From: Daphnia pulex
Lineage: Eukaryota > Arthropoda > Branchiopoda > Diplostraca > Daphniidae
Direction: 5' to 3'
NCBI RefSeq assembly: GCF_021134715.1
Contig: NC_060023.1
Coordinates: 1,674,001-1,738,000, forward strand
DNA length: 64,000 nt
Numbering within the stretch: position 1 is the first letter of the stretch; each line of letters starts with the position of its first letter. Below, one piece after another: positions 1 to 64,000 of this stretch. Under the pieces are notes generated by a model. That model saw nothing but the letters and a program-made list of their open reading frames with translations, had not been told where the DNA came from and did not search any database. Both the position numbers and the translations under genes were made by a program.

Positions 1-3000
1 AATGAAATTGAACAAGTTGACAAGTTCACGATCACCACTTCTGACCAGCGCAATATACGCCCAACAGCTTTGAGTTTTTTGTCGAGATAATAAAAACTGC
101 GGCTGTTACGCAATACGCGCTGTCTTTCTCCATGATGTGAGGGTGTCACGCAACAATGGTAACATGCACAATTGTTGATCTAATCAAAACAAGGACAACT
201 CAGAAACAATTCAGCCATAATATGAGCAACCCAGATGTGGCAGGGGAACTCAGATGTGAAGAACTCGGGGGCCTACAGCAAGTGTCAGATGGTGTTATGT
301 AATTTGATGGCAACGCATATATTCGCTCGAGAGAAACTAACAAAAGATGGCGGTGATGGAAATGACCGCCAACATCAGGCCAACATTGTCACAGCTTGTT
401 CCGACGGACGTTACATCTAGTGAATCTCAATTCCATTCGACGATTTATAAAAGGAAAGCCAATTTTAATTGATATTAAATTGAAAATTTAGAAATTTTAA
501 GTCTCTCGTTGACAACCCACTCAACCGACTATAACTAGGACCGATAAAAGTTAATGCGAGATATAGTTACGTCAATTTCCATACCGCAGGGAATTCGCCT
601 GTGTAACCTTCCCACACACGTCCAGCTCGGATCTGATGCCCCCAAAAATGGACGCACATCAGAAAAGGAGTTTTGTACTTTCATGGAATTTAATATAAAG
701 GTCGAAACGGACCGGATTTGGGTCCATCAATCATTCACGACCTGCGTTAAACTTGTATCCCGCAAATAGTGCACAATCCCTTTCAAAAATAAACAGGAAC
801 GGTTATATCAGATTCCCGTCCATGTTGGCAAGACGGAAGGGAGGGGGGTCGTGAAGGCCGGCATCAGTTCAAAATCCGGGATTTGCCCGTCGGCCGTCAC
901 TCTGAAACGGAAACGTCATCTACATTTCTTTTTCTTCTCTTTGACAAGATTGTACTACCCCGAAATAATTTCACGTCGTCGTTCGTCGTCGCAGTCCGTT
1001 TTGGAATGAAGGTTCCTTTCAAAATAGCACACGTCTTTAGTATATCGTCCGTTTCTCAAATTGGGAACTCTAATCGGAGCAGATCCGGTTAGACATGCAG
1101 AGAGAGAGAAAGGCCATCTGAAATGCTTATCGTATTGTCCGCGGCCCATCATCAAAAGCGAGAGATAAAATCGAATTGCAAAGGCCCAGACGACGGAGAT
1201 TATACTGCAGTCCTTGGAGAATTGAGATAATAGTCGTATAGTACCATGTGCCATCTGTCGTTTTCACTCGAGAGAAGATGGCACTGTTGGCCGGGAAATT
1301 GCTTAGATGCCCAGTAAGTTCTTCTATTTCAGGTGACGGTTGTCACCATTATTATCCTCCAACCACCCACCGTAAAATTCAAATGTCAAACTGATCAGTT
1401 ATGTAACGATGAAAAAAGTTCTGTTTGTTACCGTGGTGGTGCCATCGCCCAACTCGACTCGACAAGTGGAAAAAAGAAAAGATTCGTCAGACTATAAACA
1501 AGCGCGTTCTTCACTTCCGCTCGATGGATTTTTAATCAAATCATCAGAGCGGCCGGGAAACCTCCACTCGAATCTTTTCAGCAGTTATTCACAAGTCTAT
1601 AGCTGCTGTAATACCTTTACTACGAAACCGCTAATGATTATCATCATTTTGGGGCGACTCAAAGCCGATTTGTGAACATGAAAACATCAGCCGTATTTTA
1701 ATCAATGAATTCGGCGTAATCCGACCAGGAAATGGGAAATTTTCCGCATTGTTTCACCGGAATTTCGTCAATGGAACACGTTATAGCCGACCAGACCTTG
1801 TCCAATTAACACGGAAATGCTGAGAAAAAGTTTCCATTTCTCGGTGGAAACTGCCAACGTTGGATAGACTCAAATCTTTGACTGCCACATCTGCCTGGAA
1901 CTCTGAAATCAATTCAGAGAACCTACGCAGCAATTCATCGAATACACGAACAGCTCATCACTCTACAAATCACATATAGGGTGTTCTATATAGTCGACAC
2001 ATTTGTCAGTACAATGCATCGCAATGCGTGTGCCAAGTGCAGTCAATTATATTTGAAACAGTAAGTACGAGCGTGTGCGTATGGACTCTGTCGTCACGCT
2101 AATGATCAACTAAAGTTCAAGTCAACCCCCCCTCGCCGGAAGAGTACTGCTGCTGGGGTGCACTGGCCTTTCCTGATATGTTCGCTATTGATTTTAACTC
2201 ATTAAGACTCTACTAATTGGCAGCCGGGTTGCTGGCGTATCTATTCAAAACGAACCAATGCGATTTATACTTTGACGTCTGTCAAACACACACACAGATA
2301 TAGCCGGCATCAAATATTTCAATTCAATTTTCAAGAGTTTGACTTTAGTCATATAGACATATTTTGATTTCAGAACAAGTTGGAAATTGAATGTACGACG
2401 GGGTTGGATTGTGGATGAATCGGATGTGATTTCAATTTCGATTTTAAATTGCAAATTGAGACATTCTTTTTATACGAACGTCTTTCGCCAAAGGAGCTAA
2501 AGAGACATGCAACAAAGAAATGTCAATGGCAGCTTTATTTTTAAAATAGGGAAATCATCTGCGCAGTATGCACAGACCACCCACCTACGTCTTGAGAGAA
2601 AAAAGGGGTAAAAGAAAACTAGTCAAACTGTAACCTAGTGCACTCGCTTGAATTGTCAATCAAGAAGCTATTGACCGAGTAAACAAACGTTGAATAACAA
2701 CAGGGAAAAAGAAGAAAATTTAAAAAAGACTCCGCAAAAAAAAATAAATAAATAGAAAATAAAATAAACTTTGAGATGATTTTGGTTGCCGAGCTACGAT
2801 CGCTCATCTGTGAGTAGGTGGCCATCCCACTCACTTTTGAACCGGTTGTCCCCCTTAGATAGTCATCCTCTTTCGTGTCAAGATATATTAAGATGTTTTT
2901 TTTTCTTTTAAAAAGCAAAGCGACCAACTTGGAAACAAATAACGTTATGCAATGAATAAATAATGATAGTGGAGTTGGAGCGAAACAGTTTGCTAATAAC

Positions 3001-6000
3001 TTTGTTATTAACACGTCAGTTTCCTAGTCCAAATTCGTCTAATAATGGCCAGCAGTACACATGAAATGTCACAAGGTCTTGAAACACATCATCTGTCGCA
3101 GTTTCATCAGTCTAGTTGCTATGGCGGCTGACATTTGCCAAGCGTCTCGAAGACACAGTCGAGCAAATCGTTGGTGTGTGCCAGGAAACAATATTAGCTA
3201 ACTTTCTGATGACAAAATTCTTTGGTCGCTATGAAAGCCAAGAAATAAGAGAGAGTAGCACAAACGGACCTAGTAACTCTGCTGGTAATTAAAAGTGCAA
3301 GTATATTCCTGGACAATACGAAGCTGAGCCTTTCTATAGCGAGTTGATGATTACGCAACCACCAAGATCGTTGCGTGGGTTTTCCATGAAACAAAACAAA
3401 GGCGTGGCGCACCGAAAAAAAAAATAAAAAAAATATTTCGATTGAATAATCATTAGTCAAAAGAAAACCCAGTCACACGGTGGAAATACGACGCCATCAA
3501 TTTTTCAAAGGTGGAAATTTTCGATCCTATAAAAACCGTCGAGTGTTGTGCGTACCTTTGTCAGCACCTTTCAACGGGTACAATAAAAACAGTGGCAGGG
3601 GAATGAAGTTGAAGACCAAACTGGAATGGAAAGTGTACCAAAGTCTTAACAGCACGAAGGACGAACGAATCAATTTTCATTATTGCGCCCTGCAAGAACC
3701 CAGTGTGCGACACTTAAACAACACAGCAGCGCCAGTTCTAATGAAATCCGCCAATCCATCATTTGTCAGAAATGGAACGCACTCTCATTGCAACGAGGCT
3801 CAAGCTCTTTGGCACTTTGATTCGACTGTAGTGAGAGTTGCTGCAGAGTAACTAGGGTATTACCAAACTATACTTGATGGACGCAGTTATAAAAGTTTAA
3901 AATGCGCAAGGGGAGGAAAGGAAAAAAAAAATATATCACGAACGAACCAGCCAAATTGTTCGCAGATGTACGGCAATTTGGCTATTCCAGCGAACGTACT
4001 TGGAAAGAGATTTCTGGAAATCAATTTTGCAACGGTGACGTCAAGCTCGGATATAACATACAACACCCACCAACAAGTACCCCCCTCACTTTGGCTGAGC
4101 TCAAAGGAACTTGTGTACGCAGCAGCGGAATACAGTTGTTGGCGTTCTGGCCTTCTGGGTGTACACTCTAATCGCCGGTTATTCCGTTTCAAGGTTGGAG
4201 TGGATTTTATAAAACGACGACGAGTATAGCGGCAACTTTCTTCTTATTAACCAACACACACGTAAATACATCTATTTGAAATTGATTTCCAGAATCACTT
4301 GGTCGTGCACGGGCTATTTATTTCGACTATGATTTTTTAATTTGGGACAGAGACTCTTATGGGCTACTACACCAAGGGTATGAGAAAGTTATTGACAGGA
4401 TAAGCGACTCCGCCGAATGCGTGCGCTCAATCTCAACGGAAAAATTGAGTTGTCAATTACAATTTGGAAAAACCTGCGCGCACACACACACACGCAGGCA
4501 AGCAGCCGACTGTTGAATCGAATATCCCACTTGCGATTTCGCATGTGAACCAAAATTTTTGGTTACACCACCGACAATTACAATTAATTGGTTCTCGCCT
4601 TCCACTTTGTCCACCCACTCACTAAAATCTGGGTAGAGCTCGGCCCATTTTGCCAATCCACATTCAAACAAGTAGATTTACCACTATACATTCTCTGCTT
4701 GCTTGTTAAAAATTGAAAACTGCTAGGCAAATATCGATTTTTCAAAGAGTATTCCAAAAAAAAAGATGCTCAAATTCAAAGATTTCAAAGAAATCAAAGA
4801 CCGTTTTTTAAATCAAAGAATTCATTACCGGTGGCAACCCTGCTCATTCCTTTTTTTTTAAATCAATAATCTTTGTCACTCCGGATGGCGGAAGACACTT
4901 AAGGAATTCCGTCCAAAAAATAAGATAAAATAAAAATAAAATCAAGGAAATTTCCAATCGACTTTAATATTTCCAAGGCGAGTCTTACAGAGAAAAAAGG
5001 AGAGAGAGAGAGAGAGCTTTCTATATGCTTTCAACCTTAATTTCATCAGCTTATCGATTTTTTTATTATTTTTATTACTATGATTTCGGGGCAGCCGAAG
5101 CGATCCATCTCCCGGCTAGCTCTCGTCGGGATAGAGATCCGGATTCTGGCCGACTATATGACGTCATGCCAAAACAATATGGGATTTCACGCCAACGTTG
5201 ATTTCTGAATCAAGTTTGACTGTCGCTGCCATATGCCTCAACTTGTCCCATCCAATTTTTCACGACCAGAAGGATAACCTATTAACGAAGCTGCCAGATC
5301 TGTCGTTCCAGGACTGTCAACGATGCCGACAAGTGGCGAGCAAAAAAAATCAACAATTTTCTAATTTTTTTTTTCCCGTTTCACCGTCGATGACTACAAA
5401 TCAAATAAAACCGATTTAATCCCCCCGGATGTGCTTCTACGTAGAGGGGAAAAAAAAATTGAACATTGAATTAAATAAGACCAGATTCAATTTTTGGGGG
5501 GCCTTTTTTGCCAGTCCTATAAATATCCAACAACCCAATGCGCAATTCGGCCCGCGTTAATTCTGATCCGCTTTTTCCATGAGGCGAGCGTCTCCGAAAC
5601 GACGCAGAGCATCCGGACGGCATCAATTCCACCTGGGGGTTATTCGCCGGTTATTGCTGAAACTACGTGAAAATCGCTTCGTTCTCGGCAAAACTGCCGG
5701 ATGGTGATTTGAATTTCACGCTCCGGTTGGTTCCTACAACCACTTCAACAAGTTTCCAATGCTATACGTAACGCGGCGCCGTCTAGTGTAGCGTGTAATA
5801 AAATCAAACTAGCCCCCCCAAAAAAAGTTAATCTTCAAATATGCCCGAAACGCGACGAATTAAAATTGCAGTTCACTTCTTGTTTTGTTTTTTTCAAGTT
5901 GGGAAAATTGGAACCCTTCCATACTGTATCGTTCAAGAGGACCCCACCCCTTTGTTACACCAATCTTTTTTTTAACGATGGCCTTGCTGTTGCGATAATA

Positions 6001-9000
6001 TGCTAAACATTTGTCTGGAAAAAAGTGTCTAACCTTCTTTAAATGATTTAGTCGGTTGGCTTATAGCGTTAACTTTCGACGCATCCTCTGACACCTTTAT
6101 AGAGCGCGCTCTAATTGGCGCTGCTAATTGGCCCTTGGTGCTGCTCCATCCACCCAACCAAATACCGGCAAGTTATTGATTATGTGTGCACTATTTAACA
6201 ACAATAGATTTTTCTCTTTCTCTCTCTTCCAAGTCGGAAAATGTTTCGTTCCCAAAAGAAAATAAGAAAACAAATCAAGTTTGATGCCAAAAGTCTGTTG
6301 AGCGGATCTCGATAGAAAATATCAAACGAGGATCTCTCTATACACACATCCTTCTGGCTATATACTGTTTGTTCATCAGACAATAACTCTCGTCGGCGTC
6401 TTCTTGGGCGCGCGCGATATTCCGCCTAGAGACTCTTTGATCCGTGCCCCGGAGCCTGGCAAAAAAAAAAGTTTCGTGCAAACATTGGCGAACACGCCAG
6501 GCACAATGGCTGAGAGCAATGCGATTCGTGGAAAAAATATTTTATTTTATTACGATATTTTTTTTTATTTATTTTAAATTTTAGATTTCATCGAAGCTGT
6601 TGACGAAATCGACACCCCCCAACCCGAAAAAAAAAGAAGAAAAAACAATTCTCCCTTTAAGGTAAAACAAATTGGAAAGTGAATTTAAATGTCTGGTGGA
6701 CATTGAAAAGAGTTAACGGCCAGCAAGTTCACGATCAGCGACCTCCAGGTTCGAGCTTGGAAAGAAACCAAAACAATAAAGTAAATGCGGTGCTTGATTC
6801 AGTCGAGTGCCACACCTACTGAGTAGCCATCGAGAAACTGGTTGTCGTGTCGGCCCCCTCCTGGTCATTTTAGAAATTGACTTCCTGTTTATTTCGCAAG
6901 AATAAATCGTTTGACGATCAAATCAACAGGAGAGAGACATGCACGTCTGCCATTTCCAGAGAAACTCGTCTAGTTGGAAGTTTGTCGAGTCTGGGTTCAA
7001 TTATATTTTCAGTGTCCAATCAATGTCGAATTTTATTTTGGCCAATCCGAGATTCAATCGTTGTCAGTGACTGTCGAATTAATCGAACTTTGTTTTCTTT
7101 GTTTTTTCTTTCTAGAATAGCAAAATCTCCAAATCGACCTGTCGGCGACAGCCACCAACAACGCGGGCACGGATTGTGAATCGGTTTTCTAAGAAATTAC
7201 GGATACCAAACGGTCAGCCAAATTAGAATACTGGACGTCGAACGGGATGTTTAATTATCAATTTGACCAAAATAAGAAAACAACTTTTTTGGGCATCAAT
7301 CGAAACTGATCTTTCAGGTCATCGTCAACTTCAAATTAAAGATGGACACGGTTATAGGCGAGTGAATAACGGTACCGAAATAATACTCGCTGTCACTTGA
7401 CATTTCAAAACAACCAAGTTCAAGTTCAAGTTCGTGACTAGACTGACGATTACTGTCCATTTTTATCTAAAAATCAATCAGATTTTTTTTTTAATGACAA
7501 CATTAATACGAATAAATTTTTTACATTTTCAAATCAAAGTTCAAATTGATTGTTGGCAATTTTCAAGACAACGTGGATGAAATTCCTGTCCGTTTTCAGG
7601 ACAGACTGAATGTAGTAACAATCGAAATGTTTGAAACAATGCAAACAATTCAGATTTAAATTTCCCAAAACGCCTACAATTGTTTCCCACGTTAGTCCAG
7701 AACGGAGAACCAACGGAAATAACCGCTTGTTATCTACGAATGTAAGTTTTGCCGATTGTTCTCGCAAAAGTTTGTCGAAATGATGCGCATATTCGGTAAG
7801 TTTCGCACGGTCCAAATCAAAAAGTTTCACTTTTCTCATCTTCCTCCAAACAGACTGACGATCTCAATTTTGATGGAAATAAAAGTTTCACTTTCTCAAC
7901 TGCGCACGAATCGAAATAATATTGAAACTTTGAGTGAAAAGAGAATTGTTTAAATTTTTTTTTTAGTTTAACTATTTATTGAAGACAGCTATTGCACTTC
8001 CGGTTGCATGCCCTCGAGGGACTCGTGAAATCGCCATGTTTTGGATATATGACTCAAACCAAATGAAATCCAGTTCCTGTCAGTGCCGAGAAATGAACAA
8101 TCGTTTTCATCAACTTCCGCAATGTTTTAAATCAAATTACAGAACCGACGTGAAGGTGAAATTTACTACGCACGAAACGAAACGAAATTTAAAAAAAGGT
8201 TTTTCGTGCTAAATTTCAAATGCGTGTAAGCGATTCTTGTAAACAAGTATAGAGGCCAGTCAGGCGATTTGATTTTTTGACGACGTGTTTCAATCAACTG
8301 CCCAACCATTGAATAAATGACTTATCGATTGAATCTCGACACGAAAAACCTCATTTTAGAGTGTCTGCTGCCGAGTTCAAACCGATTGCGAATGCACTTT
8401 CTTTTGTTTTCGGAAATCGTTTGACACAACAGAGCAGCGCAAACAGGTTTACCTTTTTGGTTTTAATTGTTTGTTATTCATTTTTGTTTCAATGTTTTGA
8501 TTCCGTCGAGATATTCAAACGCAGGCGAGTTTTATGTACACACAGAGGCGGCGGCTAACACGTGTGTCCTCATTTGAGATAATCAGCCGAAGAGAATTTC
8601 AATTTTAGCCCCAAACAATTAAATAAGAGCCCCCCTGTAACTAGGTGAAACCTTTTCCTTCAAAGATAATTACATTGGGATTTCCACCTGCGTCCAGCAG
8701 ACACGAGTTTTAAAATTAGACAAAATTAACATGAACCCAAAATAGCGTGAAAATTACAGGTCCATTTTTTTTTTTTTTTGTTTAAACAAAAAAAATCACC
8801 GTTATAGGAGTCTGGAAATTATTAAACATTTTTGTAGGGAAATTCAACATTTTTTGGAGAGATTTGATGTTAATTTCGCCTCAAGACACGTCAAATTGAA
8901 TAAACAAGTTTATTTTTTTTTCTTGTCAGTTAAAAAAAAAACTTGTTTCGTCTCCCAACAGACGAACTAGGAGCGCCATCGAGAGCTATATTCAATTGAA

Positions 9001-9660
9001 AACCATAATTACACACTCTAGTACATGCAGTGATATTCCGTCTAAAGGACAATTAACCTAGAAAAACAAATCCCCTACTTTCCTGTTTGTGAATATCATT
9101 GGGTCCATCGCTACTCGAATTTTCTCAAACAACAAAAAAAAAACCCCAAAAAGAGAGAAAAACCTTTCCCAGGATAATTTCAGGTATGCGGTCACAATAA
9201 TGTGAATATCGGCCGTCATAATAAAAGGGCTTTCTATTCGTCTATCTTTTATTGCACCGTCAATTGCATCCCGTTAATACAGTCTAATACAAAAGATAAA
9301 GAAAACCAAAACAAGTTTTAAGGAAAAGTGGGAGGTGGTGGTGGGTGATTAAATGAGCTCCACCAAAAACAAAAAACAAAAAACAAAAGAAGTTGCGTGG
9401 CCAGCGGAATTTCTTTTTTTTTTTTTCATTCCGAGAACTTGCAAACAAAAAAAACCCCAAAAGCGCCGAATAAATCTCGGGCTCAATAACTAGTAGTTCA
9501 TTAGTCATCGACGAGCGAGCATCTCATTCAGTTCTTTTATAGACTTTTCCCGAGAAAATATTTTTTTCTTCAATGAATTGAGTGGCGGAAAAAAGAAGTG
9601 AAGAAAGTTTTTCCCGTTTCCGGCGTGTTTTTGGTTCAAGAGAAATACAATAAACCAAGA
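1..9660. other. AT-rich stretch with no gene seen
   Basis: No reading frame here has a recognisable domain, convincing splice boundaries or coding-like composition; the open frames are short and low in complexity. If the minus-strand exons at 11.9-20.3 kb belong to one gene reading leftward, this is probably its large intron or flank. Small items seen: a 14-bp perfect palindrome TAGAGCGCGCTCTA at 6100-6113, TGACGTCA at 4036-4043 and 5159-5166, a (GA)n run near 5000-5016, and many A/T homopolymers. Confidence 0.6.
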
Positions 9661-9667
9661 CGGAGAA

Positions 9668-10159
9668 ATGAACCAATCATCGTTGCGTTGGATCGAGTCG
9701 ATGATTGTCTTTTATTTGTCGATGACTCTCATCTCGGCCATCAATTGGGAAGACGGGGAATTCAACGGCCAGGTCAAGTGGTCCTCCAACTGCGATTTCT
9801 ACGACGAAGATAGCGGAGGAGGCGGCGGCGGAGGTTACGGCGACAACGAAATCATCGACGACGACAGAGACCTCATTCGACTCATCGGCGAGCAGCAATC
9901 CAATCGACAAGACTGCGGGTGGCTCTGCTGGGCCGATACCCAGTGTCATTACTACAGCCACTCGCAAAACGTCTGCCGCACCATGTCGCTCAAGAAAAAG
10001 GTCCTGACTCCGAGCGGCGTTAGCGGGAGCCAGCAGCATCCGCGTGAAAGATCTGCCACCTTCATCCATCACGTCACCATGCCTTACTTGGCCGACAGCG
10101 AAACCATTTGCGGCTACATCCCGTCTCGCATCATCGCCTTCAACATTTCAGTCTTGTAA
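9668..10159 (+). CDS. small secreted PAN/apple-like cysteine protein
   Basis: Single-exon frame of 163 residues. Residues 1-24 form a signal peptide (hydrophobic core IVFYLSMTLISA). The mature part begins INWEDGEFN and has a glycine run near residues 52-59. Cysteines are spaced C-D-F, C-G-W-L-C, C-H-Y-Y, C-R-T-M and C-G-Y-I. This matches the PAN/apple-like layout I associate with expanded Daphnia secreted protein families, where the fold mediates protein or glycan binding. An AATAAA signal lies at 10286-10291, about 130 bp past the stop. The start was chosen because it gives a clean signal peptide; the overlapping frame starting at 9598 does not. The partner and process are unknown. An upstream untranslated exon is possible. 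Confidence 0.6.
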   Translation: MNQSSLRWIESMIVFYLSMTLISAINWEDGEFNGQVKWSSNCDFYDEDSGGGGGGGYGDNEIIDDDRDLIRLIGEQQSNRQDCGWLCWADTQCHYYSHSQNVCRTMSLKKKVLTPSGVSGSQQHPRERSATFIHHVTMPYLADSETICGYIPSRIIAFNISVL

Positions 10160-10299
10160 CATTTTTTAAAAAATTTGTGTTTTTTAAATTTCCCGCTGTA
10201 TATTATACTCACGAATACTATATTATAAGGTACGTCTGTCTCAGTTATATTTGACATCATTATCTCCTACCCAAAAAAAAATAGAAATAAATTTTTGTG

Positions 10300-11940
10300 T
10301 TTTATTCTGTTTTGTCGCCCAGCCAGCCGTGAAATACAAACGAACGTGCCCTTTTATATTTGCCAGCAATAGCGTACCGTGATGTGTCCCGGGTTTTCTA
10401 TACTGGTTGCATAATGGATGCTGTGTCGTGCGTGTTCTACTACACTCTCTGCACCCCATCCCCCACCGTCTATATACACGTTAATGGATCCCCGTGGATC
10501 TGCTCTCGACGCCCCTCGATTTTTTCTCTTCTCCTATACACCGACGAACTGGCGGGTGTCTATTTGTTTTGTTGTGTACTTTGGTTTTATGCGCTCAGAG
10601 AGTCGAGTGTAATGTAACTCGTATAGTTTCTTCCCCCCGCCCGTAATGATGGTTTACCGGGAATCACGCAGCACTTGGCGGGTCGAAAATCTTCTCCCAA
10701 AAAGTGCGCCACTTCCTCACATGACAGACGCTCTCGCTCATTCTGCGGGTGGGAAGAAGAAGAAAGAAGAATAGAAAGAAAAGGTGCATGAAACTTTGAA
10801 AGTTCCACTCTCCTTTTGGCCATGAATATTAGAGAAACAGCAAGAGAACATCGGGAGAGCTGGCAACAGAAGCTCATCATCTATTCGGGGAGAGCTTCTA
10901 TCCGGTTACGATGTATAAGATCGGCAAATCAACTGAATAAAACGATCAACATCATTTCGCAATCGCTCTTTTTTCTTTCTTTCTTTCGTCCTTGGACGAA
11001 TATATGCACTCGGACGAGTTTTTTCACATTCATCTATTTGCCATTGCATAAGTGGTGCGGTGGAAACCTGAAACTTTAGTCGAGTGCATGTATAGGAAAG
11101 GTCGGTTATTTTATTATTATATACGTCGGGCTTTTCCATAATAAAACTTCATCATTTCGATAACAACAACGAAAAAAGCCAATAAGAACAATTGAAATCT
11201 TGTTGAGGAGGGGAAGTGATTCGAAACTTGTTTTGACCTTTTCAAAATGTCCTCCAAACGTCAAAAAAGACGATCGAAAAAATGGATTTCCAAACTCACA
11301 TCAGAAAAAAGCAATTAACGATGCGCTTATCTCGGAATCGGGTTGATGGAACAGATGGAACAAATATCCGCAATTTTTTCATTTTTTTTTATTTTACATG
11401 AAAAACCGGCAAGAAATTAATTTGACGGGAGTCGTTCACTCATTGGCCCCGCCCTCTCGCCATCCCAAGCTCTGGCCCAATAGCGATCGGCAAAAGAATC
11501 TGATGATCTAAGAGACTAATGCCCAGGCATCACAAACTACTAATATTATACGCGAAAGAGGAGCATCTGCCTCTGCTCCCGACTTCATCCTCCCACCCAC
11601 CTCTTTCACGGTACTAAAGGATGATGGGACCGACAAGCTCTTTGATTGAAAACTTCTCTCACTCTCTTATACAAGGCCAGCAGACGGAAAAAATCTCATC
11701 GATCGATCCAATCTCTTCTTATTCTTCACTTCTTTCAACTCGTAACGTTTTTCACGCGAAATGGATAAGACAATATGAAAAAATCGAGCGGTTGAAAACA
11801 AGCGCGAAAAATGGCAATTTCAAATATTCAAATTCAAAAATTTCAAAATAAATTGGCGGGAAATTTCAAATGAAATTCAAAAAAATTGGCAAAGATTTTG
11901 GGGGTTAGATTTGAAGATGCGAATTTTAGCGAACACGGCG
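10300..11940. other. noncoding stretch
   Basis: Nothing recognisable: short frames only, AT-rich with pyrimidine runs. It lies between the PAN-like gene on the plus strand and the first of the minus-strand first-exon candidates. Confidence 0.5.
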
Positions 11941-11948
11941 CGTCTAAC

Positions 11949-12331
11949 CTGTTGAAGTTCAACGGACCGCACAGGCTCGGGACGCCCAGCGGAACCGAGT
12001 GGGCGATGCCAAGTGGTTTCTTCATCAGAGATGTCATCCGCCTGAATTGAATGGGCGATGCGTGACCGGGCGGTCCCCCAAGGCTTTTGGCCTCTGTCGG
12101 ACGCCTACGGCAAGCGTGAGTGGTAAAGACCCGGCGCAATCTGTGCGGAGAATTGTTGCCCGACGACAACGAAGAGTCTGGACCACCTCCAGAAGCGCCA
12201 GCAACTCCGCCGCCTTCGACGCCATCCGGAAGGCCCAGCGTCCGTGTAGGCGAACCGGAAGTGTCTCTATGACGACGAAACGATTTGCTCTTAAAGAGCA
12301 ACAACGGCGAAGCCGACGAAAAATTGGACAT
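11949..12331 (-). CDS. candidate alternative first coding exon (distal to 17.1 and 20.3 kb exons)
   Basis: The ATG at 12331 opens 127 codons plus two bases, ending at a donor reading AACAG|GTTAGA (exon end 11949, phase 2). The peptide starts MSNFSSASPLLLFKSKSF and is rich in Ser, Gly, Pro and basic residues, with RRHR and RRVF patches. It is GC-rich compared with its flanks, as expected of coding DNA here. I do not recognise the family. The phase and terminal Arg/Ser codon match the exons at 16916-17079 and 19943-20283, which suggests all three splice to one shared acceptor to the left of the window. It could instead be the first exon of a separate gene. Confidence 0.45.
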
Positions 12332-13374
12332 TTCTAGTTCCGAATTTCACTTGGCCAAGCAAAAATACAAAATAAGCGCTGAGAAAAAGTGCCAACTTGA
12401 CAATTGAAGCGGCTGTCCCTTTTTTTATTGTCCGACCGACAAATAAAAAATTCAAAAAGCTTGGCAGATTTCGTGTGAAAATTTTTCCCAAACGAAAAAT
12501 TTAAAAATAGAAGAAACTGCCCACTAGATATCTAAAAAAAAAGGATGGACGGTCGAAGATTTCCAACCTCCTTTCACTCTCCAACCTGGAAGTCCACTAT
12601 TACACGACACGGATCTATCCCCCTGTGTACATAGACACACAAACGGGAGCAGCAGCAGCAGCTAGCGAAGGAGGTGGCGAATCCTCCAGCGCCTGCGCTC
12701 TTCATTTTTCATCTTTTTATTTTTTTTTACCTTGGCTAATCTTTTTCACGAGGACATTTTATTCGACGAATCGCAATGAACATCACGAGAAAAGGTTAGA
12801 ACTTTGGCGCACAAAAAAGAAATGCGATTCGAGATGGACTTTGCGGCTTCTCTTTTTCAATTTCCCGAAATCCAATCTCTTCTTTATTTCTTTCATAGCC
12901 ATCAAACAGTTTAGTGGCGGAAGAAAAAAAGGAAGGAAAGAAAAAATAATATTTCAGCAAAGGTCTATCGATACGTGAGTGTGTGTATGAGAACAGTAGG
13001 AATGTATAGAATATCCAATTTGATATTATGGCGGGGAGGAGGAAAAAAAAAACCTTGGGAGGTTTACAAGTTGCACCAACAAAAGGAAAAGATGGAAAAG
13101 GTTTTCTCTCCCTTGCTACTTTTGCCCTTCTTTCCTTATTCATATTGCAGGGCCGAGTGGTGGCTGGATGCTGGATGCGAGGGGGGATGATTGACATTGT
13201 GGAAAGATGCGCGCCAATCAGACGCTGATATATTATATCTATACTAAACCTTCGGTAATATTTCTCTCGCTCTCCTGTCCGTTGGGAAGGAGCAGCAGAC
13301 GGGCAGGAAAAAGTTGCAACGAGATCTCTAGGCCGCCATGTTTCCTTTTTTTTCTTGTTCATTTTTAATTAGAG

Positions 13375-13641
13375 ACACACACACACACTCCCGACAGTCC
13401 CTTGTTATGTGTACACACAGTCACTAGAATAAGGAGAAGGAGAAATAAAAACCTGACGGTAGAGAGAAATAGTCAAACTTTTGGGTGCGACAGGCTTCAT
13501 TTCCAAGTGTCAATGACACACAAACACACACACACACACGTTCGTGCCAATCCTCCCCGCTAACGATGGAACGGAAATACAAAACCCCGTGGGGTGCAAC
13601 GACGAGTTGGTACCGATGATGCCCTTTGTGTGTGTGTGTGC
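13375..13641. repeat. CA/TG microsatellite cluster
   Basis: Three dinucleotide runs lie within 270 bp: (AC)n at 13375-13389, (CA)n at 13524-13539 and (GT)n at 13628-13641. Confidence 0.9.
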
Positions 13642-16600
13642 GCTCGCTTCCGAGCGACCGCAGCTTATACACAACGTATGGCGCACACACACACGACGCG
13701 GAGCCAAGCGATCGGATCATCATCAAAAACGCCGACGGACGGACATTGGATCACTTCCCCTCCCCCTTCCCTATAGATGGGGAGTGGTGTTACGCGAGGT
13801 GAATCGTTACACGACGAAAGATAAACGAATCGATCGAGTCCTCCCTGGCGCGAAAATTCAAATTACATTTTTTTTTGAATTTCAACATTTTTGGCGCCAA
13901 TTTTTTTTTTCTTCAAATAAATGGACGAATAATGTTGAGACAAGATTCTCATCAGCTCAAGACATCCCCCCCCCCATCCCAGACGTGCAGGAGACACACA
14001 CACAAAGATTTGTCGAGTTTATATCCATGAGCGAAAATCTCGCTCGGCTGTCCGAACGGCGTGAAAGTTTTCGTGATTGCCAATGTTTCCGCGTCGCCAA
14101 CTTCATCTTTCATCTCAGAGCTTCCGTCCGCCCCCCCCCCCTACCATCACCACCGCCACCAGAATGTAATGCAATGAATATTATAGGACAGCACAAGAGA
14201 GACCACCAAAGAGGACCCTCTCTCCTCAAGCCTCCCCCCTTTGACTTGTGTGTACATACGCAAGTGAGTGTCAGTCGTGCGTGACCCAAATATTTGCTTT
14301 CCTTTTTTTTTTATTTCTCCGCACATCGTCAACGGCGAGAGAAGAAGACGGCGGCAGAGGTCAGCACTGGCGCAAAGATATTGGAGTGTCATCGATCACG
14401 GGCAAACAAACCCGAGACGTCCGACCGCAATAGAACCTGCGCAACCTGTCAAACGATTTCTCTGTCGTTTCTCTATTTTTCTTTATTTTTTCTTCTCTCC
14501 GCTGGTTAATAACACGACAATAAAGTAAGAGACATGTTCGCCACTTTCCGATATTGTCTAGACCCAAAATGTCTAACATGAAAAAGGGAAAATGATAAAA
14601 GTGACTTCCAAGAAGCTTTTTCAAACGATATTGAAGATTGAAACAGGTATACGTATGGCCCTGAACGTAAAAATAGGTTGGGATCATCCTCTCTTTTGTT
14701 TTTTTTTTCCACTCGAGGGCCTGTTTTACCAGGATGGGGACAAAAAATACATCAACTTGAGTGAATAGAATGGCACTCAACTTTTTGTGTCTGGCTATAT
14801 CAAATAATAGTTTACGGTTGGTTTGGTCGAGCATCAACAGAGAGATCTGTGTGTCAAGACGGCTCTTGAATATGCCAACAAAAGAAGAAATAAAATAAGG
14901 GAAAATGGAAAAGGATCAGATCCTCGGATCGATTCAAAATTTCCGGCGGAGATATATAAATTGGCGCCATTAGAGACAAGGGAAACAAATTAAAATCAAC
15001 TCAACATTTCTAAACGGAATGTTTTGTCGACATTCGATCCTCCAGGATTTTCAAAAACAGTCGGATACATACTGTCCAACTAATTTGTCAAGGGCTAATT
15101 AGGAGTGTTCGTCCTCTATGCCCCCCCAACGACGACAATCAGAACCTTCAAAAGAAACACGTAACAAAACAAGTTTCCAGCAACATATTTTTTTCTTTTT
15201 TGGATCGTCGAGCGGAGTGTACAATACTACTAACAGAAACGAGCCTCTTCAATGTTACCATCTGCCAAGGATTGCGGAAGTAGTTGCGACAAAGAAAAAA
15301 ACTAAAGAAATAAATTCCGGGAAAACTGTCAGACTATACACACACACACAGACAGACAAATAGTCGGAAAAACTCTTTAATTACAAGCCATGGATGCCTC
15401 AAGTAGAGGCTGGTTAGCTACGCTTAGTTACCGAACCCATGGAAACAGGGGGAAGGGAACCGGCCAAGGTGAAACCGTCTCTCCCACATCGTTTTTCTTT
15501 TCAATTCCGGCATCATCAAAATAAAAGAAGGGGGAATCTGCTACTGCTACTCTTTTCTACATCCAATATCATCAGCAAGTGCTGACAGACTCTCTCTCTC
15601 TGCCAGCGTGGAAAACACGAGCAGAGCAGATCAATAATCGCCGCTCCTAGCTCTATCTCTGGGCCCTGTAAAATTCAATACGGCAATGCCTATAATGCAT
15701 AGATGTAGTCGGCTCACAAATAATCATCATCCGTCCATCCGGCATTGAAAGGCACGGCGTCAGATGGCTCCACTCGTCAATCGAATTTCCTAGCCGACAG
15801 ACCAGAGTTTCGATGATGCAACAAGACTATGCATTTGAAAATGGATGCTTTTATCAAATTGAAAACGACATTCCAGTAGCCAAATGGCCCCTGTCACCCT
15901 CTCTTTGTTCAGAGTACACGTCGAGTGTGACGTCATTTAACAACGGAATACAAATCGAGTTGGACTTGAAAAGGACGCGCTATTATCCGCGTGAATAGAT
16001 GAAAGCCATCCGACACAAAGTCTGCCCGCCCATACCATTGGACACTCAAATGACGTGTCCACTTTTCATCTTATTCTTCTTTTATGTCTGTCTCGCACTA
16101 GCGACACTCCCACTTCAATTCTTTTTTTTCCGTCGTATCCTTTTTATTTATTGTCGTTTTCATTTGTCCAGTTCTCGACTAACGATCCGGAACTTTTCTT
16201 CTTATTTATTCCCAAAAAAACAAATACGCGCCAATGATCGTTAGGTGCCATCTAGCGGTCGCTCATTCAACGACGTTCGAGAAATTCCGGTCCAATTCCG
16301 GCGCTCCGGCGGAAGGAAAAATAAAAAGAAAAGGTGAATAAAAAATAAACGTTTTCCCCCCTCATCCTAGATATCATCCATCATAAAAAGAAAAGAAAAC
16401 AAGTGAGCGAGAAAGAAAAGAGAGACGAAACGTCGCCATCTAAAAAGGGAGGAGATGAGGTTGTCCCAACTGCTTTCCGGTTTGGGCTCTCCGCCTCTCG
16501 CTGTAATGTGCGCAACTTGGCGGCGGCGGCGGTGGTCGACATCAAATGGAATTTACAGCGAGGGAGAGAGAGAACAACTTTTCGGCTGTAAAAGGAAAAA

Positions 16601-16687
16601 AAGAATAGAAAATGGTCCGGCCAATAGCCCATTGTGTGTGTACTACGAGGAAATGAACCGGAAAGGCTCCTAAAATACCCGCCCCCC

Positions 16688-16705
16688 TCACACACACACA
16701 CACAC
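16688..16705. repeat. (CA)n microsatellite
   Basis: About nine CA units follow a C-rich run. Confidence 0.9.
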
Positions 16706-16915
16706 CTCCCTTCATCATCAAGGAGCCCCTATTTATAGTCGGGCGATGTGTGTACACAACTCAAATTGCAAAGTCTCGGAGCAAGGCGAAAATATCGATT
16801 AGCTCCCGCTGGGCATCGGTGAAATTAAATCAAAAAATTTCAAAAAGTTTTGGCGGAAGTTTTGAAATTTTTAAAAAATTATTATTTTCTCCGGAAAATA
16901 TTAAGAGACACCTAC

Positions 16916-17079
16916 CGGAATTGAGAGACCGGATTGGTGGTCGGCGGAGCCGAGAGTGGCGGCCCGGGATCGCCGCAGTCGAACGTTTGAGCGTGAACGT
17001 GACCGTTGAAGAGGAAGCGCAATTTGATGGTCTTCTTCAAACGCGGACTGGTCAAGTCGAAAGAGGCCGGCGACGACAT
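16916..17079 (-). CDS. candidate alternative first coding exon (middle)
   Basis: The ATG at 17079 has the context GCAAATG and opens 54 codons plus two bases, ending TTCCG|GTAGGT at 16916 (phase 2). The peptide begins MSSPASFDLTSPRLKKTIKL, continues with a mixed, well-structured sequence (RFLFNGHVH, FDCGDPG) and ends SQF plus a split Arg codon. Base composition is coding-like. It shares splice phase with the exons at 11949-12331 and 19943-20283. I do not recognise the family. An in-frame upstream start would extend it to 17178, but the added residues look noncoding. Confidence 0.5.
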
Positions 17080-17116
17080 TTGCAATCGAATGTCTTTTGA
17101 ACCTTTTGAAGTTCGT

Positions 17117-17128
17117 GGGGGAAACCCC
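17117..17128. promoter_or_regulatory. kappaB/Rel-like site
   Basis: GGGGGAAACCCC fits the Rel/Dorsal kappaB pattern and lies about 40 bp upstream of the ATG at 17079 on the minus strand. The flanks extend it to the near-palindrome GTGGGG-GAAA-CCCCAC. Function is inferred from the motif only. Confidence 0.3.
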
Positions 17129-17445
17129 ACACACACAAGTGGCGTTGATTGGACCCCCTCCTTACGTGTATTACACACTACTACCGTCCCCGGAGTAGTA
17201 GTAGTAGTACAAGTGTTGAGTAGCTCCTAGAGTGAAACTGCGGCTGTTTGTACAAGAACTCGGCAAGCGACTGAAAATGTGCCGAGCTCCTCTCTCTCTA
17301 GCTCCCCTCCCAAACACAGCAGAGTGTGTGTGTGTGTGTAAAGGTTCAGAGATATATGCGCCCGCGTCTATTCTCCATCCTCGTGTGTGTGTACATCTCC
17401 TAAAAAACATTCTAAGCTGCAAGCCGGTCTCTATAACCTCCCCGT

Positions 17446-17467
17446 TTCGTTCGTTCGTTCGTTCGTT
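17446..17467. repeat. (TTCG)n microsatellite
   Basis: About five perfect TTCG units. Confidence 0.9.
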
Positions 17468-18043
17468 TTTTCTTTTCAGACTGTTTAGATATTTCATGAC
17501 AAGCACGTTTATCTATTCCGGAGGGGGGCAAGCAATAGTCAGGATCTCCCAAAAGCTTTTTTCTACTCTCCTGTTAGATTTTCTATTTCCTATTTTTTGT
17601 TGTTGTTGTTGTGGAGGGGAGGTCCATCGACAATGAAGTCGACGACGAATTATTATTGCACGACAAAAGGGAATTGGTCGATCAAAGTTGTACGTCTGTT
17701 TAATTTAAAGGGATTGAGCAGAGAGGATTTTGGGGGTGAAATCATAACTTTCATCAAAATAAATATGGAAGGAATCAAGGCACAAATCTTTATTGATCCA
17801 GGAGCTAAAGGAAAATGGGGAGGAAGCGGATAGTGGGGGGACAGTCTTCCTCTTCTTCGTCTCCACCCTTACTACCACGAAAACTTTTTTACTTTTCAAA
17901 CTTTGGGTGGGATCATTCCAGCCCCCCCACCCCAAACCCTCTCCGATCCCTCTCCCAGTTTTCGCTTTTGTTGCATTCAACAGCTGAATATCCAAATGTT
18001 TTGATAGGAGCCCCAGGAGCGTCAGGAGCGATCCGACCGGGCG

Positions 18044-18057
18044 GTTGTCATGGCGAC
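18044..18057. promoter_or_regulatory. RFX X-box-like site 1
   Basis: GTTGTCATGGCGAC matches the X-box inverted half-site pattern (GTTRCC-ATGG-YAAC type) with minor changes. Confidence 0.4.
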
Positions 18058-18256
18058 CTGATAGAAATGTGAATAATGGAAGAATATGATGCCCCCCCAT
18101 TTTACTTTTTCTTTTCCCTCCTATTTTCAGTTCCACACTCCAATGCCAAGTGAAGATTCCCGGATCAGATTCGATTTCGATCATTATTTAATCAGACAGT
18201 CGAGCGCTCGAGGCCTTGTGCGAGGGGCACGTGCCATCTGACGGTGACGGATTGAA

Positions 18257-18269
18257 GTTGCTAGGCAAC
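18257..18269. promoter_or_regulatory. RFX X-box-like site 2
   Basis: GTTGCTAGGCAAC has perfectly symmetric half-sites GTTGC/GCAAC around a 3-bp spacer. Confidence 0.45.
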
Positions 18270-18767
18270 AATTGGCAAAGGAAAATGCCAAAGGAGGAAA
18301 ACTTATCTTTTGTCAAGCTCCTAATACACAATAGGAGCGAGGAGGAGGCTAACAACATCCGATCAAATGAGTTTTTCTTTCTTCTCTCGTCTCTAAAGAG
18401 GAGAAAAATAGGAGGCAAATTCTTCTTGTTGTTGTTGTTCTATTTTAGCATTCCCTGTCAGTTCCCTTTCACTAGTCCCAACGTTAGCAAGATTGTCCCG
18501 GGGAAAGAAAAACAGCTGAGAGAGAGAGCGGGCCCGACTCCATCGACCTTTTCCAGCGATCGATTCTGGTGGATAGGACACGAAAAAAAAACAAGTTTCC
18601 GGTCCATTCGAGCGGGGTGTAAAAAAATATAAGAAAATATTCCATCCATCATGGCAATAGACATGTTTGTGTGGGTGCATAGTCAATATAGACGGGAGAT
18701 TTGAATTTGACAGCTTAGAAAAAGAAAAAACAGCTAAAAGTTTGTTGAAACTTTTTGGGGGTGAGAA

Positions 18768-18779
18768 TTTGGCGCCAAA
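18768..18779. promoter_or_regulatory. E2F-like palindrome
   Basis: TTTGGCGCCAAA is a full palindromic E2F-type sequence. Related TTGGCGCC or TGGCGCCAA sequences lie at 13891, 14961, 27855 and 29376. Confidence 0.35.
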
Positions 18780-19808
18780 AGTTTGAATTCAAATAGCCTA
18801 AGAAAAATCAAAAAAGAAATCTTGAAAGTTTGAAGCCGTGCCAGCTGAATTCCCGGTAGACGACATCGTCTTATCTCCATCAGGCAGCAAGCCTTGTCAA
18901 AAGAATCTCATCACTTTTTGATGAAATTCTACGACACGAAAAAGAAATAAGAAAAAAAAAGAGACGTGATGGCCATCATCAGCTGATCCGGCGATTATTC
19001 CATCACATCTCCCAGGATATTATCGATCCACCGTCCCCGTCCCAGCAAAAAAAAGAAGAAAGTTCATTGCCACGACCGAAAAATCTAAACAACTTTTTCT
19101 GGTTGTTGCCAAAAAATAAAAACGAGCCCCACCACTAGAGGGATCAACTCGTGGGTAATTCGGTTCCTTCTTCTTTGACCCAATAACAATTTCAAGTAGA
19201 AAAAGAATATCCCAAGCCCCTCATAACCCGGTTGAAATTGGGGTCTCCCACTGATGAGAAAAAACGGTTACGTCCGATGTTGTTGTTTGCATACAGAAAA
19301 ATCAGGGCTTCTATCAACTTTAATGCCGACCAAACAACAGCCAGAACTTTTTATAGATATGAGAGAAAAATCCGGCACGTAGCTACCATCTAGCAGCCGA
19401 CTTTGGTAGCCCATTATTATTTTTTCTTCTCCTTTTGCTTTTACAAAATGAAATGCAAAAGAGCGGATGACACAAAGTCTCCAGGGATATTAAAAAATAC
19501 GGATTCTGCACATGAATATTCCGCTGGAAATTGGATGTGTCGTCGTAAGCATCATCGTATAGAAAACAAAGAAAAAGAGGATCGGAAATGACAAACGTCA
19601 CACGAGATACCAAGCCCACGATGATTTTCTTTGTTTTCTTCCGGTTTTCACAAAACAAAATTTGGCCATCAAATGAAACAACAACAAGTTCGCAGCACAA
19701 CCCACAAAGTTAATCGTTCAAAATGTTAAACAGGCGCCAGAACGCCAATCCGCGCAAAAACACACGGAAGGAAATGCTGGGGGGGACGTTGGTGGTGGGG
19801 AAGAGCTT

Positions 19809-19823
19809 GTTGCCATGGGCAAC
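19809..19823. promoter_or_regulatory. RFX X-box-like site 3
   Basis: GTTGCCATGGGCAAC is nearly the ideal X-box. It lies 120 bp past the donor of the 20.3 kb first-exon candidate, so it is intronic if that model is right. Confidence 0.5.
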
Positions 19824-19942
19824 AGCGTGATGAGATTGTTGAAAAGCTCATTATTGAACCTTTGATGACGAAATGGATGGCAGACAAAGTCACGATGGCC
19901 AATATTGGGATGAAATGATTAAGAAAAAGATGAAAAACTGAC

Positions 19943-20283
19943 CTGATTTTCAGGGGTAGAAAGTCGGTCATGGCCAGGGAATCGGTTTGATCCGAGCTGA
20001 GACTCATCGAGATGGGCCAGGCCATGTGGAGTAGCGACTCGCGGAAAATCGCCTCCCATCCTTGGTGATGGCTGCAGCAGACGTTTTCCGAGCGTACCAA
20101 ACGCTTCCGCCGATGGGCCGTGATGCTGGTGAGACTCTCAGCCGTTGGCTTCATCACCAACGTGGTAGTAGTAGTGCTGTTATGGGCTACTGGGCTGCTG
20201 CCACTATTGGTAGGAGCGATCCCGCTGACAGTCACTGTTGGAGCCATTATGGCTCGGCTGCCAGCACCTGAAGAGCTCTCCAT
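19943..20283 (-). CDS. candidate alternative first coding exon (most upstream)
   Basis: The ATG at 20283 opens 113 codons plus two bases, ending ATCAG|GTCAGT at 19943 (phase 2). The peptide begins MESSSGAGSRAIMAPTVTVS, has a Thr run, a basic patch HRRKRLVRS and then a more structured segment containing GWEAIFRESLLHMAWP. The composition is coding-like and stands out from the AT-rich flanks. The family is not recognised. Its splice phase and terminal Arg codon match the two other candidate first exons to the left, so it is probably the most distal alternative start of the same gene. Confidence 0.45.
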
Positions 20284-21261
20284 GTTTTATCCTGACAGCC
20301 CACCACCGTCAACTCCACCAGCAGCAGCAATCCTGGCTTGATCCTTGGTTGGTTTCCCCCTGATGGGATGCCACAGACACACACACACAAAAACATTAAC
20401 ACATATCCATCGTTCAACCCACCCACACACACTCGGGCGGTCGAATCCAATTAGAAAACAGCCCAACACGCTTCTGTGCACACACAGCCCTGGGCTGTCA
20501 GACACGAACAATAGATTGCAGTCCACCATATTCTGGCTGCTGCTGCTGCTCTTGTTCTTGTTCGCAAGCCACACAGATGGTGGTCAATACCCCAAAATAA
20601 CTCCAACGAACAGTGATTTGAGACACAAGTCATCAATTTAACCACTCTAATAACTTCTTTTTGTTCTAAAACGTGGTGCAATGGGTTCGTCTGCCTTCGA
20701 TTCACTTGTAAATTTGTCTATCTAGCTCTGAAATCTCGATCACGTGGTACACTACCCGTTGGCTGACGTGAATCAGCAATCACGGGGGGCATATTAGAGT
20801 TTGAAAGGAAAACTATTTCACGGTGGGTAGTCATTAATTGGTTCAAAGATTTGGTCTATTTGATATTGCACGAAAGGAAAACGGTGATAAGATACAAAGA
20901 CAGGCAACCATTTCTGGAATGAAGAAACTTTTTTCGTCGTCGTGCTTGCGACAGACGACACTCGGAAATGAAATGAAACGCCACGCTGTCGAAAAACTTG
21001 CCATTTTTATTTTTTTAAAGAAAATATTAATCGAAAAATGTCTAGAAACTTTTTGGCGGGTATTTCCTCCTTTTTTTATCAATCATATCGATCGGCCATT
21101 TTCCTGATTTAATTACGTATTTGATTCGAGTAAATTTGTGTTTTCTATAATGTAATCAATCGATTTATTAGTTCGATTCGCATCGATAAATTCAACTCAT
21201 CTTCTTCCAGAAAAAATAATAAAACAAGTTTCTGAAACCCGGCGACCTTTCAAATATTATG

Positions 21262-21281
21262 ATTCGCATATATATGCGAAT
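21262..21281. repeat. 20-bp perfect palindrome
   Basis: ATTCGCATATATATGCGAAT reads the same on both strands. Each arm is one base away from the POU octamer ATGCAAAT. Confidence 0.8.
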
Positions 21282-23463
21282 GAATTATGCGAGTGAATTA
21301 TTGAATTTCTTTCTGTAACAGGTTTCACCCGAAATATAGTTTCGGCAAACTTTTCATTTCCTCCCATTTCTCTGTGTTTTATTTATTTCCACGTGAGTTG
21401 TGTTGTAGAACTCGGTCGAACAGAAAATAATAACATACATCACGTATTATTACACACGACCGGCGTGTTAACTAGATTGAGCTTATACCTACGGAATAAT
21501 AACGACTACACTAGGTATAACTAGTATGTATATGTGCCAATCGAATTATATAGAGCTTCCAATAACAATCAACGATAATAGGAAAGAAAAAAACAACCAA
21601 CCTGATGGGGATGATGAGATATCAATTAACAGAAAAGGGTTCACCGCACCCGGCAAATGTTTTTTCCTTTTCCTTCACGATAAACTAATTCGCCGCGATA
21701 ATAACGATGACGAAAAAGGAAACCAATTAACGGTTAAAAGAAATAGAAAAAAGAACTGAGCAGCAACCACCAAGTCACAAACCACCAACAGAGTTGAAAT
21801 GTTCTGCCGATGGAAACCCTGCAGCAAGCTGCGGCGAACAAATCACACGAAAATGTTTGGAATCCCAATCCGTCGGTTGTCCTCGCACTGATAATCACGT
21901 TTAACCAAAACGACGCCACTGGCACGTATAGGTATTATATACCAACAACGCGGTTACCAAAACACTAATTGGTTTTCTATATCTTACATCATCGCCACAT
22001 GCACCAACTGGCAGTTGTCGCACATACACACAAAAAGTTTGAACAAATTTTGTTAGACTCAGACGAGAAAAATGTCTTCTATTAGGAAGCCACTAATGGC
22101 ACGTTAAAAACACACACGCAAGTTTTCTCTCGGCCAATAATTAAAAGGGGCGTGTCGGACACACACACGCAGCAGTGAAAAATAAAAATTCAAAAAAAAA
22201 AAAGGAGAAAATTCACGAGAAATGTGAGGCGGCAGAAATTGTACCGCGCGTCCGTTTGGTTCTGATCGCCCACCCGGACTGGCGCGAGTTAGGAGCCACG
22301 GCGCGGGAGAGCAGCAGCAAGGAGCGCAGCAATATATCTCTCTCCAGTAAAAGTTGCCATGCTCCTATTTCCTAACCATTAAGGAGCGAATGGGGCGGCA
22401 CAGAGAGACCACCACGTCTAGAAAAGAATAAAAAAGGAGGGAAATTCAAAATACACAAAAATCTAGGAGCCATTTCCCTCCCCAGTAGGGCAATAAAGGC
22501 AACTAAAACGCGATTGAGCTTTTTAAACGGTAGTCACTTGAGCAAGTTTCTTCTTATTGCCCAGGGTTCTCGGTGACGTCAATCAAAGTCATTCCGGAAA
22601 ATTTTAAAAAATCAAATATGCCGCGCCGGATTTTTTAGCCGGAACGTTTCATCAATTTAGACGTACGCGCGTACATGTCGCACATATATGTCCTTTTTGA
22701 TGAGAAATCTCGACTTGTTTGCACATTATAGAGAGCCAGCAACGACTTGCTGGCTGTGTCGGGCGGCGCATTAGAGGCTGGTGGAAAACCTTCACGGCGC
22801 GCTCCTTCCGCCGTGTTTACCCGAGCAACAATAGTACTACTGTAAGGAGCCGGTCTTTATGTATTTCTTTTTTCGGTGGGGGGAAATATTGAAAATCCAG
22901 CAGCCCGTTGGTAAACACACACATTGAACATCTGTGGCTGCTCCTGCTCCTGGTCCATATATCGCTGGATGGAGATGAAAAGATCCTATACACTCCAGCC
23001 ATGTCCTGCTGTGCTGTGCTATTTATCTCTGATTTCTTGGAGTGCTCCTAGAATTTCTGTTCTTCAAAAAGCCGGGGCTGCACTTTTCCGGATCGGATCG
23101 AAAATAAAAATTGACAAAAGTGTCACTCACATCCAAGACTTTTTCCCGATTGTTGTGACAAAATATCTGGGGCTCCTGGCCACATTATTTTTCTGCATTT
23201 ATTGTTGGTTTTTGTTTGTTTTGATTCTGTCGTCTATAGATTCTCCAATTTCCTGTCTAGACACAACCGCACGTTATGTGTGTGTCCATCAAATATTGGA
23301 CGCGGTCGAAACCAAAGCTCATATAAGTATAGACGTGATTATCAAGACTATATAGACTCAATCAATTGTTTCTTTGGTCGATCCATACAAGACAAGAGGC
23401 CTATATATTGCACAGCAGCGCCATCGATCGAATTCTTGATCCTTTTTTTGGGGTCTCCTCCTC

Positions 23464-23482
23464 GGCTCCTTATATAGGAGCC
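23464..23482. repeat. inverted repeat of the AGGAGCC motif
   Basis: GGCTCCT-TATAT-AGGAGCC: two opposing copies of the regional AGGAGC motif around a 5-bp spacer. Confidence 0.8.
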
Positions 23483-26400
23483 TCACTGAAAAGAGAACGC
23501 CGAGTATTTAATTCTTTCTGCCGTACACTGTTAGGAGCCCAGCAGCTAAAGGGGAAAAAAAGGACATGGCACACAAAAGGACGACGATGGGACACATTTA
23601 TCTCTAAAGAAGAAGAAGAAGACCGAAGAACACACAATATATAACCGCACCCTGCGGGGCTGCTCTTCCCCTTGTATTATATAGCTGCTCTCCTTCTCTT
23701 TTCTTTTTGCAACGTTTCTTTCATATATACTACAATACATAAATGTATATAGGAGAGTTCATGCTGCCTATATAGCAGTAAATGTAACGTATATATAGCC
23801 TCCTATACACACACACAAAAGGAAGGCTTTATACATATAAGGAAAATGGCCAGAATCATCTGTTACGTCACAGTCATATACACCCCCAAAATGTTGACAT
23901 TTGAATCTGATATTATAGCTTAAAGCGTATAGAGTTTTAGACTTATAGCCTCCATATGAGAATTTGTTTAAAAGAGAGTCTATAGATTGAATCCTCGACA
24001 CGCCCCGTATTTAAATGGTGCTGTTTGGGAGAAAGTCGTGAATGACGATTTTGAAGAGGAACTAGAAAATGATGTGTGGGAGTGCGACTTATATAAGCCG
24101 GTCGCTCTTATACCACCCCCAAGAGCTCCCGCTGACATCTTCCCGACGCAATCAACCAGTAAGAAGTAGCTATATACAGCTCGTTGAAAATCAAAGTATA
24201 GCATAGAAGAAGAACATGATGATGAATGGATGGAGAGCCCCCCGGATGTCGCACAGCTGATGGCTTTTTATAGAATGTTGCTGGAATTGATCGATAAAAA
24301 AATAAAGTTTCGGCGCATTTGCATATGGAAGGAGAGGATCTAATTAAATAAAAAATAAAAAAAAAAGGATAGACACCATCAAAATACGTTTGTCTCCCTC
24401 ATTAGGAGCGCGGGAGACGTTCATCCCCCCCGAAAACCGGAACTTGCGGAAGTTCACACAGGGGCGGAACTTTGTTAGCGAACGCACACACGGTCTATAT
24501 AATAACTGTTTAAAAAAAAATTGGACCAAAAAGCTAATCCTGTTTTTTTTTTAGGGGGGTAAATTTATACGAGTCTAATTTCAATTCGGTTCGATTTAGC
24601 CAGCGGCTATGCCCAGAGGGCATCTTTCAAACGGCCGCGGGATTTATATGAATAACCTAATGGGCTTATTATATACAGATGCCCGCCGGTCTATATTCTT
24701 ATCTATTCCGCTGTCGTTTGTATTAATAAGAAATGGAATTGATATATTAATATACGTGTCAATTTTATTAGAGTTCAGCAGTTCCCATTATGTTATCTAT
24801 TATTACGTGTGGGTCTTAATATGTTTTACAATACAGAAAGATTTCAATCCATTACTTAAACAGCATTTAACGTGCTGGCAGGAGGAAACCCACCGCGAAA
24901 TGATTAAAAAGAAAACAAATTTAATTAGTCAATTTTACTTTTGGCGTGTGGGTGGTTGAAAACAAAGTTTGAATGGCGCGCAAAATTTTCTGACCTGGCA
25001 TTCCCGGAATAAGTAAAGTAGGCTTATAACTTGGATAAAAGTCGTACACTTATTGGGGGTATACAGCTGAAAGTTGATATTACAATAGAGTCTGGAAAAT
25101 ATACATCTATTGGGTTATTTCCCGGTATCATAGATGGATAAACATTGAAGAAAAAAGCCGAGCTAGCTATATAGCTGCTATAGATATTGGTAGAGTCTAT
25201 GGATGTATATAGAGTGCGCGGTTCCGATCAATACTGCCCCCTCACTTCTCCTCTTCACAGAGTTGGTGGGTGGGGTGCGGGAGGTTTGAGATGACTATCG
25301 AATATATAGAAAAAATAAACAAGGCGTATGCAAATCGAATTATTTTTGTCAAATGTACCAAAATCTAAAAAAAAAAAAAAATATTTTATTATTATTTTAT
25401 TTTATTATTTTTTTTTCTGATATTTATTCCCGAACAGTCGCCCACAACCCGGCCGTCAGTGGAAAAGACGGTCGAGTGCGGTAAATATTTTCTCGGAGTT
25501 TGTGTTGTCGAGATCCACAGCCAGTCAAAAAAGAAAAAAACATATAAAAGTTGTTGTTGGTTTTCTCTTTCCTTTTTATAGAAATAAAAAAAGAAAGTTT
25601 GGACGAAATAAATCGATCTGCCGTTAACATCCGTCGCGTCTCCCATTTATTGTATAGTATCCAGCGAATAAAAGAAATTGAAATTAGATTGTTTGATTTG
25701 TATTTTATGCGTGACGTAATTTAATATAACGCAATGAAAAACCTATTATATATTATAAGAAGAAAAGGTATCTATATTTCCCGAATTGTCTATTTGATGC
25801 GTAGGCGTCAATTCTATTACACACGTTTGCTCCTCCTCCTCCTCCTGTTGGCTGTGAGATAAAAATACAAGACGTTGCTATATCCTGATGCTCACGTATA
25901 TACAGCGGATCCCGAATAAATCCCGCCCGTGGTTGATGCCAGCACCAGCCCGGCTCGCCTCCATATAGATTGTATTAGTAATATACACAGCGGATCAGTA
26001 TAGTATAACATTTTCTCATAGACATATATATATACGTAGTAGCCTATATTCTTCTTTTTCTTGCCATATTATAGGCTGAGGGAGAGAGACTATAGAAAAA
26101 GAATCTATAAATAAGAATGACGTAATATGCTGCGTCTGCTAAAAGGCTTAATTAAAGATTTCCCGCGTCCTGCACGCAGCAGTGTGTCGGTAAAAAGCGG
26201 GGCTGCTATATCCACCCCCTGGGCGATGGAGATTGAGTGGGATTTTCACCGGGACCGTGTAGAGGTGAATGACCTAATTTTATTTTGTACTATTAAAAAT
26301 AATCTAGATATCTACACAAATAATATCATCTTGATTTTGAAATTGAATTGATCATCAATCAGGAGAGTTGTGAGCTGACTTTTGGATATCAGATCGATCG

Positions 26401-27887
26401 GCCGATATCATTTGATATGCCGATCCTGTATTCCTGTTGCTGCTCCTCTTTTCCATCTAATATGGGACGAGAAATGACAGCTGCTGGTGCGAGAACCCTC
26501 AATTGGGAATATCCATCAAAAGCAGATTTTCGTGTTAGATATAATAGTCAAAGTTCGACGCCGTTGTTATGTAAATGAATAGATGGAGCGCATAATACAG
26601 CTAATAATGTACAGTAGGTATATAACATCTTTATCTCTCTTGTTGGAGCTCCTGGAATATATAATAACGAGCTGATGGGCGGCTGCCCAATCAAACTTTT
26701 GATCAAAACGAGTTTCTCACTTGATTAATTAATTATTATTTCTCCCCTTTTCTCTCCCCCATCATCACAAGACATATCTTATTGATTCACAATCGCTGGC
26801 TGGCTGCATGATTGAGAGAGAGAGTTCTCTCGTGTAGACATCACAAGAGCTATAGCTCTCCATTTCCTGGAGAGAATTCGTTAATCAAATCAAATCGGCA
26901 ATTGACTTTTTGATTCTTCTTTCTCTTTTTGATTCTTCCATTTCTTAATGAAAATTTTGGATGATGTTGCGCACACGATTTTCCTTATTTATGATCTGTG
27001 CTGCTGCTGCTGTGTCTGTATATAGATCCGTTATCGAAGGAAAAAGAGTTTTCCTTATTGTTTCTTTTTTTGTTTTTATTCTTTGAGTGCTGCTCTCAGA
27101 TGTTCCTCATCGCAATCCATCTTTTGTCTTTCTTCTTCTTCTTATAAGCTCTAGCTCTCTTTATATTTTAGATGTATTTGGCGATGTGTTGACTGTCTAG
27201 TATTGCTGTGTTGTGTTGGCAGACAGGAAATCAAATAGAGATAGACTTTTATGGCTATTTGGCTGCTGATGGTGATGGCTGCTCGTGAGCGATGATCGCG
27301 CATGAGAGTCACGTCTCTGCGGTCACGGCAGTTTCTTTGATTTCATCGGCATTTTTCTTTCTTTTTCTTTTTCTAGATTAGAACCATCAAGATCGCCCTT
27401 TGTTGGCAGATAGAAATCGGCCAACTCGGCGCAATTCGGCATTGATAGCCCTAATCGAATCACCATACTACATAATGTACGATTGAATGGATTATTTAAT
27501 GTATATTGGTTATATGTAAGAGGAAAATGGGGGAAACAATTATGTAAGAATAAGGGAGGAGGGGGACATAATACAACAGTACATCACACACAATAATTGA
27601 TTGTTATTATAAATGAGCCGAAATGAGCAAATAATAGAACAGACATTTAGACACCACACACAGACCAATGACCCTAAATAATTAGTTTAAAAACAAATGA
27701 CAATGGATGCTGGCATTCTTTGCATATTATAGGTTCGTGTTTGGACGGTTGTTACATGCACAAATGTTTAGATGACATTTTACTGTATTTAAATTATATA
27801 TCGGCATCGGTAGAAGATGATGTCAATCGGTAAAATTTCAAATTAAAAAAAAAATTGGCGCCAAAATAATTTTTTTTGAAAAATGAA

Positions 27888-28709
27888 TTAAGGCTTGCAA
27901 GTGGCGTACAAGAACGGGCTGGGCGTGCAGTTGGAGATGGTGAAAGCCTTTGAGCCGTTGGTGACGGTTTTGGTGACGGTGACGGTGGCCGTCAGCGTCG
28001 TTTTGAAGCGCAGAGTCAGACTCAAGTTGGAGGCCAAGCTGGACGCCAGATCCGACACGGAGTTGACTCCCGGGAAAGCCGAAGCCACGTTGGATGCCAA
28101 CATCGACACGAGGCCGAAACGACGTCCCACGCAGTCGGACTGCAGGCCGACAATGTCCACCTCGACCGGCGAGCTGCTGGACGATTCCAAACCTTCAAAC
28201 CCGCTGACGGGCGCGTCCAAACTGACGGCCTGTGTCGTTTCCAATCTGAAAGAAAAAAGAAAATTTGAATTTTTTGAATTTTCAAATTTACCCGCCAAAA
28301 ATGTTTGACGCTTACGGTTGGACGGGCGATGGATTGAACAGGTCGATTTGCTCATCTTGGTCCAATGGGAGAATGACGGGCTTTTCAACTGCGCTTCTCC
28401 TGCGCCTGCAGGCCGTCACTCCGGCCGCCAAAACAGCGCAGGTCGACGGCACAGTTTTCTCGACGGTCCTGCGTCCCAAAAAAGATGTCAAAGTCAATTC
28501 AAAATCCAATTCCAACAGCTTCTTGTATTTTCAACTTACGTGGTGACGACCGTCACCGTAGTCTTGGTCGTTTGAAAGGCGAAGAAACGGGCCGTCGGCT
28601 GGATCAGTTCCTGCTCCTGTTGGGCCTCATCGTCGGCCTCCCGTTGCTGGTAGTCCACGGCCAGGACCATCGAAGTGAACAGGGCGACCAACAAGATTTT
28701 GGTGAACAT
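27888..28709 (-). CDS. secreted T-V-T/CRRRR family protein, copy 1
   Basis: Three exons, 28709-28540, 28468-28316 and 28245-27888, all with GT/AG junctions and phase-2 introns, give 226 residues. A signal peptide covers about residues 1-17 (MFTKILLVALFTSMVLA). A first module has alternating Thr/Val (KTTVTVVTTTVEKTV), then STCAVLAAGVTACRRRRS, with a furin-like RRRR run just after the second Cys and EKPVILPLD following. Exon 3 has a linker and then a second module, with TVTVTKTVT and a C-terminal NCTPSPFLYATC. The alternating T/V pattern suggests beta strands closed by paired cysteines; that is inference. It is the last of four minus-strand paralogues (27.9-34.0 kb). The function is unknown to me; it is probably extracellular or cuticle/matrix related. 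Confidence 0.75.
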
Positions 28710-28789
28710 CTTTTTTTCTTTTCTGGTCTGTTGGCTTCTCTCACTGGACTTTGGTAAATCTCTGAAGAAAGAAGCTGCTGTCGCCTCGA

Positions 28790-28797
28790 CTTTTATA
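28790..28797 (-). promoter_or_regulatory. TATA box of copy 1
   Basis: TATAAAAG on the minus strand lies about 80 bp upstream of the ATG at 28709, in GC-rich flanks. Confidence 0.6.
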
Positions 28798-29544
28798 CGC
28801 CAGTGGCCCGGCCACGACATTGCACACACAACGACAAAATCAAATAAAAAACCCACAAGAGAAAAAGAATAAGTAGGAGGAGTTGATGCGGAATTCTTCT
28901 TCTTCTTCCATTTCGAAATGGTCATCGAAGGTTAAAAGTTTTTCTTATCTCTTCTCCATTCGTCTCTCTCCGCTTGGCAGAGTGTCGGTTGAATAAAATC
29001 AAGCGCACAAAACCAAGAAATCACGCAATAACACGATCCAACTCTAATAGTCACAACCGAAGAAGAAAAATAAGAAACAGCCAGATAAAATCAAAGACAC
29101 ACCAACTGGCGGCCAATGAGATGGATATCCGGATATGTTTTGTTGGTGACACAAGTGGCTGGCCGCCGTTGAACTTTTATTTGTTTTTTCTCCCGTAGCG
29201 GAAATTCGTGAACACGACAAACACCCAAAATCGTCCGTCTCTTCTCTCTCAAGATCCCGCACATCAGCACAGGACTTTTATCGATTTCCATACATCAGCA
29301 GAGCAGCCGAGAGAGGAGTAGTTTCTCAGCGTGAACTTGAACTCTCTCAATGTCACGTGACGCTGGTTAGAATAATGGCGCCAAACGATTTTCAATTTGA
29401 ATTCTCTCACTATTTTATTCAATTCTTCAATTAATGATTGAAATATTTTTAAATTTCTTTGATTTTTTAAATTATGCATAGAATTATATGATGTTATTAC
29501 ATTAATATATTGGAAACAAATGGAATGGCATTTGCTGGTTATTC

Positions 29545-30623
29545 TCATAGGACGTCGGTCGAGGGAATGTCGGGATCGTCGGTGCTGGCCGGAACTTCTT
29601 CGATTTCCCAGGAGGGGCAGGCGACGAAATCGGCCGGCAGACACGAAACGGCCGACAATAAAGTGTGGACGGACGTCGACGTGAACAAAGTGGCCGTCGA
29701 CGTGGCCGTGTAGACAGTCCTGCGTCAAATAAACGTCAACCCAAAATAATAAGGTGAAAAGAATTGATTACATTCGGGTGTAGTTGTGTGTAATCTACGC
29801 ACCTGGTGACGGTGACGACCGGAATGGTGGGAAATTGCCAACCGGATAACAATGAGGAGAGCAGAGCGGAAAAGAAACGAGGATCGGCAAAATTGCGGAT
29901 GGCCTCCGATGACGATCGAATTCCATCATCGAACGACGACTCGATAACCTCAACGGCCGGACGGCGGACGACGGGAATCACCCAAACTCCCGCTCGTACC
30001 TCACCCTCATCGCCAAGCGAATCTTCCGGCACTTGCAGCACGGCGGACGGCTCCACTCTTTGTCGGCCATATAATAAAATCAATTGAGAATATAGAATAT
30101 AAAAAGGGGGGAAAAATGATCGAGTGCAACTCAATCAAATATAGATGTACTAAGAAAGGAAGGAAGGAATATTAGAAGGGCCTCGGGCGAGAGCTTCATC
30201 CATACTTGAAAACTTGAGTGGGGTTGAGCGAGTGAAACTGGTCGATATCTTCGCCGGCGACCGTGTAATAAAAGGCCACTACCGGAAGGCCCCGCAACTG
30301 TTTCTTCCGGCGGCAGGGGGGGACGGCGGTGGTGATGGCCAGAGGTGCCGCCAGAGTTGTGCACGTTAGCACCGCTCTTATTTATATGGAAATATCGATC
30401 GATAATCAATCAAAAAATAAAATATTTGATTTTTTAAAAATAACACTTACGATTGGGTGGTGGTGGTGGCCTGGGTGGCCGTAACAACTTTGGTGACGGT
30501 TATGTTGGCCAGTGTCCTACTAGCGGGAGCCATTAGAACGGCGGCCGAACGAACGGAAGTGATGGGCAAAGTCCCGATTAAAACCAATGTCAACAAGTTG
30601 ATTAACTTATTACAAACAGCCAT
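29545..30623 (-). CDS. secreted T-V-T/CRR family protein, copy 2 (divergent, four exons)
   Basis: Exons 30623-30451, 30376-30206, 30057-29803 and 29719-29545 give 257 residues, with every intron in phase 2. The signal peptide is followed by NITVTKVVTATQATTTTQS, then LTCTTLAAPLAITTAVPPC and RRKK, which parallels the TC...ACRRRR segment of copy 1. The middle exon is specific to this copy and acidic (EDSLGDEGEV). The last exon has the second module (TVYTATSTATLFTSTSV, then SCLPADFVAC) and an acidic tail ending STDVL. The basic site after Cys is RRKK rather than RRRR. The exon 3 acceptor has a weak pyrimidine tract, so that junction could move by a few bases. Confidence 0.7.
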
Positions 30624-30733
30624 TTTTCTTTTGCTGTTTTTTATTTATTGTATAAACGCGCTCGACGGTTGCTGCGATGAATGATGGCCGGAGATTTATT
30701 ATTCACTGGTGAACATTTGAGCTGTACCATCGC

Positions 30734-30742
30734 CTTTTTATA
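30734..30742 (-). promoter_or_regulatory. TATA box of copy 2
   Basis: TATAAAAAG on the minus strand lies about 110 bp upstream of the ATG at 30623. Confidence 0.55.
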
Positions 30743-30749
30743 GACACAA

Positions 30750-31820
30750 AAGTTGTTTAAAAAAATAATATTCATGTCTAGACTGCTGTTGGTTTCAATA
30801 TTGCCGCCAAATTTCCAGCTCCAGCCGAGTGGATGACATAATAATCATTCGTCGGGTGAAATCTCCCAGCAGCCTGCTGGATCATGTGGACGATGTGGTG
30901 GAAAATTGTGAATGAATCATCTCGTCCGTTTTCTCTGCACCGTTGCTGCGAGCTGCTGCCAGTTCACAAGTGGCTGCATCGCATACATATATCAGCCAAA
31001 GGCGCATTTGCCAAACCGTCTCTCCTTATTCTATTTCAAGTTTCTATTGCGCACAGGATTTCAATGGAGCACCCGAAAAGGTCACGGACTTTGACAGACT
31101 TTTTCCCCTTGTCTATACATAAAAGAGCAACGCACATCAGCTAAGGCCGCCCGTCTTGTGCTGGAGCATTTCAGACCAACAAAAGTCGACCCGGCCCTTC
31201 TCTCAGTCGAGCTCGTGTTTAACCCTCGACACAACAAGAGGATCCTGGGTGGAGAGGAGGATCGATCCTTTTAAACTATCGATTTTCCCCCCAGGAAGGA
31301 GTTTGCAATTCTGTTTAAAGCGACTGTGTGAGTAGTTTTCAATTACATTCGAATAATGGAATGGATTTCTCTATTTTTAATTCAGCCGCTCACAGAAAAC
31401 AAAAAGACAAAATTCAGCAAATTTCTATTTGATATAAAAGATAAGACTATTGTCCAGCGCTGTGGCTGGTTGGATTGATGGCCGCATAGTGATGGCTGCT
31501 GTTGGGTTCTTGCGGTCAAATGCGATAAGAAATCAACGTCGTCCAACCGCGGTCATCAACCTCTCCCGCCCTTGGACAGGTGACTGACAGCCAGCGCCCA
31601 GCGCTGCTGGCCACTCGACCCTAAAAGGTCTGACGTGTGTCTTATAGAATTAATCGGCAAGGTCAATAAAATTCCCAAGGAACCCAGAAAACCCATTAGG
31701 CTTGTGTGTATACGTGTGGTTGGAATAATCACATGGGAATATAACAAAATGGTGTGTATAGACGTGGAAGCGCAAGTGTATTAAAAACACGTATAATATC
31801 GGAATGAATTCAAGTTGATT
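30750..31820. other. noncoding gap between copies 2 and 3
   Basis: No coding signal accepted. It holds the promoter side of copy 2 and the 3' flank of copy 3. Confidence 0.5.
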
Positions 31821-31824
31821 AGTA

Positions 31825-32638
31825 TTAGAGGCTGCAGTAAACGAGGCCGGTTGGGGTGCAGCCTGCCAGCGTGAAAGTGTTGGTCTGCGTGACGGAGCTG
31901 AGGCAAGTGAAATCGGAAATGATGGTCCGGGTGTAGATGATGGTGACGCCGAAAGTCGAGCCGGCCAAAGACGCTGCTGGGCCGCAACTTCCGCCCGGCA
32001 GCAATCCGTTGACCAGCACATCACGAGGCTCGTTCGAACTCAGGATGTCCGGAACGAAAATGACCGGCGATTCCTCTGGAGCCATAGTCGTCTGAACTCT
32101 GACAAATTTCAAATCATTTTTCAAATTAATTTTCAACATTTTTCAAAAATTTTTAAAATTAATTTCAAAATTTTAATAAATTTTAAAATAAATTTCAAAA
32201 TTAAATTTCAAAATTTTTCAAATTAATTTCAAACATTTTTTCAAATAAAATTGAATTTTTTTTTTCAAATGAGATTTGGTTGATTTATAAAATGAATTTC
32301 AACTTGACAGGTTTGTTGGGTAGGATGGCGTCAATGTCGACGTCGCGGTCGAGACGTCTGCAGGCCGTCACGGCGCCGTTGATCATTGCGCAAGACGTCG
32401 TGAAGCTACAAGTCGGGATGGTGGTCCGGTAAACGACGAACGTCGTCATGGCTTTGGACGCCATCAGGCGACTGGGCCCTTGCTGGAGGACGGCCAGCCG
32501 ACTCAGCGGATGTAAATGAGTGTCGGCCGCCAATTGAACAGCCTCCCGGCTGCCGGCCGACAGTCCCGACGACACGATCCAGCAGCAGACGGCCAGCACT
32601 CCAACAACCCAAACGAGTGGCAGCTTTCCGACGGACAT
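31825..32638 (-). CDS. secreted T-V-T/CRR family protein, copy 3
   Basis: Two exons, 32638-32304 and 32098-31825, give 202 residues; the intron is phase 2. Residues 1-28 form a signal peptide (LVWVVGVLAVCCWIVSSGLS). Module 1 reads MTTFVVYRTTIPTCSFTT and then NGAVTACRRLDRDVDIDA, so only the CRR of the CRRRR motif is kept. Module 2 reads IIYTRTIIS, SVTQTNTFTLAGC and TPTGLVYCSL. Compared with copy 1, the intron inside module 1 is absent. The donor AA|GTTGAA is weak, but the phase and homology support it. Confidence 0.7.
32099..32303. repeat. low-complexity intron of copy 3
   Basis: The intron is built almost wholly from imperfect AATTTCAAAATTTT-type units, unlike the neighbouring introns. Confidence 0.7.
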
Positions 32639-33279
32639 TTCTTTGCTGGCCCCCCTAACAAGAAACGCGGTCAGCCAAATAAGTTTGAACGATCAGCAAA
32701 TCTCCTCACGTTTCTCTCTCTTATTTTTTTTTCCCGCGTCTAGACGAAATTTGAAATCAAATGTTTTTTTTTTTTTATTTATTCCAGCTGGATCGCGTGC
32801 GGAATGAACGAGCGATTGCCGCCGACTGAATAAACACCCGAAATCTTTTGGCTCTTTGTTGAGGCTCCAACTCTTCACCTTGACCGCGTGATGACCGCGC
32901 CCTTGAATAATCAACGAACAGTCGAAACGAATGTCGTTAAAGGCAAATCCAATTCAATCAATCAATCCATCCCTATCCTTTTTATTTTTATGGTGATGGA
33001 TGAAAAAGAACAAAAAGAATAAACTTGGATTACATGTTTCTTCTTAGAGTTATATAAAAGGGTTTTCATTGCGTCGATCGGCGTGATATGATAGCGTGAA
33101 ATATAATAAAATTACAAGACGGGCGTAAATCTTTCCAGGAGAATCGGAAACGCCCTTGAAATGTCTAGGAGAGAGAGAGAGCCCAACCCAAATTGAATCG
33201 CTAATTTGTGTGTGTATTTAAATAATAAGAATTTTAATTTTTTTAATAAATTAGAAATAATAATTTTGTGAATAATAAT

Positions 33280-33971
33280 TTAGCAAGGGGTGTAGGCGAA
33301 TCCGGAAGGGAGACAGCCGACAACGGCGAAGGATTTCTGGCCGTCGGTCACGGTGGAAACGGTCGTCCGGGTCAAGGTGACCGTCTGGAAGTCGACGTAA
33401 GTCAATAATCCGAAATGCGGACGGTTGTCGCTGATCCAGCGGTTGATTTTCGTGTAGCCTCTGGTGATTTTTCGGGTGAAATCCAGCGGCCGGACGGTGA
33501 ATGTCAATCCTCGTTTGGATTCCGGATGAAATGTCTCATCCGACACATTTTCGACACTCGCCTCGATGGATGGCGCCATTGAATGACTCTGGGCGATGGC
33601 AGACGCTTCCAGCCTTTTTTAAAATTTTGGTCGAGCGCGGGAAATTCAAAAAAGATTTTAAAAGATTTGAACTGAATTTCCAATTATCGGCGCTCCATTT
33701 ACCTTGGCAAAGTGGGGAGTATGTCATCATCCAGCTGGATGACGTCGGGTTTCTCTTCCAGCGAGCGCCGTCTCCGGCAGCCGCCCGTCACGTTGACTGC
33801 GACGTAACAAGTCGACGCGACTGTCGTGAAAGACGTCACCACCGGAACGACGTACTTGACACTAGTCGTTTTCGGCACTATCTGCACCTTCCAGCCGTGG
33901 ATGGCCGTGATGATTCCGGCCAGCACCACCATCGCTAGAATCGAACGGCTCCTCTTGTCGCTGCTGGACAT
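33280..33971 (-). CDS. secreted T-V-T/CRRRR family protein, copy 4
   Basis: Two exons, 33971-33703 and 33613-33280, give 200 residues with a phase-2 intron. The N-terminus is a signal peptide or anchor (ILAMVVLAGIITAIHG). Module 1 has SVKYVVPVVTSFTTVASTC and then NVTGGCRRRRSLEEKPDVI, followed by the acidic LDDD. The linker is basic. Module 2 has TVTLTRTTVSTVT, then FAVVGC and LPSGFAYTPC at the C-terminus. It is closest to copy 1 in the CRRRRS...EKP segment. It is the first gene of the four-copy minus-strand series and lies about 0.85 kb downstream of the tetraspanin stop. Confidence 0.75.
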
Positions 33972-33979
33972 GACACGGC

Positions 33980-34810
33980 TGGACTTGTACTGCTGTCCAC
34001 CATCGTCAAACCACTTGGATTATATTGGAAAAAAAAGTAGAAACTTGAAGAAAAAACGGACAATGCGGATAGGAAATGTCAACCTCCAGCCTTTTGACCT
34101 TTTTTTTCTTATCCGCTTCTATTATATCTGGTAAAAATAACGAGTCATTTCCTCTTCCGGATGGAACCTTATAGAATCATTATATACCTCGGCCCATTTT
34201 CTTCCAGGAAATGTAGGTTTATCCTACATTACATTATTGTTCATTAAATCGATATAAAATTCTTGTATTTTCAGTTCAAAGGCATATTATATCCTTGTAG
34301 TATGTTAGTTGAATGAGTCCGGATGTCCAATTAAAATTCTGATCTAGTCCTTTAAGTTTTTGAGAAATTGTCGGTTATGTCCTACATGAAACGTTCGTTA
34401 TTACAAAGTCGCTAATTATTAAAAAGTAGTCGATGAAGATGTTTGATATCCAAAAAGGGAAGTTGAAAATGAACAATCGTCTTTTGTACAAGGATAAAAA
34501 GCCAAATGGGGGCGTCTATATAAAAAGAGTCGGTAACAATCAGTCGATGTATTGTCATAAAGTCTTTTCACATTTTTATGTAGTCGTCGTCGGCGTGATT
34601 AATCAAAGGCAATTCGTCATCAACATTCATTCACACGTATATGTACATTCACACAGAATTTTCATAGTGAGGGGGGAGAGATTATTTGGAATTCCTGATT
34701 TGATTCTTCTTACTCTCATCATCTATATAAAGGCGGGGGGTATAATGTTCATACAATTTTATGGCTAGAAAAGACCCTCGAATTAAATTATAGGACACAA
34801 TTTCGACGAT
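33980..34810. other. intergenic, nothing seen
   Basis: AT-rich spacer between the secreted-protein cluster and the tetraspanin. No exon-like segment was accepted. Confidence 0.5.
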
Positions 34811-34815
34811 TGATT

Positions 34816-36168
34816 TCAAACAAGCGACGACGATTTGGACATGATGACCGGCTCCAGATTTAACGAGTTCATCGAAGTGGAAGAGGGGGTGAATTGTCGT
34901 TTGGAATCAGCCGATTCGGCGCTGTGATTATGAAAAGAAAATGAACTTTTAAAATTAAAGTTTAGAGTTTGATGTTGTATCGAGTGCGGAATTGCAATAC
35001 ATACTTGGATAGCATGGGCGCCGAGGCGTAAGATGAATTGAGACCCTGTCGCGAGGTGAATCGGCTGTCACCGCTCACGTGCTGGCGGATGTTGACGGCG
35101 AAAAGGGCCGTCAGCACCATGGCAACGATCTGGACGACCGCCACTACGGTGATGGTGACGAAGGTGTACCTGGCATAGCTGTTGATGGTGTCCACCAATT
35201 TCTTACCGCATCCCTATCAACACACAGACCAGAAAAACAAAAAAATGAATATAATACACTGAGGTACAGCGGCGAGCGCCAATGAGGTACAGTGGCGAGC
35301 AATCGTACCTCCTGGAAGAGAACTCTCGATTGATCTTCACCACGGACGCCGTCCGAGAAGGAGACTCGCTCGCATTCGAAAGACGTCTGGTCGACGCAGC
35401 AGGATTTCGGGACCGTGTAAGTGGCGTCCTTGTCGATGAAATCGCGGGTCATGTGGCGTTTGCCGTACTCGGAGCGGGACCAGCTCTTGTAGCCCGTCGT
35501 TCCGCAACATTTCCACTAAAAAGGAGAAAGTCAATTGAATGAAGGACTAACGAGAGCAAATGATAAATAAAAGAGCAGCACAATACTCACGGCTTCTTGG
35601 ATGAGGTCCAACTTGGTGGTGTTGGAGAGGTCGTTGCCATAGTGACGCTCGACCGCCACCCGGATGGAATTGTGGACGTCGTTCTGCAGGTCGGCCTGCT
35701 CCTGGTAGAGGATGAAACCTCCGACGATTTCGGTAATCAGGAAAATCGCCATGGAAGCGAAAAACTATCGTGAAAGAAAGAATCAAATCAAATTATTCGA
35801 GAAATCATTTGAATTGGTAATTTTCTAAATGTTTTACCATCCAGAGGAGGCAACTGTTTTCGGCCAGGACTCCGATGCATCCGAGGATTCCGGCCACTGT
35901 CATCAAAGCGCCGATGGCGACTAGAATGTGTCCGACGTAATAATTACCATCTTGGAAAAACAAGTGGGTGAAATCGGGATCGAAAAGGACCCGGAGTGAC
36001 AAGGCCATCAAAGTCGGTCCCACAATCTAAACCGAAAAAAATTGAAAATTTAAAAAAATTGAGCGGGAAATTTAAATGTACTAGGAAAATTCAACAACTT
36101 ACGAGGACGATAAAGTTGAAGAGGAGGGCTCCCCATTTCAAAAATCTCTGATTGGATGATGAATGCAT
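34816..36168 (-). CDS. tetraspanin
   Basis: Six exons (36168-36103, 36026-35838, 35764-35591, 35515-35309, 35213-35005, 34921-34816) join in frame to 316 residues. Transmembrane segments lie near residues 11-30, 52-75, 80-105 and 229-252. The large extracellular loop (about 107-227) has the diagnostic CCG at 146-148, PKSCC with Cys 182-183, Cys 191 and a final GC at 213-214. That makes six loop cysteines, the usual three-disulfide arrangement. The cytoplasmic tail of about 60 residues is long for the family and Ser-rich, ending SSSLV. Tetraspanins organise membrane-protein microdomains at the plasma or endosomal membrane; the subfamily is not resolved. The start is at MHSSSNQRFLKWG, the canonical short cytoplasmic N-terminus. 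Confidence 0.9.
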
Positions 36169-37026
36169 TGTGACACTAAAGATATTTCACTGGTAGTAAG
36201 AACCGAACGCACTAGAAGAGCAGCACTTGTTGAGAGATTTCAAATTAGGCGCGCTGAAACTCTTGAATGCACTTTGAGTGGCCTTTCTATTGAAAGGCAG
36301 AACTGTGTTGGTTGAATGGCTGGGCAACTGCTGGCTGCTGGCTGGCAGAGGTGTGGGATGTTGGACTTGTTGCGAGTGAGTACGTTCTTTCTCGGTTAGT
36401 TGCTGCCTTCAAATAGGTTGAGATTTGGGTACCTCCCAGTTCCGTTTCCATCCATCTTGAATTCGGTTTGGGTTTTTCTTTTTCGCCCAGCACGACCCTC
36501 CTCCTCTCGTGAATAAAATTCGGCGCCGGAAATACGATGACGCATTACACCTCTCTCTTTTTCTTGCCGGATGACGCAAGGCAAAAGAGAATTGTTTTGT
36601 ATTTTTTCAAACTGGTTTTCTAGGAATGTGTGGACGCGTGTATAGCAGAGAGAGTCGTGGTGCGTCAGGGATCGCCGCAGGCTTTTTTTTACTATAGTAG
36701 CGTGTAACATAGCAGGTTGTTTTTTAATCTTTTAAAAGATATTCAAATTTTAATTTCCGGCGGGATTTTCGGTGGTTTGTTTTATACTTCCTAATGTGGC
36801 GCAATTTAGTGCGAGTAATGCATAAGTTCAAGGACAATAAACTTTCGTCAAAATATATGCATCATCCCGAAAATGTTTTGGAGTGTCATAATAATGAATA
36901 ATTAATAAAAGGGAATTTTTCAAATGATTTAAAAAGACCGCGCTCGGATCACCGTATGAGAAATCCGTTGGGGCTATTTAATAAGCCGATTGTATATCGG
37001 ATGGTGGCCAATGTAACAGGACTGCG

Positions 37027-37282
37027 TGACGTCGTAGCACCTGCACAAACCTGTAGTAAAAGTATGTGACGTCTTAGCTGTAGGCATGGCTTTCTAGATA
37101 CTTTCAAACTAATTAAATATTTAGCATACCTAATTTATGAACCTGTTGGAAAGTTAATTTTTATTTTGACGGAAAAGAATAAAGAAACGGGTCGGAGAGG
37201 GGGGAATTTTTTCGACTGTTGAGTCACTGCGTCATCCGACGTCATTTGAATAATTTTCCATACATTTATGCCAATGACGTCA
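37027..37282. promoter_or_regulatory. bZIP (CRE/AP-1-like) site cluster
   Basis: Within 256 bp: TGACGTC at 37027 and 37067, TGAGTCA at 37220, GACGTCA at 37238 and the full CRE TGACGTCA at 37275-37282. The cluster lies about 0.9-1.1 kb upstream of the tetraspanin ATG and 0.36 kb before a tRNA gene. Its role is inferred from the motifs. Confidence 0.4.
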
Positions 37283-37643
37283 CATTCCCGCATGGATTTT
37301 CACGAAACTGCGTGCGTTTGTTGACGATCGCCTAGTTGAATGACTGGAATGTTTGAGAGTGCCCTGCAGCGATTGATTTTCCCGTAGATGGAAATTGGTT
37401 TAGAGCTGCAGTGCGTTGTTATCTCGTAGCCAGCTGAACTGCGTGCCAGCGGTATGGCGGGATGTGGGTTTCCCCCGTCAACATTCTTTTAGCCCACCTT
37501 GTACGTCGAATTGTGGCTAACCACACAAAAATAATGCGCAATACTTTTTGTCTTTGTCGTTGACAGGAAATCGACCGAGAAATGAGTTACCATTTTTCAA
37601 ATTAAAATATTTTAAATAATCAATAAAAATTCGATTTAAACAA

Positions 37644-37716
37644 GGTCTCATGGCTTAGATGGCAAAGCGCCTGCCTAGTAAGCAGGAGATCACGAGTTCG
37701 AGTCTCGTTGGGACCT
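37644..37716 (+). tRNA. tRNA-Thr (AGT), copy 1
   Basis: A 73-nt cloverleaf without intron. The acceptor GGTCTCA pairs with TGGGACC, the D stem is GCTT/AAGC, and the anticodon stem CCTGC/GCAGG holds loop CTAGTAA (anticodon AGT). The T arm is ACGAG-TTCGAGT-CTCGT. A TTTTT terminator follows within a few bases. Three more copies identical over all 73 nt lie in the window. Confidence 0.95.
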
Positions 37717-37719
37717 AAC

Positions 37720-38660
37720 TTTTTATCCATATTAAATTACCGTAAAATTGATTAATTAAATATTTCCACTCGATAATCACAAAATCTGAAAATTTCTTAT
37801 TCATTTGAATATAAAAAAACAAAAAACAAATAAAGTTTCAGGGTGATGTCTAGCGTCAACCGGATGTTACACACTAGCGCAATGCAAACTCGTAACACAT
37901 TGAAGGTCAACCAAAGGAACTGCGGAATACGTGACAAAATGTTTTTTTCCTTTTTCTCGCCCACTCCCCTTTCTCATCAATCCAAAATGGCCGTCTCATT
38001 TCATAAAAACCAAAAAGAACAAATTTTTTGTTTCGTTTCGAAAGGAAGATCTTGTTATAATAGCCAAGGCCACCAAGTAAAAATCTAGCGGTACTGACAA
38101 AACAAATTTTTTCTTTTTTGAAAAAACAAAAGCCTTTGATTTGCATAACCACAGCCGACTAGCTTACGTATCGCATGCTGGCAATCGGCGGAAGTTCTAA
38201 CGTGACAATTTTGATTTGAAAAGTCTGGGCATGATTAACCAAGCGGCTATATCAAATCGACCTTCTCTTATATATTTTATTTTATACAGGATATGCTTGA
38301 GCAATTCACAATTTGAGCTACTTTTATTTTTTTATTCCAAATTTGATTATCTTTTATTACCCCCGTTCGGTCTAAAAATTGGGCTGTGCTCATTCACGAT
38401 GGCATGTCAATGTATTTCTTTCGTGTCGTCGTCAATTTTCGAAGGGGGTCGTCATGATTGAACTGATAAGTCGGCCAATGTCGCCATCAAAAATGTTTAA
38501 AATAATTTTAAATAATTCTTCATGAATAATTATCATAAATTGAGACATGACAAGTTCAATCAACAGTTAGTCAGCGTCCGGTGGCCGGTGTTACAGGTGC
38601 CCATTTCACCATCGATCGTGCATGCTGGGCGTGTTGCGTGACTTTTCATTCCAAAAAATC
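37720..38660. other. intergenic, nothing seen
   Basis: AT-rich spacer between the tRNA and the galactosyltransferase; it probably includes that gene's promoter and any 5' untranslated exon. Confidence 0.5.
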
Positions 38661-38662
38661 AA

Positions 38663-40093
38663 ATGGCCACCGTCAGGAGGACTCGATTGAAATTCTTATA
38701 TTTCACGATCGCTTTTGTTTTTCTCAATTTATTTCTCACGGGATTGGATATCCACCCGTTGTCGAGGCCCAGCAATTTCATTCACCTGCCGGCCCATTGC
38801 GCCAGTCTACCGTGCGACACGCTCATCTTCGGACGGCCGGTGGGTTTGACGGAAAATCGGGCTCAATTGTCCGTCCCCGATGGAGTTGAAATTTACGTGA
38901 ATTACACCGTCGATCGACTGGGATTGAAGCTGCTGGGCGGGAATTTGAACGACGTTACGTCATTCCGGTACTCGATCAATGCCGAGTCCCAGTGCCGGGC
39001 CAGCGATGGATTATTGAAGGTCGTCGTGGTTGTTGTTTCGGCTCCCGGACACTTTGACAGGCGCCAACTGGTCCGTCGGACGTGGGCCGGTCGGCTGGGC
39101 GACACCAGCTGGGGCCGGCACGTTTTCCTGACCGGCCGGACGGCCAACGCGACGCTGCAGAGCCGACTGGAGGAGGAAAGCGGTATATTCGACGATATTG
39201 TCCAGCTGGACATGATGGACAGTTACGAGATTCTGACGGCCAAATCGGTGGCCTTGCTGCACTGGGCCCAGCAATTCTGTAGCGCCAAGGTCCCGTTCGT
39301 CCTGAAATGCGACGACGACGTTTACGTCAACACGGGCCGTCTCTACTCGGCCGTCACGGCCATCACCAAGACTATCCCTTACTACGAGGCCGGCATCTAC
39401 GGCACCCAAATTGTCATTGACAATCCGCCCCAGCGGAAGTTGGGTAATAATTATAATTCAACCTCATTTGAATTTGACAATTGAATTTGACAATTTCCCA
39501 TTTTTTGATGAATCATTCAGAGAGTAAACATTACGTCAGTATGGAGCTGTGGCCTTGGCCGGCCTACCCATCTTATCTGTACGGCGGTTGTTATTTGCTG
39601 GGCAGAAAAGCCCTGGCCCCGTTGCTAACGGCCGCCCAGTCGACCCCGTATTTCCCCTTTGAAGATCTTTACTTGATAGGTCTCTGTTCCCGGAAGGCCC
39701 ACGTCCCACTCTGGACCTTTGACAAGTCAGTGGCATCAATTATAATGATCGATCAATCGATAGTTCCGTTGCATAATTGAATTGATTGATGATTATCTCT
39801 CGTACTATACAAACAGAATGTTCATTATGGAGAATGGCAACCGGACGGGCGATCCTTGTTTCGCCGGCCAGTCCATCACGTGGCAGACCCGATCGGATGG
39901 CCAATTGCTGGAATCGCATCAAACCACAAAGAAGCTGGACGAAAACAAGATCAAATGCAGCAGCAGCGGCCAGTCAGGACGAGGGGGGAACGTGATTCAT
40001 TTCAAATTGATCGATCCGACCGAATACGAGACGTGGAGTCGCAACGTGAGTCTGCTGCTGGCCATCAACCACACCCAACAAAGACAAACCTGA
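38663..40093 (+). CDS. beta-1,3-galactosyltransferase-like protein (GT31)
   Basis: Three exons (38663-39443, 39521-39725, 39817-40093) join in frame to 420 residues. It is a type II Golgi membrane protein: short basic N-terminus (MATVRRTRLKF), signal anchor at about 11-30, then a lumenal catalytic domain. GT31 hallmarks are VVVSAPGHFDRRQLVRRTWAG, FVLKCDDDVYVN with the metal-binding DDD at 217-219, and FEDLYLIGLCSRK with the conserved ED at 308-309. The family moves Gal or GalNAc/GlcNAc from UDP-sugars onto glycans in beta-1,3 linkage; acceptor and donor cannot be told here. Several N-glycosylation sequons are present. The length is normal for the family, with a C-terminal extension of about 100 residues past the ED motif. 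The intron 1 acceptor was fixed by frame (only AG at 39519-39520 stays open). Confidence 0.88.
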
Positions 40094-40099
40094 ATCGTT

Positions 40100-41735
40100 T
40101 GATTCATTCACGTTCCGCAATAACTGAATATTTATTGGCAAATGTAATAATTCAAATAATTTAAGCGCGCCAAAATCATTTAACAATCGACCAGCGCTAT
40201 AAGAAATACAAAAAGAAGTTTGTAATAATATTTCACTCTGAAGAGTTTTTAAACAAGAGTGTAGAATTACTTGTTAGGTTATATAAGTTTATTTCCTTTG
40301 AATCAATCAAAATATACAAGTTTCAGTTGACATCTATTATTAGAAAAGGGTATAAAGGCTTGAGAGCCCTTTGGTGTCAGATATTGATCGGATAAAAAAG
40401 GACACGAGAGACGCAATTATATAAGAGCGATAGCATAGAACACCACACCAAAAGCTGATGGCATTACTTTCCCATTTGTATTATTGCTGCCATCGGAAAC
40501 TCTTGACGTCAATGGACGCCGCCGTACATTACATGTAACGTTATGCTCTAGACAAATTAGTGTGGGACGGCAAACAATCGCCTAAATCGTGCGGAGATAT
40601 TAATTATTCGTGTAGAGACATATGGTCCGATTCCCAAACTATTACAGACAGTATATATACTTATGTTGAGTTGATTGCGCTAGATGGTCGGCTATAAAAG
40701 CTATTAGTGCCGGGGCTTTATAATTTGCATGGGGATGAAAACACTCCAACTGAAGAAGCCGATGGGCGAATTTCAATTCATTCGATACACCAAACACTCG
40801 ACAGTGGAGATGGCAGATTGCCAGTATCTGATAGATGAAGCTGTGGAATTAACGGCACAACTTTTGTTAGATTTAAATGTCTTATTCTCGAGTGTTTATT
40901 TGGACTGTGCAATCTTTTTTCTTTTGTAAACCACTCTGGGCTACTGTAGCGAATAAATGGATCACTGAACGGCTCGCGCGTATTATTCGAATTAATGGAA
41001 TTGCGCCATTCTCCACCGTGTGAATTCTTACAGATTGAAAACACTTTGTGGAAAAATAAAAAACAGATTGGATATTCCAGTTGAAATGGGGAGCCAGCCG
41101 AGTACCTAACGAACCGAACACATAGTATAGGTACACACACATAGTTTGATAATACTCACTTGCTTTCCTTATCCAGTCGTGCTTGAAATATACCTCATCC
41201 TTTATTACGGTTTCGAGTCAATATTTGCTCTAATTGTATACATATAGCTGTGTATTGACGAATTGTTTGCCGGCAAACATATAACGGTACATTATTGCGC
41301 ACATGCTGCTGCACATCATACATTTTTGATGATGAGTTTCGAATTTGATTACACAACACCGCGAAATATGAAAATGTGTCGGAAAGATCATATAAGGAAA
41401 CAATAAATGAAATAGCCCCATCAATTATACTCTTATAACCTATTATATAGCACCGCATTTCGTCTTGACGCTAATTATATTCGCAATTGTTTGTTATTTT
41501 CCTGATAGAAAAAAAACAACATTTCAATGATAGGCCAATTGTGTTAGACCTAATGAACCGCAGTGGACTTTTTTTGACTTAACATATCGGAGCTCTTATT
41601 TCCCTCCCAAAATGAAGAACCGTTAGGAGCGCTAAATATAATTTAGTCCGTTTTCTTTCCCCGTTTATAATGTACTTTTTTTTTCAATTGTAGCACATAG
41701 AAGATATCGCCCAAGTGCTGCCACACACTGTGCTG
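40100..41735. other. intergenic, nothing seen
   Basis: AT-rich spacer. TGACGTCA at 40504-40511 and one TAGGAGC at 41624 are the only items noted. Confidence 0.5.
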
Positions 41736-41742
41736 TGTGCTG

Positions 41743-41750
41743 TATAAATG
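41743..41750 (+). promoter_or_regulatory. TATA box of C1q/Caspr-like gene A
   Basis: TATAAATG lies about 70 bp upstream of the ATG at 41816. The paralogue at 57.2 kb has the same TATAAATGG at a similar distance. Confidence 0.6.
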
Positions 41751-41815
41751 GCCAGAGCGTGATCACGCTAGATGAGACTTGTCTGCTGTCCGGCGCCCAG
41801 TCAACAACTAACAAA

Positions 41816-43721
41816 ATGGCTGCTGGCATCTCCTATCACATTCACGCCTGTTTCATCCTCTGCGCTACGCTGTGCATTTGCCAGACGGACGCCATCGATT
41901 TGGAAGGCCATCTGCAGCAGCTCAGAGACAACTATGTAAGTGGACGATTTTAGCTATTTATAATTATTATTACGTAATGGTCGGCAATTAACGAAATTGT
42001 GGTTTCGATGTAAGGAAATTTTAGCGGCCATTTTGAATCTACTGGAGACTCTGGAACGTAAAGTCGAACAGCAGGAAAGTGAACTTAGTGAATTGAAGAC
42101 TGAACAGCATCGAATCAGGACGGCCGAATCGTTCCAGAGGCGAATTCTTCCAGATGTTGGAATGGAACGGCATCGTCAATCGATCGGAACGGGCGGTGCC
42201 ATTCTCAGAAGTTGCAGCCACATTCGGGCGGCTCTTCCGTCACAAACTTCCGGCATGCACTGGATCGATCCCGACGGCCAGGGTGTTGGCGACGACCCCA
42301 TCTACGTCTACTGTAACATGACAACAGGTGTAAATTACATTTGATCAAATAATTATTCTGGAATCAATTAAAAAATCAATTAAGAAATTCTCAAGGTTCG
42401 ACTGCTATTTTGCACGACAGCGAATCCCGGATATCCGTTTCGCATTGCACTGAGCCCGGATGCTACTCCAGGGTAATTCAATATTCGGCCACTACTAAAC
42501 AAATGTCGGCATTGGCCCAGTTATCCGACGAATGCCACCAATCAATCCGGGTATAATCAATTATCACCATTGACTATAATGATTACAGTTTGAAAATGTT
42601 GAAACGAATTGTAATTGAATACAGTATGATTGCACCAGCGCTCCGTTTGAGATCAACGGCAACATTTATTCGTGGTGGAACGATCGGCACGGAAAGCCGC
42701 AATATTTCTGGTCCGGCAACCGGGCCAGCGTCCACACCTGCCAGTGCGGCATCGAGTACAACTGCATCGAAGCTCTTGCCGATTGTAATTGCGATTCCAG
42801 TCTACCCACGCCACTGGCCGATATCGGTCAGTATTTAAAACCCAATAACAATTTGATCATTTTTTGATCAGCGATTATATAATTGCGTAATAATACAGGA
42901 GTGATTACCGATAAAAACCTACTGCCAATCACGAGGCTCAATTTCGGCCGGACCGTGCTGGAAAATTCGTCCGGCATGCACACCCTGGGCCGGTTCGAAT
43001 GCACCGGACAGGTGGCCGTCCAGGGAATGCCATCCTCTTGCCAAGACCTTTGGCTCATAGGTCACACGTTAAGCGGATTGTATTCGGTCATGGGAGCTGC
43101 CATCGTCGAAAATGTTTACTGCAATTTCACGAAATTACCAAACGATCCAGGTATGAATCAAATCAAGTTTTATCATTTTTTGTTTTTAATCCGCCCGGAA
43201 TTAAAATTTTTGAAATCATTAAATTCAATTTTCACGAAGGTTTTCAGAAGTCACTGGGATTTGGATTCGCCGATATCAAATCGTCGCCCACGTATTTCTA
43301 CGTGCAGAAGAACACGACCTTCTCGGCGACGGGCATTCCGATGCCGTTCGAAGTCAACAAGGTGAACGTCGGAGGGGCCATGGATTTGACTACGGGGATA
43401 TTCACGTCGCCCAGACCGGGCAGGTGCTTCTTCTCGTTCACGGGATTGGCTCAGTTCCCGTTCGCCTCTCCTTACAAGCTGCGGCTGGGCGTCGGCATTT
43501 ACCTCAACGGCTACCTGAACGGCCGGGGCTGGGTGGCCAACACGGCCAGAAATCAGTGGAGCCAGTTCACGCTCCAGTCGACTTTGAATTTGAACGCGGG
43601 AGACAGGGTGTGGCTGCAGATCACGGACATGTCGGACGGCGTTTACCTCTACGACAGCAACAGTCATTACACTCACTTTACGGGGTGGCTTTTGGAGGAG
43701 GAAACGTTCGATTCGCATTAA
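41816..43721 (+). CDS. secreted coiled-coil + Caspr/fibrinogen-like + C1q protein, copy A
   Basis: Six exons (41816-41935, 42015-42327, 42396-42550, 42625-42826, 42899-43150, 43240-43721) join in frame to 507 residues. A signal peptide covers about 1-26 (ACFILCATLCICQTDA). A coiled coil rich in Leu/Glu/Lys follows, about 30-75. Then comes a cysteine-rich domain like that of contactin-associated proteins and fibrillar-collagen C-ends: WIDPDGQGVG, YCNMTTG, SHCTEPGCYS, a CQC/NC/CNCD cluster and then LADIGVITDKNLLPITRLNFG. The last exon is a C1q domain (FYVQKNTTFSATG through YTHFTGWLLEE). Such secreted C1q proteins oligomerise and bind ligands in innate recognition or extracellular matrix; the ligand is unknown. 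The start was chosen at the signal peptide; an in-frame upstream ATG-less extension is unlikely. Confidence 0.85.
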
Positions 43722-44029
43722 TTATTATAAATAACTGGAAATTGTATACCTGACTGAAATATACCGTGTTATTTATTCAAATTAGTGTGCAAATTATAAG
43801 TTCGGTAATGATTTATTGTTGATTTCTTATCATATCAGACGCTTCCGGGATATCCGTTTTCCTTAATACGAACGTAGAAATATGCTGATCAACTCACATT
43901 TTTTACTCCGTTTCTTCACAGCACAATAATAAAAGAAAAAAAAATTGTGTGTTTGAAACCCGTTTCGCAAAAATTTAATCACTGGTAAATGAAGCCGGTT
44001 AAGGTTGAGTAAGAATGCAAAAATTTCAA

Positions 44030-44102
44030 GGTCTCATGGCTTAGATGGCAAAGCGCCTGCCTAGTAAGCAGGAGATCACGAGTTCGAGTCTCGTTGGGAC
44101 CT
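44030..44102 (+). tRNA. tRNA-Thr (AGT), copy 2
   Basis: Identical over 73 nt to the copy at 37644, starting about 310 bp after the C1q gene A stop. An oligo-T run follows within about 25 bp. Confidence 0.95.
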
Positions 44103-44563
44103 AACTGCATATTTTATATTTTTTAAAAATTTGTATGTCTTAGAGATTTGCTTTTTTATAATGAATTTAACAGTTAACAGTAAAATAAATGCTGTATGAG
44201 AACGAAACAATTAAAAAATCCCCACTTAGTCTCATTTTAAAGCCGTTAAACGTACTTAACTTTGTTTAAAATAAATTTCTTGAGTGAAACACAGCAGAAA
44301 AGTTATTTCAATAATAATATAAGGTAACCTTTTCCAATCTTCCGAAATAATTTTCAACGCAACCGCTAGGGGGACATTTTGTATGCCGCTTCAATTTCTC
44401 TCTTGCGAAAAATTGAAAAAGGGACTAATTATTAACATTATTATCATTTTTGGGATTATTTAATTATAACGTCATGATGTCTTGGGCGACTTCGAAATGG
44501 CGTGTGAGCAGCTGGAGCACTGAACACAGATTAATTTATTATTTACAATATAAAGCTATTTCA

Positions 44564-44682
44564 TGGGTGCCGGCTGGGTAAGTCGGATAAGGCGTCGCAG
44601 TCGGTAAGCTGAGGAATCATCGCAAAATTAGGCTCGGGTTCGAATCTTCAGATATGCATAAAACTTCTTATCTGGGCACCCA
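44564..44682 (+). ncRNA. tRNA-like / SINE-like structured element
   Basis: TGGGTGCC at the 5' end pairs exactly with GGCACCCA at the 3' end, 119 bp overall. Inside are an A-box-like GGCTGGGTAAGTCGG (44572-44586) followed by TAAGGCG, as in Leu/Ser tRNAs, and a perfect B box GGTTCGAATC (44637-44646). Then comes a hairpin CAGATA...TATCTG between the B box and the 3' strand. The anticodon arm does not fold into a normal tRNA and no clear oligo-T stop follows. It could be a tRNA pseudogene, a tRNA-derived SINE head or a small Pol III RNA. Confidence 0.4.
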
Positions 44683-45409
44683 TCATCTTGCACATAGTGA
44701 GGTAAGTAAAAATTGTTAAAAAATTATCCCAGTATTAGTACATGCAGTATATTTCAATATCGTAATACATAATTAAATTATGTTATTATTAACGTGTATA
44801 CTATGTTCAATTCTCGCGATGCCCGAATAATCGATGATCGAATCATCATATTTATATGGTGCATGCTTGAAGACAGCATAATGAAATGTCTTAATGCATG
44901 CCGCAACACATGCCTTAATTCATGCCTTGAAATATCGGTGTACTAGGTTACTGGCCCCATTAGTTATCGTTAAAAATATATGTCTCTGCTCTGCAAAGTC
45001 CAGCAATGTCTGCCTGGGTTTGATTTGTTACAAAAGTAACGAATCAAATTTTTTTACAGGCAAACAATATTTTAATTAAATTGAGTAATCTGATTAGCCG
45101 ACCAGCACGCGTTTCAGTGGAAATTAAAATTTTCTGTCAAATATTTCCGTTACATATTTCTTCGAAACTTGAAGTCGAAAGTTCACAGATTTTGAGATTT
45201 TCATAACATCAGATCCTTTATTTTAGCTTAAATTTAGGTTTAAGATTGGAAATTAGGTCGACCCTGATTTCATTCTTGGTATAATTTTATAATGCCCCCT
45301 CTTAATTCCACGCAAGCAGTTTTGCCTCACATAATTAAATCGTTCAAAAATATAGGGCTGCATTTTAAAAAAGCTACCGTTGTTATACATAGGTGCGTAT
45401 AATAGCACA

Positions 45410-45632
45410 CAAACACTCATAAATAGTTTTAAAAACATAATAATTAACGAAGCCAAAATATGTATAGTCCACCACATAGTGAGAATTAGAATTACAATAC
45501 AGTTAATGACATTCGGCAAAATATTTATCAAACGTCAGAGGGCAAACGTCTCAAATCTCAATCGGTTCTCGATTCTTTTAAAACAGGCGGCCGTCGAGCG
45601 CGAGCCAATTGGCAACGCCGAACGACGTTTCC
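45410..45632 (+). repeat. duplicated CCAAT-containing element, copy A
   Basis: About 220 bp is nearly the same as 60131-60375. The most conserved parts are the segment starting TATAGTCCACCACATAGTGA and the GC-rich end with GTCGAGCGCGAGCCAATTGG continuing into GCAACGCCGAACGACGTT. Copy B has a short T-rich insertion before the GC-rich part. It may carry a promoter (CCAAT box inside a GC-rich core). Confidence 0.8.
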
Positions 45633-45639
45633 TGCACGA

Positions 45640-46690
45640 AACTTCGACTGCACTACAAAACAATAGTCGAAACTCGAAATAAACTCACTCCACTCATATA
45701 GGCCCTTAGGCTTTATTAACTTACAAACTTTGACGAACCAGTCTTCGAAGCTGTTAATAACTCAGCTGAGTGAGTTGTTTGATTATGATGATTATTTGCC
45801 ATATTAGTCCGTTCACGCAATTTTCTTCTTGATTGCCCAGAGTACATGTGTGAGTGTAGCCCTATCTGGTCCCACCCTAGTTGAAACAATCAATTTAAGG
45901 TAAGGAGATGTTAGAAATAGATTTCGAGATTATCATTGTTGAAAACGAAGTTAGGCATGGTCTTTCCTTTGCTTTGTCATGGCTTTGTCATCCATAGAGC
46001 TTCTCTGCATGTGTTGTTATTCTTGTTGAGTTGTAAACTAAAATGAAAGCAGGTTTCTTTTCTTTTTTCAACTGTGTGAGGAGAAAAAATTACATTTGAT
46101 CTATGCTTTGTTAATTTTTCTTCTCTTTCATATCCAGAATGGTTGCCAACACATGACACACTGGCCACTTGATGTCTGAGATGCTAATCAAATTATATTC
46201 CTTGTGGTAACAGATAGTTTTACTTGATTGAATTAATAAATTACAAATAAGCTGCTGGGATGTCAAAACAGTTGTGAAATACTTAAAAAAAAAAGGCAAC
46301 ACATTATCCTTTTCCAATGCCAAACCGATATGTTAAAGTTAAATGTGTCTTTAACTTCATATTGCAGTTTGTTTTTATTGGTGGTGTTGGTAATATTGTT
46401 ACCTTCTTTTAGACTGTTTGCTTCATTTGGCTTCTAAAGTTTTAACACACCTAACCAATTAATTTTATTATTTACTTAGTATGAATTTTTTGTGCTGTTT
46501 TTAGATTTAACAACAACGAGACTGAGTGATGCAAAATTCAGTTTCATTATTTAAACTTTTCTTTGTTACAGACATCTTGGAAATAATTGTGGCTTTGAAT
46601 TCACAACAAACCATTACACATGGAACAGAAATAGACTCAGCAACACTCATCAGAAACTGGTGCTTCTTCTCAATTCTCCAGTAGCCCGAC
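45640..46690. other. noncoding stretch before the SLK tail
   Basis: AT-rich, no exon accepted. At 46701 an ATG in the context GCCATGG opens 20 codons to a GTGATA donor at 46762, in the phase needed by the 46883 exon. It could be a new first exon for the SLK tail; this is speculative. Confidence 0.35.
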
Positions 46691-46882
46691 ACAAATCGCC
46701 ATGGAGGACAGCAACTGCCTAAATGAAGAAATTGATCGTGACCCTCACAAGTGCCGACAACGTGATAACGGAAAGATGTATTGAGTATTTAAATTTTCTC
46801 TCTTCAGGTTAAAATAATTCAAAAAATGTTTCATTTACCCCCTTTTTTTAAATACAAAATTGTACTTTGTACCCTTAGTCAG

Positions 46883-48012
46883 ACAATGGAATATTCAACC
46901 AGGAGACGACCAGTTTGTGGCGAGGATACGACACGGAGCTGGAGACGATGCAGCAAGTGGAACGTGCCGAACAGCAGCAGGATTCCGATCTTCGCATTTC
47001 GTCGAAGAAGATCCGCTCGGAGCAGGAGCGTGAATTGAAACTGTTCCGCGAAGGATTGAAACAGGAAGTGAGGCTGTTGAAACAAGAGTCGGACCTGCTG
47101 CCCAAAGACCAGCGCAAGACGGCCTTCCGTATTAAACGCCAGCAGCAAGAGGTGGAGCAGTCGGACAGGGAGCGCTCCTTCCTGGACAGTTTGAATCAAA
47201 GCCACGAAATGTCGCTTCGTCGCCTGAGTGACGGCCACCGCGAGAAAATCGCTCTGCTGGAACGGCAATTTTTGCAGCAGAAACAGCAGCTGCTCCGCTC
47301 CCGCGAGTCGGCCGTGTGGGAACTGGAAGAACGGCAGCTGCACGAACGCCACCAACTGGCCAGGAGGCAACTCAAGGAGATATTTTTCCTTCAACGGCAT
47401 CAAATGCTTGTCCGTCACGAGAAAGAACTGGAACAAATCCGACGGTTCCAAACCCGCAAAGAGGTTCGTTATTTTTTAAAAATTTCCAAATGTTGATGGA
47501 AGTAATGGGTGTAATTTGTCGTTGCAGGAGGATCTTTTGAAGCGACAGGCGATCGAAAGACGGGCGCTACCTAAGCGGATCCGAGTGGAAATGAAAGCCC
47601 GTGAAATGATGTTTAGAGAGTCGATGCGCATCTCAGTCAACGCTGCAAGTTTACCCAGCGGATTGGCTTCCCTGGCTGGTGCCCTGAACTTCCCCGATAC
47701 TCCGGATAACGAGCGCGATAAATTGCGCAAGTTCCAGGAGCAGGAGAAGAAGCGCTACAAAGCCGAAGAGCAGCGCTGCGAGTTGAAACATCGCCGGCAG
47801 TTGGAAGAACTTCGTGCAGCAGCCGATTCTTCCGTCAAAGGTAAATTGTTGAATCGATTATTTCAAATTGCCATTCACTCTTTAACGGATTGTTTTGTTC
47901 AACAGAATTGGAGCAACTGCAAAACGAGAAGCGCAAAATGTTGATGGAACACGAAACGATGAAACTCAAATCGCAGGATGACGAGTTCCAGTCGGAATTG
48001 CGGGAACGGTAG
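46883..48012 (+). CDS. SLK: SLK/STK10-type kinase C-terminal domain only (truncated gene)
   Basis: Three exons (46883-47463, 47528-47840, 47906-48012) read in frame for about 330 residues of charged coiled coil. The sequence closely follows the C-terminal PKK/ATG domain of SLK and STK10: ELKLFREGLKQEVRLLKQES, LLPKDQRKTAFRIKR, SLRRLSDGHREKIALLERQF, HERHQLARRQLKEIFFLQRH, LPKRIRVEMKAREMMFRES and ELEQLQNEKRKMLMEHETMK. In the full kinases this part dimerises and ties the protein to membrane and cytoskeleton. No kinase domain is visible upstream. A TAG at 48010-48012 falls where relatives continue with Glu-Trp-Lys/Arg, and the frame after it still resembles the family (KLKPRKQKLEDDF), so the last 30 or so residues have been lost. 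It is either a partial duplicate with a new 5' end or a young pseudogene. Confidence 0.75.
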
Positions 48013-49830
48013 GTCAAGTTGAAGCCCCGCAAGCAGAAACTGGAAGATGATTTCGCTTTGCAATTGGAAGATCAGGAGAAAATCGTTTTATTCGTCCCTT
48101 CCGCCTACTGGAAATGCCCTGAGTTACGTTGTCGTTGGCAGTTTTTCCCACCCCACTCACTTTAAAAACCAGTTTTTTTTTTGCCCTATCTAGTATCCAA
48201 TATTTTTTGGTGACTTAATTTAATTTAAAAGAAAACCTTTCAGCTCAATGATTCATTCACCCCTCCCCCCTCCCCTCCACTATAATTTACAGATGAAAAT
48301 AATAATAATTCTAAAGGGTGTGACTTTTTGATTCCTAGTTTCGTGGGAAATGAGCTCTCTTCTTTCGAATTTCGATGCACAACAAACGACACATACAATA
48401 AGAAATATTAACGCAAATTGAAAAAAATAATCTAACTGTCAACGATTTTCATTTGTTGCTTCCACATGGTAATACAAATTTTTTTATTTTTTTTTTCATT
48501 TTGTGTTTGTTTATTCTAAAAAATAAAAAAAAAAAATTCTTTTCATTTTTTTCTTTTTATTTTGTACTTCTCAAGTGAAAATGTGCATGTCGCTTAGGAA
48601 CTTTGTAACTTGACTCTTTCCCTCTCTCCAGGGCTGACTATTGACTAATAAAAACTTGCTTTGTCTTAAAAGATAAAACATTTCTTTCCTCCCCAAATCT
48701 TTCCCTTGCTGATTCCTCTTTAATCGTGCCATTTCAGCATTTCTATAATTCTATTGTACTGTAGGATGTGTCGGCGCTCTGCTTTATTAATCTACTTTCA
48801 AACTATATATTAACTTGTACATCTTCAAAACTTAAAGTTTATATCAAGAGAGAAATTTTCCAAATTGTCCAATGAACGTGATTCTATCTTATAAATTATG
48901 ATTTTTTCTTTAGCGATTTTCCTAAAGATGATTCTTACTAAGTTTTCAAACAAACGAATAATTACGACGAGTACAAACGAGTAATTTTTAATAGCTTTTT
49001 TCGCTTTTTTCGCTTTTTTCTCTCCTGAAATTTTAAACAAATGATTTAGCTTTTAGCTTTTAGCGTTATGCGATAGCGATTGCATAATCTGAAACCCTAC
49101 GATGCCAACTCTTACCGCTAGATGCATCACCTCCCAGTACGGTTGATCGGAAGGGGATGGGTAGAAGGTAGAGGTATGGTATGGCCGTAGCCGTAATGGT
49201 AGTAGTTCGACGACCGACCTTGGGCTAAGTTTAAAAGTAATACGTGTGAAAACGCAGAGGCTTATTGTAATTGTTTACTTTAATGCTCCAATATTATGAG
49301 TCTGGATTTTTTTTAGTGATTACCTTTTTAGCTCAGTGATAGATTTAAGTTACGAACACGAGACTGAGGTTTTAAAGAAACTTAATCATTCTCATTGGTA
49401 AAGATCGATCTATCTGCCTATCAAAATATAGAGCTAAATTGCTGCTCTGTTTTCAATTTTCCATTTACAGACTGAGGATTAGAGAGTTTATTTGATACTT
49501 TTACTACACAGATAGTAAAACATTATATGTTATTTCTCCTCTTTTAATCTAGGTTAGGTTGCACAGTGTATTACCACTCTTTTGAAGTTGATACATATAC
49601 CTGCAGAGTAGGAAGTGTAGGCTATGTGTTTATAAGTGTGTAGTACTTGACTTGACGACAAGTACTGGAATTACTAAACCCTGTTTTGTAAAGGTGTTTG
49701 GAAGCACGAGCACAATTTGGCCAAACACAAAGTGGTATTTAAATATCAAAGTATTTCCTATCCGAGCACCTCATATACTATTAATTTGCTGTGATAGACT
49801 GATTTGGAAGGCGACGGAGGCATTCTGTTC
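48013..49830. other. noncoding stretch
   Basis: AT-rich. The right part (from about 49250) is the left end of the sequence repeated at 53.5-54.3 kb and may hold the promoter and 5' untranslated exons of the tudor gene. Confidence 0.5.
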
Positions 49831-49836
49831 AAAGAT

Positions 49837-52800
49837 ATGGAAGAAGCCTTGCCGAATCATCAAAAAATTCTTGAGGTTACATTTTACAATAATGACTGAT
49901 ATTGAACAACCATTACATTTTTGCTCTCACAGATGCCAGATCCTGACGTTGGACGTACGGACGTTGATGTTGATGATACACATGCAACCGAATCCAGCGA
50001 TGATGATACTATCTCAGTTCTTAGTGAAGCCGAACGCTGTAAAAATTCCGTCGTCACCCCTGATGGACCTCCTAAAAAGCGTTTAAAAGGCCCTGAGCCG
50101 CCTACGCTGGTCTTCCAATCGCCGGAAACCGTACCATCACCACCACAACAACAACAACCCCAGCCAGTATTTAGCCCGAGCAAACGCCTTGCATCCCCTG
50201 TATCTGAACCCATACTGCCTGATTATGAGGAGCCCACTACGTTTTCTCCAATCTATGACAATGTCGCCCAAAAACCTTCTTCGCCTCCGCCCAGCGTCAC
50301 GGTCACTGTAACTAGTCCAGTCGTCCAGGTCTGCCCGGACGCGAAGCCTTCAGCGACGCTACAGCAGACTGAACAATTGAGCATCAACTTTGACGGCTGC
50401 GAATCCTCGACGGACGATTCACTTCCCTACGAAACCCAATCCAACCCACCTGTTGAGCGTTTCGTGAGCGTCGTGAGCGTCGTCAACGTCACAGAGGACA
50501 AAGCAGAAACCGACGAGGAGAGTCAAATGATTGGCCAGAAACTTGACGAATCCGAAGTGCTCATCCTCAACACTTCCAGCGTCGTGTCCAATGGCGTCCC
50601 ACTTGAAATCGAGTCGAAGAATGACGACAACAACGAAACCCCCCAAACAGTCAAGCCGGACGAACCGGAACAGCAAAGCAACGAAGCAGCGGACGAGCAA
50701 GACGGCCGGCAAAACAATAACAACGCCGTATTGGAATTCCGTAGCGATGTTTCTTGTAATTTGTCTCAGGTATCCAGCCTTTCACGATCCAGCTCTGGCA
50801 GCGACCGTAGCAGTTTGTCAGAAAGTCGAGAAGACACTTCCGTAATTCACAATTCTATCACTGTCGAAGGTGGGATCATTTATCTACTCCGCAAAATATT
50901 TGACTTTTAAAATTAACATTTTAGAAGCAAATTTTCCAGGCACCACACAAGAAGCAACAGATGATGTCTCTTTTTCCCTGTCGGATGTCGTGTCGTCGCC
51001 TGAAATTGTTTCGACATTGCCGCCCAAGGAACGATCGCGATCACCAAGTCCCCACATTGAGAAAACTGATCCAGTCAAAGAAGTCGAAGAGGAAGAAGAA
51101 GACGACGAGTCGATTCTGAGTCCCAACAGGAAGGTGAAGGGCGACGCGTCGGGTGATTCCGGAACCGGAACGGGAGAAACCAATATCCCCAGCACACCTT
51201 ATTCAGCCTTCCTCGAACGGACTCTTGATTTTTCCGATATCGAAAGCACATCTGGGTAAAAAAAAACGGTTAAAAAGCAATTCAACCAACAATTCCATTT
51301 TCTAACTTCTGTCTTATTATTTATTTCCAGGACTGGAACGATGGGAAGCCGGTGTAGCCGCATTAGCGATTCCGTCATTGACGTTGAACTGGTCGAAGTA
51401 GTTACGCACTCCATGCCGTCCTCTGGTCGTAGTTTGAGCACAGTCAGCATCGGCACGACGATTAATTCCTCAACAGTTCCAGTGTCGTTTATCCCGTCAG
51501 TATTCGGTCAGCATTACGGTTCTTCCTTTGCCTGTTCGGCTTCCTCTTCCACAGTGGTTGTCTACCGTAGTCCTTGCACTCTTCGGACCTACCCGAAAAG
51601 AAATCTGATTCTCAAGAAACGCTATGAAGTACTTATCACAAATATGCCCGACGGACCGTTCCTCTTTTACTTGCAGTTGAAGAAAGAAAATCAGAACCAC
51701 TTGAAACTACGCAAACTTATCAACTCCGTAGCTCTTACTTCCTTTGTCGGGGAACCAAAGCCAGGAATGGTTTGCCTGGCACTCTTTCCCCACGATAATC
51801 TAATTTATCGAGGAACCATAATGGCCATTAGCCATTTTGGGGGAAATTGTGTCTGTATCGTCAATTTTGTGGACATCGGCATCGAGGCGCCCGTTGAACT
51901 CGATTTGATTTATGAAATTCCACAAATGATGCTGAAACTGCATGTGCTTGCTTATCGTGCCTCTTTGTTCGGCATTGAAGATGCTGCCAAGAACCTCGTG
52001 GGGTTGAATGACGCATTTATCTCTTTAGTAAAGTCATCCCCAAATCTTGTTGCCGAAGTTGAAGAAGTTGGACCCACTGGAATCCCAAACATTTTTCTTC
52101 ATGATAAAAATGGCCGCAGTATTCTCGACAGTCTTAACTCTCAATTTAACAACAAAATTTCATTGCCCCACGTTCGCCATGCTACTAACCCAGTGAGAGT
52201 CTCCCAGGTATTAAATCACACCCAATTGTATTGGTCTTTGTATTTCATCAATTTGTTTTCATTTCAGATCGACCATGCAAAGATATCTGGTGAAGAATGT
52301 CTCTTCGTCGTCTCAGCTGAGGAAGAAGGATTTTTTTTCGGTCACTTGGAAGAATCGGAAGACTCCTGGTTCGGTGACGTCATAGGTGAGCTTAAACTTG
52401 TTTATTCGTCCATCAGAAACCCGCCCTTGATGCATTTGTCATTTAATAAATGCCTAAATCTTTATGGGGTTGCCAAATATGCTAACAGCTTCTTTAGAGT
52501 TCAGGTTGTTAAAGAAATTGGGTTGAGATTCGTTGTTCTTCTGGTTGACTATGGTACTCAAGTCACAGTAAATTGTTCCGATATTTTTGCGCCAGTTGCC
52601 GGCTTGATCCATTTCAAAAGACCATCATTCGGCATTCGTTGCCGATTAAAGGGAGTGTATCTGGCTAATAAGGAAAAATGGAAGAATGTAATGATGTTCA
52701 AAACAATCAAGGTGGGTACTGGTGAACTATGGAAAGGGGCCTTATGTGTGGAATTGTCGGACCATTTTTTGAATTCTGAAGTTAAAAGACAGCTATTTGC

Positions 52801-52849
52801 CATTCCTTATGTTTTGGATGAGAGTGAAGACGAATCAATTTATTTTTAA
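49837..52849 (+). CDS. protein with two tudor domains
   Basis: Five exons (49837-49875, 49933-50869, 50925-51255, 51331-52207, 52268-52849) join in frame to about 921 residues. The first 570 are disordered: acidic, Ser/Pro/Gln-rich, with a nuclear-signal-like PPKKRLK and an SPSP/RSRSPSPH segment. Tudor domain 1 lies near 578-640 (KPGMVCLALFPHDNLIYRG, then VNFVDIGIEAPVELDLIYEI). Tudor domain 2 lies near 790-860 (YANSFFRVQVV, VVLLVDYGTQVTVNCSDIF). Extended tudor domains bind methylated arginine on PIWI proteins and build germ granules, so a piRNA-pathway role is likely but inferred. The 60-nt intron at 52208-52267 is in frame and lacks a stop. The start is uncertain: the exon is open a little upstream of the ATG at 49837. 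Confidence 0.75.
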
Positions 52850-53519
52850 GAATGTTCGAAATTTTTCATTCTCATTGTTTGTCTCATTTTTGTATGTTCA
52901 TTTTCTCCCAACATCGGTTAGTTAACTGTTAACCCCCATTTCTTTTAGTCGTTGTTTCGTTGATCTTTAAGACACGACGAGTGTACCTAAAAATTTTATG
53001 GCTTGACAACCAACTTCCGGTAACTTCCTGTGTTGTAAGCTTGTTACTTGTAATTGAGTTCCATGTATTTTTCCATGTATGTTTCGAAAGTGTGGACTAC
53101 AAAACTGAAATTATCTTAAGGGAGCTTAATAAATTAACACTGCTTCTAGTTTTCGAGAAGATAAAAGTTCGTCTGACAAAGAACCATAAGCCAAAATTTA
53201 CCAAAAGAACAAAAATACCCATGTAGTCACGACGTCACGTACACCGGTACACGTAGTCTCTACTGATGATAAACCATTAAATAGTGTTGAATAAAAATTA
53301 CGCCATTGAATTTTTTGATTGTTTTGAGAATTTGTAAAATAAGTCGTTGCATGCTATTTATGTTCCTTTGTTTCGTCTTGATTATATGGCACTATGCCTT
53401 AGCTATCCAGTATCCGTGCCCTCCGCGCTCCGCCACAGCCACACACGTGATTGAAACAAAGATTCAAGTCAAGAAATGTTGAACACCATAGAGCCGCACC
53501 CGCAAGTAGTCCGTGACAA
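52850..53519. other. 3' flank of the tudor gene
   Basis: Noncoding, AT-rich; no separate feature seen. Confidence 0.5.
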
Positions 53520-54840
53520 AACGCGGAAGCTTAAAATATTGTTTACTTCAATGCTTCAGTGTAATTATGACGTTTCTGACAGATAGAGCTAAATTGCTGC
53601 TCTGTTTCAATTCACAGACTGAGGATTAGAGAATTTATTCGAGTCGGTCTCATATTTTGTTTACTTTTACTGCATAGATAGTAAAACATAGATATGTTAT
53701 TATAATCTCCTCTTTTAATTTAGGTTGCACAGTGAATTGAATACCACTATTTTGAAGATGATGATACATACAGTAGCAGTAGGCTGTGTGTTTATAAGTG
53801 TGTTTTTGTAACGACAAGCACTGGTACCCTTGAATCCTGTGTTTTCAAAGCTGTTTTGAAGAATGATCGCACAATTCGGCCAAACATCAATTAAGTTTCC
53901 AATTAAACTAGTGGTAAGAAAATATTTATTTAATTATTTGTTATCCTGTGTCTAACAAATTTTTTAGACATTTACTAAATTACTACTACACAACATTAAT
54001 CTTTTTATTTCTCCTCTTAATCTATGTTAAACAGTTGTTCACCACTCTTTTGAAGTTGATACGGATAACTGCAGTAGGCAGTGCTGTAGGTTATGTGTTT
54101 ATAAGTGTGCTTGTACATGACTTACCGACAAGCACTAGGACTACTAAACCCTGTTTTTTGCAAAGCTAGTTTTGAAGCACGAGCCAAATTTGGCCAGCAA
54201 ACATATCTTCCCAATAAAATTGGTGGTAAGAAAATATTAAATTATTCTCTATCCATATCACCTCATAAACTAATATGTGACAGACGACTGACTTCAAAGG
54301 CGACGACGGTATTCTGTTCGAAAATATAGAAGAATTCTTTCCAAACCACAGAAAAATTCTTGAGGTTAAATTTTTCAACAACTTTTATTTTTTACAACCG
54401 TTACATTTGTGCCTTTTAACAGATGCCAGAAACCGTCGTGGAAAATCAAATGATTGGCCAGAACTTAAGGAATCCGAAGTGCTCATCCTCAATAACACTT
54501 CCAACGTCGTGTCCAATGGAGTCCCGTTTGAAATTGAGTCGAAGAATGACGACAATAACGAAATTCCGAAAAACAGCCAAGCCGGGATGAGCAAAACCAC
54601 GAAGCAGCGGACGAGCAAGGCGGCCGAAAAACAATAACAACGCCGTTTTGAAATCCCTCCTCCTGTCTCAGGTATATCCAGCCTTTCACGATCCAGATCT
54701 GGCAGCGACCGTCATTGACGTCAAAAGACAAAAAGTAGTTTTGCGTTAGCCGTCCTCTGGTCGTAGTTTGAGCACAGTCAGCATCGGCACGACGATCAAT
54801 TCCAAAGCGGACACCACGTGTGAACGTGAACAGACTCCAG
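53520..54840 (+). pseudogene. rearranged partial duplicate of the tudor gene 5' half
   Basis: 53520-53900 repeats 49250-49720, and 53990-54375 repeats the same left part again together with the first coding exon (GILFENIEEFFPNHRKILE against GILFKDMEEALPNHQKILE). At 54422-54640 a fragment of exon 2 follows (ESEVLILNNTSNVVSNGVP) after a large internal deletion, and 54751-54808 matches exon 4 (SSGRSLSTVSIGTTINS). Both tudor domains are missing. The frame is broken at the end of the exon 2 fragment (stop at 54635-54637). After 54808 the sequence no longer matches the parent. It is probably not functional. Confidence 0.75.
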
Positions 54841-54957
54841 TGCGGCGTGCTCTCCGGACGAAAGAAGAGATGCTTTCAGATGGCTAAGGTAGTAGCTAGG
54901 TAGTCACCTGCTGATTAGAACGGCAACTAATTCATTCGATTGTTGGGGCTTGACCAG

Positions 54958-55010
54958 GTATTCTACGCCGACGAAAACGACGGCCGCATCTACGACGAGC
55001 ACTTGCTGAG
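54958..55010 (+). other. unassigned candidate coding exon
   Basis: Fifty-three bases between CCAG and GTAATT read VFYADENDGRIYDEHLLR with strongly C-rich third positions, unlike the AT-rich flanks. The family is not recognised. It may be a captured exon from another gene next to the tudor-derived copy. Confidence 0.3.
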
Positions 55011-55076
55011 GTAATTATTAACCTTTTCTAAACCAATCGAAATCTGAATAGAATAGCTTTATTTAAACTAGCGTAT

Positions 55077-55118
55077 ATTTTCACAACCGAACGTGAATTT
55101 TAAAAAAATCATGATAGA
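55077..55118. repeat. direct repeat flanking tRNA copy 3 (left)
   Basis: TTTTCACAACCGAACGTGAA and the following A-rich tract ending ATGATAG recur at 55705-55749 with few changes. Confidence 0.7.
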
Positions 55119-55566
55119 AATATCTCACAACTTTTTCTCTGGGTAAACCAACACATTCGGAAATATTTGAATTTTAAACACTTGAAGCAAAGTGCAACAA
55201 GACCATTTTTTTACCTATAGGGACCCGCCGCCACACCGGCACTTTTTCGTTAATTGGTGGGAGAAGAATTCGGCTTTAGGCTAATGGGCCCTAAATATTT
55301 CCATCCATCTCGCAAACACAAGTTAGCCAAGCTCAACAGATCGATGGCCTGAAAGAGTTGTCGATGTATTTATGCATCGATGCATCATACGCTTCCGTGT
55401 TTCCCCGAACACAAATCGGAAGTAGGGATCCGTGACTAATAAGAAATAATTTCCGGCATTTCTTCACGACAAAATGAACAGCATTGCTGCTACGTAAGAT
55501 ATCTATTCAGCGTTAAAATCCAAAGCGTTTAAGTTTCAGTACCGATACTGCACGCGTGATGTGCAC

Positions 55567-55639
55567 GGTCTCATGGCTTAGATGGCAAAGCGCCTGCCTA
55601 GTAAGCAGGAGATCACGAGTTCGAGTCTCGTTGGGACCT
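55567..55639 (+). tRNA. tRNA-Thr (AGT), copy 3
   Basis: Identical over 73 nt to the other three copies. TTTTT directly overlaps the 3' end (CCTTTTTAAT), a normal Pol III stop. Confidence 0.95.
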
Positions 55640-55704
55640 TTTTAATCTATTCTTAATGAATCAAAATCTTTTCAGGATAGCTGTTTTGTAAAAGTTGGGT
55701 TCTT

Positions 55705-55749
55705 TTTCACAGCCGAACGTGAATTAAAAAAAAAAAAAAATTATGATAG
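55705..55749. repeat. direct repeat flanking tRNA copy 3 (right)
   Basis: Second copy of the 55077-55118 sequence, with a longer poly-A stretch. The pair brackets tRNA copy 3 and the 0.6 kb around it. Confidence 0.7.
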
Positions 55750-55849
55750 CTTTAGAATTTTGTAAATTTATTTAAACGGAGCGTTCTCATGAACTCATCT
55801 CGCTGTGAAGAGCACGGAAGCTTATCAACGCTTATCAACTATGTGAATA

Positions 55850-56120
55850 GTTGCGCCCATTCCGTGTAAAAGGTTTAAAACCGCAACAAACAACTGCGCA
55901 CTTCGCAGCTGTTTTTACGTTTGTGTATTTGAATGACCAACTAAAAGTACGAGTGATAGTGTGGGTTGACGAGATTATTCCCTTGAATATCAATGCAAAT
56001 TTACGGGGAAATAATTGTGGTTATCCAGACCACACTTGCTTTCATCAGTTGTGCATCCTGACAACTTTCCTCATTTTACGGGTTGGCTGCATCAGGAAAA
56101 AATGCCGTAATGTCTTACTA
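55850..56120 (+). pseudogene. decayed C1q-domain relic
   Basis: One frame ends NFPHFTGWLHQEK, matching the C1q C-terminus of the two full genes (HYSHFTGWLLQKE). Another frame upstream has VYLNDQLKVRVIVWVDEI, resembling their GLYLNGNLNSRSWV strand. The pieces lie in different frames, with no intact exon. It is probably the remains of a third copy, between tRNA copy 3 and gene B. Confidence 0.4.
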
Positions 56121-56129
56121 TGTGGTGTA

Positions 56130-57145
56130 GTACTGACCCACTTCACACAAAAACAGGTGAACAGGTGGCAATATAAAATGCTTAAAAGTTATCTAGCTTC
56201 AAGGACTCCTATTGAGTCATAGCGTAGACAAATTAAAAGAAACTTATCGAATTGTAACCCTTAAAACAAGACATTTAAAATGGGTAAACCCATTATAATT
56301 TCCCGTCGATTGGGTATTTCCGATCTCGGAATTCCCAACAGGACAATGGGAAAACCCGTAGCTCGATGAGCTGCTCGTTCCAGCCTTTTTCTGTATAAAA
56401 CACGTTGTACCGCAATCGAATCGAGACTAAGACAACATGATTTGTGTCTCCGCAATTCACCCATTTTCAAATGTTCCAGACATTTTAACGGCAGAGATTT
56501 ATATGTGGGAAGAGATTTTTTTTTTTTTTTAGGAAGGAGCGTCGTATCCGGAACGTGCACAGTTGAGTACCTAGTTATCGATCTGTCCTGAAATTCCGGC
56601 CTGCGTAACGGATTTTACCCGTTATAGCGAAACGAAATATTCTCTTGCAGCCAACAATCGAATGAGTTTATACTTCTTGCTTCTTGAGTTTATTATAATA
56701 GCTTTCCCCCTACAAAATAACTTGACCTTCCATCCATAACATATTTGCGTTTTATTCACGGTTGCCAGCCCGGAACCCAACTCCCTATACCTTATTCAAT
56801 AGAAATTCTTCTCAGAACCCTAGACTTTTCTTATGGAGCCCGTAAGGCATACTATAGCAATAAAAATCGTATTATATTGCAGTTGTAAAAGAAAAAATTG
56901 GTTATTTTTTTTAATGAATTGGTATAACGTCTCCCGAAAATTCGATGCATCGTTATACCCAAGTAATCCGACCGCTAGTGCGACGCCCCATATAATTTTA
57001 TAACAATCTTTTTAGTTACGACAATAAACTAAGTTATTTTTATGAGGGGGAACCCCTTTCCCCAATAGGAACAAATTTGACTTTCTCCAAAATATTTTAA
57101 AGAAAAAAAACCCAGCACTCTACAAACTGTTTGCTGCTGGGCTTA
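56130..57145. other. intergenic, nothing seen
   Basis: AT-rich spacer before C1q gene B with no accepted feature. Confidence 0.5.
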
Positions 57146-57150
57146 TTGTC

Positions 57151-57158
57151 TATAAATG
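57151..57158 (+). promoter_or_regulatory. TATA box of C1q/Caspr-like gene B
   Basis: TATAAATG lies about 64 bp upstream of the ATG at 57215, in the same context (TATAAATGG) as gene A. Confidence 0.6.
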
Positions 57159-57214
57159 GTGGCGTTCCATACATGCCAGGATAACACTCCAATTGTGGAC
57201 GACGTCAAGATAAC

Positions 57215-59027
57215 ATGGTCCGGGTCGCCGCAATGGCTGCATTTATGCAGATTTCCGTATTGTGGATGAATGCCGTTGTCGGTTTTGATTTGGAGGACCA
57301 ACTGCAACAAATGAGAACAAAATATGTGAGAAATCATTTCATTTTCATGTAGCTATTGAATTTAACTCGGCAACTTAATATTCATACTTTAATTTTATTT
57401 CATTGTCTAGGAAATTTTAACTGCGAAGATTCACCAACTGGAAGCACTGGAACGAAGAATAGAACAGCTGGAATTGTTTTCACATGACTTACAACAGAGA
57501 AAATGTCCTACAACTAACAAATCCGTTCCGCAGAATACTGAAATTAGCCGCCAATCAAGAGAAAAAAGTTCCATACCTAGAACTTGTCACGATATTCGCG
57601 TAGCTCATCCGTCCCAAACTTCCGGCATGTACTGGATCGATCCGGACGGTCAAGGCGTCGGCGAAGACCCAATCGTCGCCTTCTGTAACATGACAACAGG
57701 TACTTAAACAGAAATATTCGACTTTTAAAAAAAGTTTATTCTCAACGGATTTCAAGGTTCGACTGCTATTTTGCACGACAGCGAATCCAGGATATCCGTT
57801 TCGCATTGCAGTGATCTCGGATGTTATTCGAGATTAATTAAATATTCAGCGACAAGTGGACAAATGTCGGCATTGGCCCAGATATCCGACGAATGCCACC
57901 AATCAATCAGGGTAATCAAATATCATTGATATACAAATTCAAGATAAAATGATTAATCAATTATTGAATGCAGTATGATTGTACCAGTGCTCCGTTGCAG
58001 ATCTACGGCATCATGTTTTCCTGGTGGAATGATAACGACGGAAATCCGCATTACTTTTGGTCCGGTGGAAAGAGTAACGTCCACACATGTCAGTGCGGAA
58101 TAGAAGGCAATTGTGTTGAAGACCTTGCTGCTTGCAATTGCGATTCGAGTCTACCAACACCGCTAACAGATATTGGTAATGATCATGGTTATGGTATTAA
58201 CCGTGAGACAGGAATGACAGGATTTTTAAATTATTATTGTAGGAGTCATCACGGACAAAAATATTCTGCCGATCACACGACTGAACTTCGGTGGGACCTT
58301 AACGGCAAATTCGACCAGTCAACACACCCTCGGACGATTTGAGTGTACAGGACAGGTGGCTGTCGATGAAATACCGACTTCATCTGGGGATCATTGGCGC
58401 ATGGAACACAAGTTGAATGGGTTGCGCTCGGCAGTTATGGGAACTGATGCATCAGACAAGTTCGACTGCGATTTTAAAACATTTAAAAACAATGCAGGTA
58501 TGACATTTTTTGAAATTGCGATTGGCCTATAACGTGTCTAGTCTAATTACCAAAATGTTATTGTAGATTTCAAGAAATTCATTGGAATGTCAGTGTCAGC
58601 TTTTTTTTACGTTCAGAAAAACACGACTTTCGCTACAACGGATATTCCAATTCCATTTGAAATTGCCATGGCGAACGTCGGAGACGCAATCAACTCAACT
58701 TCCGGAATCTTCACTGCGCCTCAAGAGGGACGATATTTCTTTTCTTTTACGGGGTTGGCCCAATTCCCGTTCTCATCTTCCTACAAACTTCGACTCGGAG
58801 TCGGCCTTTATTTGAACGGCAACCTAAACAGTAGGAGTTGGGTAGCAAATAAAGCCAGCGACCAACACAGTCCGTTTAGACTCGAATCCACTCAACATTT
58901 GCAGCCGGGAGACAAGGTGTGGCTGCAGATCACCGACATATCCGATGGCGTCTACCTCTACGACAACAGTAATCATTATTCTCACTTTACGGGATGGCTT
59001 TTGCAAAAAGAAATTTTTGAGAAATAA
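57215..59027 (+). CDS. secreted coiled-coil + Caspr/fibrinogen-like + C1q protein, copy B
   Basis: Six exons (57215-57325, 57411-57699, 57757-57911, 57974-58175, 58243-58497, 58567-59027) join in frame to 490 residues. Intron phases match copy A at all five positions, and exons 3 and 4 have equal lengths (155 and 202 bp). A hydrophobic signal sequence (AAFMQISVLWMNAVVG) is followed by a short coiled coil. Next is the cysteine-rich Caspr-like domain (WIDPDGQGVGEDP, YDCTSAPLQIYG, HTCQCGIEGNCVED, ACNCDSSLPTPLTDIG, TRLNFGG) and then a C1q domain (FYVQKNTTFATTD through YSHFTGWLLQKE). The conserved middle exons and diverged N-terminal exon suggest selection on the recognition domains. The role is as for copy A; the ligand is unknown. 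Confidence 0.85.
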
Positions 59028-59029
59028 TT

Positions 59030-60130
59030 CATTTGTGTGTAAACGCCTTTTCAAAATTAACGTAATTTATGAATAACCATGTGAAAATTTGCTCCTATGT
59101 TAATACCGTTAACGATACTAGGTACTTTTGTAGTTGGGATTTTCGGAGTGTTTCGGAATTAGGTCGCATACTGTCTTTGAATCAAAGAGTTTAGAAGTTT
59201 ACAGAAGCGCGTTTGGCGCAAATGGAAATATTTTAATAAGCGACGCCTCCTTCCATAAGGTTACATAACATAGCCCAGATGGCAGATAAATAAAACTGCT
59301 ACAAAGCGAACAAGACGAGGGCAATTGCAACAGCTGATATCGCATTTCTGTAACCATTGTCACGACGTCGATTTAGTTCCGCCTCGACAGGCTTAATAAC
59401 ATTTTCTCCAGAACCTTTTCCTCGTAATAACCTTCAGCAAATCATGGCCTGTCAGTGGGTCGTATGCGTACTTGCGTTATGGATAACATCGAAGCGAATA
59501 AAAAATAAATGCACATAACCAAACAATTCGCTTAAAACTTACCAACACAAAAATAAAACATGTAGAGATCCACTTTTGTATTCAAATTTTATAAAGAAAA
59601 GTGATGCTGCAAAATATAACGGTCTCATGGCTTAGATGGCAAAGCGCCTGCCTAGTAAGCAGGAGATCACGAGTTCGAGTCTCGTTGGGACCTATCTTTT
59701 TACAAACTGAAATTAAGAGAAAGGGAATAACCAAAACCTAAAATGAACTTCATTTTTTACCTCATGCAGGTAAGTACTATACCTGTAAATAGAAAATACT
59801 AATCATAGTTCAAATACTGTTTGTTAGTTCAACCGATTATATTTCTTATAAAATCCTATTTCTGTTTGGTATTCCTGTATATTTTATTTTTCTCGATAAA
59901 GAATTGCTCAGACGAAGCCATCACATCAGCCTTCACAGACCACTGTAAAATGGCGATATGCGCTCAAAATTTTCGAAACCGAATTGTTAATTTATACTTT
60001 ACCGTGGTAATAACGTTATTCTTTATTATATGCAAATTGGCGTGACCTTGCAGAGGACGAGATGATAGATGTAAAATTCGCAAGGTTTTGAATTTTGTGT
60101 CAAGTTTTTAGTGCAAGCCATTAGACGTAG
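59030..60130. other. noncoding stretch around tRNA copy 4
   Basis: Apart from the tRNA at 59621-59693, no feature accepted. Confidence 0.5.
59621..59693 (+). tRNA. tRNA-Thr (AGT), copy 4
   Basis: Identical over 73 nt to the other copies, starting about 590 bp after the C1q gene B stop. CTTTTTAC follows as terminator. Confidence 0.95.
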
Positions 60131-60375
60131 CACCCAAACTCATAAAAATAAATTATAGGTTTAAAAAACCTCATCATGATTAACGAAATGCGTATAGTCC
60201 ACCACATAGTGAGAATTAGAATTACAGTTATCCACATTCGGCAAAATATTTATCAAACGTCAGATTGCAAACGTCTCAAATCTCAATCGGTTCTCGATTC
60301 TTTTAAGCTGTTTTTAAGTTTTTTAAAACAGGCGCCCGTCGAGCGCGAGCCAATTGGCAACGCCGAACGACGTTC
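60131..60375 (+). repeat. duplicated CCAAT-containing element, copy B
   Basis: Counterpart of 45410-45632, including the identical GC-rich core with AGCCAATTGGCAACGCCGAA. It lies about 0.7 kb before the NudE fragment, as copy A lies about 1.1-1.3 kb before the SLK fragment. Confidence 0.8.
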
Positions 60376-61073
60376 CCATTTCTTAAATAATTCTTTCCTA
60401 GACGGCTAGACGCTGACAGTTGTTCGTGATCACTAAGGCGAACTTCAACGTTTTCCACTATAAATATCACAAAGGTAAATTTGCTTTATGTTCATTAAAA
60501 TTTCTGAATGTTTAGAAGATATGTTTACACATCCTTTTGTTAATGTTAAAGTTTTTCTAGCCTTCGATCTGGCCAAGACGTAGTGCCGATCACGTGGCGT
60601 GAAACTGCTGACCATGTTACCGAAATATCTTGCTTCGATGCTTCCTGTACGTCTCTCTCTATGCAGAGAAGGTTATTAAAAAAGATGGTATGTTGAATAT
60701 TTATTGATGTACAGTAAGACATGGATAAATTTCTTTATCTACTTAAAAAATGTGTGTTATACACAATTCAGTTTCTGTTTGTCGTAACTATATTTCTGTC
60801 TGTCTAACTTTAAGAAAATTGCAATGCTAAAGCAATTTTGAAGAAAGATGTTAGATTGTTACTTCATTCCTGCCATTTTTCAATGTGCCTTGCCTGTGAT
60901 GTATATCTATTCCTTTACGAAGCTAAATCTGTCTTTTTCTCTGTAGGTTGTGATTGGATGCCATTGTGTCGTAATCTGACATTGAATAAAACATATGGGT
61001 CGAGGGCAGGGTATCATGTGATGAATCCGCATTCTAAACGATTTCTTTTTCTTCAACCAATTCCCAATTTTAG

Positions 61074-61919
61074 ATTTGAAGCAAGAACTTCAGGTTCGGC
61101 AGAAGGCCATTCACGAGACACCGGACAACGAAAAGCAAGAGAAAGCCGTTGTAGACGAAAACGAAAAATCGGATCCGACGAAATCGCCGCTGGCCTACCC
61201 TGCGAGCAATAACAACAACAAACTGCCCTCCAGCGTGCCCCTCAAACGTAAACAAAACTTGGAAAAATTATTCTTGTTTCTTTTATAAAGTCAACATTTT
61301 CCCCGGCCCAAAATTTATTTTAACCTAATTGTTTTCTTTTATCAGCATTGGCAGTGACCGACACGGGAATCACTCAGGCAGCCCGGCATTCCGCCTTGAA
61401 CATTGTTGGAGATTTGCTTCGACGAGTTGGGGTAAGATAACACATTTCGTGACATTTTGTTTTTTATTTCATTTTATACATTTTATTTGGGTGAAATTCT
61501 GATTGTCATTGAAATCAATATACTGTGTAGTGTTTAAGGCAGCAGCTCAGCAACGTCCAAAATCCATCACCTGGAGTTTACTACCCACTCTTTCCCAGGT
61601 GCCAAAATGAACCCCAACTCTCTGTGTGTGAGAGATCCCCTTCAATGCCGTCCTCCCCTCCACTTGTACGTCCCCCTTTTAGCAAAAGTTTGGCTAGCCG
61701 ATCTAATGCCTCTCTAGCTGGCTTGAATTAATCTGGATCAAAATTCGAATTTAACAGGCTCTTCTCACTTAACAAACTCGACGGCTTGTGATTGGGAACT
61801 TCACGATTTCTAATGGTGGCCCTTTTGTTATTCTTTTATTTTCAGGCGTTAGAGAACAAATTATCAACGTGCCGGACTATGGTGAAGGAGGGCAACGGGA
61901 CGGTCAAGGAAGCTACTAG
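61074..61919 (+). CDS. nudE: NudE C-terminal fragment
   Basis: Three in-frame exons (61074-61247, 61346-61431, 61846 to about 61919) match the C-terminal half of NudE/NDE1/NDEL1: DLKQELQVRQ, then a polar linker, [20 protein letters not shown] and GALENKLSTCRTMVKE. In relatives this reads [20 protein letters not shown]. NudE scaffolds LIS1 and cytoplasmic dynein, and its N-terminal coiled coil (about 160 residues) is essential for that. No exon for that coiled coil was found upstream in the window. The last exon may splice at ACTAG|GTCACG or read on to a stop at 62046. It could be the 3' part of a gene with distant 5' exons, but is more likely a partial duplicate. Confidence 0.7.
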
Positions 61920-64000
61920 GTCACGATGCAATCTCTCTCTTCTCTCTCTATCCACTGACCTTAAACTCCTATACCATGGTGTGTTTTTGTTCAACAAATC
62001 GTTCTTGATTAGAATTTACTTCGGACAATTAGTCCACCTTATTTAATTCATATCTATGGTGAGCCGAACTAGTTTTATGGTTTTATACTTAATAACGACA
62101 TATTTCAAATGATTTGTTTTCTTTTCTTTTCGGGAAATAGTATAGATGAGCGCCACGTGTTTCATTTTGCATTACTTTGTGGGAAAAGTTGCCAGCTAAC
62201 TTCAAACGTTTCCCTTTGACAACTTTTTCATCAGTTTTGAAAAGTCCCCGATAAGAAATGGATGGCCACACCTACAGTGCTGTGTTAGTGGTATCTTTTT
62301 TTTTCTTAAAGGTAACAACTAACAGGCTTTTAACCCCCAAAACTGTTTGAATAGTCCTACTTATTTGCAATTTCAAAAATTGTCAACTGGTTTTCATAAT
62401 ATATTTTGTAGCAGTGATTCGGATTTCATATTCCTCATGTTCCACTGCAGAGTGAAATTCATTCTTTGAACCCAAAACACTTGGACTTGGACTTTTGGAC
62501 ACTTGGACTGAGGCTTCTGATGATTTGAAAGGATAATATTTGTAAGCATGAAAGAAGTTGTTTGTTTTTTTTAGGTAGAAGAATAATTGACTCCATATGA
62601 AATGCACCTTTGATGTCAAATCTGTGGTGTGTTATTTTTCCCTCGATCGCCGCTCGGAATGAGGGTAATGGGGGCTTCCCTCAACTTCGTTAAGGGCATG
62701 TTCTTTTTTTAAAGACAATTTGGTTTGACATGCCAACAACGATTCCCTTTTCTGAATTTCCTCTTCCTGAATTCTCTCTTAACCCCTTCTTCCTTGCCCA
62801 CTGTCAGCCATCCCTGCAACGGTCCGCTGGGTGCTCACATCCACTTGATTGAAGCTCTTAAACTCCGTCCTCTTTCTCCCAACTCTTTCTTCCAACTGTA
62901 ACATTTCCTTGTATGTAACGATTGAAATTCATTTCAAGCCAACGTATTTAAATTATTTATGAATTTTCTTTAGTATTAAGGAGAAGCCAAAACGTTTCTG
63001 ATGTGTGAGTTTCCTTGGCGTTTCAGGGATTCCGACAGCATTATCTCCAATGCCAGAAGGATTATTGAGATTGACAGAATGATTATCCCGGTAAGCAATT
63101 CTCCGCCCTACATTCCTAAATAACCCAAATCTTGCTCAAGTATTAACGTTGAACTTAAACTGTCCACAGTTATTACGGAAATTTTACTTAATTTATTTTT
63201 ATGAAATATTTTTCACAGGGATTTTAAATGGAATTTTTCCATTACAAGTTCCATTACCCAGTTGGCCTTACTTTAAAGTTTTAACCAGTTTTATCAAGAG
63301 ATCCAACTCGTTCTACTCGAGACAGATTTCACCAGGGATTCGTTTCTTAATCGAGAAGGTCATCCTGAAGTGCGTAGGAGTCTGAGAAATCAATTGTGGT
63401 ATGGAGGTTTAATTTAAGCAATTTGAAATACCCTAACATTTATTTATGTTCTTGGTTCCACCATGGTGGTTTCAGAATCGTCATCAATTTGAATCATCCG
63501 CAAACCGCCGGCTCTTGAAGCATTTCACCAACACCTTCGACCATCGCCTTACGGTTCGACGCCAACATGGTATGTCTCTATTTAAAGAATAAAACATTTC
63601 TTGTAGTTGTGTTAAACCGGATACTGTTCTACAACAGAAGTGTGTTTTTAATTGAGTAGCAAAATAAAATGTGGCTATTAGATTGTTGTTTAAGGATACT
63701 GGCTTCATGGCATGGAGAGGAACAAATTTCGGGTTAAATTTTCTATAAATTTAAACGTTAAAGTTAAATTTTAAAAATTGCCATAGATCGATTTAGTTAT
63801 TTACAACCCTTGATTTGATTATCTTTCCTTATGCCAGCATAATTTTAACAAACAGCCAATTTGAACTCGTATATTCTTTTCCCGTTTGAGTTACAAGTCA
63901 GTTAGTGAAACATGGACCTCGAATGTCTTAATGATTCAATTGAATTTGAGAATTCAATCAAATATGAAATCTCAATTATACTAGAGAACTAGCAACTTGC
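61920..64000. other. mostly noncoding right end with small candidate exons
   Basis: No gene accepted. One tidy exon-like segment, 63029-63090 (TTTCAG before, GTAAGC after), reads DSDSIISNARRIIEIDRMII. Another frame near 63297-63415 reads TDFTRDSFLNREGHPEVRR. Neither is recognised. They could be further NudE exons, a second captured fragment or chance. Confidence 0.35.

Follow-up and report, generated by a model that had tools for sequence, protein, structure and literature searches.

Partial and chimeric gene duplication is an already known type of event. One review (PMC3449122) suggests that many chimeric duplicates arise by secondary fusion of earlier partial duplicates, and tandem duplications of Drosophila yakuba, as presented in a study combining RNA-seq with population data (PMC5460883), are described as producing chimeric structures. 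The window analyzed here, a stretch of 64,000 nucleotides of Daphnia pulex (GCF_021134715.1, NC_060023.1:1,674,001-1,738,000; plain positions refer to the window and those prefixed C7 to the contig), shares with the duplicates outlined in the review the presence of edges inside genes and the juxtaposition of fragments from different sources, and with the D. yakuba structures the shuffling of exons and regulatory elements by duplication. It differs from the former in that SLK-Tudor, a predicted gene, is an in-frame fusion whose breakpoint lies inside an exon of either partner, and from the latter in that the sources lie 100 to 138 kb away and that one copy is inverted. The region is probably a mosaic of independent local duplications, of which the candidate SLK-Tudor gene is one by-product, and it illustrates how dense local duplications leave gene fragments side by side.

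The original prediction had described the order C1q gene, tRNA-Thr(AGT), CCAAT element, and C-terminal gene fragment as occurring twice in the same orientation, and these elements were all located on the + strand, with offsets of 15.4, 15.6, and 14.7 kb for the C1q, tRNA-Thr, and CCAAT members, respectively. The last member does differ, being an SLK tail in one case and a NudE tail in the other, for which separate sources were found. The further proposal, that a promoter-bearing module at 41.8-48.0 and 57.2-61.9 kb had captured these tails, is not supported: neither divergence nor source nor edges agree among the C1q pair, the CCAAT pair, and the tails, and a promoter block sharing a duplication edge or history with captured exons was not found. 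While each individual homology (C1q, tRNA, CCAAT, SLK, and NudE) is far beyond chance, homology was detected neither in the six spacer and flank comparisons between modules nor in the four comparisons within a module, which concerned tRNA flanks (60 shuffles each under two scoring schemes; all ten remained within the shuffled maximum, with a largest z of 1.7). A recurring order of genes and elements can, as a caution, mimic a module even though its parts differ in age and source.

The background layer of the region would be an old tandem duplication of the C1q gene, possibly together with tRNA-Thr. C1q gene 1 (41816-43721, + strand), which carries COLFI and C1q domains, is modeled with six exons and an intact frame, and its paralogue, gene 2 (57215-59027, + strand), is likewise modeled with six exons. 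The two differ by a Ks of about 1.4, with 62% amino acid identity, and the pair is, judging by this divergence, old. In a one-way search from gene 1, the best match of its C1q exon among the 150 candidates scored (of 255) was gene 2 (68%), the next reaching 64%. As for the earlier label "C1q/Caspr-like", the supposed Caspr-like region was identified as COLFI, the C-terminal domain of fibrillar collagens (E 1.8e-12). A tRNA-Thr(AGT) gene does follow each C1q gene (44029-44103 and 59621-59693), although these are not the only ones, the window harboring two more at 37643-37717 and 55567-55639, all on the + strand. The bodies of all four are identical and are therefore useless as a clock.

The CCAAT element, of approximately 210 bp, was confirmed as duplicated within the window. 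Its edges and divergence can be read directly: copy 1 (45423-45632, + strand) is sharply bounded and differs from the corresponding part of copy 2 (60155-60377 of 60008-60377, + strand) at 12 of 202 aligned bases (94% identical). An element-level genome search listed three copies, the third being located at C7:1302255-1302667, 417 kb from the window pair and about 270 bp 5' of an open frame; neither tRNA nor C1q was found beside it in the 10 kb examined. The left part of copy 2 (60008 to about 60150) is common only to copy 3, and copy 1 lacks these approximately 140 bp. The copies have sharp edges, which differ among all three. Several identities for the element were considered and rejected. 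A widespread repeat family or a general promoter motif is not indicated, the 28-base core (three mismatches or fewer) occurring twice in the genome, both times in the window, and the element itself in the three copies listed. A known RNA is likewise not indicated, because at Rfam gathering thresholds the window yields the four tRNAs as its sole matches and the 10 kb around copy 3 yields nothing. A search for the element beside the paralogue of the gene at C7:1302935 produced nothing that rose above shuffles.

It could be argued that the C1q gene, tRNA-Thr, and the CCAAT element were duplicated together in a single ancient tandem event spanning about 15 kb, the neutral DNA having since diverged and the CCAAT element having been kept by selection as a promoter or enhancer, with the SLK and NudE pieces arriving later and independently. 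The nearly equal 15-kb offsets and the same order and orientation of three element types are as expected from one duplication, a C1q Ks of 1.4 would leave neutral spacers unalignable, and strong selection on a promoter could yield 94% identical elements beside diverged spacers; moreover, of the 10 tRNA-Thr copies outside two arrays, four sit in the window (40 scored of 311 candidates). The sharp CCAAT edges, which differ among three copies, and the absence from copy 1 of sequence common to the other two speak against such joint descent, which we consider rather unlikely. The mosaic reading would instead assign the small CCAAT element its own, separate copying event, while the C1q-tRNA-CCAAT order as a whole hints at an ancient tandem event, although no residual homology was found between the elements.

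The sources of the SLK and NudE pieces were determined directly, as were their boundaries, orientation, and divergence. A full-length kinase gene at C7:1585217-1589703, in which kinase and PKK domains and frames were found and which we take, following the earlier label, to be SLK, is the source of three sets of fragments in the window, all of which lack the kinase domain. The SLK tail (46894-48894, + strand), comprising PKK-domain exons and 3' UTR, is a copy of C7:1588348-1590682, its source gene lying 132 kb upstream; it starts mid-exon, is interrupted in frame by a TAG at 48010, and has lost its last coding part by deletion. Because its Ka of 0.006 is set against a Ks of 0.08, it appears to have been protein coding for most of its life, and this constraint may have been exerted on a preceding copy that was still full length. 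The SLK middle part (49959-51469, + strand) is a copy of C7:1586261-1587795 (91.5%), and a decayed third unit (53583-55011, + strand) contains sequences X' and X'' with broken SLK pieces, SLK similarity extending over 54427-55011. The predicted C-terminal-only SLK fragment is a 5'-truncated copy beginning at 46894; it is not the sole SLK piece, the order in the window being tail, middle, middle.

The longest run of identical codons in the SLK middle part is unusual (permutation P = 0.0026), while the run without synonymous change there is not (P = 0.30), and in the tail no effect was seen (P = 0.41). Two Fisher tests of Ks heterogeneity returned P = 7e-5 and 0.002, with split points that were picked after the data had been seen, and gene conversion between the SLK copies is for this reason graded as only possible.

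The NudE fragment was correctly predicted to be a 5'-truncated copy; it is not, however, a lone gene tail but belongs to a duplicated tract of about 24 kb. Related to C7:1614886-1635320, this tract enters the window at 60953-64000 (+ strand) with three C-terminal NudE exons, which begin at 61074 and retain a splice acceptor, and extends past the window to C7:1758824. The part inside the window is inverted relative to its source, approximately 100 kb upstream, and the NudE block is 98.9% identical to it. A dispersed repeat (60767-60954, + strand) ends at the left edge of the duplication. The 5' coding pieces of NudE, when searched, matched only at C7:1635581-1636119 (three matches from 12 candidates). 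Both the SLK and NudE tails are 5'-truncated copies of genes that are present in fuller form at other sites of this chromosome, as expected of partial gene duplicates.

These features bear on the model of the original prediction, according to which the duplicated CCAAT element acts as a mobile promoter module, has twice captured exons lying downstream, and gives rise to transcripts of the SLK and NudE tails. The position of CCAAT copy 3 upstream of an open frame, the low Ka relative to Ks of the SLK tail, and the splice acceptor of the NudE fragment would fit it. However, the element ends 1.26 kb before the SLK tail and 0.58 kb before the NudE tail with no shared sequence found in these intervals, the NudE piece is part of a far larger tract, and the SLK tail is a mid-exon, prematurely stopped, and 3'-deleted copy whose constraint may predate truncation; the SLK tail Ks of 0.08 also contrasts with that of 1.4 for the C1q pair. 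Such a role for the element is very improbable. The richness of the region in large inverted repeats could also raise the suspicion that an assembly error joined unrelated blocks; yet there is no N in the 254 kb examined, and a divergence of about 1 to 12% separates the SLK and NudE copies from their sources, meaning that no single piece of DNA was entered at two positions, and we regard such an error as extremely improbable.

With regard to the order and mechanism of the duplications, which we infer, the SLK segment would have been copied from 132 to 138 kb upstream and scrambled afterwards, thus placing the tail (46894) 5' of the middle piece (49959), while the large tract, whose relative lies 100 kb upstream, would be a separate copy; its first part is inverted and its left edge falls within a NudE intron (60953). 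Illegitimate recombination or template switching is proposed, in the case of the NudE edge beside a repeat end. Duplication could plausibly have given rise to a chimeric gene here, and the chimera idea fits the SLK-Tudor locus better than it fits the CCAAT-tail pairs. Given the separate copying events and the possible kinase/Tudor hybrid located between the two similar stretches, the region may be viewed as a small example of partial gene copies fusing into new genes.

SLK-Tudor (49933-52849, + strand; exons 49933-50869, 50940-51255, and 51331-52849), the best chimera candidate, is a predicted gene with an intact three-exon frame of 923 codons, one terminal stop, no internal stops, and GT-AG splice sites. 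Two donor sequences are joined in this one frame, namely, the SLK segment C7:1586261-1587795 and a 5'-truncated Tudor-domain gene (51470-52849, + strand; two Tudor stretches, Pfam E 3.7e-18) with relatives elsewhere in the genome. The junction (51469/51470) falls within an exon and keeps the native frames of both partners, and the three exon indels are all multiples of 3. The frame is preceded not by the CCAAT element but by the locally triplicated sequence X (49428-49940, + strand), whose three copies listed in the genome search are all in the window. If transcribed, it would specify a protein without a kinase, in which an N-terminal half taken from SLK (linker region) is followed by two Tudor domains.

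Tudor proteins have a role in the germline small-RNA pathway. Tentatively, and at somewhat less than an even chance, SLK-Tudor may be a young working gene, in which an SLK piece from 138 kb away makes up the 5' half of the coding sequence for a truncated Tudor gene, yielding a new Tudor protein that perhaps acts in that pathway, with a partly constrained SLK-tail gene adjoining. A rival account, to which we would give a real chance somewhat short of even, regards the SLK pieces as what is left of one full-length copy or several, and SLK-Tudor as a chance junction that is not transcribed. It draws on the presence of both tail and middle, the strong constraint on the tail, and the third broken unit. 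It is countered by the finding of no kinase-domain remnant in the window, where the source kinase region matches through its last 38 bases only, as part of the middle piece, and by the preservation of both partner frames across a junction with in-frame indels only. In a neutral decay simulation (substitutions only, 1,000 runs per setting), the probability of no stop in the SLK-Tudor frame was 0.001, 0.008, 0.067, and 0.155 at 8, 5, 3, and 2% decay per lineage, respectively, rendering the open frame nonsignificant at 2 to 3% decay; Ka/Ks for the SLK part is about 0.55. The region, in sum, yields one testable young chimeric-gene candidate whose SLK donor is intact nearby.

The five best-scoring relatives of the Tudor half, located on contigs C10, C7, and C9 of the same genome, are 37 to 43% identical to it. 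In two Tudor-domain genes on C10, 37% and 43% identical to the Tudor half, the open frame extends about 262 residues farther upstream than the alignment; in the window copy, SLK sequence stands in that place.

The elements recurring in the two look-alike stretches on the + strand, namely, a C1q gene, tRNA-Thr(AGT), a CCAAT element, and the C-terminal tail of a further gene, are real, and the order and offsets originally predicted for them were borne out by self-BLAST, ARAGORN, and Rfam analysis of the window (coordinates prefixed w; contigs are designated C, with C7 carrying the window at positions 1674001-1738000). The 14 repeat pairs detected within the window by self-BLAST include the C1q pair (w42196-43694 versus w57568-59003; 72% identity), the CCAAT pair (w45423-45632 versus w60155-60377; 80% with gaps), and the tRNA-Thr copies. 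ARAGORN, with Rfam concordant, identified four tRNA-Thr(AGT) genes, all on the + strand. The interval from tRNA copy 1 to C1q gene 1 contains long open frames (w38642-39780), presumably resembling a beta-1,3-galactosyltransferase.

The proposal that these elements constitute a duplicated module was not supported: their divergences differ, and none of the 10 spacer and flank comparisons showed homology above that of shuffled sequence. The two C1q genes share 62% amino acid identity over 490 codons of the gene models (Ks 1.42, Ka 0.26; Ks 2.8 for the C1q exon by itself), and the alignment of CCAAT copies 1 and 2 has 38 gap columns and 12 mismatches among its 202 aligned bases. The SLK tail, a 5′-truncated piece, shows a Ks of 0.081 and a Ka of 0.006 relative to its source; the NudE block (w60953-61966) carries 11 mismatches in 1,014 aligned bases, and the next block, reaching the window end, carries 110 in 1,960. 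Divergence is unequal among the C1q, CCAAT, SLK-tail, and NudE pairs. The tRNA-Thr bodies are identical across the four window copies, whereas the flanks that were compared had no homology beyond a few bases adjoining the gene. Six of the comparisons set one stretch against the other (C1q to tRNA, tRNA to CCAAT, CCAAT to tail, C1q 5′ flank, tRNA to C1q, and the DNA preceding tRNA copies 1 and 3), and the other four paired tRNA flanks from a single stretch; the shuffled maximum was never exceeded (largest z, 1.7). Such absence of spacer homology is compatible with independent events and also with a single, very ancient duplication in which the spacers have since decayed. For the C1q gene and tRNA, the near-constant offsets favor the latter. 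The CCAAT element is less easily reconciled with it, as its edges differ and a third copy has neither C1q nor tRNA in its 10 kb.

This third copy was located at C7:1302255-1302667 by searching the 133-Mb genome (13 contigs). Approximately 140 bp at its left is common only to copy 2, copy 1 breaking off abruptly where this part would begin, and the right edges are likewise unequal. Within 10 kb around copy 3, neither tRNA nor C1q (tblastn) was found; approximately 270 bp downstream of the copy lies an open frame for which Pfam gave no match. Genome-wide, C1q gene 2 is the best match of gene 1 among the best 150 of 255 C1q-like exon candidates (a one-way search from gene 1); approximately 107 of these 150 are located on contig C10. 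Among the best 40 of 311 tRNA-Thr candidates, 30 fall in two arrays (C5:5482972-5611005 and C3:5492338-5502218) and four of the remaining 10 in the window; the last six have no C1q exon, among the matches listed, within 5 kb.

Both tails are real; their proposed capture by the module is not supported. They are ordinary partial duplicates with sources on C7. The names SLK and NudE are those of the original prediction; Pfam supports a kinase and PKK (Polo kinase kinase) gene for SLK, and no Pfam match was obtained in the one NudE frame scanned. The SLK tail (w46894-48894) matches C7:1588348-1590682, within a source gene whose kinase frames start at C7:1585217 and whose PKK frame ends at C7:1589703. 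The tail starts mid-exon, has lost 15 bp in frame, is interrupted by a TAG at w48010, and is missing the final portion of the coding sequence. Because its Ka does not approach even half its Ks, with 5 nonsynonymous changes against the approximately 33 that a neutrally evolving copy branch would have gathered (Poisson P of 1e-9; 2e-4 with a low Ks), the tail was coding over most of its life, either inside a longer gene or since. This coding history is the single point keeping alive a possible working SLK-tail gene.

The NudE piece (w60953-61966) matches C7:1635320-1634286 on the opposite strand, and the similarity extends as far as C7:1758824, forming a composite, approximately 24-kb tract related to the DNA at C7:1614886-1635320. 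This tract contains a palindrome of two approximately 10.25-kb arms (97% identity; 1.3-kb spacer), beginning in the window at w63063-64000 and continuing beyond it; repeat-rich open frames occur in the palindrome, one of which we take to resemble a cuticle protein. The 5′ coding pieces of NudE (129 residues, first exon excluded) match only C7:1635581-1636119 (three matches among 12 candidates). The left edge of the duplication lies within a NudE intron, at the point where a dispersed repeat (w60767-60954) terminates. Of the seven copies of this repeat listed elsewhere, distributed over four contigs, six stop no more than 4 bases from the edge and one stops 10 bases short. As the first query stopped 6 bases past the edge, a query extended to w61500 was applied to five of the copies, all of which ended at w60949-60954. 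The repeat is absent from the flank of the NudE source. The source holds an extra 1.9 kb (C7:1632366-1634285) missing from the window copy at w61966-61971, and the source region of the duplication includes an inverted repeat of 99.5% identity (C7:1615265-1617468 and C7:1624411-1626614); w60468-60795 has a 70% match to C9:8240190-8240536.

With the sources, edges, and divergence of the pieces established, we infer an order of events in which local DNA would have been duplicated repeatedly, the breaks falling within genes and, in the NudE case, beside a repeat end, before rearrangement took place. Events of this kind are described in a review on partial and chimeric duplicates (PMC3449122) and in a study of Drosophila yakuba (PMC5460883); the text of a paper on Daphnia gene families (PMC12102780) contains no occurrence of C1q, tandem, Tudor, or collagen.

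A copy of the SLK middle part (C7:1586261-1587795) follows the SLK tail at w49959-51469, and at w51469 its exon runs into a truncated Tudor gene. The resulting candidate chimeric frame, SLK-Tudor (exons w49933-50869, 50940-51255, and 51331-52849), when modeled with the splice sites of the SLK source gene, has a coding length of 2,772 bases, the sole stop being terminal. Of the source kinase region, just the final 38 bases match the window, and these form part of the SLK middle piece. Relative to its source, the middle piece shows a Ka of 0.057 and a Ks of 0.104 (455 codons), with three exon indels, of 3, 3, and 18 bases; the SLK 3′ untranslated region and downstream DNA show 30 indel events of mixed lengths in 652 aligned bases. 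In simulations of neutral decay by substitutions only, with per-lineage divergence set to 5%, 3%, or 2%, the share of runs that kept the whole frame free of stops was 0.8%, 6.7%, and 15.5%, respectively. Decay in this region is exemplified by a third SLK-derived unit (w53583-55011), which is broken and is preceded by the same sequence that lies upstream of SLK-Tudor at w49428-49940; all three copies of that sequence among the genome matches listed are inside the window. The Tudor half is recognized by Pfam in two stretches (TUDOR; E value, 3.7e-18), its best PDB match being Maternal protein tudor (E value, 3.3e-5), and its five best-scoring genome relatives are 37 to 43% identical (38 matches listed, including the window's own). 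The putative SLK-Tudor frame is the portion of the region that merits an RNA check. Many Tudor-gene relatives among the matches listed are on contig C10, and the two that were read there carry, in the same open frame, approximately 262 further residues ahead of the aligned segment.
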